Shown: one piece after another, positions 1 through 64,000 of the stretch
How the letters are laid out: each line of letters begins with the position of its first letter
How positions within the stretch are numbered: position 1 is the stretch's first letter
Source of the DNA: Primulina eburnea
Taxonomy: Eukaryota > Streptophyta > Magnoliopsida > Lamiales > Gesneriaceae
Reading direction: 5' to 3'
Length of the DNA: 64,000 nt
NCBI RefSeq assembly: GCF_022965805.1
Contig: NC_133109.1
Location: forward strand, 8,870,331-8,934,330
The notes under the pieces: model-generated
What the model saw: only the letters and a program-made list of their open reading frames with translations
Databases searched by the model: none
What the model was told of the DNA's origin: nothing
Position numbers and translations under genes: made by a program

Positions 1-3000
1 GGACTATTGTTTCTGATCGCGATGTTATATTCTTGAGTTACTTTTGGAAGACTTTATGGGCTATACTTGGCACAAAATTGTTGTTTTCTACTACTTGTCA
101 TCCTCAAACGGATGGACAAACTGAAGTTGTCAATAGAACTTTGGGAACACTTTTGCGTGCTATTCTTAAAAAGAACTTGGATTGACATTTCTATGGACTT
201 TATTTTGGGGTTGCCTAGGACTAAGAAGGGGAGGGATTCTATTTTTGTTGTTGTGGATAGATTCTCTAAGATGGCACATTTTATAGCTTGCCATAAAACC
301 GATGATGCTTCAAACATTGCGGATTTGTTCTTTAGAGAAGTCGTTAGGTTGCGTGGCATGCCTAGGACTATTGTTTCTGGTCGCGATGTTAAATTCTTGA
401 GTTACTTTTGGAAGACTTTATGGGCTAAACTTGGCACAAAATTGTTGTTTTCTACTACTTGTCATCCTCAAACGGATGGACAAACTGAAGTTGTCAATAG
501 AACTTTGGGAACACTTTTGCGTGCTATTCTTAAAAAGAACTTGGATTGACATTTCTATGGACTTTATTTTGGGGTTGCCTAGGACTAAGAAGGGGAGGGA
601 TTCTATTTTTGTTGTTGTGGATAGATTCTCTAAGATGGCACATTTTATAGCTTGTCATAAAACCGATGATGCTTCAAACATTGCGGATTTGTTCTTTAGA
701 GAAGTCGTTACGTTGCATGGAATGCCTAGGACTATTGTTTCTGGTCGCGATGTTAAATTCTTGAGTTACTATTGGAAGACTTTATGGGCTAAACTTGGCA
801 CAAAATTGTTGTTTTCTACTACTTGTCATCCTCAAACGGATGGACAAACTGAAGTTGTCAATAGAACTTTGGGAACACTTTTGCGTGCTATTCTTAAAAA
901 GAACTTGGATTGACATTTCTATGGACTTTATTTTGGGGTTGCCTAGGACTAAGAAGGGGAGGGATTCTATTTTTGTTGTTGTGGATAGATTCTCTAAGAT
1001 GGCACATTTTATAGCTTGTCATAAAACCGATGATGCTTCAAACATTGCGGATTTGTTCTTTAGAGAAGTCGTTAGGTTGCGTGGCATGCCTAGGACTATT
1101 GTTTCTGATCGCGATGTTATATTCTTGAGTTACTTTTGGAAGACTTTATGGGCTAAACTTGGCACAAAATTGTTGTTTTCTACTACTTTTCATCCTCAAA
1201 CGGATGGACAAACTGAAGTTGTCAATAGAACTTTGGGAACACTTTTGCGTGCTATTCTTAAAAAGAACTTGGATTGACATTTCTATGGACTTTATTTTGG
1301 GGTTGCCTAGGACTAAGAAGGGGAGGGATTCTATTTTTGTTGTTGTGGATAGATTCTCTAAGATGGCACATTTTATAGCTTGTCATAAACCGATGATGCT
1401 TCAAACATTGCGGATTTGTTCTTTAGAGAAGTCGTTACGTTGCATGGAATGCCTAGGACTATTGTTTCTGGTCGCGATGTTAAATTCTTGAGTTACTTTT
1501 GGAAGACTTTATGGGCTAAACTTGGCACAAAATTGTTGTTTTCTACTACTTGTCATCCTCAAACGGATGGACAAACTGAAGTTGTCAATAGAACTTTGGG
1601 AACACTTTTGCGTGCTATTCTTAAAAAGAACTTGGATTGACATTTCTATGGACTTTATTTTGGGGTTGCCTAGGACTAAGAAGGGGAGGGATTCTATTTT
1701 TGTTGTTGTGGATAGATTCTCTAAGATGGCACATTTTATAGCTTGTCATAAAACCGATGATGCTTCAAACATTGCGGATTTGTTCTTTAGAGAAGTCGTT
1801 ACGTTGCATGGAATGTCTAGGACTATTGTTTCTAGTCGCGATGTTAAATTCTTGAGTTACTTTTGGAAGACTTTATGGGCTAAACTTGGCACAAAATTGT
1901 TATTTTCTACTACTTGTCATCCTCAAACGGATGAACAAACTGAAGTTGTCAATAGAACTTTGGGAACACTTTTGCGTGCCTATTCTTAAAAAGAACTTGG
2001 ATTGACATTTCTATGGACTTTATTTTGGGGTTGCCTAGTACTAAGAAGGGGAGGGATTCTATTTTTGTTGTTGAGGATAGATTCTCTAAGATGGCACATT
2101 TTATAGCTTGCCATAAAACCGATGATGCTTCAAACATTGCGGATTTGTTCTTTAGAGAAGTCGTTACGTTGCATGGAATGCCTAGGACTATTGTTTCTGG
2201 TCGCGATGTTAAATTCTTGAGTTACTATTAGAAGAATTTATGGGCTAAACTTGGCACAAAATTGTTGTTTTCTACTACTTGTCATCCTCAAACGGATGGA
2301 CAAACTGAAGTTGTCAATAGAACTTTGGGAACACTTTTGCGTGCTATTCTTAAAAAGAACTTGGATTGACATTTCTATGGACTTTATTTTGGGGTTGCCT
2401 AGGACTAAGAAGGGGAGGGATTCTATTTTTGTTGTTGTGGATAGATTCTCTAAGATGGCACATTTTATAGCTTGTCATAAAACCGATGATGCTTCAAACA
2501 TTGCGGATTTGTTCTTTAGAGAAGTCGTTAGGTTGCGTGGCATGCCTAGGACTATTGTTTCTGATCGCGATGTTATATTCTTGAGTTACTTTTGGAAGAC
2601 TTTATGGGCTATACTTGGCACAAAATTGTTGTTTTCTACTACTTGTCATCCTCAAACGGATGGACAAACTGAAGTTGTCAATAGAACTTTGGGAACACTT
2701 TTGCGTGCTATTCTTAAAAAGAACTTGGATTGACATTTCTATGGACTTTATTTTGGGGTTGCCTAGGACTAAGAAGGGGAGGGATTCTATTTTTGTTGTT
2801 GTGGATAGATTCTCTAAGATGGCACATTTTATAGCTTGCCATAAAACCGATGATGCTTCAAACATTGCGGATTTGTTCTTTAGAGAAGTCGTTAGGTTGC
2901 GTGGCACGCCTAGGACTATTGTTTCTGATCGCGATGTTATATTCTTGAGTTACTTTTGGAAGACTTTATGGGCTATACTTGGCACAAAATTGTTGTTTTC

Positions 3001-6000
3001 TACTACTTGTCATCCTCAAACGGATGGACAAACTGAAGTTGTCAATAGAACTTTGGGAACACTTTTGCGTGCTATTCTTAAAAAGAACTTAGATTGACAT
3101 TTCTATGGACTTTATTTTGGGGTTGCCTAGTACTAAGAAGGGGAGGGATTCTATTTTTGTTGTTGTGGATAGATTCTCTAAGATGGCACATTTTATAGCT
3201 TGTCATAAAACCGATGATGCTTCAAACATTGCGGATTTGTTCTTTAGAGAAGTCGTTACGTTGCATGGAATGTCTAGGACTATTGTTTCTGGTCGCGATG
3301 TTAAATTCTTGAGTTACTTTTGGAAGACTTTATGGGCTAAACTTGGCACAAAATTGTTGTTTTCTACTACTTTTCATCCTCAAACGGATGGACAAACTGA
3401 AGTTGTCAATAGAACTTTGGGAACACTTTTGCGTGCTATTCTTAAAAAGAACTTGGATTGACATTTCTGTGGACTTTATTTTGGGGTTGCCTTGGACTAA
3501 GAAGGGGAGGGATTCTATTTTTGTTGTTGTGGATAGATTCTCTAAGATGGCACATTTTATAGCTTGTCATAAAACCGATGATGCTTCAAACATTGCGGAT
3601 TTGTTCTTTAGAGAAGTCGTTACATTGCATGGAATTCTAGGACTATTGTTTCTGGTCGCGATGTTAAATTCTTGAGTTACTTTTGGAAGACTTTATGGGC
3701 TAAACTTGGCACAAAATTGTTGTTTTCTACTACTTTTCATCCTCAAACGGATAGATAAACTGAAGTTGTCAATAGAACTTTGGGAACACTTTTGCGTGCT
3801 ATTCTTAAAAAGAACTTGGATTGACATTTCTATGGACTTTATTTTGGGGTTGCCTTGGACTAAGAAGGGGAGGGATTCTATTTTTGTTGTTGTGGATAGA
3901 TTCTCTAAGATGGCACATTTTATAGCTTGCCATAAAACCGATGATGCTTCAAACATTGCGGATTTGTTCTTTAGAGAAGTCGTTAGGTTGCGTGGCACGC
4001 TAGGACTATTGTTTCTGATCGCGATGTTATATTCTTGAGTTACTTTTGGAAGACTTTATGGGCTATACTTGGCACAAAATTGTTGTTTTCTACTACTTGT
4101 CATCCTCAAACGGATGGACAAACTGAAGTTGTCAATAGAACTTTGGGAACACTTTTGCGTGCTATTCTTAAAAAGAACTTAGATTGACATTTCTATGGAC
4201 TTTATTTTGGGGTTGCCTAGTACTAAGAAGGGGAGGGATTCTATTTTTGTTGTTGTGGATAGATTCTCTAAGATGGCACATTTTATAGCTTGTCATAAAA
4301 CCGATGATGCTTCAAACATTGCGGATTTGTTCTTTAGAGAAGTCGTTACGTTGCATGGAATGTCTAGGACTATTGTTTCTGGTCGCGATTTTAAATTCTT
4401 GAGTTACTTTTGGAAGACTTTATGGGCTAAACTTGGCACAAAATTGTTGTTTTCTACTACTTTTCATCCTCAAACGGATGGACAAACTGAAGTTGTCAAT
4501 AGAACTTTGGGAACACTTTTGCGTGCTATTCTTAAAAAGAACTTGGATTGACATTCTGTGGACTTTATTTTGGGGTTGCCTTGGACTAAGAAGGGGAGGG
4601 ATTCTATTTTTGTTGTTGTGGATAGATTCTCTAAGATGGCACATTTTCTAGCTTGCCATAAAACCGATGATGCTTCAAACATTGCGGATTTGTTCTTTAG
4701 AGAAGTCGTTAGGTTGCGTGGCACGCCTAGGACTATTGTTTCTGATCGCGATGTTATATTCTTGAGTTACTTTTGGAAGACTTTATGGGCTATACTTGGC
4801 ACAAAATTGTTGTTTTCTACTACTTTTCATCCTCAAACGGATGGACAAACTGAAGTTGTCAATAGAACTTTGGGAACACTTTTGCGTGCTATTCTTAAAA
4901 AGAACTTGGATTGACATTTCTGTGGACTTTATTTTGGGGTTGCCTTGGACTAAGAAGGGGAGGGATTCTATTTTTGTTGTTGTGGATAGATTCTCTAAGA
5001 TGGCACATTTTCTAGCTTGCCATAAAACCGATGATGCTTCAAACATTGCGGATTTGTTCTTTAGAGAAGTCGTTAGGTTGCGTGGCACGCCTAGGACTAT
5101 TGTTTCTGATCGCGATGTTATATTCTTGAGTTACTTTTGGAAGACTTTATGGGCTATACTTGGCACAAAATTGTTGTTTTCTACTACTTGTCATCCTCAA
5201 ACGGATGGACAAACTGAAGTTGTCAATAGAACTTTGGGAACACTTTTGCGTGCTATTCTTAAAAAGAACTTAGATTGACATTTCTATGGACTTTATTTTG
5301 GAGTTGCCTAGGACTAAGAAGGGGAGGGATTCTATTTTTGTTCTTGTGGATAGATTCTCTAAGATGGCACATTTTATAGCTTGTCATTAAACCGACAATG
5401 CTTCAAACATTGCGGATTTGTTCTTGAGAGAAGTCGTTACGTTGCATGGAATGCCTAGGACTATTGTTTCTGGTCGCGATGTTAAATTCTTGAGTTACTA
5501 TTGGAAGAATTTATGGGATAAACTTGGCACAAAATTGTTGTTTTCTAATACTTGTCATCCTCAAACGGATGGACAAACTGAAGTTGTCAAAAGAACTTTG
5601 GGAACACTTTTGCGTGCCATTCTTAAAAAGAACTTGGATTGACATTTCTATTGACTTTATTTTGGGGTTGCCTAGTACTAAGAAGGGGAGGGATTCTATT
5701 TTTGTTGTTGTGGATAGATTCTCTAAGATGGCACATTTTATAGCTTGCCATAAAACCGATGATTCTTCAAACATTGCGGATTTGTTCTTTAGAGAAGTCG
5801 TTAGGTTGCGTGGCATGCCGAGGACTATTGTTTCTGATCGCGATGTTATATTCTTGAGTTACTTTTGGAAGACTTTATGGGCTATACTTGGCACAAAATT
5901 GTTGTTTTCTACTATTTTTCATCCTCAAACGGATGGACAAACTGAAGTTGTCAATAGAACTTTGGGAACACTTTTGCGTGCTATTCTTAAAAAGAACTTG

Positions 6001-6083
6001 GATTGACATTTCTGTGTACTTTATTTTGGGGTTGCCTTGGACTAAGAAGGGGAGGGATTCTATTTTTGTTGTTGTGGATAGAT
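1..6083 (+). repeat. Integrase-core satellite array, block 1 (~364-bp unit, ~16.7 copies)
   Basis: Tandem head-to-tail units of about 364 bp run from the window edge to the LTR of element A. Each unit translates into the catalytic core of a Ty3/gypsy integrase: an MDFILGLP block with the first Asp, SDRD or SGRD with the second Asp position, and [10 protein letters not shown] with the Glu at D-X35-E spacing. The unit is 3x121+1 bp, so the frame shifts at each junction and a TGA falls there; the next ATG follows 7 bp after that stop. Full-length frames end near 549, 913, 1277, 2733, 3097, 3461, 4551, 4914, 5278 and 6006; others carry 1-bp indels (for example near 1388, 1979, 3634, 3999) or stops (2229). 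Two variants alternate: RLRG..SDRDVIF and TLHG..SGRDVKF. A spacing of about 1090 bp between units with the rarer AACTTAG junction (3086, 4176, 5267) suggests a three-unit higher-order repeat. Confidence 0.95.
193..549 (+). pseudogene. Representative satellite unit frame (118-aa integrase core)
   Basis: One typical unit, given as a model for the array. The ATG at 193 opens a 118-codon frame through the DDE core and closes with the TGA made at the tandem junction. It lacks the N-terminal HHCC zinc-binding region and the C-terminal domain of a complete integrase, so it is a domain fragment. This unit has SGRD, in which the second catalytic Asp is Gly, so it could not be catalytic; neighbouring SDRD units keep all three acidic residues. 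No promoter is apparent. It is best regarded as satellite DNA of coding origin, although the same frame stays open in at least twenty units. Confidence 0.5.
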
Positions 6084-6749
6084 TGTGGGGACCTGGGCTC
6101 TAACTCAATTCTTTTGGGATTTAATTGGATCTTTGTTCGAAAATGTGGGTCAAAATTTTGCTTTTAACTTTAATTCAAATGTATAGATAAAGCATAACAT
6201 GTCGTTAACTGAAATTAAACAACATAATGTACATACATATCTGTCTAGTACAACCATACACTAGTGTTCGAATCTCAAATACAAACATAAGTAGTACAAG
6301 TTTCATAAGAAAACATTAGTAATCTGCAATGCCCGAGATCTCCACGCTATCATCATCTCTCATCTAGCTCGTGACCCCGATCCTGCCCCACCTGTTGCCA
6401 TGCACACATACAGACACGACAACAGCCGGATAACTCCGGTGAGAACATATCCCAGTATAAAACATGGATGCATGCAATGTCATAAATCATGTACAAAAGC
6501 ATAGCATATATCAATTAACATGAATAAAATCTAAACATGTAGAAGAATACAAATCTGTATTCAACATTCAAATCTTGACTCGACTCATTTCTAATCTAGG
6601 GATCCCGGTGTGAATAAGACGGTCTGTCACCTACCCAACCACTCGGGGCGACGGTACGTCTTATTCCTAGACTTCGGTCAACTCTGTATCGAGGGTCTAC
6701 ACATATAGCAAATCTGCTCCTATGTGTCGATACACCGAAACGTCTAGTT

Positions 6750-6765
6750 TTGGCAAGTCTGCCAA
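6750..6765 (-). other. Short hairpin in the transcribed part of the element A LTR
   Basis: TTGGCA and TGCCAA enclose a 4-nt loop. It lies about 760 bp downstream of the TATA run, in sequence that should be part of the RNA. Element D has a hairpin at the matching place (59767-59785) with a different but still complementary stem. Confidence 0.5.
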
Positions 6766-7505
6766 TCTCTCCTATCTCAGGACTCGAATATAAATCAATA
6801 AACAAGGCATTACATAATCAAATGTAATAACAATCTATTATGTGATTTAGAGAAACTCGTATCAAATCTGAATCGAGTTGTGCAATCCCGTGACCACATG
6901 AATTATACCTTTCGTCGCACAATGTCTGTCGAGATCTTGAAGTCGGAATGTCACTCTGTCAAGACTAATCTGAAATGACAATATACAAAGCATTCTATCA
7001 AGATATAACTCATATCAAAATCTTGTACAAGTCAATACTCCATCCCGGTAACAATCGACGGCATAACGGCGTATTCTCGCAATACCGATCAACTCAAACA
7101 ATGATACACAATCATAATTCATTCCTAATCCCATCAACACATCCATATATATTCTGAAATCTGCATAAACTCGATCCATGCATGCTGGAAAATCGAACTC
7201 ATAGCATATGACATCCATAATTCGATTCGGTAGTGAATATATCAAGCTCATACTATCAAGAACACATATCTTCAACAAAATCATAAATTCTCCAACACCT
7301 ATGTTTCGAACCATGCTGAAAATGTATAAAACTTACGTCACTTTGTAGCCGTAAATGCAAGGAACACAAATCTTACCTCGGAATTAAAATCGGATCTCTA
7401 AATCTTGCACAATCTAAATCACAACTTGAAAGAAGTTTGAAGGATTTCTTGGGAGCTCTCGGTTCTTGCTATGGAGATCTGAAAAATGAAGACTCAGCAG
7501 ATTCC

Positions 7506-7800
7506 TATATATATATATATATATATATGCCATGTGTCAACACGAAATTCAAAGGTGGCAATCTCGCATGCAGACCGCGGGTGCGGTGACTCAAGAGTGC
7601 GGGTGCGCTGTGCTCTCGGCAGCAATATTATTTTCTGGAATTCTTAGACCGCGGGTGCGGTCCTTACATGACCGCGGGTGCGGTCTCACACCGCGGGGGC
7701 GGTCTTGCTAGCACCGCGGGTGCGGTGTCTGTTCGCACAATTTCACTAATTTCCTCTCAATGCACCGCGGGTGCTGTATCCCTAACACCGCGGGTGCGGT
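7506..7800 (-). promoter_or_regulatory. U3 promoter of the element A 3' LTR: eight dyad boxes and TATA run
   Basis: Eight boxes of the form ACCGC-GGGT-GCGGT or close variants lie between 7574 and 7800. The arms of each box are inverted repeats. On the minus strand they lie about 100-320 bp into the LTR, upstream of a TATATA run at 7506-7528, where a core promoter would be expected. The regulatory role is inferred from position. Confidence 0.6.
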
Positions 7801-7896
7801 GTGGCTTCGGCCCTGCTGCTCAAAATCTCATAATTCATGCATTCTTATTTCCACAAGTCTAACATCAATGACAACGAATAATTCTCGAGCCTTACA

Positions 7897-7912
7897 TTTC
7901 TCCCCCTCTTAG
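7897..7912 (-). other. Polypurine tract of element A
   Basis: On the minus strand the purine run AAGAGGGGGAGAAA lies directly before the 3' LTR, where plus-strand DNA synthesis is primed. Confidence 0.9.
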
Positions 7913-7998
7913 ACAAGAGTTCGTCCTCGAACTCATAAACCTCTAATCACGCAAGTATACACAAAACAGTAAAGTCAAAGTGGGAAGAAAGACTCACA

Positions 7999-10900
7999 TC
8001 ATAAGAATAGCTCGGGATGTCTCTGTCTCATTTCAGACTCTGTCTCCCAAGTCGCTTCCTCGATGCCATGACGACTCCATTGAATCTTCACTAACGGAAT
8101 AGTCTTTGTCCTGAGCTTCTTTTCTTTCCGATCAAGAATCTGTATCGGTCGCTCAATATAGCTCAAAGTCTGATCTAACTCGGCTTCTTCAGGTTGAATG
8201 ACATGAGAATCATCCGGCATGTATCTGCGCAACATCGATACATGAAAAACGTCATGTATACCAGACAATGAAGGAGGAAGAGCAAGTCTGTAAGCTCGAT
8301 CGCCAATCTTCTCAAGAATCTCATACGGACCGACGTATCTAGGAGACAACTTTCCTCGCTTGCCAAATCTGATAACGCCTCTGAAAGGTGAAATCTTCAG
8401 AAATACTCTGTCTCCTTGTTCGAATACTAACGGTCTATGTCTAATATTGGCGTACTTCGCTTGCCTATCCTGTGCCGTCTTCATTCGTTTCTGAATGATC
8501 TTCACTTTTTCTGTCATCTCACGAATCATATCAGGCCCCAACACTGGTACCTCAGAAATATCATCCCAGTACAACGGAGATCTGCACTTCTTTCCGTATA
8601 AAGCTTCGAACGGTGCCATCTCTATGCTCGTCTGATAGCTGTTGTTGTATGAAAACTCACACAACGGCAATGAATCTTGCCAACTAGTACCAAAATCTAG
8701 TACGACGGCTCTCAGCATGTCCTCTAAAGTTTGGATAGTCCGCTCTGACTGTCCGTCTGTCTGGGGATGATAAGCAGTGCTCAGGTGTAGAGTCGTACCC
8801 AAAGCCTGCTGCAAGCTGTGCCAAAAGTGAGAAGTGAATCGTGGATCACGATCTGATACGATCGACTTCGGCACACCATGCAATCTGACGACCTCTCTGA
8901 CATACAACTCGGCCATCTGATCGTGTCGATATGTCATTCTGTACGGAATAAAACACGCTGATTTGGTCAGTCTGTCTATCACAACCCAAATCGCGTCACA
9001 GCCCCGCGAAGATCGAGGTAACTTCGTCATGAAATCCATGGAAATGTGGTCCCATTTCCATTCAGGAACAGACAAACTCTGAAGTAAACCTCCGGGCTTC
9101 TTTCTTTCTGCCTTCACCCACTGGCAATTCAGGCATCTAGACACAAATTCTGCAATGTCTGTCTTCATCTGTTTCCACCAGAATTGTGTCTTCAAGTCGT
9201 TATACATCTTTCTGCCACCAGGATGAATGCTGAACCGACTACAGTGTGCCTCCGACATGATCTGTCGTCTCAAATCTGAAATCTCTGGCACTACTAAGCG
9301 GTTATTCACATACAGAACAGAATCTCTGACCTGATACTCTGAGATATGTCCAGCTCTGACCATATCAATCGATCTCTGCACGCTTGGATCAGTTCTTTGT
9401 GCTTCTTTGATCCTCAAAATCACATCTGGCTCAATCTGAATCGCAGCAAGTCGCAGCGGTCTACTCTCTGTATCAAATGTCAATCCAGACAAGCAACAAT
9501 CTTCTACTAAACTCGATACACCTATAGTCGACAAGGACAAAGTACATACCTTTCGACTCAAGGCGTCTGCCGCTGCATTCGACTTTCCTGGATGGTACTT
9601 GATCTCGCAATCAAAATCTTTCAACAGATCAAGCCATCGTCGCTGTCTCATGTTCAACTCTGACTGAGAAAAGAGATACTTCAAGCTCTTATGATCGGAA
9701 TAAATCTCGAATTTCTCACCATATAGATAATGACGCCAGATCTTGAGTGCAAATACAATCGCCGCCAATTCAAGATCATGAATCGGATAACGAGTCTCGT
9801 GTGGCTTCAGCTGTCTAGAGGCGTATGCTATCACGTGCCCTCGCTGCATAAGAACACATCCTAACCCTCTGTGAGATGCGTCACAGTATACAACGAACTC
9901 ACCTGTACCTGCAGGAATCGTCAAGACAGGCGCACTAGTCAGCCTCTTCTTCAGCTCTACAAAACTGACTTCACAATCTTCGGACCACACAAATGGCATA
10001 TTCTTCTGGGTCAACTGAGTGATAGGCTTCGCTATATTGGAGAAATCTCGGATAAAACGTCGATAATACCCGGCTAGACCCATGAAACTGCGTATCTCAG
10101 GCACAGAAGTCGGTCTCGGCCAACTGATTACAGCCTCAACTTTACTCGGATCTACCGCAATACCATCTCCAGATATAATATGCCCCAAGAAGACAACCTG
10201 TCTCAGCCAGAATTCACACTTGGACAGTTTGGCATACAACCGCTCCTTTCTCAAAGTCTTCAATACAATTCTCAAATGATCTGCATGCTCAGTCAAACTT
10301 TTCGAATACACCAAAATGTCGTCAATAAACACAATCACAAACTCATCTAAATATCTCTGAAAAATGCAGTTCATCAAACTCATAAACACCGCTGGTGCAT
10401 TCGTCAAACCGAAAGGCATAACAACAAACTCGTAGTGTCCATACCTGGTTCGGAATGCAGTCTTCGGAATATCAACGTCTCTAACTCTGAGCTGATGATA
10501 CCCTGATCTCAAATCAATCTTCGAATATACCCTCAAATCAATCTTCGAATATACCGAAGATCCCTGTAACTGGTCAAATAAATCGTCGATGCGCGGCAAC
10601 GGATATTTGTTCTTCACTGTTGCCTTGTTCAACTGTCTGTAATCAATACACAGTCGCATCGAACCATCTTTCTTTCTAACGAAAAGCACCGGAGCACCCC
10701 AAGGAGATACACTGGGTCTGATATATCCCTTGGACAGAAGATCCTCCAACTGTGCTTTCAACTCTTTCAGTTCAACATGCGCCATCCTATACGGAGCTCT
10801 TGAAATAGGAACACTGCCTGGCACAAGGTCTATGCTAAAATCTACCTCTCGAACTGGAGGCAACCCTGGAATCTCATCAGGAAAAACATCTGCAAACTCG

Positions 10901-12543
10901 CAAACCACTGGCAGATCTGCCAATGCTGGGCTCGACTTCAGTAGATCTACTGAATATACGAGAAAGCCCTCTGCTCCTCTCTGAAGCAATCTACTCATAG
11001 TCAGAGTAGATACTAAGGGAATCCGAGATCTGGAACCCTTGCCGTAGAATTTCCACTCCTCTGTCATTTCAGGTCTGAATCTGACAATTTTGTGGAAACA
11101 ATCTACCGTGGCCCTATACTTGGTCAACATGTCTATCCCAACTATACAATCAAAATCAGCTAAACCAAGTACTACACAATCAAGATCAATCTCGTGCCCC
11201 TCAAACTGAAGCATACAGTGTCTAACAGTAGTCACAGATATCAAACCACTTCCCAACGGAGAAGCTATAGACACTACTGTAGACATCGACTCAACAGGCA
11301 ATGAATGTCTCAATGCAAAATGTTCAGATATAAATGTATGAGATGCCCCTGTGTCAATCAACACATATGCAGGATAACCGCAAAGAAAACAGCTACCTGC
11401 AATGACGTCATCTGGCGCCTCCTGCGCCTGCTCCTCTGTCAGGGCAAAAACACGTGCCTGCTGTCTGGGAGGCTGACTCACCGTCTGACTACCTCCTGGT
11501 CTCTGCTGGGTCTGTGTAGAGGGTGGCTGGAAGGAGTGTACAGAAGATGCCTGTCTCTCCATCTGTGGCGCTGGTGCTGATGATCCGGTGCTCTGGAATC
11601 GTTGTGCACCTCTCTGGGGACAAACTCTGGCAAAATGTCCCTGTTGCCTACAGATGTTGCAGCGTCCCAGAACTCCTTGACACTGCTCCGTCGCATGTCG
11701 CCCTCCGCACGAACCACAGTATGCGCCACTATACTCTGACCCCTGACCTCTCTGTCGAGATCCACTCGAACTCGATGAACTGCTCCCAGATTTCTTAAAC
11801 TGTTTGCCCTTAGCCTTCAGAAAATCCTTCTTGCCACTACCACTAGCTCCACTGTCAAAACGAGGAGGAGGTGGTGGAAACTGTACGGTCGTGGACTGTG
11901 GCGGTCTCTGCCCCTGAACACCGTAGGAAGCCCCTCGCTGCCTAATCAAGCCAGCCTCTGCTCCCTTCGCTCGGTTCAGTGCCTCCGAAAAAGTACTAGG
12001 CCGACCCGTGTTCACCAAAGTAAAGACATCGGGATTCAGCCCGTTGATGAACTGATCGGCCACTGCCTCGTCGTTTCCGGCCACATGCGGTGCAAATCGT
12101 AGCAATGCAGAAAATTTAGCCACATACTCCTCGATATTCCACTGTCCCTGCCTCAGATTTGCAAATTCAGCTCTTTTATCCTTTCGGTAGGAAACGGGGA
12201 AGAATCGCTGGTAGAACTCATCTTTAAAAACTTCCCACGTGATATCAATGCCTCGGTGCTCCAAGGCTCTCTTCGTCGTCAACCACCAGCTCTTGGCAAC
12301 CTCTTGCATCTGATGCCCTATCAGCTTCACACGTCGTTCGTCAGTGTAAGCCAAAGACTCAAACAACATCTCGATATCATCGAGCCAGCTCTCGCACTCT
12401 ACTGCACTCTCTGTGCCCTTCAGGGTAGGCGGATGGAAAGACTGAAATCTCTTCAATAAGGTCTCCATCGGTGTAGCGGTAACATCCATCTGTGCACCTG
12501 ATGTGCTACCCTGCTCTGGCTGTGGCACTCGTCTAGGCGGCAT
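7999..12543 (-). CDS. gag-pol: Element A gag-pol polyprotein
   Basis: One open frame of about 1514 codons encodes the whole replication machinery. Gag is N-terminal and ends in a CCHC zinc knuckle (C295, C298, H303, C308). The protease has DTGA at 397-400. RT has FIDD at 739-742, followed by RNase H. Integrase has an HHCC region and the acidic triad D1170, D1231, E1267 (D-X35-E). The C-terminus is a chromodomain-like tail ending near EEATWETE. I start it at MPPRR because the Gag of element B begins with the same block, although the frame is open for 70 more codons upstream (to 12753). An in-frame 24-bp duplication at 10508-10555 doubles eight residues around the first RT Asp and probably disables RT. 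A 240-bp leader separates the start from the PBS. Confidence 0.93.
10508..10555 (-). repeat. 24-bp tandem duplication within element A RT
   Basis: Two perfect adjacent 24-bp copies (10508-10531 and 10532-10555). They double VYSKIDLR, the RT motif that holds the first catalytic Asp. The equivalent regions of B2, C and D have a single copy. The reading frame is kept. Confidence 0.95.
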
Positions 12544-12783
12544 AAATCTGATTATCAAACTGATTAGTACCCAATCAATATCATCTGTCTCAGCCCTCCT
12601 CTGATCATAGACTCTGATCGAGAATCGGTTCTGATTCAGGCTTGAAATACTGTAAATCAATTTAAATAATACAACACAACATATAATAGGGAAAGCAATA
12701 AAGCATGCTAGCATCTCAAAAACAAGGAAGATGACTCGATCTACCCCGCTCATTCTATTCTATTTCAGTCTACAGAACCTACT

Positions 12784-12795
12784 GCTCTGATACCA
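12784..12795 (-). other. Primer-binding site of element A
   Basis: The minus strand reads TGGTATCAGAGC, complementary to the 3' end of plant initiator-Met tRNA, five bases inside the 5' LTR. Confidence 0.92.
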
Positions 12796-12800
12796 CCTGT

Positions 12801-14613
12801 TGTGGGGACCCGGGCTCTAACTCAATTCTTTTGGGATTTAATTGGATCTTTGTTCGAAAATGTGGGTCAAAATTTTGCTTTTAACTTTAATTCAAATGTA
12901 TAGATAAAGCATAACATGTCGTTAACTGAAATTAAACAACATAATGTACATACATATCTGTCTAGTACAACCATACACTAGCGTTCGAATCTCAAATACA
13001 AACATAAGTAGTACAAGTTTCATAAGAAAACACTAGTAATCTGCAATGCCCGAGATCTCCACGCTATCATCATCTCTCATCTAGCTCGTGACCCCGATCC
13101 TGCCCCACCTGTTGCCATGCACACATACAGACACGACAACAGCCGGATAACTCCGGTGAGAACATATCCCAGTATAAAACATGGATGCATGCAATGTCAT
13201 AAATCATGTACAAAAGCATAGCATATATCAATTAACATGAATAAAATCTAAACATGTAGAAGAATACAAATCTGTATTCAACATTCAAATCTTGACTCGA
13301 CTCATTTCTAATCTAGGGATCCCGGTGTGAATAAGACGGTCTGTCACCTACCCAACCACTCGGGGCGACGGTACGTCTTATTCCTAGACTTCGGTCAACT
13401 CTGTATCGAGGGTCTACACATATAGCAAATCTGCTCCTATGTGTCGATACACCGAAACGTCTAGTTTTGGCAAGTCTGCCAATCTCTCCTATCTCAGGAC
13501 TCGAATATAAATCAATAAACAAGGCATTACATAATCAAATGTAATAACAATCTAGTATGTGATTTAGGGAAACTCGTATCAAATCTGAATCGAGTTGTGC
13601 AATCCCGTGACCACATGAATTATACCTTTCGTCGCACAATGTCTGTCGAGATCTTGAAGTCGGAATGTCACTCTGTCAAGACTAATCTGAAATGACAATA
13701 TACAAAGCATTCTATCAAGATATAACTCATATCAAAATCTTGTACAAGTCAATACTCCATCCCGGTAACAATCGACGGCATAACGGCATATTCTCGCAAT
13801 ACCGATCAACTCAAACAATGATACAAAATCATAATTCATTCCTAATCCCATCAACACATCCATATATATTCTGAAATCTGCATAAACTCGATCCATGCAT
13901 GCTGGAAAATCGAACTCATAGCATATGACATCCATAATTCGATTCGGTAGTGAATATATCAAGCTCATACTATCAAGAACACATATCTTCAACAAAATCA
14001 TAAATTCTCCAACACCTATGTTTCGAACCATGCTGAAAATGTATAAAACTTACGTCACTTTGTAGCCGTCAATGCAAGGAACACAAATCTTACCTCGGAA
14101 TTAAAATCGGATCTCTAAATCTTGCACAATCTAAATCACAACTTGAAAGAAGTTTGAAGGATTTCTTGGGAGCTCTCGGTTCTTGCTATGGAGATCTGAA
14201 AAATGAAGACTCAGCAGATTCCTATATATATATATATATATATATGCCATGTGTCAACACGAAATTCAAAGGTGGCAATCTCGCATGCAGACCGCGGGTG
14301 CGGTGACTCAAGAGTGCGGGTGCGCTGTGCTCTCGGCAGCAATATTATTTTCTGGAATTCTTAGACCGCGGGTGCGGTCCTTACATGACCGCGGGTGCGG
14401 TCTCACACCGCGGGGGCGGTCTTGCTAGCACCGCGGGTGCGGTGTCTGTTCGCACAATTTCACTAATTTCCTCTCAATGCACCGCGGGTGCTGTATCCCT
14501 AACACCGCGGGTGCGGTGTGGCTTCGGCCCTGCTGCTCAAAATCTCATAATTCATGCATTCTTATTTCCACAAGTCTAACATCAATGACAACGAATAATT
14601 CTCGAGCCTTACA
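12801..14613 (-). repeat. 5' LTR of element A
   Basis: 1813 bp, near-identical to 6084-7896. It ends at the TAGAT duplication, after which the satellite resumes. The intact U3 with dyads and TATA run lies at 14223-14517. Confidence 0.96.
14223..14517 (-). promoter_or_regulatory. U3 promoter of the element A 5' LTR
   Basis: TATA run at 14223-14245 and eight GC-rich dyad boxes at 14291-14517, in the same arrangement as the 3' LTR. Being in the 5' LTR, this is the copy that would drive the element's transcript. Confidence 0.6.
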
Positions 14614-17600
14614 TAGATTCTCTAAGATGGCACATTTTCTAGCTTCCCATAAAACCGATGATGCTTCAAACATTGCGGATTTGTTCTTTAGAGAAGTCGT
14701 TACGTTGCATGGAATGTCTAGGACTATTGTTTCTGGCCGCGATGTTAAATTCTTGAGTTACTACTAGAATAATTTATGGGCTAAACTTGGCACAAAATTG
14801 TTGTTTTCTACTACTTGTCATCCTCAAACTGAGGAAAAAACTGAAGTTGTCAATAGAACTTTGGGAACACTTTTGCGTGCTATTCTTAAAAAGAACTTGG
14901 ATTGACATTTCTATGGACTTTATTTTGGGGTTGCCTAGAACTAAGAAGGGGAGGGATTCTATTTTTGTTGTTGTGGATAGATTCTCTAAGATGGCACATT
15001 TTATAGCTTGCCATAAAACCGATGATTCTTCAAACATTGCGGATTTGTTCTTCAGAGAAGTCGTTAGGTTGCGTGGCATGCCTAGGACTATTGTTTCTGA
15101 TCGCGATGTTATATTCTTTAGTTATTTTTGAAGACTTTATGGGCTATACTTGGCACAAAATTGTTGTTTTCTACTATTTGTCATCCTCAAACGGATGGAC
15201 AAACTGAAGTTGTCAATAGAACTTTGGGAACACTTTTGCGTGCTATTCTTAAAAAGAACTTGGATTGACATTCCTGTGGACTTTATTTTGGGGTTGCCTT
15301 GGACTAAGAAGGGGAGAGATTCTATTTTTGTTGTTGTCGATAGATTCTCTAAGATGGCACATTTTCTAGCTTCCCATAAAACCGATGATGCTTCAAACAT
15401 TGCGGATTTGTTCTTTAGAGAAGTCGTTAGGTTGCGTGGCACGCCTAGGACTATTGTTTCTGATCGCGATGTTATATTCTTGAGTTACTTTTGGAAGACT
15501 TTATGGGCTGTACTTGGCACAAAATTGTTGTTTTCTACTATTTGTCATCCTCAAACGGATGGACAAACTGAAGTTGTCAATAGAACTTTGGGAACACTTT
15601 TGCGTGCTATTCTTAAAAAGAACTTAGATTTACATTTCTATAGAATTTATTTTGGAGTTGCCTAGGACTAAGAAGGGGAGGGATTCTATTTTTGTTGTTG
15701 TGGATAGATTCTCTAAGATGGCACATTTTATAGCTTGTCATTAAACCGATGATTATGCTTCAAACATTGCGGATTTGTTCTTTAGAGAAGTCGTTAGGTT
15801 GCGTGGCATGCCTGGGACTATTGTTTCTGATCGCAATGTTATATTCTTGAGTTACTTTTGGAAGACTTTATGGGCTAAACTTGGCCCAAAATTGTTGTTT
15901 TCTACTACTTGTCATCCTCAAACGGATGGACAAACTGAAGTTGTCAATAGAACTTTGGGAACATTTTTGCGTGCCATTCTTAAAAAGAACTTGGATTGAC
16001 ATTTCTATTGACTTTATTTTGGGGTTGCCTAGTACTAAGAAAGGGAGGGATTCTATTTTTGTTGTTGTGGATAGATTCTCTAAGATGGCACATTTTATAG
16101 CTTGTCATAAAACCGATTATGCTTCAAACATTGCGGATTTGTTCTTTAGGGAAGTCGTTACGTTGCATGGAATGTCTAGGACTATTGTTTCTGGTCGCGA
16201 TTTTAAATTCTTGAGTTACTTTTGGAAGACTTTATGGGCTAAACATGGCACAAAATTGTTTTTTTCTACCACTTTTCATCCTCAAACGGATGGACAAACT
16301 GAAGTTGTCAATAGAACTTTGGGAACATTTTTGCGTGTTATTCTTAAAAAGAACTTGGATTGACATTTCTGTGGACTTTATTTTGGGGTTGCCTTGGACT
16401 AAGAAGGGGAGAGATTCTATTTTTGTTGTTGTCGATAGATTCTCTAAGATGGCACATTTTCTAGCTTCCATAAAACCGATGATGCTTCAAACATTGCGGA
16501 TTTGTTCTTTAGAGAAGTCGTTAGGTTGCGTGGCACGCCTAGGACTATTGTTTCTGATCGCGATGTTATATTCTTGAGTTACTTTTGGAAGACTTTATGG
16601 GCTGTACTTGGCACAAAATTGTTGTTTTCTACTATTTGTCATCCTCAAACGGATGGACAAACTGAAGTTGTCAATAGAACTTTGGGAACACTTTTGCGTG
16701 CTATTCTTAAAAAGAACTTAGATTTACATTTCTATAGAATTTATTTTGGAGTTGCCTAGGACTAAGAAGGGGAGGGATTCTATTTTTGTTGTTGTGGATA
16801 GATTCTCTAAGATGGCACATTTTATAGCTTGTCATTAAACCGATGATTATGCTTCAAACATTGCGGATTTGTTCTTTAGAGAAGTCGTTAGGTTGCGTGG
16901 CATGCCTGGGACTATTGTTTCTGATCGCAATGTTATATTCTTGAGTTACTTTTGGAAGACTTTATGGGCTAAACTTGGCCCAAAATTGTTGTTTTCTACT
17001 ACTTGTCATCCTCAAACGGATGGACAAACTGAAGTTGTCAATAGAACTTTGGGAACATTTTTGCGTGCCATTCTTAAAAAGAACTTGGATTGACATTTCT
17101 ATTGACTTTATTTTGGGGTTGCCTAGTACTAAGAAAGGGAGGGATTCTATTTTTGTTGTTGTGGATAGATTCTCTAAGATGGCACATTTTATAGCTTGTC
17201 ATAAAACCGATTATGCTTCAAACATTGCGGATTTGTTCTTTAGGGAAGTCGTTACGTTGCATGGAATGTCTAGGACTATTGTTTCTGGTCGCGATTTTAA
17301 ATTCTTGAGTTACTTTTGGAAGACTTTATGGGCTAAACATGGCACAAAATTGTTTTTTTCTACCACTTTTCATCCTCAAACGGATGGACAAACTGAAGTT
17401 GTCAATAGAACTTTGGGAACATTTTTGCGTGTTATTCTTAAAAAGAACTTGGATTGACATTTCTGTGGACTTTATTTTGGGGTTGCCTTGGACTAAGAAG
17501 GGGAGGGATTCTATTTTTGTTGTTGTGGATAGATTCTCTAAGATGACACATTTTATAGCTTGCCATAAAACCGATGATGCTTCAAATATTGCGGATTTGT

Positions 17601-19310
17601 TCTTTAGAGAAGTCGTTAGGTTGCGTGGCATGCCTAGGACTATTGTTTCTGATCGCGATGTTATATTCTTGAGTTACTTTTGGAAGACTTTATGGGCTAT
17701 ACTTGGCACAAAATTGTTGTTTTCTACTACTTGTCATCCTCAAACGGATGGACAAACTGAAGATGTAAATATAACTTTGGGAACACTTTTGCGTGCTATT
17801 CTTAAAAAGAACTTAGATTGACATTTCTATGGACTTTATTTTGGAGTTGCCTAGGACTAAGAAGGGGAGGGATTCTATTTTTGTTGTTGTGGATATATTC
17901 TCTTAGATAGCACATTTTATAGCTTGTCATTAAACCGATGATGCTTCAAACATTGCGGATTTGTTCTTTAGAGAAGTCGTTAGTTTGCGTGGCATGCCTA
18001 GGACTATTGTTTCTGGTCGCGATTTTAAATTCTTGAGTTACTTTTGGAAGACTTTATGGGCTAAACTTGGCACAAAATTGTTGTTTTCTAATACTTGTCA
18101 TCCTCAAACGGATGGACAAACTGAAGTTGTCAATAGAACTTTGGGAACACTTTTGCGTGCCATTCTTAAAAAGAACTTGGATTGACATTTCTATTGACTT
18201 TATTTTGGGGTTGCCTAGTACTAAGAAGGGGAGGGATTCTATTTTTGTTGTTGTGGATAGATTCTCTAAGATGGCACATTTTATAGCTTGCCATAAAACC
18301 GATGATGCTTCAAACATTGCGGATTTGTTCTTTAGAGAAGTCGTTAGGTTGCGTGGCACGCCTAGGACTATTGTTTCTGATCGCGATGTTATATTCTTGA
18401 GTTACTTTTGGAAGACTTTATGGGCTATACTTGGCACAAAATTGTTGTTTTCTACTACTTGTCATCCTCAAACGGATGGACAAACTGAAGTTGTCAATAT
18501 AACTTTGGGAACACTTTTGCGTGCTATTCTTAAAAAGAACTTAGATTTACATTTCTATAGACTTTATTTTGGAGTTGCCTAGTACTAAGAAGGGGAGGGA
18601 TTTTATTTTTGTTGTTGTGGATAGATTCTCTAAGATGGCACATTTTATAGCTTGTCATAAAACTGATGATGCTTCAAACATTGCGGATTTGTTCTTTAGA
18701 GAAGTCGTTACGTTGCATGGAATGTCTAGGACTATTGTTTTTGGTCGCGATGTTAAATTCTTGAGTTACTTTTGGAAGACTTTATGGGCTAAACTTGGCA
18801 CAAAATTGTTATTTTCTACTACTTGTCATCCTCAAACGGATGAACAAACTGAAGTTGTCAATAGAACTTTGGGAACATTTTTGCGTGCTATTCTTAAAAA
18901 GAACTTAGATTGACATTTCTATGGACATTATTTTGGAGTTGCCTAGGACTAAGAAGGGGAGGGATTCTATTTTTGTTGTTGTGCATAGATTCTCTAAGAT
19001 GGCACATTTTATAGCTTGTCATTAAACCGATGATGCTTCAAATATTGCGGATTTGTTCTTGAGAGAAGTCGTTACGTTGCATGGAATGCCTAGGACTATT
19101 GTTTCTGGTCGCGATGTTAAATTCTTGAGTTACTATTAGAAGAATTTATGGGCTAAACTTGCCACAAAATTGTCGTTTTCTACTACTTGTCATCCTCAAA
19201 CGGATGGACAAACTGAAGTTGTCAATAGAACTTTGGGAACACTTTTGCGTGCTATTCTTAAAAAGAAATTAGATTGACATTTCTATGGACTTTATTTTGG
19301 AGTTGCCTAG
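14614..19310 (+). repeat. Integrase-core satellite array, block 2 (~12.9 copies)
   Basis: The same ~364-bp unit continues after element A. Full-length frames end near 16363, 17457, 17821 and 18913. Two units (ending 15665 and 18582) have lost the junction stop through TGA to TTA and read on a further 11 codons. Degraded units contain TAA in the CHK region (near 15742, 16836, 17930, 19022). A three-unit block is duplicated at 15263-17451. The block ends at the CCTAG duplicated by the solo LTR. Confidence 0.94.
15263..17451 (+). repeat. Duplicated three-unit higher-order repeat (~1094 bp x 2)
   Basis: 15263-16357 and 16358-17451 each hold three satellite units that share rare variants: GTCGATAG in place of GTGGATAG, GCTGTACTT, TTTACATTT at the junction, CCGATGATTATGC, GGCCCAAAA and a T-run in place of TTGTTTTC. 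Only two differences were noticed by eye (CATTCC/CATTTC and a CCC/CC indel), so this is a recent unequal exchange or local duplication. Confidence 0.9.
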
Positions 19311-20911
19311 TGTGACACCCTGACCCGTTACAATAAAAATACAGCGGAATTTAAAATTTTCTTTCAAATGGAAGGAGTTTCAAAAATACATTTCATAAAA
19401 ATGTTTACAAAATAGCAATACATGATCATTTAAATGACATAACAAAATACAAAATATCATTCCTATGATCATGCCAAAATCTTCCTTCCAACAGTGCATG
19501 CATATGACCCCTATCCACAGTCAACGTCCAGGGCCTCCACTCTGATCTGCATCACATGAATAAACTGAAATGAGAATAAATCTCAGCAAGTGGAACTCTA
19601 ACATAGCAATGATACATAGTATACTCTGTAAAACATGGCTTTTAAATCATAAATACCATCAACTCTGAAACGTAAATACTGTAGCAATAACTGTAGCAAT
19701 AGCATATCAATAAGATAGCAATAAGATGGTATTCTCTTTTCTCTGATTGGATTGATATCAATAGTATCTCTGCTCTGGTGCTAATATCCTTATCGATATA
19801 AACCGATAACTCTGAGGGATAAAAGCCTATGGTCGATGATCATCTAATTGCATGCAATGCTCTGACTATGATTAATCAATCCAATAAAACATTTGAACTC
19901 TGAATATCATTTAAAGCCGTCGTTTCGCAATCTCTATCTTTTCTCTTGTAATCCCTTTTAACAATAGTGAGATATACAATACCTCCAATAGATAATCAAT
20001 GAAATCAATACATAACAATGGATCAATGGAAAGGAATAACACTTTGAAACCTTTAAAACACAATACATATAATATCATGTGAGCACAAAGGATGAAATTC
20101 CACTTACAAACCAATCGAACACCTCCAAACTAAATCTTGGTACACCACCTACAACAATAATCCATAAACAACACCAATATCAACTCTATATCCACAAATA
20201 CAAGTCGAATAATCCATTAAACCAACAATAACAACACCCTATAACAACTTATCTCCAAAAACCATGATAGAATTGCACCAAAAACTTACCTAAGCTTCCT
20301 TATACCACGGAGAACGTCGATCTCAAGTCGGAAATCCAAACAAACCCAAGAATCAAAGGTAGGAAGTGAATGAAATGGTAGAAAACCCTAAGAAAATGAG
20401 AGGAAATCGGAAATGAAGGGGAAAGATGAGGATAAGGTATGGCCAACAACTCCAAAAAGCAACTTAAAAACTCGCCCATACCTCCACCGTGGGTGCGCTA
20501 CCACAAGCACCGCGGGTGCGCTATGCCTTCGGCCAACCAAAATAATTCCCATGCACGATGACCGCAGGTGCGGTGCTACATTTACCGCGGGTGCGGTCTC
20601 ACCGCGGGTGCGGTGCTTACACTGTCGCGGGTGCGGTGTCCTCACGGTAAAACCATCAAAATCCAACATAAATGACCGCGGGTGCGGTCCTTGCAAGGGT
20701 GCGGGTGCGGTACCACATCGGCCAAGAACAACCAAGGCAACTGAAAATCGAACCGAAACACTGAAATGAACAATCAACAACATCTAACACCTCATTAACA
20801 ATAATAACCAATAATACTATGGCCCAAAACACAACTCTAAACATCTAATCACATAACCCAAATAAACAAGTAAAGCTTAAACCGTACCATACACCGGGCT
20901 CGGCTATTACA
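19311..20911 (-). mobile_element. Solo LTR of the element C family
   Basis: 1601 bp beginning TGTGACACCCTGACCC and ending CGGCTATTACA, with CCTAG duplicated at 19306-19310 and 20912-20916 and satellite on both sides. It resembles the LTR of element C (47088-48707) throughout. No internal region, PBS or purine tract is present, so LTR-LTR recombination has removed the body. Orientation is assigned from element C. Confidence 0.93.
20486..20711 (-). promoter_or_regulatory. U3 dyad-box array of the solo LTR
   Basis: Eight boxes close to ACCGCGGGTGCGGT, about 200-425 bp into the LTR on the minus strand, matching the position in element C. Confidence 0.6.
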
Positions 20912-23343
20912 CCTAGGACTAAGAAGGGGAGGGATTCTATTTTTGTTGTTGTGGATAGATTCTCTAAGATGGCACATTTTATAGCTTGTCAATAAACCGA
21001 TGATGCTTCAAACATTGCGGATTTGTTCTTGAGAGAAGTCGTTACGTAGCATGGAATGCCTAGGACTATTGTTTCTGGTCGCGATGTTAAATTCTTGAGT
21101 TACTATTGGAAGAATTTATGGGCTAAACTTGGCACAAAATTGTTGTTTTCTACTACTTCTCATCCTCAAACGGATGGAAAAACTGAAGTTGTCAATAGAA
21201 CTTTGGGAACACTTTTGCGTGCTATTCTTAAAAAGAACTTGGATTGACATTTCTATGGACTTTATTTTGGGGTTGCCTAGAACTAAGAAGGGGAGGGATT
21301 CTATTTTTGTTGTTGTGGATAGATTCTCTAAGATGGCACATTTATAGCTTGCCATAAAACCGATGATTCTTCAAACATTGCGGATTTGTTCTTTAGAGAA
21401 GTCGTTAGGTTGCGTGGCATGCCTAGGACTATTATTTCTGATCGCGATGTTATATTCTTGAGTTACTTTTGGAAGACTTTATGGGCTATACTTGGCACAA
21501 AATTGTTGTTTTCTACTACTTTTCATCCTCAAACGGATGGACAAACTGAAGTTGTCAATAGAACTTTGGGAACACTTTTGCGTGCTATTCTTAAAAAGAA
21601 CTTAGATTGACATTTCTATGGACTTTATTTTGGAGTTGCCTAGGACTAAGAAGGGGAGGGATTCTATTTTTGTTGTTGTGCATAGATTCTCTAAGATGGC
21701 ACATTTTATAGCTTGTCATTAAACCGATGATGCTTCAAACATTGCGGATTTGTTCTTTAGAGAAGTCGTTACGTTGCATGGAATGTCTAGGACTATTGTT
21801 TCTGGCCGCGATGTTAAATTCTTGAGTTACTACTAGAATAATTTATGGGCTAAACATGACACAAAATTGTTGTTTTCTACTACTTGTCATCCTCAAACGG
21901 AGGGAAAAACTGAAGTTGTCAATAGAACTTTGGGAAGACTTTTGCGTGCTATTCTTAAAAAGAACTTGGATTGACATTTCTATGGACTTTATTTTGGGGT
22001 TGCCTAGAACTAAGAAGGGGAGGGATTCTATTTTTGTTGTTGTGGATAGATTCTCTAAGATGGCGCATTTTATAGCTTGCCATAAAACCGATGATTCTTC
22101 AAACATTGCGGATTTGTTCTTTAGAGAAGTCGTTAGGTTGCGTGGCATGCCTAGGACTATTGTTTCTGATCGCGATGTTATATTCTTGAGTTACTTTTTG
22201 AAGATTTTATGGGCTATACTTGGCACAAAATTGTTGTTTTCTACTACTTGTCATCCTCAAACGGATGGACAAACTGAAGTTGTCAATAGAACTTTGGGAA
22301 CACTTTTGCGTGCTATTCTTAAAAAGAACTTAGACTGACATTTCTATGGACTTTATTTTGGAGTTGCCTAGGACTAAGAAGGGGAGGGATTCTATTTTTG
22401 TTGTTGTGGATAGATTCTCTAATATGGCACATTTTATAGCTTGTCATTAAACCGATGATGCTTCAAACATTGCGGATTTGTTCTTTAGAGAAGTCGTTAC
22501 GTTGCATGGAATGTCTAGGACTATTGTTTCTGGCCGCGATGTTAAATTCTAGAGTTACTATTAGAATAATTTATGGGCTAAACTTGGCACAAAATTGTTG
22601 TTTTCTACTACTTCTCATCCTCAAACGGATGGACAAACTGAAGTTGTTAATAGAACTTTGGGAACACTTTTATGTGCTATTCTTAAAAAGAACTTGGATT
22701 GACATTTCTATGGACTTTATTTTGGGGTTGCCTAGTACTAAGAAAGGAAGGGATTCTATTTTTGTTGTTGTGGATAGATTCTCTAAGATGGCACATTTTA
22801 TAGCTTGTCATTAAACCGATGATGCTTCAAACATGGCGGATTTGTTCTTTAGAGAAGTCGTTAGGTTGCGTGGCATGCCTAGGACAATTGTTTCTGATCG
22901 CGATGTTATATTCTTGAGTTACTTTTGGAAGACTTTATGGGCTAAACTTTGCACAAAATTGTTGTTTTCTACTACTTGTCATCCTCAAACGGATGGACAA
23001 ACTGAAGTTGTCAATGGAACTTTGGGAACACTTTTGCGTGTCATTCTTAAAAAGCACTTGGATTGACATTTCTATTGACTTTATTTTGGGGTTGCCTACT
23101 ACTAAGAAGGGGAGGGATTCTATTTTTGTTGTTGTGGATAGATTCTCTAAGATGGCACATTTTATAGCTTTTCATAAAGCCGATGATGCTTCAAACATGG
23201 CGGATTTGTTCTTTAGAGAAGTCGTTACGTTGCATGGCATGCCTAGGACTATTGTTTCTGGTCGCGATGTTAAATTCTTGAGTTAATTTTAGAATACTTT
23301 ATGGGCTAAACTTGGCACAAAATTGTTGTTTTCTACTACTTGT
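20912..23343 (+). repeat. Integrase-core satellite array, block 3 (~6.7 copies)
   Basis: Satellite units continue between the solo LTR and element B. Most are degraded by stops (near 20994, 21719, 21836, 22448, 22562, 22812) or 1-bp losses (near 21342). Full-length frames survive near 22338 and 22814. The right end is the CTTGT duplicated by element B. Confidence 0.93.
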
Positions 23344-23514
23344 TGTAAGGTCCGAGAATTTGATTACCGTAATCTGAAATGATTTGGGTATAATTACCGT
23401 AATCTTAGATTAATCTGGGATGATGTCTTGATTAATTAATGTAATTATAGACGGAACCAAATAAGACCGGGAGAACCGAAAGAAGGTTGGATATTATGCG
23501 TAAAGAAGGGTCCC

Positions 23515-23826
23515 CGCGCACATGCGCGATGAGTATGGGCGCACATGCGCGAGGAAGACAGAACCCTGCGCGCACATGCGCGAACTGAATGCGCGCACAT
23601 GCGCGGAACGTCCAGAATGGTTGGCGCACATGCGCCGAAACATGGCGCGCATATGCGCGAGGGGGCGCGCACCTGCGCGACGAGATATCGTGCATATGCG
23701 CGCGAGGATGAATCGTCGAGGCAGTAGGTCTCGCGCATATGCGCGAGAATATGCGCGCATATGCGCGAGAGGATTTGTGGCAAAGTTTTGGGAAGACACG
23801 TATGAATCACATGCAATATATATATA
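23515..23826 (+). promoter_or_regulatory. U3 promoter of the element B 5' LTR: ten GCGC palindromes and TATA
   Basis: Ten boxes of the form GCGC-AYAT-GCGC (several are the full palindrome CGCGCATATGCGCG) lie about 170-430 bp into the LTR, followed by a TATA run at 23816-23826. The box sequence is unlike that of A and C but the position and dyad symmetry are the same. Confidence 0.6.
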
Positions 23827-24554
23827 CCTACATTCCTTCTTAAGTGTCAGAAGAAGGAAACGAAGCCAAGAATTGAGGAAAGAGAGAAAAACAAGTTCGA
23901 AGCATAGACTTGTGATTTCTACAAAATCCGTCTGTCTGATTTTAAATCTGACTGCGGTATTGAGTTCCTATCAAAGTAGGCTACGACTTGACGTAAGTTT
24001 TACTACGTTTTGACATGTTTTAGAATTATGATATTGTCAGAATTGAATGGAACTTATATATGTTGTTCTTGACATAGTAAACAGCAAAGAATCGAAGTCA
24101 GAGTAAGAAACAGACTGAATATGAACTTGTTATGATTTTTAGAATGAGATTGAATAAGAATTGATATCCAGATTGAGTGATTATCGATTATGAGATATTA
24201 GAATTGATATTTGACTGATATGATAGGGCTGGATATATTGAGATTACGCCGTTATGTTGTTGAAACAGAATTGGATTGGATTCTGATTATATCCAGTATT
24301 GATTGATTGGTGTATTGATATTGTACCCTCGATATTGTGATTGTCAGATTGAGTATCGACAGGCTTTGAGTTCGAGACTTCGACAGGGTCAGAGTATCAG
24401 AAAGAAAGGTATAAATTAATGTTGTGTTGGGATTGCACAACTCGAGGAAGGTTTGACTCGAGTTTCCCTAAATCACATACTTAGTTTATTACATTGATTC
24501 TTGTAATTGATAAGATTGATGATTGTAGTCTATTGATTTATAGCCACTGCATGT

Positions 24555-24810
24555 AATGACTGCTGATTCGCTAGTCATTGATTGAGTTGCTTAGATACTG
24601 ACTGTATGTATTGATTACCGAGTCGTGGAGTCATAGGCTGATTCGCCTAGTCACCGGCTGATTCGTCTGGTGATTGACTGATTCGTCTAAACTTAAGTTG
24701 ATTCGCTTAAATACAGGCTGAGTTGTCTGATTATGGGCTGATTCGCCTAATTACCGGCTGATTCGTCGGGTTATTGACTGAGTCGTCAATTCTGCGGCTG
24801 ATTCGCAAGA
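24555..24810 (+). other. Serial hairpin array in the element B LTR (constant loop, variable stems)
   Basis: About ten to twelve consecutive short hairpins, most with the loop TGATTC or a near variant (TGAGTC, TGAGTT). Stems differ but pair internally: TAGGC/GCCTA, TTAAGT/GCTTAA (with a G.U), CAGGC/GTCTG (with a G.U), ATTGAC/GTCAAT and others. The first has a 7-bp outer stem AATGACT/AGTCATT. It lies about 740 bp downstream of the TATA run, so it should be transcribed. The function is unknown; RNA structure is the obvious possibility. Confidence 0.6.
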
Positions 24811-24919
24811 CACTGGATATATGAATTATATCGATGCCGTTAGGGATTGATTCATTCCTATCGACTGAGATTCGGTATAATTATTATTATTCAGACATCG
24901 GGATCCCTAGGATAGAGTT

Positions 24920-24995
24920 GAGTCGAGTCTGAGACGACGCGTCAGTGGAGTCGAGTCTGAGACGATGCGTCGGTTGAGTTGAGTCTGATATGACA
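24920..24995 (+). repeat. 28-bp tandem repeat in the element B LTR
   Basis: Two 28-bp copies (24920-24947 and 24948-24975) starting GAGTCGAGTCTGAGACGA, plus a diverged partial third. It follows a GGGATCCCTAG block that is also found in the LTRs of A and D. Confidence 0.8.
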
Positions 24996-25492
24996 TGTTG
25001 ATTTACATTATTTATGCCATTCATGATTATTGAATGTTTGATATGGATTTATGTTTCTGATTCGAGACATGTTAGGAATAATTCTTATATGCTTTCGTAT
25101 ATGCTTTTATATGACTGCATGTTTTACATTGTTTATACTGGGATATTTATATCTCACCGGAGTTATCCGGCTGTTGTCTTGTTTTATATGTGTGCATGAC
25201 AGCAGGTGGGGCTGGATCAGGGTCAAGAAGAGGATGAGAGAAGATTAGATAGCGTGGAGATCCGGGCTTCGAAGCAACATAGGATTCAGCACTGATATGT
25301 AGTTGAACCTAGTTGAATTCTTGTAGATAACGCAAGATTTGTATATTCATGTTTAATATGTAATTTGAGTAAATTACATTACGTTTCCGCTTTGTATTTT
25401 TTTTAAAAAAAATTTAGACCCTATTTTATAATTGTTTAATTAGTCCCAAACATGATTAAGAACTTGATTAGCGTCCGGGTCCCCACAACAGG

Positions 25493-25504
25493 TGGTATCA
25501 GAGC
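25493..25504 (+). other. Primer-binding site of element B
   Basis: TGGTATCAGAGC, five bases after the 5' LTR and complementary to initiator-Met tRNA. A leader of about 265 bp follows before gag. Confidence 0.92.
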
Positions 25505-25770
25505 TGTAGGTACTAGAACTGTAGACTTTTGAGACTGAGATAAAAGCTAGTGAGCGGGGTAGATTGAATTTTCTTTCCTGCTTTTGAATGCTAGCATGTC
25601 GTACTGCTTTATATAATACATGTTACTTGATTTATCTGATTTGATTTTGTAATATGTATTATTGGGAACGAACCTGAACCGATTCTCGATCAGCAGTAAG
25701 ATGATCGGAGGAGAGACTGAATTGAAACAGGTGTGTTGGATTGGATTAATAATCCTTTTGAGTTTCAGAT

Positions 25771-26841
25771 ATGCCTCCTAGACGAATTCCAGAACAGGGT
25801 AGTACATCGAATCCTCCAATGGATGTAACACCGACTCCAATGAAAACCTTGCTGAAGAGGTTTCAGTCATTCAAACCACCCACTCTGAAAGGTACTGAGA
25901 CATCGGTCGAGTGTGAGAGTTGGTTAGGTAGCATTGAGTTGCTGTTTGATTCACTGGAGTACAGTGATGAGCGCCGGATTAAATTGATTGGGCACCAGTT
26001 GCTTGATGTTGCACAAAGCTGGTGGATTACAATGAAGAGGGCCTTGGAGCAGCGAGGTACGATTATTACTTGGGATGTATTTAAAACTGAGTTTTATCAG
26101 AGATTTTTCCCAATATCGTACAGAAAAGACAAGGGGGCAGAGTTTGCTAATTTGAGACAGGGTCAGCTGAACATTGAGGAATATGTAACCAAGTTCTCTA
26201 CCTTGTTGAAGTTTGCTCCACATGTGTCTGAAAATGACGAAGCCGTTGCTGATCAGTTCATCAATGGCTTGAATCCCGATATTTTTACATTGGTGAACAC
26301 AGGACGACCGAATAACTTTGCTGATGTCATGAATAGAGCAAAGGGCGCTGAAGCGGGCCTGATAAGGCAGAGAGGAGCTTAATTTGTTCCTCCAGTGTCG
26401 AGACCACCGCAACCACCTCCCCGATTCGAGAGTGGCAGTAGCAGTGGTGGAAGGAAAGATTTTCTGAAGGCTAGAAGAAAGCAATTTAAGAATTCTGGCG
26501 GCAGTTCTTCTAGCTCTAGTGGCTCTCAGCAGAGTTATACTGGCGTGTACTGCGAAAATTGTGGAGGGAGACATGCCACTGAGCAATGCCAAGGAGTACT
26601 TGGTAGCTGCCACTTCTGCAAGCAACAGGGACATTTTGCCAGAGTATGTCCACAGAGGGGTTCCCAAAAATCCCAAGGAGCTGAACCATCTGGATCAGCG
26701 GCACAGTGGAGTAGACGATCAGTTGCCGTTCCTTCATTTCAGCCAGCACCATTTCAGTCACAGCAGAGGCCAGGAGGAAGCCAGACAGTTGGCCAGCCTC
26801 CTAGACAGCAGGCCAAAGTATTTGCTTTGACCGAGGAATAG
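25771..26841 (+). pseudogene. gag: Element B gag with two in-frame stops
   Basis: The frame starts MPPRRIPEQGST, like Gag of element A, and runs through the capsid-like region to a TAA at 26380-26382. It continues in the same frame through a basic Ser-rich stretch to a CCHC zinc knuckle ([14 protein letters not shown]) and a TAG at 26839-26841; in A the matching codon is a Gln, so this looks like a C-to-T change. Apart from these stops the gag frame is clean, unlike the pol that follows. Confidence 0.88.
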
Positions 26842-28790
26842 GCTCAGGAAGCACCAGATGATGATGTTGCAGGTAACTGATTTGTTTGATTTTCCTGCAT
26901 GTGTATTGAGGGATACCGGTGCTTCACATACTTTTATTTCTGAGAGATTTGCATTGATGCATGCATTATCTGTTGAGTCCTTATGTATTGTAGTATTTGT
27001 TTCTTTTCTTTTGGGGAAAAGATCTTGTATCAGCGATTTCTGTTAGATCTTGTATACTACAGTAGAATGAGAATGAGATTGAGTTAGATCGTGTGGTAAC
27101 TTGTATTGTACTGGGGTTCTATGATTTTGGAACTGCATTATTGATATTGATATGCTGATCAAGTACAGAGCTACCATAGATTAATTCCAGAAGATGGTGA
27201 GAATCAGATCTAAGATGACCAAGAGATGAATATTGTACGATAAGAATTCTAGACTGAGAATTCCTTTGATATTCGTACTATGACTCGATTATTACAGAAA
27301 GGAGCAGACTAACTCCTTATGTATTCAGTTGATTTACTGAAGTTGAGTCTATCATTTGCTGATTTACCAATGATAAGAAAGTTCTCGATGTTTTCTCTGA
27401 TAAGACTTCAGATCTGATTTCAATCAGAGAGATTGATTTTAGTCTTGAACTGATATTAGAAATTGTTGAAATTTTGAATCTTGATTGAGACAGAGTGCAT
27501 TCAGGATGTGTTATATCTGAAGATGATATATTCGTGATTTTCACAGAATTAAACCGTGGTTAGTCAGCCGAGGTTGACATCAGTGTCAGACAGTTGCGGT
27601 TTATGAGTTTAGCATGTTTTGAATCTGATTGAATATTGATGTTATTCGGAACACGTGCTTGAGACAGATTATAGACAATGGAGATTGTATTGTACAGTCC
27701 GAACCAGAGCTGATTTTGAAATATAAGTAGGTCAGAAAGTGGACCAGAATGTACAGAATTCGATATCGATAGTCAGAATAAGGTGTCGATCAGAATATCA
27801 GGTAAGTAATACTGTATTGTATATTAATAACTAACTTGTTGGTGCCTGATATTTCCAATTTGAAATGACAGAATTGTCAGAAGGGTGCAATACTTGATTC
27901 AGTAGGCATCCTGATAGCAGAAAATGTTTTGATAGAAACAGATGAGATTAGATAAGACAGAGTTTGGACTAAAATGTCTGAATTACAGACAGATAAAGAT
28001 AGAAAGAAAACAAACCAAGAGATTGGTTATGTAACTTATCGATTTCTGAATGGAGATTAGATTACATTTCCAAGGATATCGTGATGAAGTTACTACATTC
28101 CTCTCGGAATTGAGTATTGATTGAGTTAGGAAGGACAGACTGACCTAGTCTGCGAGTGCTAACTCGTACATGAAGATGTACAGAAAGATCTCCCTCCAAG
28201 CCGTACATACGACTTTCCTCGAATACGGATGATATATAACTGAGATTTTGTCAGAAAAGTAATTAGATTACACGGAGTGTTGAGAATTGATTATATTAAA
28301 CCGTGATTTTGGTTGATTTTGCACATTTGACCGAATATACAGTAAGAGTTGGATACTAGATTATATCTGAATACTGAATAGTATTCACTATCTGACGGAC
28401 AGTCAGAGTGGAGTATCCAGATTCCAGAACATAGGCTTAGAGTTGTAGTGTTTGATTTAACACTAATTGGCAGGATTTATTGCCATGTTGTGAGTTTTTA
28501 TACCACAACAGATATTAAATGAGTATGGGAATGACACTATTATACATGTTGTACGTTAAGAAGTACAGATTCCCTCTTTATTGAAATGATATCTCTGAGG
28601 TTCCTGAGATTCGACCTGACATGATCAGAGATATGACGGAAAAGATGAAGCTAATTCAGAAGAAAATGAAAATAGCTCATGATAATCAGACTGAATATGC
28701 CAACGTCAGATGATGACTATTGGTAACTGAGATTAAAGATCGAATATAACTTTGATTGAGATAAACAGACTTAATAACAGCCGATGGTGT
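26842..28790 (+). pseudogene. Element B pol remnant (protease to integrase C-terminus)
   Basis: A recognisable but broken pol. A protease block with RDTGASHTF is near 26920; a stretch matching the RNase H/integrase linker is near 27700-27800; the integrase C-terminal block DISEVPEI...[10 protein letters not shown] is near 28588-28650. Frames change often and stops are frequent. With the tail at 37151-37369 it totals about 2.2 kb, against about 3.4 kb for the same part of A, so deletions are substantial. B2 is inserted at its right end. Confidence 0.8.
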
Positions 28791-30566
28791 TGTGGGGCCC
28801 TTAACTCCTAATCGTTATTACAATGCAATCTGATTAGGGTTTAATTAATCACAGCGGAAAACGGGTTTAAAATTTCTTTACAATGAGCCCAAAATATCTC
28901 TTCTGATATTTAAATACTAAAAATAGTATCTAAATTGAAATCATAAACACGCCCACATGTAATCAATCACATACAAACATCTCATATCCTCGGGATATGC
29001 CCCGGTATATAGATACATATACATATATACTGGGAACAACATATAAAACCTCAACTCAACAGTGGCTCCCTCCAGAAGTACCCTCTCCGGTCTCCTGATA
29101 TCCTGGAGTACCTGCCATTGTCCACACACAAAGACAACAACAGCCCCCCATGGGGGTGAGCAAAGCTCCGTATGGAACAACCACAATATATACCACAAGT
29201 ATCTAAACAATGATATATGGTATGCAATGCATGTATGTCGTGGAGGTATAGGGTCAAATGCCCATCCACTGAGCACATGTCAGAATCAATCGAATCGCAA
29301 TCAAATCAAATCAATGCTCGAGCTGGCACACCGGCCGATATGGGAATACACATATGACAACGTCGACGAAGCGTCGTCAATCCCACATCTCATATCCAAT
29401 CATATGGGGCCACAATTGTCTATGCTTTACGGGTCATATAATACCGGCATAGCGATTGTGTTCACAAACCCCGGAATCCAATCAAATCATATCAGGGTAT
29501 CCAAGGATCATAGCTCAACGTGCATGTCATGTATCGATGTATGCATAAAATGATGTGTGTTAACAAAACATTTATTTTATACATCGATACTCCAATCTCA
29601 ATGTCATGTATGCCACATCAAATCATCAAATAGGCACATAGACACGTATTCCAATCCAATCCAATCAAATCAATCTAATCATATATCATATAATACAGAT
29701 ACCTGTCGTATGTTACCCGGTCGCAACATACCTCAATTCTTCGTTCCAATTGATGTAGCTGGAAAATACACTTTATCTACATCAATTACATACTCATTTC
29801 AATCAATAACATACTCCAAAATCATTAATATGAGTTTCAAATATCATTTGAAACTTCAAAAATTCATATCAAATCATAATCATATCATAATTCAATTCCG
29901 ACTACGAATACGAGTTTATTGTCAGATATTCTACTACATATCAGAAATTCAACTTCAAATACATGATATTCCAGCATCTTGATATTTAAGGCTGCTGAAA
30001 CCAGAAGAAAATTACCTCAGTCAGAAGCCCTCGACGCGACGATCACAAATATATAATTTGTCTCGCGTTTAGACAACGTCTCGAAGTCGATTCGGGCGTA
30101 AGAAAATCGAAATCTCTCGGTTATTCTCGAAACTCTGAAATTTAAAATGAAGAAAACGAAAGAAAGAAACTCATTCTTATCTCCACCACTCTCGCGCTCG
30201 GGCGGTAGAATTCTCGCGCCCGAGCGCGAGACATTCTGCCCCCGGATCGCATTTGTGCCGCGCTCGAGCGGTCAAAAACTATCGCTCGGGCGCGGCATGT
30301 TCTGCCCGAGAACACGCTTCATAAGCCCTGGCGCTCGGGCGGTAATTTTCTACCGCCCGGGCGCCACTCGTACTGTACAAATGTTTTATTTTTGTACTAT
30401 TTTTGGCGTCCGGCCTCCAATCGAGCTCTTACAACGTCAATTCATATCCAATATTCATTCTCAATTCCATTGTCACGATATACATCAAATAACTAATCCA
30501 TGACAATTTCATTAATTATCGATAATCAACATAAGATTTACGATAATACGATACACGGTCCTTACA
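28791..30566 (-). repeat. 3' LTR of element B2
   Basis: 1776 bp. On the minus strand it starts TGTAAGGACCGTG and ends AAGGGCCCCACA. U3 hairpins lie at 30192-30365 and a TATATA-like run near 30046-30060. Confidence 0.95.
30192..30365 (-). promoter_or_regulatory. U3 hairpin array of the B2 3' LTR
   Basis: Three long GC-rich inverted repeats: CTCGCGCTCGGGCG with its perfect complement; a GCCGCGCTCGAGCG pair with one mismatch; a TGGCGCTCGGGCGGTA pair with one mismatch. They lie about 200-375 bp into the LTR, as do the boxes of the other families. Confidence 0.6.
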
Positions 30567-30585
30567 TTTCTCACCCTCTTAAAAG
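30567..30585 (-). other. Polypurine tract of element B2
   Basis: The minus strand reads AAGAGGGTGAGAAA directly before the 3' LTR, with one T interrupting the purine run. Confidence 0.85.
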
Positions 30586-30644
30586 ATTTCGTCCTCGAAA
30601 TCTCAAACATCACTATATACATAACATTGGTAAACATAAACATG

Positions 30645-33600
30645 TCACCAGTTATAGTACATATCAAAGCTAAAATCAGAAATAGGATCATAATACATCG
30701 AATACAATGGAACAGATGTCATAGAATCAAACAAATGCGGATATGAATCTCGCATCTTGCTCTCCAATTCCCACGTCGATTCTTCAACACCATTTCGTGT
30801 CCATTGCACTCGTACCAGAGGAATCGACTTATTTCTCAATATCTTTTCATTTCGATCCATAATACGAACAGGTTGTTCAACATAGGAAAGAGAAGGATCC
30901 AACTCAACCTCATCAGGTGCAAGTACATGTGATGGATCAGGTTCATATTTCCTCAACATAGAAACATGAAACACATCGTGAATAGCAGATAGAGCTGGTG
31001 GCAATGCCAATCGATATGCAAGATCACCAACTCGATCCAGAATCTCGTATGGACCAACATATCGAGGAGATAACTTCCCTCGCATGCCGAATCGAACAGT
31101 GCCTCTAAAGGGAGATATCTTCAAAAACACTCTGTCACCTTTCTGGAATTCCAAGGGTCATCTTCGTTTATTCGCATAACTTGTTTGACGATCCTGAGCA
31201 GCTTTCATCCGCTGCCGAATTAACTGAACCTTATCGTTCATTTCCTGTATCATTTCAGGTCCAGTCAATTGTTTCTCACCAATATCATCCCAGAATAACG
31301 GTGATCTACATCGTCTCCCATATAGAGCTTCAAACGGAGCCATACCGATACTCGTCTGAAAGCTATTGTTATAAGAAAATTCAACCAATGGTAAGGCATC
31401 TTGCCATCCCATTCTAAAGTCCATCACCACAGCACGCAACATATCTTCTAACGTTTGAATCGTACGCTCGGTTTGGCCATCAGTTTGAGGATGATAAGCA
31501 GTACTCATAGCCAAACGCGTACCCATCGCTTCCTGAAAACTACCCCAGAATTTAGAAGCAAACCTGGGATCACGATCAAATACAATCGAGACTGGTACCC
31601 CGTGCAGTCTCACAACATTCTCAATGTATAAACGGGCCATTCTCTTATAAGAATAAGTCCGTTCATACGGAATAAAATGCGCAGATTTCGAAAGCCGATC
31701 AATAATCACCCAAATAGCATCACAGCCCTTGGGCGAACGAGGTAAATGAGTCACAAAATCCATAGCGATATGTTCCCAATTCTATTTCGGGATTTCAAGG
31801 CTATGGAGCAATCCTCCCGGTTTCATTCTCTCGGCTTTCACTTGCTGGCAGACAAGACATTTAGAAATAAATTCAGCAATGTCCTTCTTCATACGTTTCC
31901 ACCAAAATTGAGGTCTCAATATCAAATACATCTTCCGACCTCCAGGGTGAATACTGTATTTGCTACAATGCGCTTCACGAAGAAGGGCATATCTCAAATC
32001 AGAGTCGTCAGGAACTACCAGCCGACCATTAAGTCGTAAAGAACCATCAGAAGAAATCTGAAATCCAGACTGATGTCCAGCAGATACCAGTTCTTTCGAC
32101 TTTTGGATCTGAGCATCGCTTTGTTGGGCCTTTCGTATTTTCGATATCAAATTCGGCTCAATTTGCAATGCTGAGACAGTGACAGAATTCCAATTCGAGT
32201 GAAAAGTCCAACCAGAAGTACATATATCCTCATGTACCTTGGCAACATTGATAGAAGCTAGAACAGAATCATGAACTTTACGGCTCAGGGCATCCGCAGT
32301 AACATTCACCGATCCAGGGTGATATTGAATCTCACAATCAAAATCCTTCAGGAGATCCATCCACCTGTGTTGCCTCAAATTCAAATCAGATTGAGGAAAG
32401 AGATATTTCAGACTCTTATGGTCCGAATAGATAACAAACTTTTCTCCGTACAAGTAATGGCACCAAATCTTCAAAGAAACACAATGGCGGCCAATTCGAG
32501 ATCATGAACAGGATAACGAGTTTCATGAGATTTCAATTGACGAGACGCATAAGCAACCACCTTGCCATGTTGCATCAGAACACAGCCCAAACCTTTACCA
32601 GACGCATCTGTACACACCACAAATCCTCCGGTACCTGAGGGAATAGTAAGCACAGGTGCAGTGGTCAATCTCGTCTTCAATTCAAGAAAACTAGCTTCAC
32701 ATTCATCTGACCAAATGAATCGCTGATTCTTCTGTGTCAGTTGAGTAATAGGATTAGCTATCTTCGAAAACCCTTCAATAAATCGACGATAATAACCAGC
32801 TAAGCCCATGAAGCTACGGATCTCAGGAACATTCGTAGGTCTTGGCCAATTCAATACAGCTTCGACCTTCGAAGGATTAACAGATATGCCATGTCTTGAA
32901 ATGACGTGGCCCAGAAATACCACTTTGTCCATCCCGAATTCGCATTTGGAAAATTTGGCATACAAATGACTAGTACGAAGAGTTTGAAGTACCAGTCTCA
33001 GATGTTCAGCATGCTCCTTTTTCGATTTCGAATAGACAAGAATATCATCAATGAAAACAATAACGAATCGGTCTACATAATCTCGGAAGACACGATTCAT
33101 TAAATCCATAAATATAGCAGGAGCATTCGTAAGACCAAAAGGCATAACCAGGAATTCATAGTGGCCATACCTCGTACGAAAAGCAGTTTTGGGCACATCT
33201 TCGTCTCGAACTCGTACTTGATGATACCCAGAACGAAGATCAATCTTCGAGTATACAGAAGTACCTTGAAGCTGATCAAACAAATCATCAATACGCGGAA
33301 GTGGGTACTTGTTTTTCACAGTAGCCCGATTCAGTTGCCTATAGTCGATACACATTCGCATCGTACCATCTTTCTTCCGAACAAATAAAACTGGAGCTCC
33401 CCAAGGTGATACACTCGGTCGAATATATCCTTTATCGAGAAGATCCTGTAATTGTTCTTTCAATTCTTTCAATTCCAATGGTGCCATGCGATAGGGAGCT
33501 TTAGATATAGCTGCTGTCCCCGGCACAAGATCAATACTAAACTCAACGTCTCGATGAGGAGGAAAATCAAGAATCTCATCGGGAAATACATCCGGAAACT

Positions 33601-35162
33601 CTTTCGCAATAGGAATCTCAGACAAGGAAGATTCCTTCTTCGAAATATCAATAGCGTAGACAAGATAACCCTCATCTCCGCTAGTCAGCAATCGAGACAT
33701 TTTCAAGGAAGATACCAATGGAATTTTGGCTTGGGAACCCTTGCCATAAAAATTCCACTTGGGTCCATCAATAGGTCGAAATCGAACCACTCCATGACAA
33801 CAATCAACAGTAGCTCGATTCGTCATCAAGATATCCATGCCAAAAATACAATCAAAGTCGTGCATAGGGAGGACAATCAAATTCAGAAATACCACATTAT
33901 CCTCGTATATCAATACACAATTATGCACAACTTTCTCAGACAAAATAATCTTCCCTGCTGGCGTGGCTATCGACAAAATATCATACAACGGGGTACACTC
34001 AATATCGTGAGATGCAACAAATGCATGAGATATGAATGAATGAGATGCTCCTGTATCAAATAAAACACGTGCAGGATAATCGCAAAGCGTGCAAATACCT
34101 GCAATCACACCACCAGGAGCTTCTCTCGCCTGATCTTCAGTCATGGCATACACTCTCACTTGAGGAGGAACTTGGGCACTCTGACCACCCGGTCCTCGAT
34201 ATCGTGGGGCACTCGACTGCTGAAAAGATGGAACATGAACAGCAGGTCTCATCATACTAGGGCCACCTCTAAATCCTGGCTGGGGTTGAGCAAAAATCGT
34301 ACCCCTGTTCGGACATACTCGAGAGAAATGGCCTTCCTGCCCACATTGATAACAAGTACCAGACATACCTCGACACTGCTCGATAGTATGTTTGCCTCCA
34401 CAATGACTACAGTAGGGAGCAATCACAGGACTCCCTCTCTGTGATCCACTAGAGCTCGAAGAAGACGAAGAAGCAGAGCCAGTCTTCTTGAAACTTCTTA
34501 CCTCTCGGCCTCAAGGTAGGCTGCTGAGCTGACACCGGCGGTGGAGGAGTATACTGTGGACCTCCCCGCCTAAGTCCAGCCTCGGCTGCCTTAGCTCGTT
34601 CAACTGCCTCTGCGTAGCTGGTAGGCAATCCAGAAACAACATATGTATATAAAACAGGATGTAAACCATTTACAAACCTGTTATATTTTGCCCTCGCATT
34701 TCCAGCTACGTGAGGTGCATACTTAAGTAAAGTAGAAAATTTCGAAGCATACTCTGCAACAGACATCTTTCCCTGCTGCAGATTATTGAATTCATTCTCC
34801 TGAGCAGTATAATAAGAAGGAGGGGAATACTGCTCCAAAAACTGGGCCTTGAAGACATCCCATGTGACTTCAGTCCCGGCCTCTTTCAATCCAATCTCAG
34901 CGGCTTCCCACCAAGATTTAGCTCGGTCCTTCAACTGATAAAGAGCAAGTTTCAGTCTCCGAGCCGTGGAATACTCAACAATATTAAACAAGTGCTCGAT
35001 GTCTTTCAACCAGGCCTCAGCTCGTTCAGCACTCTCAGTGCCAAAGAACCTCGGTTGTTTCAGATCCTGGAATCGAGCCATCACAACATCCATGGACAAT
35101 CCTTCAAATTGCCCAACAATCCTCTCAGTACTGCTACTCGCAGTTTCATTTGTGTGATCCAT
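30645..35162 (-). pseudogene. gag-pol: Element B2 gag-pol, broken by two frameshifts and two stops
   Basis: Gag starts at 35162 (MDHTNETASSSTER). An extra base near 34489, before the zinc knuckle ([14 protein letters not shown]), shifts the frame. The next stretch to 32471 holds protease DTGASHSF and RT with FIDD. A lost base near 32476 shifts the frame within RNase H. Integrase follows, with a TAG at 31782-31784 in place of a conserved Trp and a TGA at 31158-31160 in place of an Arg. The C-terminal part reaches a chromodomain-like EESTWELE block and an extra tail of about 27 residues. Both stops fit single transitions (G-to-A, C-to-T). Confidence 0.92.
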
Positions 35163-35357
35163 CTACAAATCAAAAGATGAATATCACAATTTCATATCAA
35201 TTTCATAATCTCATCATCTCATATCATCAATCTCATCAGATACTTACTCAAATCAAATCACATAAGAGCAAGTAATACAAATAAGGCAAACACATACGCA
35301 CAATTCATTTGTGCCTATTCAAGTGTACACAAGACTCAATAGAGCATTCCCAGCTAT

Positions 35358-35369
35358 GCTCTGATACCA
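35358..35369 (-). other. Primer-binding site of element B2
   Basis: The minus strand reads TGGTATCAGAGC, five bases from the 5' LTR. A leader of about 195 bp separates it from gag. Confidence 0.92.
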
Positions 35370-35374
35370 CTCTG

Positions 35375-37150
35375 TGTGGGGCCCTTAACTCCTAATCGTT
35401 ATTACAATGCAATCTGATTAGGGTTTAATTAATCACAGCGGAAAACGGGTTTAAAATTTCTTTACAATGAGCCCAAAATATCTCTTCTGATATTTAAATA
35501 CTAAAAATAGTATCTAAATTGAAATCATAAACACGCCCACACGTAATCAATCACATACAAACATCTCATATCCTCGGGACATGCCCCGGTATATAGATAC
35601 ATATACATATATACTGGGAACAACATATAAAACCTCAACTCAACAGTGGCTCCCTCCAGAAGTACCCTCTCCGGTCTCCTGATATCCTGGAGTACCTGCC
35701 ATTGTCCACACACAAAGACAACAACAGCCCCCCTTGGGGGTGAGCAAAGCTCCGTATGGAACAACCACAATATATACCACAAGTATCTAAACAATGATAT
35801 ATGGTATGCAATGCATGTATGTCGTGGAGGTATAGGGTCAAATGCCCATCCACTGAGCACATGTCAGAATCAATCGAATCGCAATCAAATCAAATCAATG
35901 CTCGAGCTGGCACACCGGCCGATATGGGAATACACATATGACAACGTCGACGAAGCGTCGTCAATCCCACATCTCATATCCAATCATATGGGGCCACAAT
36001 TGTCTATGCTTTACAGGTCATATAATACCGGCATAGCGATTGTGTTCACAAACCCCGGAATCCAATCAAATCATATCAGGGTATCCAAGGATCATAGCTC
36101 AACGTGCATGTCATGTATCGATGTATGCATAAAATGATGTGTGTTAACAAAACATTTATTTTATACATCGATACTCCAATCTCAATGTCATGTATGCCAC
36201 ATCAAATCATCAAATAGGCACATAGACACGTATTCGAATCCAATCCAATCAAATCAATCCAATCATATATCATATAATACAGATACCTGTCGTATGTTAC
36301 CCGGTCGCAACATACCTCAATTCTTCGTTCCAATTGATGTAGCTGGAAAATACACTTTATCTACATCAATTACATACTCATTTCAATCAATAACATACTC
36401 CAAAATCATTAATATGAGTTTCAAATATCATTTGAAACTTCAAAAATTCATATCAAATCATAATCATATCATAATTCAATTCCGACTTCGAATACGAGTT
36501 TATTGTCAGATATTCTACTACATATCAGAAATTCAACTTCAAATACATGATATTCCAGCATCTTGATATTTAAGGCTGCTGAAACCAGAAGAAAATTACC
36601 TCAGTCAGAAGCCCTCGACGCGACGATCACAAATATATAATTTGTCTCGCGTTTAGACAACGTCTCGAAGTCGATTCGGGCGAAAGAAAATCGAAATCTC
36701 TCGGTTATTCTCGAAACTCTGAAATGTAAAATGAAGAAAACGAAAGAAAGAAACTCATTCTTATCTCCACCGCTCTCGCGCTCGGGCGGTAGAATTCTCG
36801 CGCCCGAGCGCGAGACATTCTGCCCCCGGATCGCATTTGTGCCGCACTCGAGCGGTCAAAAACTACCGCTCGGGCGCGGCATGTTCTGCCCGAGAACACG
36901 CTTCATAAGCCCTGGCGCTCGGGCGGTAATTTTCTACCGCCCGGGCGCCACTCGTACTGTACAAATGTTTTATTTTTGTACTATTTTTGGCGTCCGGCCT
37001 CCAATCGAGCTCTTACAACGTCAATTCATATCCAATATTCATTCTCAATTCCATTGTCACGATATACATCAAATACCTAATCCATGACAATTTCATTAAT
37101 TATCGATAATCAACATAAGATTTACGATAATACGATACACGGTCCTTACA
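35375..37150 (-). repeat. 5' LTR of element B2
   Basis: 1776 bp, matching 28791-30566. U3 hairpins lie at 36774-36949. The GGTGT duplication follows. Confidence 0.95.
36774..36949 (-). promoter_or_regulatory. U3 hairpin array of the B2 5' LTR
   Basis: The same three GC-rich inverted repeats as in the 3' LTR. Two changes fall in stems: one breaks a pair (GCGCTC to GCACTC) and one occurs on the partner arm (TATCGCTC to TACCGCTC). Confidence 0.55.
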
Positions 37151-37369
37151 GGTGTTGAGTCGTTACGAACTGTTGATGGGTGTATACAGATGTTGTATAA
37201 CCAGTGTTGCGAGATTGACTTTATCAGAGCTATTTCCAGAAATAGAATTTGATATGAAATTGAAATTTCAGAACAGATTCATTGAGATGAGTTTTTGATT
37301 TAAACTCTGTATACATATCGTCTGACCTATCTGAATTGATTACTTGCGAGTTCGAGGACGAACTCCGAT
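37151..37369 (+). pseudogene. Tail of the element B pol remnant
   Basis: Begins with the second GGTGT copy and continues B to its purine tract. No frame of useful length was found. It corresponds in position to the integrase C-terminal and chromodomain region. Confidence 0.6.
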
Positions 37370-37385
37370 TTAAGAGGGGGAGAAA
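37370..37385 (+). other. Polypurine tract of element B
   Basis: TTAAGAGGGGGAGAAA directly before the 3' LTR; nearly the same tract as in A and D. Confidence 0.9.
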
Positions 37386-37555
37386 TGTAAGGCCCGAGAA
37401 TTTGATTACCGTAATCTGAAATGATTTGGGTATAATTACCGTAATCTTAGATTAATCTGGGATGATGTCTTGATTAATTAATGTAATTATAGACGGAACG
37501 AATAAGACCGGGAGAACCGAAAGAAGGTTGGATATTATGCGTAAAGAAGGGTCCC

Positions 37556-37823
37556 CGCGCACATGCGCGATGAGTATGGGCGCACATGCGCGAGGAAGAC
37601 AGAACCCTGCGCGCACATGCGCGAACTGAATGCGCGCACATGCGCGGAACGTCCAAAATGGTTGGCGCACATGCGCCGAAACATGGCGCGCATATGCGCG
37701 AGGGGGCGCGCACCTGCGCGATGAGATAGCGCGCATATGCGCGAGAATATGCGCGCATATGCGCGAGAGGATTTGTGGCAAAGTTTTGGGAAGACACGTA
37801 TGAATCACATGCAATATATATAT
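37556..37823 (+). promoter_or_regulatory. U3 region of the element B 3' LTR: nine GCGC palindromes and TATA
   Basis: Nine boxes lie at 37556-37768 and a TATA run at 37813-37823. One box plus flanking sequence present in the 5' LTR is missing, a copy-number difference within a pair of sister LTRs. Confidence 0.6.
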
Positions 37824-38550
37824 ACCTACATTCCTTCTTAAGTGTCAGAAGAAGGAAACGAAGCCAAGAATTGAGGAAAGAGAGAAAAACAAGTTCGAAG
37901 CATAGACTTGTGATTTCTACAAAATCCGTCTGTCTGATTTTAAATCTGACTGCGGTATTGAGTTCCTATCAAAGTAGGCTACGACTTGACGTAAGTTTTA
38001 CTACGTTTTGACATGTTTTAGAATTATGATATTGTCAGAATTGAATGTAACTTATATATGTTGTTCTTGACATAGTAAACATCATAGAATCGAAGTCAGA
38101 GTAAGAAACGAACTGAATATGAACTTGTTATGATTTTCAGAATGAGATTGAATAAGAATTGATATCCAGATTGAGTGATTATCGATTATGAGATATTAGA
38201 ATTGATATCTGACTGATATGATAGGGCTGGATATATTGAGATTACGCCGTTATGTTGTTGAAACAGAATTGGATTGGATTCTGATTATATCCAGTATTGA
38301 TTGAGTGGTGTATTGATATTGTACCCTCGATATTGTGATTGTCAGATTGAGTATTGACAGGCTTTGAGTTCGAGACTTCGACAGGGTCAGAGTATCAGAA
38401 AGAAAGATATAAATTAATGTTGTTGGGATTGCACAACTCGAGGAAGGTTTGACTCGAGTTTCCCTAAATCACATACTTAGTTTATTACATTGATTCTTGT
38501 AATTGATGAGATTGATGATTGTAGTCTATTGATTTATAGCCACTGCATGT

Positions 38551-38810
38551 AATGACTGTTGATTCGCTAGTCATTGATTGAGTTGCTTAGATACTGACTG
38601 TATGTATTGATTACTGAGTCGTGGAGTCATAGGCTGATTTGCCTAGTCACCGGCTATTCGTCTGGTGATTGACTGATTCGTCTAAACTTAAGCTGATTCG
38701 CTTAAATACAGGCTGAGTTGTCTGATTATGGGCTGATTCGCCTAATTACCGGCTGATTCGTTGGGTTATTGACTGAGTCGTCAATTCTGCGGCTGATTCG
38801 CCAGACACTG
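38551..38810 (+). other. Serial hairpin array in the element B 3' LTR
   Basis: Second copy of the hairpin series. Several differences from the 5' LTR keep pairing: TTAAGC/GCTTAA here against TTAAGT/GCTTAA, and GT/GC here against GC/GC in the first hairpin. One hairpin has lost loop bases and one loop has changed to TGATTT. Confidence 0.6.
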
Positions 38811-39479
38811 GATATATGAATTAGATCGATGCCGTTAGGGATTGATTCATTCCTATCGACTGAGATTCGGTATAATTATTATTATTCAGACATCGGGATC
38901 CCTAGGATAGAATTGAGTCGAGTCTGAGACGACGCGTCAGTGGAGTCGAATCTGAGACGATGCGTCGGTTGAGTTGAGTCTGATATGACATGTTGATTTA
39001 CATTATTTATGCCATTCATGATTATTGAATGTTTGATATGGATTTATGTTTCTGATTCGAGACATGTTAGGAATAATTCTTATATGCTTTAGTATATGCT
39101 TTTATATGACTGCATGTTTACATTGTTTATACTGGGATATTTATATCTCACCGGAGTTATCCGGCTGTTGTCTTGTTTTGTATGTGTGCATGACAACAGG
39201 TGGGGCTGGATCAGGGTCAAGAAGAGGATGAGAGAAGATTAGATAGCGTGGAGATCCGGGCTTCGAAGCAACATAGGATTTAGCACTGATATGTAGTTGA
39301 ACCTAGTTGAATTCTTGTAGATAACGCAAGATTTGTATGTTCATGTTTAATATGTAATTTGAGTAAATTACATTACGTTTCCGCTTTGTATTTTAAAAAA
39401 AAAATTTAGACCCTGTTTTATAATTGATTAATTAGTCCCAAACATGATTAAGAACTTGATTAGCGTCCGGGTCCCCACA

Positions 39480-40190
39480 CTTGTCATCCTCAAACGGATG
39501 GAAAAACTGAAGTTGTCAATAGAACTTTGGGAACATTTTTGCGTGCTATTCTTAAAAAGAACTTGGATTGACATTTCTATGGACTTTATTTTGGGGTTGC
39601 CTAGAACTAAGAAGGGGAGGGATTCTATTTTTGTTGTTGTTGATAGATTCTCTAAGATGGCATATTTTATAGCTTGCCATAAAACCGATGATGCTTCAAA
39701 CATTGCGGATTTGTTCTTTAGAGAAGTCGTTAGGTTGCGTGGCATGCCTAGGACTATTGTTTCTGATCGCGATGTTATATTCTTGAGTTACTTTTGAAAG
39801 ACTTTATGGGCTATACTTGGCACAAAATTGTTGTTTTCTACTACTTGTCATCCTCAAACAGATGGACAAACTGAAGTTGTCAATAGAACTTTGGGAACAC
39901 TTTTGCGTGTTATTCTTAAAAAGAACTTAGATTGACATTTCTATGGACTTTATTTTGGAGTTGCCTAGGACTAAGAAGGGGAGTGATTATATTTTTGTTG
40001 TTGTGGATAGATTCTCTAAGATGGCACATTTTATAGCTTGTCATTAAACCGATGATGCTTCAAACATTGCGGATTTGTTATTTAGAGAAGTCGTTACGTT
40101 GCATGGAATGCCTAGGACTATTGTTTCTGGTCGCGATGTTAAATTTTTGAGTTACTATTGGAAGAATTTATGGGCTAAACTTGGCACAAA
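39480..40190 (+). repeat. Integrase-core satellite array, block 4 (~2 copies)
   Basis: Two satellite units between B and C. They contain a TGA at the FW position (near 39796) and a TAA in the CHK region (near 40046). The block stops inside a unit at GGCACAAA, where a truncated element C LTR begins. The two sides share CAAA. Confidence 0.92.
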
Positions 40191-41752
40191 CATGGAAGGA
40201 GTTTCAAGATACATTTTATAAAAGTGTTTACAAAATAACAACATGATCATTCCAATGACATAACAAAATACAAAATATCATTAGTGTGATCATGTTACAA
40301 AATGGTACAAAATAATCATCCTTCCAATCTTCGTATGCATATGACCCCCATCCACAGTCAACGTCCCGGTCCGTCGCTCTTATCTGCATCACATGAAAAT
40401 AACTGAAATGAGAATAAATCTCAGCAAGTGGAACTCTTACATAGCAATGATACATAGTATACACTGTAAAACATGACTTTGAAATCATAAATACCATCAA
40501 CTCTGAAACATGAATAACGTAGCAATAACTGTAGCAATAGCAATGGCAATAGATAGCAAAACGATGGTATTTCTCTTTTCTCTGGTTGGATTGATATCAA
40601 TAGTATCTGTGACTGTGGTTGCCAATATCCCATCGATATAAATCGATAACTGTGAGGGGATAAAAGTCTATGGTCGATGATCATCTAATTGCATGCAATG
40701 CTATGGCTATGATTAATCAATCCAATAAAACATTTGAATTCTCAATAGCATTTAAGGCCGTCGTTTCGCAATCTCATAATATCTCTTGTATTCCCTTTTT
40801 AACAATAGTGAGACATCAATGCCTCCAATAGATAATCAATGAAATCAATACATAACAATGGATCAATGGAAGGGAATAACACTTTGAAACCTTTAAAACA
40901 CAATACATATAATATCATGTGAGCAAAAAGGATGAAATTCCACTTACAAACCAATAGAACACCTCCAACTATACTCTTGGTACACCACCTACAACAATAT
41001 TCCATAAATAACACCAATATCAAGACTAAATCCAAAAGTCCATGCTAAATAATCCATAGAACCATCAAAACATCAAATCCAAAATAACCCTTAACTCGAA
41101 ACCTCATTAGAATCGCACCAAAAACTTACCTAAGCTTCCTTATACCACGGAGAACGATGATCTCAAGTCGGAAATCCAAATAACTCCAAGAATCAAAGGT
41201 AGGAAGCTAAAGAAATGGATGAAAACCCTTGCCAATGGAGGGAAGTCTCGAATGGAAGGGAAAGAAATGGATAAGGTATGGCCAACAACTCCCAAAAAGT
41301 AGCTAAATATCTCGCCCATACTTACACCGCGGGTGCGGTCACACAAGCACCGCGGGTGCGCTAAGCTCACGGCAACCAAAATAAATCCCATGCACGAACA
41401 CCGCGGGTGCGGTGCTACAATTACCGCGGGTGCGGTCTCACCGCGGGTGCGATCCTTGCACTGCCGCGGGTGCGGTGATGCCACGGCCCTCCAAAACCAA
41501 AATCATGAATAGTACACCGCGGGGGCACTCATCTAAGAGCGCGGGTGCACTCTACTCACGGCAATGAACAGTAACAAAACAACTAAAAATCGATTCGAAA
41601 CGCTGAAACGAACAATCAACACCAACTAACACCTCAAATAAATAATAACCAATAATACTATAGCCCAAAACACAACTATAATCATCTAATCACATAACCC
41701 AATTAACACAATAAAGCTTAAACCGTACCGTACACCGGGCTCGGCTATTACA
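40191..41752 (-). repeat. 3' LTR of element C, terminally truncated
   Basis: Matches 47143-48707 but lacks the outer ~55 bp. On the minus strand that is the distal end of the 3' LTR. The break joins directly to satellite DNA. Confidence 0.92.
41325..41552 (-). promoter_or_regulatory. U3 dyad-box array of the element C 3' LTR
   Basis: Eight boxes close to ACCGCGGGTGCGGT, about 200-425 bp into the LTR. The minus strand has TATAAG near 41137-41147 downstream, a candidate TATA box. Confidence 0.55.
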
Positions 41753-41767
41753 ATCTCCCCTCCTTAG
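41753..41767 (-). other. Polypurine tract of element C
   Basis: The minus strand reads AAGGAGGGGAGAT before the 3' LTR. Confidence 0.85.
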
Positions 41768-41792
41768 AGGAATTTCGTCCTCGAAATTGACG

Positions 41793-43160
41793 TCACGGCA
41801 CGAACAACTCAGGATACCTCTCTCTCATCTCAGTCTCTGGTTCCCACGTAGCCTCCTGAATCAAATGGTTCCTCCAAAGGACTTTAACGATGCCGATCTC
41901 TTTGTTCCTCAGAACTCTAACTGTGCGATCCAGAATCTGAATCGGAATCTCATGGTAAGTCAGACTCGGCGTCAAGTCCAATGGCTCATGGCGAAGAACA
42001 TGGGAAGGATCTGCAATATACTTCCTGAGCATCGATACGTGAAACACATTATGGACTCTGTCAAGATCGGGCGGTAGGGCTAATCTGTAGGCTCGGTCAC
42101 CCACTCTGTCCAATATCTCGAATGGACCAATGAATCTAGGGCTCAACTTGCCCTTCTTGCCAAATCGCATCACACCCTTGAGAGGTGCTATCTTCAGAAA
42201 AACATGATCGCCAACCTCGAACTGCAAAGGTCTACGACGAACGTCTGCATAGCTCTTCTGTCTTGACTGAGCAGTCTTCATCCTCTCTCTGATAACTGCA
42301 ACAACATCGGCAGTCTGTTGGACCAACTCGGGACCCAACATCTTCCTCTCTCCAACCTCATCCCAAAACAAAGGGGATCTGCACTTCCTGCCATAAAGTG
42401 CCTCATACGGTGCCATGCCAATCGTCGCCTGGTAGCTATTGTTGTACGTGAATTCCACAAGAGGCAACTTGGAATCCCAGCTACCAGAATAGTCAATAGT
42501 ACAAGCTCTGAGCATATCCTCCAGAATCTGAATGACTCTCTCTGACTGACCGTCGCTCTTAGGATGATAAGCTGTACTGAAAGCTAATCGAGAACCCATA
42601 GCTCTGTGCAAACTCTTCCAGAACTCTGAGGTAAATCTAGGGTCACGATCAGACACAATCGACACGGGCACACCATGAAGTCTAACAATCTCTGCAATGT
42701 AATCCTCGGCATACTGAGACATCGAATACGTCGTCTTGACTGGGAGAAAGTGCGCTGACTTGGTCAATCTATCAACAATAACCCAAATGGAATTGAAACC
42801 CTTCTGCGTCCTGGGTAAACCAGTCACGAAATCCATAGTGATATGCTCCCACTTCCACTGAGGAATCGGCAAAGAAATCAATGTCCCAGCAGGTCTCTGG
42901 TGCTCAATCTTTACCTGCTGACAAGTAAGGCACTGAGAAATGAACAAAGCAATATCTCTATTCATACCTGGCCACCAGTAGAGTCGACGAAGATCCTGAT
43001 ACATCTTCGTACTGCCTGGATGAATCGAATAAGGTGAGGTATGAGCCTCTGTCAAGACGTCTCTACGAATATCGTCGCCAGAAGGAACACAAATGCGGCC
43101 TCTGAAAGTTACCAAATCATCACCATTCAGACTAAACTCTGAATTCCCTCTAGCCTCGGC
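41793..43160 (-). pseudogene. Element C pol, 3' part (integrase and C-terminal domain)
   Basis: Open from the insertion point to a stop at 41793. It holds the integrase HHCC region (CLTCQQVK), the acidic core with MDFVTGLP, SDRDPRF and KSDGQSE at D-X35-E, and a chromodomain-like tail (QEATWEPE...RYPELF). It is the downstream half of the gag-pol frame at 43899-46954. The halves are separated by the 738-bp insertion, and the frames agree if the insertion and one TCGGC copy are ignored. No other break was found. Confidence 0.9.
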
Positions 43161-43898
43161 TGTAACGACCCATTACAGGCCCAGTGGACCGCCCATACGG
43201 CCCACTGCCAACCGACCCAAGGCTATCCCGATCTTGGGCTCCCTCTATGGGGCCTTTGTCCCTCACGGGCTTTCCATAGGCGTCGTATGGTTACTCATAG
43301 AACTCTTAAGCCCATGAACTTAAGTTTGTGCCTCCCCAGGATCGAACCCAAGATCACATGGATATATAGATACTTGGCACAATCCTGGTACCAATTGAGC
43401 TAGTAGCTCAATTGGTACGAGGATTGTGCCAAGTATCTATATATCCATGTGATCTTGGGTTCGATCCTGGGGAGGCACAAACTTAAGTTCATGGGCTTAA
43501 GAGTTCTATGAGTAACCATACGACGCCTATGGAAAGCCCGTGAGGGACAAAGGCCCCATAGAGGGAGCCCAAGATCGGGATAGCCTTGGGTCGGTTGGCA
43601 GTGGGCCGTATGGGCGGTCCACTGGGCCTGTAATGGGTCGTTACAATAAAAGGCGCTAGCTCAATTGGTACAAGATATGTTGCCAAGTACCTTATATCCA
43701 GGGAGGTCTTGGGTTCCATTCTTGGAAGGCACAAACTATAGCCTGGACTATAGAAGTTCTATGAGTAACCATACGACGCCTATGGAAAGCCCGTGAGGGA
43801 CAAAGGCCCCATAGAGGGAGCCCAAGATCGGGATAGCCTTGGGTCGGTTGGCAGTGGGCCGTATGGGCGGTCCACTGGGCCTGTAATGGGTCGTTACA
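43161..43898. mobile_element. Fold-back insertion with TG...CA ends, TCGGC duplication and tRNA-like boxes
   Basis: 738 bp inserted in the pol of element C. TCGGC is duplicated at 43156-43160 and 43899-43903. The ends are TGTAACGACCC and GGGTCGTTACA, inverted copies of each other. Three units of about 242 bp are present: one inverted (43161-43402), one direct (43404-43645) and a more diverged direct one (about 43654-43898). The first two form a near-perfect inverted repeat around a single base at 43403. Each unit starts with a tRNA-like A box and B box and ends with the shared ~150-bp tail. The 5-bp duplication and TG...CA ends suggest integrase-type insertion, the boxes suggest a SINE or TRIM; I cannot assign a class. 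Confidence 0.85.
43404..43467 (+). other. tRNA-like A and B boxes in the fold-back insertion
   Basis: TAGCTCAATTGG (A-box-like) at 43404-43415 and GGTTCGATCC (B-box-like) at 43458-43467, as in tRNA-derived SINE heads. A mirrored copy lies on the other arm. No cloverleaf was found, so this is not called a tRNA gene. Confidence 0.5.
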
Positions 43899-46800
43899 TC
43901 GGCTCTAGCTCTCAACTCTGCCAACTGAACATCAGTCGACTGCTCTCTACGGATCCTGTCCGTCAATGTAGATCGAATGACCAACGCTGAAAAGCGAGCA
44001 ATGGTCCCTGGAATCACCAGATCAATCTCCTCTCTCTGCAAATCCATCAACAATGGTCTCTGAATCAAAGAACTTAATGAAGCACTCGACTTGCGGCTCA
44101 AAGCATCAGCCACAACATTCGCCTTCCCTGGGTGATAACTGATCGTCACATCGTAATCCTTGACAAGCTCTAACCACCTCCTCTGTCGCATATTGAGCTC
44201 TTTCTGCGAGAACAGATACTTCAAACTCTTGTGGTCTGTGAAGATCTCACACTTTTCGCCATACAGATAATGTCTCCAAATCTTAAGGGCGAAAACCACA
44301 GCTGCAAGCTCCAAATCGTGCGTCGGATAATTCTTCTCATAATCCTTCAACTGGCGAGACGCATAGGCAATGACCTTACCTCGCTGCATCAACACTGCAC
44401 CAAGGCCTCTCTTCGACGCATCGGTATAGACCACAAAATCCTCTGAACCACTGGGCAAAGAAAGAACAGGAGCTGTCGTCAATCTGTCCTTCAACTCCTG
44501 AAATGCACTCTGGCAATCGATAGACCACTCGAACTTCACAGTCTTCCTCGTCAGATTGGACAATGGCAGGGCAATCTTGGAGAAACCTGAAATGAAACGA
44601 CGATAGTAACCCGCCAAACCGAGGAAACTGCGTACCTCAGAAACAGTGGTAGGAATAGGCCAACTCCGAATCGCCTCTATCTTCAACGGATCAACAGCAA
44701 TGCCATCTCTCGAAACCACATGGCCTAGAAAAGAAATCTGATCTAGCCAAAACTCACACTTCTTCAACTTGGCAAACAACCTCTTCTCTCGCAACAACTG
44801 AAGCACCACTCTGAGATGCTCTGCATGAAGCTCTCTGGATTTGGAATAGATCAGGATATCGTCGATGAAAACAATAACGAAGCTATCCAGATAAGGCTTG
44901 AACACACGGTTCATCAGATCCATGAAGACTGAAGGGGCATTGGTCAACCCAAAAGACATGACAAGAAACTCATAGTGACCGTACCTGGTCCGGAAAGCTG
45001 TCTTAGGGATATCAGACTCCCTAACCTTCAACTGATAGTAGCCAGACCGAAGATCAATCTTCGAGAACACAGTAGCACCATGGAGCTGATCAAACAAATC
45101 ATCTATCCGAGGCAACGGATACTTGTTCTTGACAGTTACTTTGTTAAGCTCCCTGTAGTCGATACACAGTCGCAAAGAACCATCCTTCTTCTTGACAAAT
45201 AGAACCGGAGCTCCCCAAGACGAAGAACTCGGACGAATAAAGCCCTTGTCTAAAAGATCCTGCAACTGAGTCTTCAACTCCTTCATCTCGGTAGGGGCCA
45301 TTCGGTACGGAGCCTTAGAAATAGGAACCGTACCTGGAGCTAAATCGATCACAAACTCAACATCTCTATCCGGCGGCAAACCCGGAACATCATCCTCAAA
45401 CACATCAGCAAACTCTCTCACCACATCAATATCATCTACATTCAACTTAATCAATCTATCAACATCCACAATAGAAGTAAGAAACCCATCGCAACCTCTA
45501 CACAACAATCTCTTAGCCTCAAAGCAAGAAATAAAAGGAAGGACCAGCGAAGTACCTGTGCTGGCGAGCGCTCCTCCCTGGCCATCATCTGCAAAAGTCA
45601 CCTTCTTAGCAACACAATCGATAACTGCACGGTAAGTCGAAAGCCAATCCATGCCAAGAATAACATCGAAGGCAACCATAGGGATAACAATCAAATCAGC
45701 GAATACAACTCGCTCCTCAATACGAACAGGGCACGCAAAGACAATTGATGTCGGGCACAAGACATCCCCCGAAGGTAAAAAAACATTAAGCTGAATGGGA
45801 AGAACAGAAGGAACTATACCCAAAGATCTCAAAAATAATTCAGACATAAAAGAATGAGTAGCACCAGTATCAATCAAAGTAGTAGCTACTCTGCCTGAAA
45901 TCAAAATAGTACTAGAGATCAATGAAGAATCACGATTAATACCTTCCTTGGTCATCGCAAAGATACGACCCTGCACCTTCCCTTGGCTATCTCCCCTCGG
46001 GCAATTCCTAGCAACGTGGCCCGCCGCGCCACAACGAAAACAAGTATGAGTGCCCAATCTGCACTCTCCTCGATGATGCTTACCACACTTTGGACACAGT
46101 GGCTTCTCGGGATCAAATGGAACTGGCGGTGGTCTAGAACTCGGCTCCATCTTGCCCTTGCCCTTGAAACGATCCCTGCCCCTCTGATTCGAACCCTGGC
46201 CTCTCTGAGCAATGGCCTGGTGTCTCTCCTGCCTCTCCCTGGCGATGTCCTTCTCGTCTTGCTCGGCCAACAATGCTTTGGACACAATCTCCTTGAAAGT
46301 AACAGCTTTGGACATGTTGATATCACGACGAATCTCCGCTCTAAGGCCTCGAATGATATGAGCGCCCTTGTCCTTGTCGTTCGAAGCAATATACGGAGCA
46401 AATAGGCAACCCTCCTCGAACTTCAGAATATACTGGCCAACATCCAAGCTCCCCTGTCTAAGTTCCAAGAACTCCGTAACCTTCCTTGCTCGAAGTGCGT
46501 CGGGGAAATACTTGTCGTAGAACAAGTCAGTGAACTCTGACCACTTCAGTGTCGCAACATCAACTCCAACTTTCGTAGCATTCCACCAAATGCGGGCAGC
46601 CTTAACCAACATGAACACTGCACAGCTAATCCTGTCTTTGTCCTCATACTGGAGATGATCGAAGATAGCTTCAAGCGCCTTGACCCACTCGACAGCAACT
46701 AGAGGATCGGTGCTACCTGCGAATTCCGGTGGATCCATTCTCTTAAAAGAAGAAAAGACGGCATCAGTGCCAACAGCCTGAGCAACTTGACCTCTCACTT

Positions 46801-46954
46801 GGCCTCGACCCTGTCCTGCTCCTTGCAATGGGAGCAACTGCTGAATCTGATCGCTATGCACCTTAGCCTGCTCCTTAAGCAACTTGCCGAACTCGTCGAC
46901 AACTCTCGAGGAAGAACTATCCTCACCCTCTGCCGCCTTACGCTTAGGAGGCAT
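43899..46954 (-). pseudogene. gag-pol: Element C gag-pol, 5' part (Gag, protease, RT, RNase H)
   Basis: Open from [12 protein letters not shown] at 46954 to the insertion. Gag carries a CCHC knuckle (C305, C308, H313, C318). Protease has DTGA at 362-365. RT has FIDD at 696-699 and a single [14 protein letters not shown] block. RNase H follows, and the frame reaches the linker before integrase. It then runs 50 more codons into the fold-back insertion and stops at 43748. A leader of about 115 bp lies between the PBS and the start. No stop or shift was seen before the insertion, so this element was probably active until recently. Confidence 0.92.
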
Positions 46955-47070
46955 ACTCTACAATTGCTCACAAGACACCAATCAATAAATATAACAATGG
47001 ATAGATGCAAGAAAACATACCCGGACAGTTGAAAGTAGACGAAGTCATATGCATTGGTCCGAAGAACACC

Positions 47071-47082
47071 GCTCTGATACCA
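47071..47082 (-). other. Primer-binding site of element C
   Basis: The minus strand reads TGGTATCAGAGC, five bases inside the 5' LTR if the LTR is taken to begin at 47088. Confidence 0.9.
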
Positions 47083-47087
47083 CTAAA

Positions 47088-48707
47088 AGTGACACCCTGA
47101 CCCGATACAATTAAAATACAGCGGAATTTAAAATTTTCTTTCAAACATGGAAGGAGTTTCAAGATACATTTTATAAAAGTGTTTACAAAATAACAACATG
47201 ATCATTCCAATGACATAACAAAATACAAAATATCATTAGTGTGATCATGTTACAAAATGGTACAAAATAATCATCCTTCCAATCTTCGTATGCATATGAC
47301 CCCCATCCACAGTCAACGTCCCGGTCCGTCGCTCTTATCTGCATCACATGAAAATAACTGAAATGAGAATAAATCTCAGCAAGTGGAACTCTTACATAGC
47401 AATGATACATAGTATACACTGTAAAACATGACTTTGAAATCATAAATACCATCAACTCTGAAACATGAATAACGTAGCAATAACTGTAGCAATAGCAATG
47501 GCAATAGATAGCAAAACGATGGTATTTCTCTTTTCTCTGGTTGGATTGATATCAATAGTATTTGTGACTGTGGTTGCCAATATCCCATCGATATAAATCG
47601 ATAACTGTGAGGGGATAAAAGCCTATGGTCGATGATCATCTAATTGCATGCAATGCTATGGCTATGATTAATCAATCCAATAAAACATTTGAATTCTCAA
47701 TAGCATTTAAGGCCGTCGTTTCGCAATCTCATAATATCTCTTGTATTCCCTTTTTAACAATAGTGAGACATCAATGCCTCCAATAGATAATCAATGAAAT
47801 CAATACATAACAATGGATCAATGGAAGGGAATAACACTTTGAAACCTTTAAAACACAATACATATAATATCATGTGAGCAAAAAGGATGAAATTCCACTT
47901 ACAAACCAATAGAACACCTCCAACTATACTCTTGGTACACCACCTACAACAATATTCCATAAATAACACCAATATCAAGACTAAATCCAAAAGTCCATGC
48001 TAAATAATCCATAGAACCATCAAAACATCAAATCCAAAATAACCCTTAACTCGAAACCTCATTAGAATTGCACCAAAAACTTACCTAAGCTTCCTTATAC
48101 CACGGAGAACGATGATCTCAAGTCGGAAATCCAAATAACTCCAAGAATCAAAGGTAGGAAGCTAAAGAAATGGATGAAAACCCTTTCCAATGGAGGGAAG
48201 TCTCGAATGGAAGGGAAAGAAATGGATAAGGTATGGCCAACAACTCCCAAAAAGTAGCTAAATATCTCGCCCATACTTACACCGCGGGTGCGGTCACACA
48301 AGCACCGCGGGTGCGCTAAGCTCACGGCAACCAAAATAAATCCCATGCACGAACACCGCGGGTGCGGTGCTACAATTACCGCGGGTGCGGTCTCACCGCG
48401 GGTGCGGTCCTTGCACTGCCGCGGGTGCGGTGATGCCACGGCCCTCCAAAACCAAAATCATGAATAGTACACCGCGGGGGCACTCATCTAAGAGCGCGGG
48501 TGCACTCTACTCACGGCAATGAACAGTAACAAAACAACTAAAAATCGATTCGAAGCGCTGAAACGAACAATCAACACCAACTAACACCTCAAATAAATAA
48601 TAACCAATAATACTATAGCCCAAAATACAACTATAATCATCTAATCACATAACCCAATTAACACAATAAAGCTTAAACCGTACCGTACACCGGGCTCGGC
48701 TATTACA
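47088..48707 (-). repeat. 5' LTR of element C
   Basis: About 1620 bp, the complete copy. The left end reads AGTGACACCC where the solo LTR has TGTGACACCC, so the terminal T appears mutated to A and the exact boundary is uncertain by a few bases. The right end ATTACA abuts CATAG of another LTR. Confidence 0.92.
48281..48508 (-). promoter_or_regulatory. U3 dyad-box array of the element C 5' LTR
   Basis: Eight boxes; the fifth is ACCGCGGGTGCGGT where the 3' LTR has GCGAT. Position is the same as in the other LTRs. Confidence 0.55.
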
Positions 48708-49546
48708 CATAGTATTATTGGTTGTTATTGTCTTGAGGTGTTAGTTGTTGTTGGTTGTTCGTTTCAGTGTTTCAGATCGATTTTGGTTGCATTGATATGT
48801 TTCTTGGCCGTGACCAGAGTGCACCCGCGGTAGTGCAAGCAGTGCACCCGCGGTTTACTGTTCATCATTTTATGGTTGGGAGCCCGTAGCATCACCGCAC
48901 CCGCGGTGAAGAGGACACCGCACCCGCGGTGTAGCATCGCACCTGCGGTGATAGGAGTACCGCACCCGCGGTCTTCGTGTGCTAGGATTTTGCTTGGTTG
49001 CCGTGAGCATGGCGCACCCGCGGTGTTTGTAGCATCGCACCCGCGGTCGTGCATTATTGAGGTATGGTCGAGATTTAAGTGGGTAGTTGGCTTTACTTTC
49101 TTCATTCTTTCCTCTTTCATTTCGATTTTTCTTCTCTAGAGCTTAGGGTTTTCTTCATTTCTTTTGCTTCCTATCTTCGATTCAAGCTTTTAGTTGGCGA
49201 TTCGAGTTGAGATCGAAGTTCTTCTTGGTGCTAGGAAGCTAAGGTAAGCTTTTGGTGTTATTATTTCATGGTTTTGGAGAAGAGATGATTTGGGTTTGAT
49301 GTTTATGTTGGTTTTATGGATTAATTGACATGGGTTCTTGATTATTGAGTTGATGATGGTGTTATTAATGGATTATTGTTGTAGGTGGTGTATCAAGAGC
49401 TTAGATTGAGGTTTCTTGTGGTTTGTAAGTGGAATTTCACCCTTGTGCTCACATGATAGTATATGTATTGTATTTCAAGAGTTTTATTGTGATATTCCCT
49501 TCCATTTGATTCATAGTATGTATTGATTCACTTGTTATGTATATTA
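48708..49546 (+). repeat. Plus-strand LTR fragment related to element C
   Basis: The reverse complement resembles the solo and C LTRs, but the first ~112 bp and the distal half are missing. It begins exactly at the end of element C and stops at the copia LTR. It probably belonged to an older plus-strand element that was the target of both insertions. Eight boxes CCGCACCCGCGGT lie at 48820-49046. Confidence 0.8.
48820..49046 (+). promoter_or_regulatory. U3 dyad-box array in the plus-strand LTR fragment
   Basis: Eight boxes that are the complement of the C-family motif, more diverged than those of element C (GTGCACCCGCGG, ATCGCACCTGCGG and others), fitting an older copy. Confidence 0.5.
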
Positions 49547-50485
49547 TGTTAGAGTAGGTGCCCGTCGAGCCAAGTGTTGGCCAAGTGTTCACAATGAAAC
49601 TCTATGTATAAGCAATCTTTATTTTAGTAATATTTGATATTATTATTTTGATATTAGATAAAGCCCTTGAATATACAAATAGTAGAAAGAATATGAGATG
49701 CTCATATGATGAGTATCATGAAACTCATATTTGTAATACTGTATATTCTAAACGGTTCCTAGTCGATTCAGCCGCCACTAAGAAGGATATAGGCCGCTCG
49801 AGTTAGAGACTAGTATCTGCGATGTGAGTACCATGTTTCATTGGTAGGGGACATTGTGATGTCCGAGCATGCAGATAGGTGCTCCTGGTAGAGTGCACTG
49901 AACAACCCTCCATTAAAGGACTTTCCAAGTGGTTCTCACTTATCGAGTGGAAACGTCCTAGTTTATGGTTGTACACCATTAGTCCTTATGACCCGGGACA
50001 ACATTGAGACTCTATGTGCTAGCATTTCACTTTGACTTGTTTACCGACTCTTATGGGGTCATCAGGTGGCAAGGTTGGGTGTCATGTCGAAACATATAGG
50101 AGTCGATGCATTGTAGTCGGGGATTCACCGCTTACCTTCGGGTATGGATATCCTATGTGTTATCATGTGTATGTAGGTTGAAATCTCTGGCCAGAGTATG
50201 GTTGTAATTATGAAAGGGGATTCATAGATTACACCACCGTTGCAACTACGACATGACACATAGTATCGATTCATTGACAACTCTCGATAAACCAATGGTT
50301 GTCGAATCGGTCGGGATATATGAGTTGAAGGGACCGTACTGTACGCTAACCATAATTGAATGGTTCTTGCAGGCACTATCATTTGATACCTAGGGAATCA
50401 TGTAAGCGATGCTGCTAGGCGTTTAACATGATTGGTTGGGTACTATCAGACTTGAGTTCTGATATTCTTGTTATACTTATCAACA
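49547..50485 (+). repeat. Copia LTR, plus orientation (left arm of palindrome)
   Basis: Starts TGTTAGAGTAGGTGCCC and ends near TTATCAACA. It is the inverted counterpart of 50486-51448. It has no adjoining PBS or internal region of its own and no clear target duplication. Confidence 0.85.
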
Positions 50486-51448
50486 CCTTGATAACAAGAA
50501 TGTCAGAACTCAAGTCTGATAGTACCCATCCAATCATGTTAAACGCCTAGCAGCATCGCTTACATGATTCCCTAGGTATCAAATGATAGTTCCTGCAAGA
50601 ACCATTCTATTATGGTTAGCGTACAGTACGGTCCCTTCAACTCATATATCCCGACCGATTCGACAACCATTGGTATATCGAGAGTTATCAATGAATCGAT
50701 ACTATGTGTCATGTCATAGTTGCATCGATGGTGTAATCTATGAAACCCCTTTCATAATTACAACCATACTCTGGCCAGAGATTTCAACCTACATACACAT
50801 GATAACACATAGGATATCCATACCCGAAGGTAAGCGGTGAATCCCCGACTACAATGCATCGACTCCTATATGTTTCGACATGACACCCAACCTTGCCACC
50901 TGATGACCCCATAAGAGTCGGTAAACAAGTCAAAGTGAAATGCTAGCACATAGAGTCTCAATGTTGTCCCGGGTCATAAGGACTAATGGTGTACAACCAT
51001 AAACTAGGACTTTTCCACTCGATAAGTGAGAACCACTTGGAAAGTCCTTTAATGGAGGGTTGTTCAGTGCACTCTACCAGGAGCACCTATCTGCATGCTC
51101 GGACATCACAATGTCCCCTACCAATGAAACATGGTACTCACATCGCAGATACTAGTCTCTAACTCGAGCGGCCTATATCCTTCTTAGTGGCGGCTGAATC
51201 GACTAGGAACCGTTTAGAATATACAGTATTACAAATATGAGTTTCATGATACTCATCATATGAGCATCTCATATTCTTTCTACTATTTGTATATTCAAGG
51301 GCTTTATCTATGCAACTAGCATGGGTATACAGATAAAGATGTGCCAAAATAATAATATCAAATATTACTAAAATAAAGATTGCTTATACATAGAGTTTCA
51401 TTGTGAACACTCGGCCAACACTTGGCTCGACGGGCACCTACTCTAACA
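50486..51448 (-). repeat. Copia 3' LTR, minus orientation (right arm of palindrome)
   Basis: Its minus-strand start TGTTAGAGTAGGTGCCC lies directly after a purine tract, so this is the 3' LTR of the copia body to the right. It is longer than the left arm by about 25-30 bp near 51310-51345. The distal end lies within a few bases of the other arm. Confidence 0.85.
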
Positions 51449-51463
51449 ATCTCCCACTTGCGC
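51449..51463 (-). other. Polypurine-like tract of the copia element
   Basis: The minus strand reads AAGTGGGAGAT just before TGTTAGAG, typical of plant copia elements. Confidence 0.75.
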
Positions 51464-51745
51464 TAGAGCCAACTACCCATATGCTTTAAACCCATTGATT
51501 CGCGACGCTTGTCGAATAATGGTCCAGGTAAAGGCTTAGCTAGTGGATCAACAACATTATCTGCGAAGCCGACTATGTCAAAAGACACTTCTTCCTCTTT
51601 CCACAATCTCTCCGAGGATGTGGTACTTACTCAATACATGTTTGGACTTCTGATGAGACATTGGCTCCTTTGCTTGAGCTAAAGCTCCCGTGTTGTCACA
51701 CAACACCGGGATAGGAGCAACTCCATTAGGAATGACGTCCAACTC

Positions 51746-53830
51746 CTAGACGAAATTCCTTATCCAAACAGCCTCCCTTGCTGCATCCGATGCAACAATG
51801 TATTCGGCCTCTGTGTTGGAATCCGTAGTATTGTCTTGCTTGGAACTCTTCCAAGAGACAGCAGCACCATTGAGCATGAATACAAACCCAGAGGTTGACT
51901 TCGAGTCATCGATATCGCTTTGGAAGCCAGAGTCGGTATAGACTTCCAATTTCAGTTCTCCACCCCATAGACCAAGAACAATTTATTGGTCCTTCTCAAC
52001 TACTTGAGGATGTCTTTCACAGCTTTCCAATGTGGAAGACCGGGGTTCGATTGATATCTACTCACTATACTTAGTGCGAAAGACAGGTCAGGACGTGTAG
52101 ATATCATCTCATACATGATGCTACCAATCGCATATGGAATGCGTGTCATCGCCACTATCTCTGCATCAGTCTTGGGAGACAGACTTGGATAGGGACACGC
52201 CATGACACATTGTTAGATGTCCTCTCATGGACTCATCCATCGAGAACCGCTTCACGATGGTATCAATGTATGTGGACTGGGTGAGACCAAGCCATCTTTT
52301 CGATCTATCTCAATAGTTCTGTATTCCCAATACAAAAGATGCTTCACCCAAGTCCTTCATCGAGAACTTACTCGCTAACCATATCTTAGTTGATTGCAAC
52401 ATTCCTACATCATTCCCAATGAGTAGAATGTCATCAACATAAAGCACCAGGAATGTCACAACACTCCCACTGACCTTCTTATACATACACGGTTCCTCAA
52501 GATTCCTAGTAAAACCAAACTCTTTGATCGTACTATCGAATCTGAGGTTCCAACTCATAGATGCCTTCTTTAGACCATAAATAGATCTCTGAAGTTTGCA
52601 TACCATATGCTCACTTCCGACAGATGTAAACCCTTCAGGTTGAGACATGTAAATCACTTTCTTAAAATCTCCATTAAGAAAGACTGTCTTAACATGCATC
52701 TGCCATATCTCATAGTCATACCATGCAGCTATGGCTAGCAAAATCCTTATGGACTTGAACATTGCGACTGGGGAAAAGGTTTCCTCAAAGTCAACTCCTT
52801 GTCTTTGAGTACATCCTTTTGCCACCAATCGCGCCTTGAAGGTCAATACCTTCCCATCCGCCCCAAGTCCTTGTGGGAACAGTTCCCTCAGGTGGATCCA
52901 CAAGATCCTACACTTGGTTCGAATGCATGGAATTCAACTCAGATTCCATTGCTTCAAGCCACTTGGATGAATCGGCATCAGATAATGCTTCCTTGAAGGT
53001 CCTTGGATCACATCCATGGTTGGGCTCATCATGGCCCTCTTCAAGAAGCTGACCATACCTCATAGGTGGTCTCGAGACTTTCTCGTATCTGCTAGGAGCT
53101 TGTATCTCCTCTCTTGGCTCATCGGGTGTGGGTTCTATAATTGCGGGTTTCTCTCGAACCTCTTCGAGTTCTATCATCTCCCCTTTTCTATCCAATAGAA
53201 ATTCCTTTTCTAAAAAGGTTGCATTCCTAGAAACAAACACCTTTGTTTCTTGGGGATGATAGAAATGATATCCAACTGAATTCCTTGGATATCCCACAAA
53301 GAAACATAAAATGGATTGATAATCCAATTTATCTCCCACTACCTGCTTCACTTAAGCAGGGCTCATCATATTCTAAGATAAGAATATTTGGGAGGCTTAC
53401 CCATCCATATCTCATATGGTGTCTGCCTTTGAATGGACATTTAGTGGAATATCTTTCAATTTTAAGTTATAGAGATCGTTTTCAAGTTCAACAGTACCAA
53501 TCAAACATTCATTCATGTAAATGTTGCAAACACCTTTGCAAAATAAACAAGAATATCCATCTTTATCACAATAGAAATGGAAATAATGTTTTTCACCAAA
53601 AAGGTACAAACAAAACATCCCTTAAAAATTAACTTAAAATTATTGTTCAACAATAAGTAAACAATTTCAATAGCCTTGGCAGCAACTCTTGCTCCATTGC
53701 CCATCCTCAAGAAGGTCACACCTTCCTTAAGCTTCCTACTTCTTCCCATCACCTGTAACCCATTACAGAGATGTGAGTCATAACCGGTATCTAATACCCA
53801 AGAAGTAGAGTTAATTGAAATGTTTACTTC
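51746..53830 (-). pseudogene. Copia pol remnant lacking the integrase core
   Basis: Minus strand, in several frames. A protease-like LDTGYDSHLCN block is near 53765-53800, followed by MGNGARVAAKAI. A pre-integrase stretch ends near 53437, where it joins directly to the post-integrase region (ADT...FFVGYPRNSVGYHFY), so the DDE core and most of the HHCC region are gone. RT at 52310-52903 has YVDD and the SIYGLKKA block. RNase H pieces lie at 52000-52203 and 51746-51949 ([18 protein letters not shown]). It is inactive. Confidence 0.88.
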
Positions 53831-53833
53831 AAT

Positions 53834-54694
53834 TTAGAACATACCGTTTCCAGAACTTTTCTGGGCAAGATATTCTTTGCAATTACGCCTCCAATGTCCA
53901 GGCTTCTTGCAGTGATGACATACATCATCAGTCTTGTCAGCCTTAACTGGTCTGGCTGCCTCAACGGGATTCGGAGATTGCCTCAACAAGGGCACGTTCT
54001 TCTTGGGATGTTGGAAAGAACTCTTCTTTCCCTTCCCATGTGGATCAATCTTCGTACCAGATGAAGAACCCACATAAAGAACCAACTTCTCTTTCTTGAT
54101 GGTGGATTCAAACGTAACAAGCATGTTTACCAACTCCTCAAGGGTCGGTTCCATCTTGTTCATGTTGAAGTTCACCATAAAAGGATCAAATGAGCTAGGC
54201 AGCGATAACAGCAACACGTCGGTGGTCAACTCCGAAGGCAAGATCAAATCCATGCCAACGAGCTTGTCCACGAGCCCGATCACCTTTAGGCCATGCTCAT
54301 GGACCGAGGCCCCATCTCGCATGCGCAAAGTGATCAGCTCCTTGACGGTAGCATGCCTGAGAGGACGCGTTTGCTCTCCAAAGAGCTCCTTGAGGTGCAA
54401 ATGAATGTCAGCAGCACTCTTTGCACCCTCAAAACGCCTCTGCAGCTCATCATTCATAGAAGTCAGCATATAACACCTGGCTATCAAGTCATGGTCACAC
54501 CATTCCTTGTAAGCCTGCAGTTCCTCAGGAGTGCAGTCAGTCGGAGCCTCAACAGGGGGCGACTGAGTCAGTGTATATGTTACCCTTTCCGAATTCAAGA
54601 CTATTTTCAAATTTCTTAGCCAAGTGAGGTAATTAGGTCCAGTTAATATGTGTTTGTCGAGTATTACAGATATCGAATTGCGCATCGAAGACAT
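53834..54694 (-). CDS. gag: Copia Gag (286 aa), separated from pol by one in-frame stop
   Basis: An open frame starting MSSMRNSISVILDKHILTGP, with a copia Gag body (TGPNYLTWLRNLKIVL; LHLKELFGEQ) and a CCHC zinc knuckle CHHCKKPGHWRRNC near the C-terminus. It is complete as a Gag. The TAA at 53834-53836 is followed in the same frame by the protease region. In most plant copia elements gag and pol are one frame, so the stop may be a mutation. It is the only undamaged part of this element. Confidence 0.85.
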   Translation of the reverse strand: MSSMRNSISVILDKHILTGPNYLTWLRNLKIVLNSERVTYTLTQSPPVEAPTDCTPEELQAYKEWCDHDLIARCYMLTSMNDELQRRFEGAKSAADIHLHLKELFGEQTRPLRHATVKELITLRMRDGASVHEHGLKVIGLVDKLVGMDLILPSELTTDVLLLSLPSSFDPFMVNFNMNKMEPTLEELVNMLVTFESTIKKEKLVLYVGSSSGTKIDPHGKGKKSSFQHPKKNVPLLRQSPNPVEAARPVKADKTDDVCHHCKKPGHWRRNCKEYLAQKSSGNGMF

Positions 54695-56487
54695 TGTCGA
54701 TTTGTACTGAAAAGTAAAAACAGAAAAATGTTGATGACTATTTTAAATATTTAGTAAGATATAAAGTTTGGACTTTTACTTCATAAATATTTGCTCCCAC
54801 TGTTTTGACATCTTTCACTACCCTCTAGTGAAAACGGGAAACTCCTTTCCTCAGTAGGTACGTAAGGTCCAATTAGCGAATTATGATCCCGAAAAATATC
54901 AGCCAATCACAATTCCTAAAAGGTAGTTTCCAATTGCATCACAATGCAACCCTCTACGTAAACTTTTGTCTCACGTTTGATTAGGACCCAATAATATGAC
55001 GTCGTTCATCTTCACGTGTCAAGCCTTACCCATCGATGTTGAACCTTAATGGACGGTCGCCATGAGTTCCCTCAATAATATGAGCCGAAATCATGGGAGT
55101 TCCACGTAGTTCACATCACCATGTCAATGGATGTCACAGCTTTCCGGCACCCAAAGGTCCCCCAATAATATGAGCCGAGCCCCGAGTACGGGTAGCGTTC
55201 ATCATGCACCCATTGTCGATGGAAGACAAGGAAATTATAAACAAATTTATAATTCCCCTTTTCGGGCTTGATATTAATTTTGAATCTTATTCAAAATGAG
55301 GGTTTTTAATTTTGAAAGGTCTCATCATTAATTTTATTTTAAAAGCTCGCCATGTTTGATCGTATGTTTGTCGGATTCACGCAACTTTGTTATTATCATA
55401 ATAATAACGCACATACTCATTATTTATAACATATCATGCATATATTATAAACAGTAAACAAACAAGGATGATCAATCGCCCCAATACTAACGGACCGTGT
55501 GAGCTAAATACGGGCCTAGGTCCAATCCTAGGGAAATGCACGGGATGCAAATGCAACTAATACATAAGCTTCCAATATTTACATGTCTTCGATCTTCATA
55601 ATCATCATGGCCACCATCTTCCAATCTTGATCATCCACTATACTAATATTTACAAATAAATATCCATGGCAAATAGGGATACATCTCATGGGGTGGGAAC
55701 GGGCCATAAACCAAGCCCACTTTATAAATTGATAATTATTACAATCATTCAACATCAAATATCCTAGCATACACCTAGCAAATTGGGCTTGGGCTTTTGA
55801 TCATCCTTCATGCATAATATCACATATCATACACCATCAATTAATTATCACTATGATTAATTGATCCAATATTATATATCTTGATCCAATCACTAACCGC
55901 CACGATTATAAACTAAATTAACAAAGTATACAAACATCATTGTCTACTTTCCAATTAATTTATTTATAACCGAATTTCTTATAAATCACAATTTACTATA
56001 AATAATTAAAGTCCAACTTCAATTATTTATTTTATGAGAAAAATTTGCAACTTTTGTAATTTTAAACTTAAGGGCCCAAAAACTTATTTTTAACCAAAAA
56101 CTTTTTTGGCCCATTTAAAATTCACAAACATGTTAGCCATCCAATGGCCCAAAAACTCAAGGCCCATGACACTTTGATATTCCAAAACACTTTTGGAAAC
56201 CCTAGCCATCATTGTCGTCGCCGGAGCTCCGTCGCGGGATTCCGGCAACAAAAATTTTTTTTTTTATTTTAAAACAAGGGGCTGTTCGGGCATCCCCTCG
56301 GGCTGCCCTTGCTGCCCGAAAGGGGCAGCCCCTCGGGTAGCCCGAGCTGCCCGACACGGGCAGCAACATGCTGCCCGAAACAAATCCCCATCAAACCTTG
56401 AATTTTGTTGAAAAATTTCATTCTCATGCGGTTAGAAATCGACCTCAATATAATATCTTGTAAATGCTACACAAAAACGTAACCATA
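54695..56487 (-). other. Leader-like region upstream of copia gag
   Basis: About 1.8 kb with no coding frame I can support. It is A/T-rich, with a repeated TCCC..AATAATATGAGCCGA block (near 55070-55185) and a GC-rich cluster at 56278-56381. On the minus strand it lies between a PBS-like site and gag, as a copia leader would. No match to the copia LTR at 50486-51448 was seen, so the 5' LTR of that element is missing or this part comes from another element. Confidence 0.5.
56278..56381. repeat. GC-rich cluster of GGGCAGC/GCTGCCCG boxes
   Basis: About eight copies of GCTGCCCG or its complement and related CTCGGG pieces, in both orientations, so local hairpins can form. The flanks are A/T-rich. 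It resembles the GC boxes in the Ty3 LTRs in style but not in sequence. Confidence 0.65.
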
Positions 56488-56499
56488 GCTCGGATACCA
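56488..56499 (-). other. PBS-like site
   Basis: The minus strand reads TGGTATCCGAGC, one mismatch from the initiator-Met site used by the Ty3 elements here. A TG at 56502 next to it would be the LTR end. Confidence 0.6.
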
Positions 56500-56509
56500 C
56501 TTGAAAGGG

Positions 56510-56669
56510 GATCGGTTACGGTGATCGGAAGCGCAACGGAAGTTTAAAAAATCAAATTTTTATAGAAAATTTCGGCCACCTCTACTATATTGTGTAGAGG
56601 TGGCCGAAATTTTCTATAAAAATTTGATTTTTTAAACTTCCGTTGCGCTTCCGGTCACCGTAACCGATC
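56510..56669. repeat. Near-perfect 160-bp hairpin (76-bp arms, 8-bp spacer)
   Basis: 56510-56585 and 56594-56669 are inverted repeats with one mismatch seen (GTGATCGG/CCGGTCAC) around TATATTGT. The left arm looks like the end of an LTR next to the PBS-like site, so this may be an inverted duplication of an LTR end. The satellite begins right after the right arm. Confidence 0.92.
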
Positions 56670-59137
56670 ATAGCTTGTCATAAAACCGAGGATGCTTCAA
56701 ACATTGCGGATTTGTTCTTTAGAGAAGTCGTTAAGTTGCATGGCATGCCTAGGACTATTGTTTCTGGTCGCGATGTTAAATTCTTGAGTTACTTTTGGAA
56801 GACTTTATGGGCTAAACTTGGCACAAAATTGTCGTTTTCTACTACTTGTCATCCTCAAACGGATGGACAAACTGAAGTTGTCATTAGAACTTTGGGAACA
56901 CTTTTGCGTGCCATTCTTAAAAAGAACTTGAATTGACATTTCTATGGACTTTATTTTGGGGTTGCCTAGTACTAAGAAGGGGAGGGATTCTATTTTTGTT
57001 GTTTTGGATAGATTCTCTAAGATGGCACATTTTATAGCTTGACATAAAACCGATGATGCTTCAAACATTGCGGATTTGTTCTTTAGAGAAGTCGTTAAGT
57101 TGCATGGCATGCCTAGGACTATTGTTTTTGGTCGCGATGTTAAATTCTTGAGTTACTTTTGGAAGACTTTATGGGCTAAAATTGGCACAAAATTGTCGTT
57201 TTCTACTACTTGTCATCCTCAAACGGATGGACAAACTGAAGTTGTCAATAGAACTTTGGGAATACTTTTGCGTGCCATTCTTAAAAAGAACTTGAATTGA
57301 CATTTCTATGGACTTTATTTTGGGGTTGCCTAGTACTAAGAAGGGGAGGGATTCTATTTTTGTTGTTGTGGATAGATTCTCTATGATGGCACATTTTATA
57401 GCTTGTCATAAAACCGATGATGCTTCAAACATTGTGGATTTGTTCTTTAGAGAAGTCGATACGTTGCAAGGCATGCCTAGAACTATTGTTTCTGGTCGCG
57501 ATGTTAAATTCTTGAGTTACTTTTGGAAGAATTTATGGGCTAAACTTGACACAAAATTGTCGTTTTCTACTACTTGTCATCCTCAAACGGATGGACAAAC
57601 TGAAGTTGTCAATAGAACTTTGGGATCACTTTTGCGTGCCATTCTTAAAAAGAACTTGGATTGACATTTCTACGGACTTTATTTTGGGGTTGCCTAGGAC
57701 TAAGAAGGGGAGGGATTCTATTTTTATTGTTGTGGATAGATTCTATAAGATGGCACATTTTATAGCTTGTCAAAAAACCGATGATGCTTCAAACATTGAA
57801 GATTTGTTCTTTAGAGAAGTCGTTTAGTTGAATGGCATGCCTAAGACTATTGTTTCTGGTCGCGATGTTAAATTCTTGAGTTACTTTTGGAAGACTTTAT
57901 TGGCTAAACTTGGCACAAAATTGTCGTTTTCTACTACTTGTCATCCTCAAACGGATGGACAAACTGAAGTTGTCAATAGAACTTTGGGAACACTTTTGCG
58001 TGCCATTCTTAAAAAGAACTTGAATTGACATTTCTATGGACTTTATTTTGGGGTTGCCTAGTACTAAGAAGGGGAGGGATTCTATTTTTGTTGTTTTGGA
58101 TAGATTCTCTATGATGGCACATTTTATAGCTTGTCATAAAACCGATGATGCTTCAAACATTGCGGATTTGTTCTTTAGAGAAGTCGTTAAGTTGCATGGC
58201 ATGCCTAGGACTATTGTTTCTGGTCGCGATGTTAAATTCTTGAGTTACTTTTGGAAGACTTTATGGGCTAAACTTGGCACAAAATTGTCGTTTTCTACTA
58301 CTTGTCATCCTCAAACGGATAGACAAACTGAAGTTGTCAATAGAACTTTGGGAACACTTTTGCGTGCCATTCTTAAAAAGAACTTGAATTGACATTTCTA
58401 TGGACTTTATTTTGGGGTTGCCTAGTACTAAGAAGGGGAGGGATTCTATTTTTGTTGTTGTGGATAGATTCTCTATGATTTCACATTTTATAGCTTGTCA
58501 TAAAACCGATGATGCTTCAAACATTGCGGATTTGTTCTTTAGAGAAGTCGTTACGTTGCAAGGCATGCCTAGAACTATTGTTTCTGGTCGCGATGTTAAA
58601 TTCTTGAGTTACTTTTGGAAGAATTTATGGACAAAACTTGGCAAAAAATTGTTGTTTTCTACTACTTGTCATCCTCAAACGGATGGACAAACTGAAGTTG
58701 TCAATAGAACTTTGGGAACACTTTTGCTTGCCATTCTTAAAAAGAACTTGAATTGATATTTCTATGGACTTTATTTTGGGGTTGCCTAGTACTAAGAAGG
58801 GGAGGGATTCTATTTTTGTTGTTGTGGATAGATTCTCTAAGATGGCACATTTTATAGCTTGTCATAAAACCGATGATGCTTCAAAAATTGCGGATTTGTT
58901 ATTCAGAGAAGTTGTTACGTTGCAAGGCATTCCTAGAACTATTGTTTCTGGTCGCGATGTTAAATTATTGAGTTACTTTTGGAAGAATTTATGGGCAAAA
59001 CTTGGCACAAAATTGTTGTTTTCTACTACTTGTCATCCTCAAACGGATGGACAAACTGAAGTTGTCAATAGAACTTTGGGAACACTTTTGCGTGCCATTC
59101 TTAAAATGAACTTGAATTGACATTTCTATGGACTTTA
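56670..59137 (+). repeat. Integrase-core satellite array, block 5 (~6.8 copies)
   Basis: Satellite units of a distinct subtype: all have SGRD (second catalytic Asp lost), most have TTGTCGTTTTC and a TTGAATTGAC junction, and several have KLHG or TLQG. Full-length frames end at 57664, 58392, 58756 and 59120. It resumes at a different position in the unit from where block 4 stopped, so the two were not split by a simple insertion. The right end is the LTR of element D. Confidence 0.94.
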
Positions 59138-59766
59138 TGTGGGGACCCGGGCTCTAACTCTTTTCTTTGGGATTAAATGGATCCTTACTATAAAAGTGGG
59201 TCAATTTTTCGCTTTCTACATTTCGTCAAATGTAAACAACCAAAATATAAGTTCTTTATTTAATTTACAACATACAACATAAAATACATGTCTTGTTCTG
59301 TATGTCCTCAACTAACCAGTATTAAATACAGTACATAATAAAAGACAACTGCTGGTTCATCTGCTACGCCCGTGATCTCCACGCTAACACAATCATCTCT
59401 GTCTTGACCCAGATCCTGCCCCACCTGTTGTTATGCACACATACAGACATAACAACAGCCGGAAAACCGGTGAGAACAAATCCCAGTATAAACATGTATA
59501 CATGCATGAAAACAATTTAAAACATGAAACATGCTGATATGAATGTCATTCATATATAATCATGCAATGCGAATCTAATCATGTCTAGACTCGACTCGAC
59601 TAGAACTCTAGGGATCCCGGTGTGAATAAGACGTCAATTGCTGTCACCTACCCTCCCACTCGGGGTGACTGTACGTCTTATTCCTAGACTTCGGTCTGAG
59701 CTGTATCAACGACTACAATAGGAGTCAAGGCTGCTCCTAAGCTGAGATACACCGAACATCTAGATA

Positions 59767-59785
59767 GTTGACAATGGCTGTCAAC
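59767..59785 (-). other. Hairpin in the element D LTR
   Basis: GTTGACAATGGCTGTCAAC has 6-bp arms. It sits at the place of the element A hairpin (6750-6765), where the stem is TTGGCA/TGCCAA. A second hairpin, TAGGAG/CTCCTA, lies at 59719-59739. Confidence 0.5.
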
Positions 59786-60642
59786 GACTCTCCTATCTTA
59801 AATGCAATGAATATCAATCTGTAAACCAAGCATGCTCATATTCATATCTGAATATCATAATAATCTTACATGCTTGAATACAATTCTATAAACAAAGCAT
59901 AATCATGTAACAAGATGTGAATATAACTCTATAATCAATCCATAAACATGTTACCATATATACAATAATTCTAGTATGTGATTTTGGTTGGGAACTCAAA
60001 TAATATCTTATTTGAGTTGTGACTTCCAACCAAACATAGCTTATACCTTTCTTGTCGTAAACTAAATTGAAGTCTCGAAGTCGGGATACAAACTGTCACT
60101 CCAAATCTGAAAAGGCAATGTTGAAACATACAATATCAATTCCCAACTCAATTCAATACATATACTATCAATGATCAATCTCGGTATGAACTTTAACGGC
60201 ATAACGACGTAATTCTCAATACCGATAACTCAACCAATAATCCGTATATTCTCTACAGGCCATTACATCAATAACAACACTCTTAATCTCCCCAAAATCT
60301 GCATCTTTTCAGCACATATATGCTAGAATTCATAGCAAACGCATACGTTATCATTTCTTCGTTCCGATTTCGATTATAAACTCATAATCAACACAAGAAC
60401 ATTTATCTATAAGCAAAATACAGTTTCTCCAACCTCAATATCTTAAATCATGTAGGAAATGAATGAAAGTTACATCTCCTTAAAGCCCTCGATGAGATAC
60501 ACAAGAATCTCAACTCGGAATGAAATTCGGATGGTTAAATCATGAATTACCTTACTCCAAAGCCTTGAAGAAATTGAAGAGTTCTTAGATTGCTCTCGGT
60601 TCAGCTTCTGGAAGTGAGAAAGAAATGAATCAGCACTAATTC

Positions 60643-60982
60643 ATATATATACCTCTGCCATGTGTCAACATAAGAATCAAGGTGGATTTCCCGCATGCAG
60701 CACCGCGGGTGCGGTCACTCCAGCACCGAGGGTGCGCTCAAGCTTCGGCCCTATTTTCATTTTCCAAAAGTAGAGAACGCGGGTGCGGTCTTGTCACCGT
60801 GGGTGCGGTCTTTCTGCACCGCAGGTGCGGTGATGCTACGAATAAAATGGCCAAATTTCTGTCCATACACCGCGGGTGCGGTCTTGGTAGCACCGCGGGT
60901 GCGGTATGGCTTCGACTTTTCTTGCTAAATTTCATAATCGCATGACCGCGGGTGCACTCCTGTTTTGAGCGCGGGTGCGGTT
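60643..60982 (-). promoter_or_regulatory. U3 promoter of element D: nine dyad boxes and TATA
   Basis: Nine boxes close to ACCGCGGGTGCGGT at 60702-60982, with a TATATATA run at 60643-60651 downstream on the minus strand. Layout matches A. Confidence 0.6.
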
Positions 60983-61079
60983 TCTCACACATGAAATATT
61001 TTGTACTTTCATCTTATGAAATGCATTCTCATATCCTCCGAGTCGTACGACAATGAAACTAATAATCTCGAGCCTTACA

Positions 61080-61095
61080 TTTCTCCCCCTCTAAG
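61080..61095 (-). other. Polypurine tract of element D
   Basis: The minus strand reads TAGAGGGGGAGAAA before the 3' LTR. Confidence 0.9.
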
Positions 61096-61179
61096 AAATG
61101 ATTTCGCCCTCGAAATCGCACATCATTCTATCAATGCAAGCATCAAAATAATAACATCAAAGTTAGATCAACACTTACA

Positions 61180-64000
61180 TCATTGAAATAACTCGGGGTG
61201 TTTCTGTCGCATGTCGGCTTCTGTTTCCCATGTCGCTTCTTCAGCGCCGTGACGACTCCATTGGACTTTCACTAGAGGAATAGTCTTCGTTCTGAGCTTC
61301 TTTTCCTTCCGATCAAGAATCTGTATCGGTTGCTCCACATAGCTCAACGTCTGATCAAGTTCGGCTTCGTCAGGCTGAATGACATGAGAAATATCTGGCA
61401 TGTATCTACGCAACATCGATACATGAAAAACGTCATGTATTCCCGATAGAGAAGGAGGAAGAGCAAGTCGATAAGCTCGGTCGCCAATCTTTTCAAGAAT
61501 CTCGTACGGACCGATGTATCTAGGAGACAATTTCCCACGCTTACCAAATCTTACAACACCTCTGAATGGGGAAATCTTTAGAAACACCCTGTCTCCTTGC
61601 TCAAACACTAGCGGTCTACGTCTGATGTTGGCGTATTTCGCTTGCCTATCTTGTGCCATCTTCATCCTCTTCTGAATGACTTTCACCTTCTCAGTCATGT
61701 CACGAATCATATCTGGTCCAAGTTCTGGTACCTCGGAGATGTCATCCCAGTATAGCGGAGATCTGCACTTCTTACCATATAGAGCTTCGAACGGTGCCAT
61801 CTCAATGCTCGTCTGATAGCAATTATTGTAAGAAAATTCACAAAGAGGTAAGGAATCTTGCCAACTAGTGCCAAAATCTAGCACTACGGCTCTCAACATA
61901 TCCTCTAGTGTCTGGATAGTCCGCTCTGACTGTCCGTCTGTCTGAGGATGATAAGCAGTACTCAGGTGTAATGTCGTACCCAAAGCCTGCTGTAAACTGT
62001 GCCAGAAATGTGAAGTGAATCGTGAATCTCGATCGGATACGATAGACTTCGGCACACCATGTAATCTGACTACCTCTCGAACATATATCTCCGCCATTTG
62101 ATCGTGTCTGTAAGTCATTCTGTACGGGATGAAACAAGCTGATTTGGTCAATCTGTCGATAACGACCCAAATCGCATCACAGCCTCGGGAAGATCGGGGT
62201 AACTTCGTCACAAAATCCATGGAAATGTGGTCCCATTTCCATTCAGGAATAGACAAACTCTGAAGTAACCCTCCGGGCTTCTTCCTCTCGGCCTTCACCT
62301 GTTGGCAGTTCAAGCATTTAGACACATACTTTGCGATGTCTGACTTCATCTGCTTCCACCAGAACTGTGTCTTCAAATCATTGTACATCTTCCTGCCACC
62401 AGGATGAATGCTGAACCGACTGCAGTGTGCTTCGGACATAATCTGATGTCTCAAATCTGAAACATCTGGCACTACAAAGCGGTTATTCACATACAGCACA
62501 TGATCACGTACCTGATATTCTGATAAATGTCCTGCTCTGACCATCTGAATCGATCTTTGCACATTCTGATCGGCTCGTTGAGCTTCTTTGATCCTCATGA
62601 TCAAGTTCGGCTCAACTTGAATAGCAGTAAGTCGTAGTGGCCTCCTATCTGTATCAAATTCTAGTCCAGAGAAACAGCAATTTTCAACTAGCTTTGTAAC
62701 ACCTATCGTTGATAAGGATAAGGAGCAAACCTTTCGACTTAAGGCGTCTGCTGCTGCATTTGACTTTCCTGGATAATATTTGATCTCGGAATCAAAGTCT
62801 TTTAAAAGATCAAGCCATCTACGCTGCCTCATGTTCAACTCCGACTTAGAAAACAAGTATTTTAGACTTTTATGATCTGGATAGATCTCAAATTTCTCGC
62901 CATAAAGATAATGACGCCAGATCTTTAGTGCAAATACGATAGCCGCCAATTCAAGATCATGAATGGGGTATCGAGTCTCGTGAGTCTTCAGCTGTCTTGA
63001 GGCATATGAGACCACATGACCTCTCTGCATAAGAACACACCCCAACCCTCTGTGAGAGGCATCACAATATACAACGAAATCACCCGTACCTGAAGGAATC
63101 ATCAAGACAGGTGCACTGGTCAGCCTTTTCTTCAATTCTAGAAAGCTAGACTCACACTCTTCAGACCATAGGAATGGCGCATTCTTCTGTGTCAATTGTG
63201 TAATTGGCTTCGCAATACGGGAGAAATCTTGGATGAATCGTCTATAGTATCCTGCTAGACCCATGAAACTGCGTATCTCTGGCACAGAAGTCGGTCTCGA
63301 CCAATTGATCACAGCTTCCACTTTACTCGGATCTACAGAAATACCATCTCCAGATATGATATGTCCCAAAAAGACAACTCGATTGAACCAAAACTCACAC
63401 TTTGACAATTTGGCATACAATCTCTCATTTCTCAGTGTCTGCAAGACAATTCTGAGATGCTCTGCATGCTCATTCCTGTTCTTAGAATACACCAGAATAT
63501 CATCGATGAAGACAATCACAAAATCATCCAAATACCTCTGAAAGATTTGATTCATCAAGCCCATAAATACCGCCGGAGCATTTGTTAAACCAAAAGGCAT
63601 AACAATAAATTCGTAATGCCCATACCTGGTTCGAAATGCTGTCTTCGGTATGTCCACATCTCTAACTCGGAGCTGATGATATCCGGATCGCAAATCAATC
63701 TTAGAATAAACAGAGGATCCCGGTAACTGATCAAATAAATCATCAATTCTAGGCAAAGGATACTTATTCTTTATCGTTGCCTTATTCAGTTGCATGTAAT
63801 CGATACACAACCGCATCGATCCATCTTTCTTTCGCACAAATAGTACCGGAGCGCCCCAAGGAGATACACTAGGTCTGATATATCCCTTGGCTAGCAAATC
63901 TTTCAACTGTGCCTTCAATTCTTTCAACTCTATCGGTGCCATCCTATACGGAGCTCTCGAAATAGGAGTGGTACCTGGAATCAAATCGAAACTAAAATCT
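61180..64000 (-). CDS. pol: Element D pol, partial (RT to chromodomain-like tail)
   Basis: An open frame of about 940 codons entering from the right edge and stopping at 61180. It starts just before the RT core ([15 protein letters not shown]), has a single [14 protein letters not shown] block and FIDD (near 63500), then RNase H, the integrase HHCC region (CLNCQQVK), the core with [15 protein letters not shown] and TDGQSE, and a chromodomain-like tail (EEATWETE). It is closely related to the pol of A but lacks the 24-bp duplication. Gag, protease, PBS and 5' LTR lie outside the window, so intactness cannot be judged. Confidence 0.92.

What the first reader, a model, noticed from the sequence alone, without database searches (positions are those of the whole stretch)
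24555..24810. Serial hairpins with a constant loop and self-complementary variable stems
About a dozen consecutive units share TGATTC (or TGAGTC/TGAGTT), but the flanking 3-7 bases differ from unit to unit and are still complementary: TAGGC/GCCTA, ATTGAC/GTCAAT, CAGGC/GTCTG, TTAAG[T/C]/GCTTAA. A plain minisatellite would not keep pairing while changing both arms. G.U pairs suggest selection on RNA. The array lies ~740 bp after the TATA run, in sequence expected in the transcript. Packaging, dimerisation, protein binding or translation control are possible. I know of no described equivalent.
Basis: partly seen in the sequence, partly recalled or inferred. Interest (0 to 1): 0.88.

Follow-up and report, generated by a model that had tools for sequence, protein, structure and literature searches.

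The report
Repeated RNA hairpins in plant retrotransposon
A jumping gene that makes only a capsid protein carries a row of small hairpins with nearly the same tip but different, still-pairing stems, which looks like a repeated address tag on its RNA, probably for being packed into particles.

Summary
Window 24555-24810 has 13 unit slots, mostly 20 nt apart, with loop TGA(T/G)T(C/T). Own arms pair far better than swapped arms (0 of 200,000 permutations). The array sits in the 5' LTR (23344-25487), ~740 nt after the TATA run, of a Ty3/gypsy insertion whose relatives have a gag ORF but no pol ORF. The genome (probably Primulina eburnea) holds thousands of such units. In 56 distinct units, both-sided pair changes far exceed shuffles (58 vs 22.8, 0/500); under a tree-aware null support is moderate (5/300 and 1/300). 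At the second pair G-C, G-U and A-U occur, never A-C; genome-wide the G-U form outnumbers A-C 4930:118 without mutational strand bias. The same loop caps unrelated stems elsewhere: outside array and gag in this copy, TGATTT and TGATTC are the two commonest hairpin loops (6 of 16 occurrences vs 30 of 2608). Best reading: a multivalent RNA tag read through its loop, most likely by the element's own Gag. RNA-level pairing is well supported; Gag binding and packaging are inferred. My ten literature searches showed no equivalent.

The parts
23344..25487 (+). 5' LTR of the host element (TGTAAGG...CCCCACA), 2144 bp
   Evidence: 96% identical to the 3' LTR
23339..23343 (.). target-site duplication CTTGT (mate at 39480-39484)
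23817..23826 (+). TATA run; transcription probably starts shortly downstream (inferred)
   Evidence: motif reading only
24557..24810 (+). tandem hairpin array, 13 slots, loop TGAKTY (TGA[T/G]T[C/T]; one CGAGTC, one TGACT), mostly 20-nt period
24530..24543 (+). extra hairpin CTAT-TGATTT-ATAG (4 bp) just before the array
24841..24860 (+). extra hairpin TAGGGAT-TGATTC-ATTCCTA (7 bp); AGGAAT form in other copies
24995..25008 (+). weak extra hairpin ATGT-TGATTT-ACAT (4 bp)
25051..25070 (+). extra hairpin ATGTTTC-TGATTC-GAGACAT (7 bp)
25493..25504 (+). primer binding site TGGTATCAGAGC
   Evidence: assignment to initiator Met-tRNA recalled
25762..26841 (+). gag region, interrupted by an in-frame stop in this copy; uninterrupted 372-aa ORF in L105 and L106
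27116..27133 (+). dispersed hairpin GTTCTA-TGATTT-TGGAAC
27324..27341 (+). dispersed hairpin TTCAGT-TGATTT-ACTGAA; stem identical in the 4 copies compared and in E2, where the loop is AGATCT
27350..27375 (+). dispersed hairpin, 9-bp stem with 8-nt loop C-TGATTT-A in L105, L106, L107; one mismatch in this copy
   Evidence: pairing by eye
28299..28314 (+). dispersed hairpin AACCG-TGATTT-TGGTT
28446..28465 (+). dispersed hairpin TAGTGTT-TGATTT-AACACTA; L106 has AGTGC/GCACT with loop CAGATTTTA at the same place
37386..39479 (+). 3' LTR, with its own copy of the array at 38553-38806

Best explanation
The array is a multivalent RNA tag. Shown by sequence analysis: a tandem set of hairpins with a near-fixed hexaloop UGA(U/G)U(C/U) and changing but still-pairing stems, in the LTR downstream of the TATA run of a gag-only (TR-GAG type) Ty3/gypsy element; the same hexaloop recurs on unrelated stems in the downstream LTR and in the post-gag region, and was not found in the gag region of the two copies tested. 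Inferred: the stem only presents the loop, and the loop is read by an RNA-binding protein. Inferred and less certain: that protein is the element's own Gag, whose C-terminal part has two CCHC knuckles, so that many weak sites together mark this RNA for packaging into particles whose reverse transcriptase and integrase come from an apparently autonomous relative such as the one at 14613-6084.
For: Own-arm versus swapped-arm test. 58 both-sided pair changes vs 22.8 +- 3.6, 0/500, and covariation score 0.413 vs 0.242, 0/500, on 56 distinct units. Tree-aware null with 56 units: canonical pairing reached in 5/300, G statistic in 1/300. Second pair GC 22, GU 18, AU 16, other 0 of 56; genome-wide GGC..GTC 4930 vs GAC..GCC 118, with no strand bias in 11 presumed LTR pairs (C/T 64, A/G 60). 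Same loop outside the array: 2 vs 0.027 expected in the downstream LTR (0/300); 4 vs 0.04 post-gag in the window copy and 3 vs 0.07 in L106 (0/200 each); TGATTT and TGATTC top a loop ranking made without a motif, 6/16 vs 30/2608 (Fisher 3e-8). Dispersed stems 165/174 and loops 82/84 identical vs 3817/4432 elsewhere. Gag ORF uninterrupted in L105 and L106, dN/dS 0.25 between them.
Against: No RNA, probing or binding data. Single-sequence folding is weak and not strand-specific (z -2.35 and -2.07), and 24815-25075 folds no better than shuffles (z 0.11). In the tree-aware test the best single pairs reach only p 0.03-0.06, pairs 1 and 4 do not stand out, and with all 153 units the G statistic is reached in 24/200 nulls. 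In one search the number of further pair types does not exceed shuffles (16 vs 14.7, 133/500). The excess of G-U over A-C among shared units compared with recent changes is not significant (27:3 vs 11:5, p 0.105), and the 4930:118 count is of copies, not of independent events. A covariance model of the array does not retrieve the dispersed hairpins significantly. L105 and L107 have only one perfect dispersed TGAKTY hairpin each, 13/200 and 14/200 shuffles. Packaging through dispersed hairpins failed an in vivo test in STNV-1 (PMC6475782, abstract).
Confidence: 0.45

Rival explanations
1. The hairpins are read by a host RNA-binding protein and serve nuclear export, stability or translation of the element RNA rather than packaging.
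For: A near-constant loop on arbitrary stems fits any loop-reading protein; the array lies in the presumed leader. Gag binding was not tested.
Against: I recall no plant protein known to read this loop. The sister element E2 has 0 TGAKTY hexaloop hairpins of 5 bp or more in LTR and ORF, which a shared host factor would not predict.
Confidence: 0.25
2. Mutational artefact: quasi-palindrome correction (template switching within a hairpin during DNA replication or reverse transcription) keeps arms complementary without selection for function.
For: The array is a short tandem repeat with 100-bp higher-order duplication and variable unit number; such correction would create both-sided changes.
Against: It would give Watson-Crick arms and equal G-T and A-C intermediates; 4930:118 is seen with symmetric mutation. 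It does not explain a constant loop or the same loop on unrelated stems.
Confidence: 0.12
3. Ordinary minisatellite whose pairing is inherited from a founding palindrome, without function.
For: Tandem subrepeats are common in some plant LTR elements (PMC7004042, passages); tree-aware support is only moderate.
Against: Swapped-arm and shuffle tests; new stems such as TATAGC/GCTATA and ATAGAC/GTCTAT that pair perfectly; hairpins outside the array.
Confidence: 0.07
4. Dimerisation signal: loops kiss between two RNAs.
For: Retroviral leaders dimerise through hairpins (abstract starts in the listing).
Against: UGAUUC is not self-complementary; only GAUU/GAUU with two G-U pairs (by inspection). Loop variants UGAGUC and UGAGUU would weaken it.
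Confidence: 0.06
5. DNA-level element: an array of protein-binding dyads or cruciforms acting as enhancer or insulator.
For: 20-bp period is close to two helical turns; the U3 of the same LTR does carry a palindrome array (23515-23770).
Against: A DNA-binding dyad would keep its arms, not its centre; the G-T/A-C asymmetry has a strand.
Confidence: 0.05

Closest known systems
TR-GAG elements (plant gag-only LTR retrotransposons)
   Same: Two LTRs, PBS, a Gag ORF (uninterrupted in 2 of the 3 relatives looked at, the third cut within gag) and no pol ORF in the 3 internal stretches; one Arabidopsis TR-GAG is reported to transpose (PMC8704663, passages).
   Different: The TR-GAG passages I saw mention no repeated hairpins.
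Dispersed packaging signals of STNV and other ssRNA viruses
   Same: Several hairpins with a shared loop motif and variable stems (recalled) on an RNA that, in STNV, encodes only the shell protein (PMC3593212, PMC6281560: listing with abstract start).
   Different: Here mostly a tandem array, in a retrotransposon; no binding data. In STNV-1 the signals had no discernible significance for packaging in vivo (PMC6475782, abstract).
Sirevirus palindromic repeated motifs in LTRs
   Same: Clusters of short palindromes in a plant LTR (PMC2829016, passages).
   Different: Those lie upstream of the TATA box and keep their arms; the matching thing here is the separate U3 array at 23515-23770, not the finding.
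Tandem subrepeats of Tat/Ogre elements
   Same: Short tandem repeats, variable in length, inside Ty3/gypsy elements (PMC7004042, passages).
   Different: Those are in the 3' UTR; the word 'hairpin' has 0 occurrences in that paper's main text.
Ty1/Ty3 and retroviral leader RNA domains
   Same: Structured RNA near the 5' end, tied to packaging and dimerisation (PMC5454406 listing with abstract start; PMC4974528 passages).
   Different: No constant-loop multi-hairpin array in the passages and abstract starts that I saw.

Membership tests
LTR retrotransposon insertion | two LTRs with TG...CA ends, PBS, purine tract, target-site duplication | tested here: met
   LTRs 23344-25487 and 37386-39479, PBS at 25493, AAGAGGGGGAGAAA before 37386, TSD CTTGT
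TR-GAG | uninterrupted Gag ORF | tested here: met
   372-aa ORFs in L105 and L106 with PF03732 and PF19259; the window copy has an in-frame stop; L107 was cut within gag
TR-GAG | no pol ORF between the LTRs | tested here: met
   No pol-length ORF listed in L105, L106 or L107; only diverged similarity to E2's pol region
TR-GAG | mobilised in trans by an autonomous partner | not testable with these tools
   E2 in the window has a 1586-aa gag-pol ORF and similar LTR ends, which is only suggestive
Dispersed packaging signals | several hairpins with a common loop motif on one RNA | tested here: met
Dispersed packaging signals | loop bound by the shell protein | not testable with these tools
   no binding data
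Sirevirus repeated motifs | palindromes upstream of the TATA box | tested here: not met
   array is ~740 nt downstream of the TATA run
Tat/Ogre tandem subrepeats | located downstream of the coding region, outside the LTR | tested here: not met
   array lies inside the LTR
Any Rfam family | match at gathering score | tested here: not met
   10 matches up to E 5 in 23344-25700, none reaching its gathering score
Kissing-loop dimer signal | self-complementary loop | tested here: not met
   UGAUUC by inspection of the sequence

The most novel reading that the evidence does not exclude
A gag-only retrotransposon uses a loop-coded, multi-site RNA address: about 10-13 tandem and several dispersed hairpins with loop UGAKUY that its own Gag reads, a packaging code in an LTR retroelement comparable to that proposed for satellite viruses. 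The loop may have diverged with the lineage: two adjacent hairpins shared with the sister E2 carry AGAUCU there and UGAUUU here on conserved stems, which would let the parasite RNA address its own Gag.
Probability: 0.3. Interest if true: 0.88.

Novelty: new variant of a known kind. Interest (0 to 1): 0.7.

Why it matters
How plant LTR retrotransposon RNAs are selected for packaging is, as far as I know (recalled), largely uncharted, and how gag-only elements compete with full-length ones is open. A natural series of dozens of stems carrying nearly one loop is a ready-made test set: it predicts which bases matter (the loop) and which do not (stem identity), and the family is present in thousands of units in one genome.

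Tried and rejected
Rfam: no match at gathering score. Viral and prokaryotic contig scans: 0, 20 and 2 stretches matching short patterns, taken as chance and not examined further; by their descriptions these collections hold no plants. A covariance model of the array was expected to retrieve the dispersed hairpins and did not. E2's hairpin at 9778 was dropped as evidence because it lies in a coding stretch that is similar in the other elements compared. E2's AGATCT loops lie in codons and AGATCT is its own reverse complement, so its enrichment in E2 pol (3 vs 0.17, 0/200) also appears on the antisense strand (2 vs 0.05, 0/200); I use it only in the novel case. E3 shows no TGAKTY hairpins (LTR; partial internal region). 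Folding z-scores were not strand-specific. Nested element (its sense strand) and window 40200-56600 (both strands): 0 TGAKTY hairpins. One search is an earlier version of the unit tests (46 types, 0/20,000 swaps), superseded because it still held two non-array sequences. Never answered: the searches with E3, with L053, for the 27330 hairpin, and the counts of GGCTGATTCGCC and GACTGATTCGTC, which I had planned as denominators.

Rows dropped: one search left out L023, L025, L105-L107, arrays with fewer than 5 loops, identical arrays and the non-hairpin slot beginning GCTTAGA; one search used 56 of 153 distinct units (those seen in 2 or more arrays). One search scored 40 of 2182 candidates, 40 of 2478, 40 of 3488. 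Hit counts are inflated by overlapping loci; I use only the variants seen.

Full report
What is there. The finding lies inside a 2144-bp LTR (23344-25487) whose partner is 37386-39479; the pair is flanked by the duplication CTTGT and followed by a primer binding site at 25493. The element is interrupted by another element, Ty3/gypsy-like by eye, in the opposite orientation. The genome tool places the window in an 812-Mb genome; four of its contig lengths equal those listed for Primulina eburnea proteins (65783404 for C1, 47997621 for C2, 45344737 for C8, 29615798 for C17), a Gesneriaceae species.

The array. Thirteen slots, 10 of 12 spacings exactly 20 nt, carry the loop TGA(T/G)T(C/T), one of them CGAGTC and one TGACT. 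Own arms pair with a summed energy of -46.5 kcal/mol against -19.8 +- 4.9 after swapping right arms (0 of 200,000); dropping three units duplicated by a 100-bp higher-order repeat leaves -28.4 against -12.4 +- 3.6 (0 of 200,000); five units of one repeat alone give 164 of 20,000. Shifting the register by 2 to 10 bases gives sums of 0.0 to -20.8. In this copy the last unit is damaged; in most other copies it pairs with a single bulge (by eye).

Genome-wide copies. Two CTGATTCG words 20 nt apart occur 6559 + 6390 times, control 0. I parsed 73 distinct arrays from the fetched loci (775 units), with 8-13 loops each under that parse and 8-15 under the looser parse. Unit number changes in 20-nt steps and new, perfectly pairing stems appear, such as TATAGC/GCTATA and ATAGAC/GTCTAT. 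In the 56 distinct units seen in two or more arrays, 72.6% of pair cells are standard (shuffled 62.3), 58 cells changed on both sides (22.8 +- 3.6) and the covariation score is 0.413 (0.242 +- 0.021), each 0/500; pairs with a both-sided change are 5 (4.0, 4/500), while further pair types, 16, do not exceed shuffles (14.7, 133/500). Sliding by +1 keeps 61.9% and a score of 0.360, in part because many units carry a one-base bulge (my reading); the other slides fall to 48.8% or lower. I added a null that keeps the tree of the units: canonical pairing over five pairs 4.14 against 3.43 +- 0.37 (5/300), G statistic 110.8 against 49.8 +- 19.1 (1/300); with all 153 units 0/200 and 24/200. So covariation survives correction for relatedness, but moderately, and no single pair is decisive (best p 0.03-0.06).

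Which nucleic acid. At the second pair the 56 units show GC 22, GU 18, AU 16 and nothing else. Genome-wide, GGC-TGATTC-GTC (G-T) occurs 4930 times and GAC-TGATTC-GCC (A-C) 118 times. Differences between 11 presumed LTR pairs (same strand, 5-7 kb apart, the window pair 14 kb because of the nested element; only the window pair is confirmed by its duplication) are C/T 64 and A/G 60, so mutation shows no strand bias; base composition alone would give a ratio of about 1.8. Counts of copies are not independent events, since whole units are amplified. Summed over pairs 1-3, unit types in two or more arrays have G-U 27 and A-C 3 (A-C all at pair 3), and recent single changes 11 and 5; that contrast alone is not significant (p 0.105). 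I take the second-pair result as the best sign that the plus-strand RNA is the selected form.

Outside the array. The same hexaloop caps unrelated stems at 24848 (7 bp) and 25058 (7 bp) in the LTR (2 against 0.027 expected, 0/300), weaker ones at 24534 and 24999, and four after gag (27122, 27330, 28304, 28453; 4 against 0.04, 0/200). Relatives: L106 three (0/200), L105 one (13/200), L107 one (14/200). With stems of 5 bp or more there are none in gag plus 5' UTR of the window copy or of L105 (L106 and L107 gag not tested), in the LTR upstream of the array (23344-24555), or on the minus strand of the tested window LTR and internal pieces. Ranking all hexamers without a motif in mind, TGATTT (4 of 13 occurrences) and TGATTC (2 of 3) are the top two loops in the window copy, against 30 of 2608 for all others. 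TGATTT also tops the list in L106; in L105 and L107 no loop occurs more than once. Dispersed stems and loops are better conserved (165/174, 82/84) than the rest (3817/4432); I chose two of the six sites after seeing other copies, so this is somewhat biased. The hairpin at 25058 also shows a variant in which one pair changed on both sides, GTTTC/GAGAC to GTATTC/GATAC with one bulged base (pairing by eye).

The element. L105 and L106 have an uninterrupted 372-aa Gag ORF (PF03732, PF19259) with two CCHC-type knuckles (read by eye; no Pfam knuckle model matched at the threshold used), dN/dS 0.25 between them, and no pol ORF; L107, cut within gag, has no pol ORF either. This is the TR-GAG type; an Arabidopsis TR-GAG is reported to transpose (PMC8704663, passages). 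Gag relatives listed (120 of 164 shown) are all named from Primulina, Henckelia and Dorcoceras. The sister element E2 (14613-6084, minus strand) has a 1586-aa gag-pol ORF and similar LTR ends. At the array's place its LTR holds other hairpins and no TGAKTY ones. Two adjacent hairpins after gag are shared: stems TTCAGT/ACTGAA and CATTGG.., with AGATCT loops in E2 and TGATTT in E1.

Mechanism. A near-fixed loop on interchangeable stems, repeated about 10-13 times and scattered elsewhere, is the anatomy of a multivalent protein tag. Gag is the natural candidate because the element encodes little else and must get its RNA into particles with borrowed enzymes. This step is inferred. A host RNA-binding protein is the main rival. 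Quasi-palindrome correction explains matched arms but not the constant loop, its use on unrelated stems, or the G-U/A-C asymmetry.

Literature. Ten searches of the held open-access library, whose listings were capped at 8 to 15 papers, showed no constant-loop hairpin array in an LTR retrotransposon; the most direct query returned 0 papers. Subscription papers are not covered. A 2025 survey of plant structured RNAs holds no 'retrotransposon' or 'LTR' in its main text (PMC12218528, term search). The nearest analogies are dispersed packaging signals of ssRNA viruses, with the caution that those of STNV-1 had no discernible significance in vivo (PMC6475782, abstract).

I held the first version against the calls; wording was mended where it was too wide (units that do not pair in this copy, gag copies tested, presumed LTR pairs, measures that do not exceed shuffles).

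Noticed in passing
window 1-6084, 14613-19310, 20912-23343, 39479-40190, 56670-59138: A 364-bp tandem satellite whose unit looks derived from integrase-coding sequence of a retrotransposon (by eye); the element of this finding is inserted in it with duplication CTTGT.
   Followed up: partly
window 23515-23770: Array of near-perfect palindromes (GCGCATATGCGC type) in U3 upstream of the TATA run, reminiscent of the Sirevirus repeated motifs; E2 and E3 LTRs have CACCGCACCCGCGGTG-type palindromes upstream of their TATA runs.
   Followed up: partly
window 25153-25212 and the same place in the E2 and E3 LTRs: A hairpin conserved across LTR families with a pair changed on both sides: CTGTTGTC/GACAACAG in many E1 copies and CTGTTGTT/AACAACAG in E3; neighbouring blocks CTCACCGG, CAGGTGGGGC and GCGTGGAGAT are shared by the E1, E2 and E3 LTRs of the window.
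   Followed up: partly
window 24916-24999: 28-bp tandem repeats (GTCGAGTCTGAGACGACGCGTC type) just downstream of the array.
   Followed up: no
window 14613-6084 (minus strand): Sister Ty3/gypsy element (E2) with one 1586-aa gag-pol ORF; both its ends lie at borders of the 364-bp satellite.
   Followed up: partly
G000 contig C884, 82284-99113: Four LTR arrays at about 5.5-kb spacing on one strand, suggesting elements sharing LTRs in tandem.
   Followed up: no
window 62458 (minus strand, E3 internal region): Hairpin GATGTTTC-AGATTT-GAGACATC, whose inner stem equals that of the E1 LTR hairpin at 25058; some E1 copies have the AGATTT loop there too.
   Followed up: partly
window 43404-43898: 253-bp tandem duplication, about 90% matching.
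   Followed up: no
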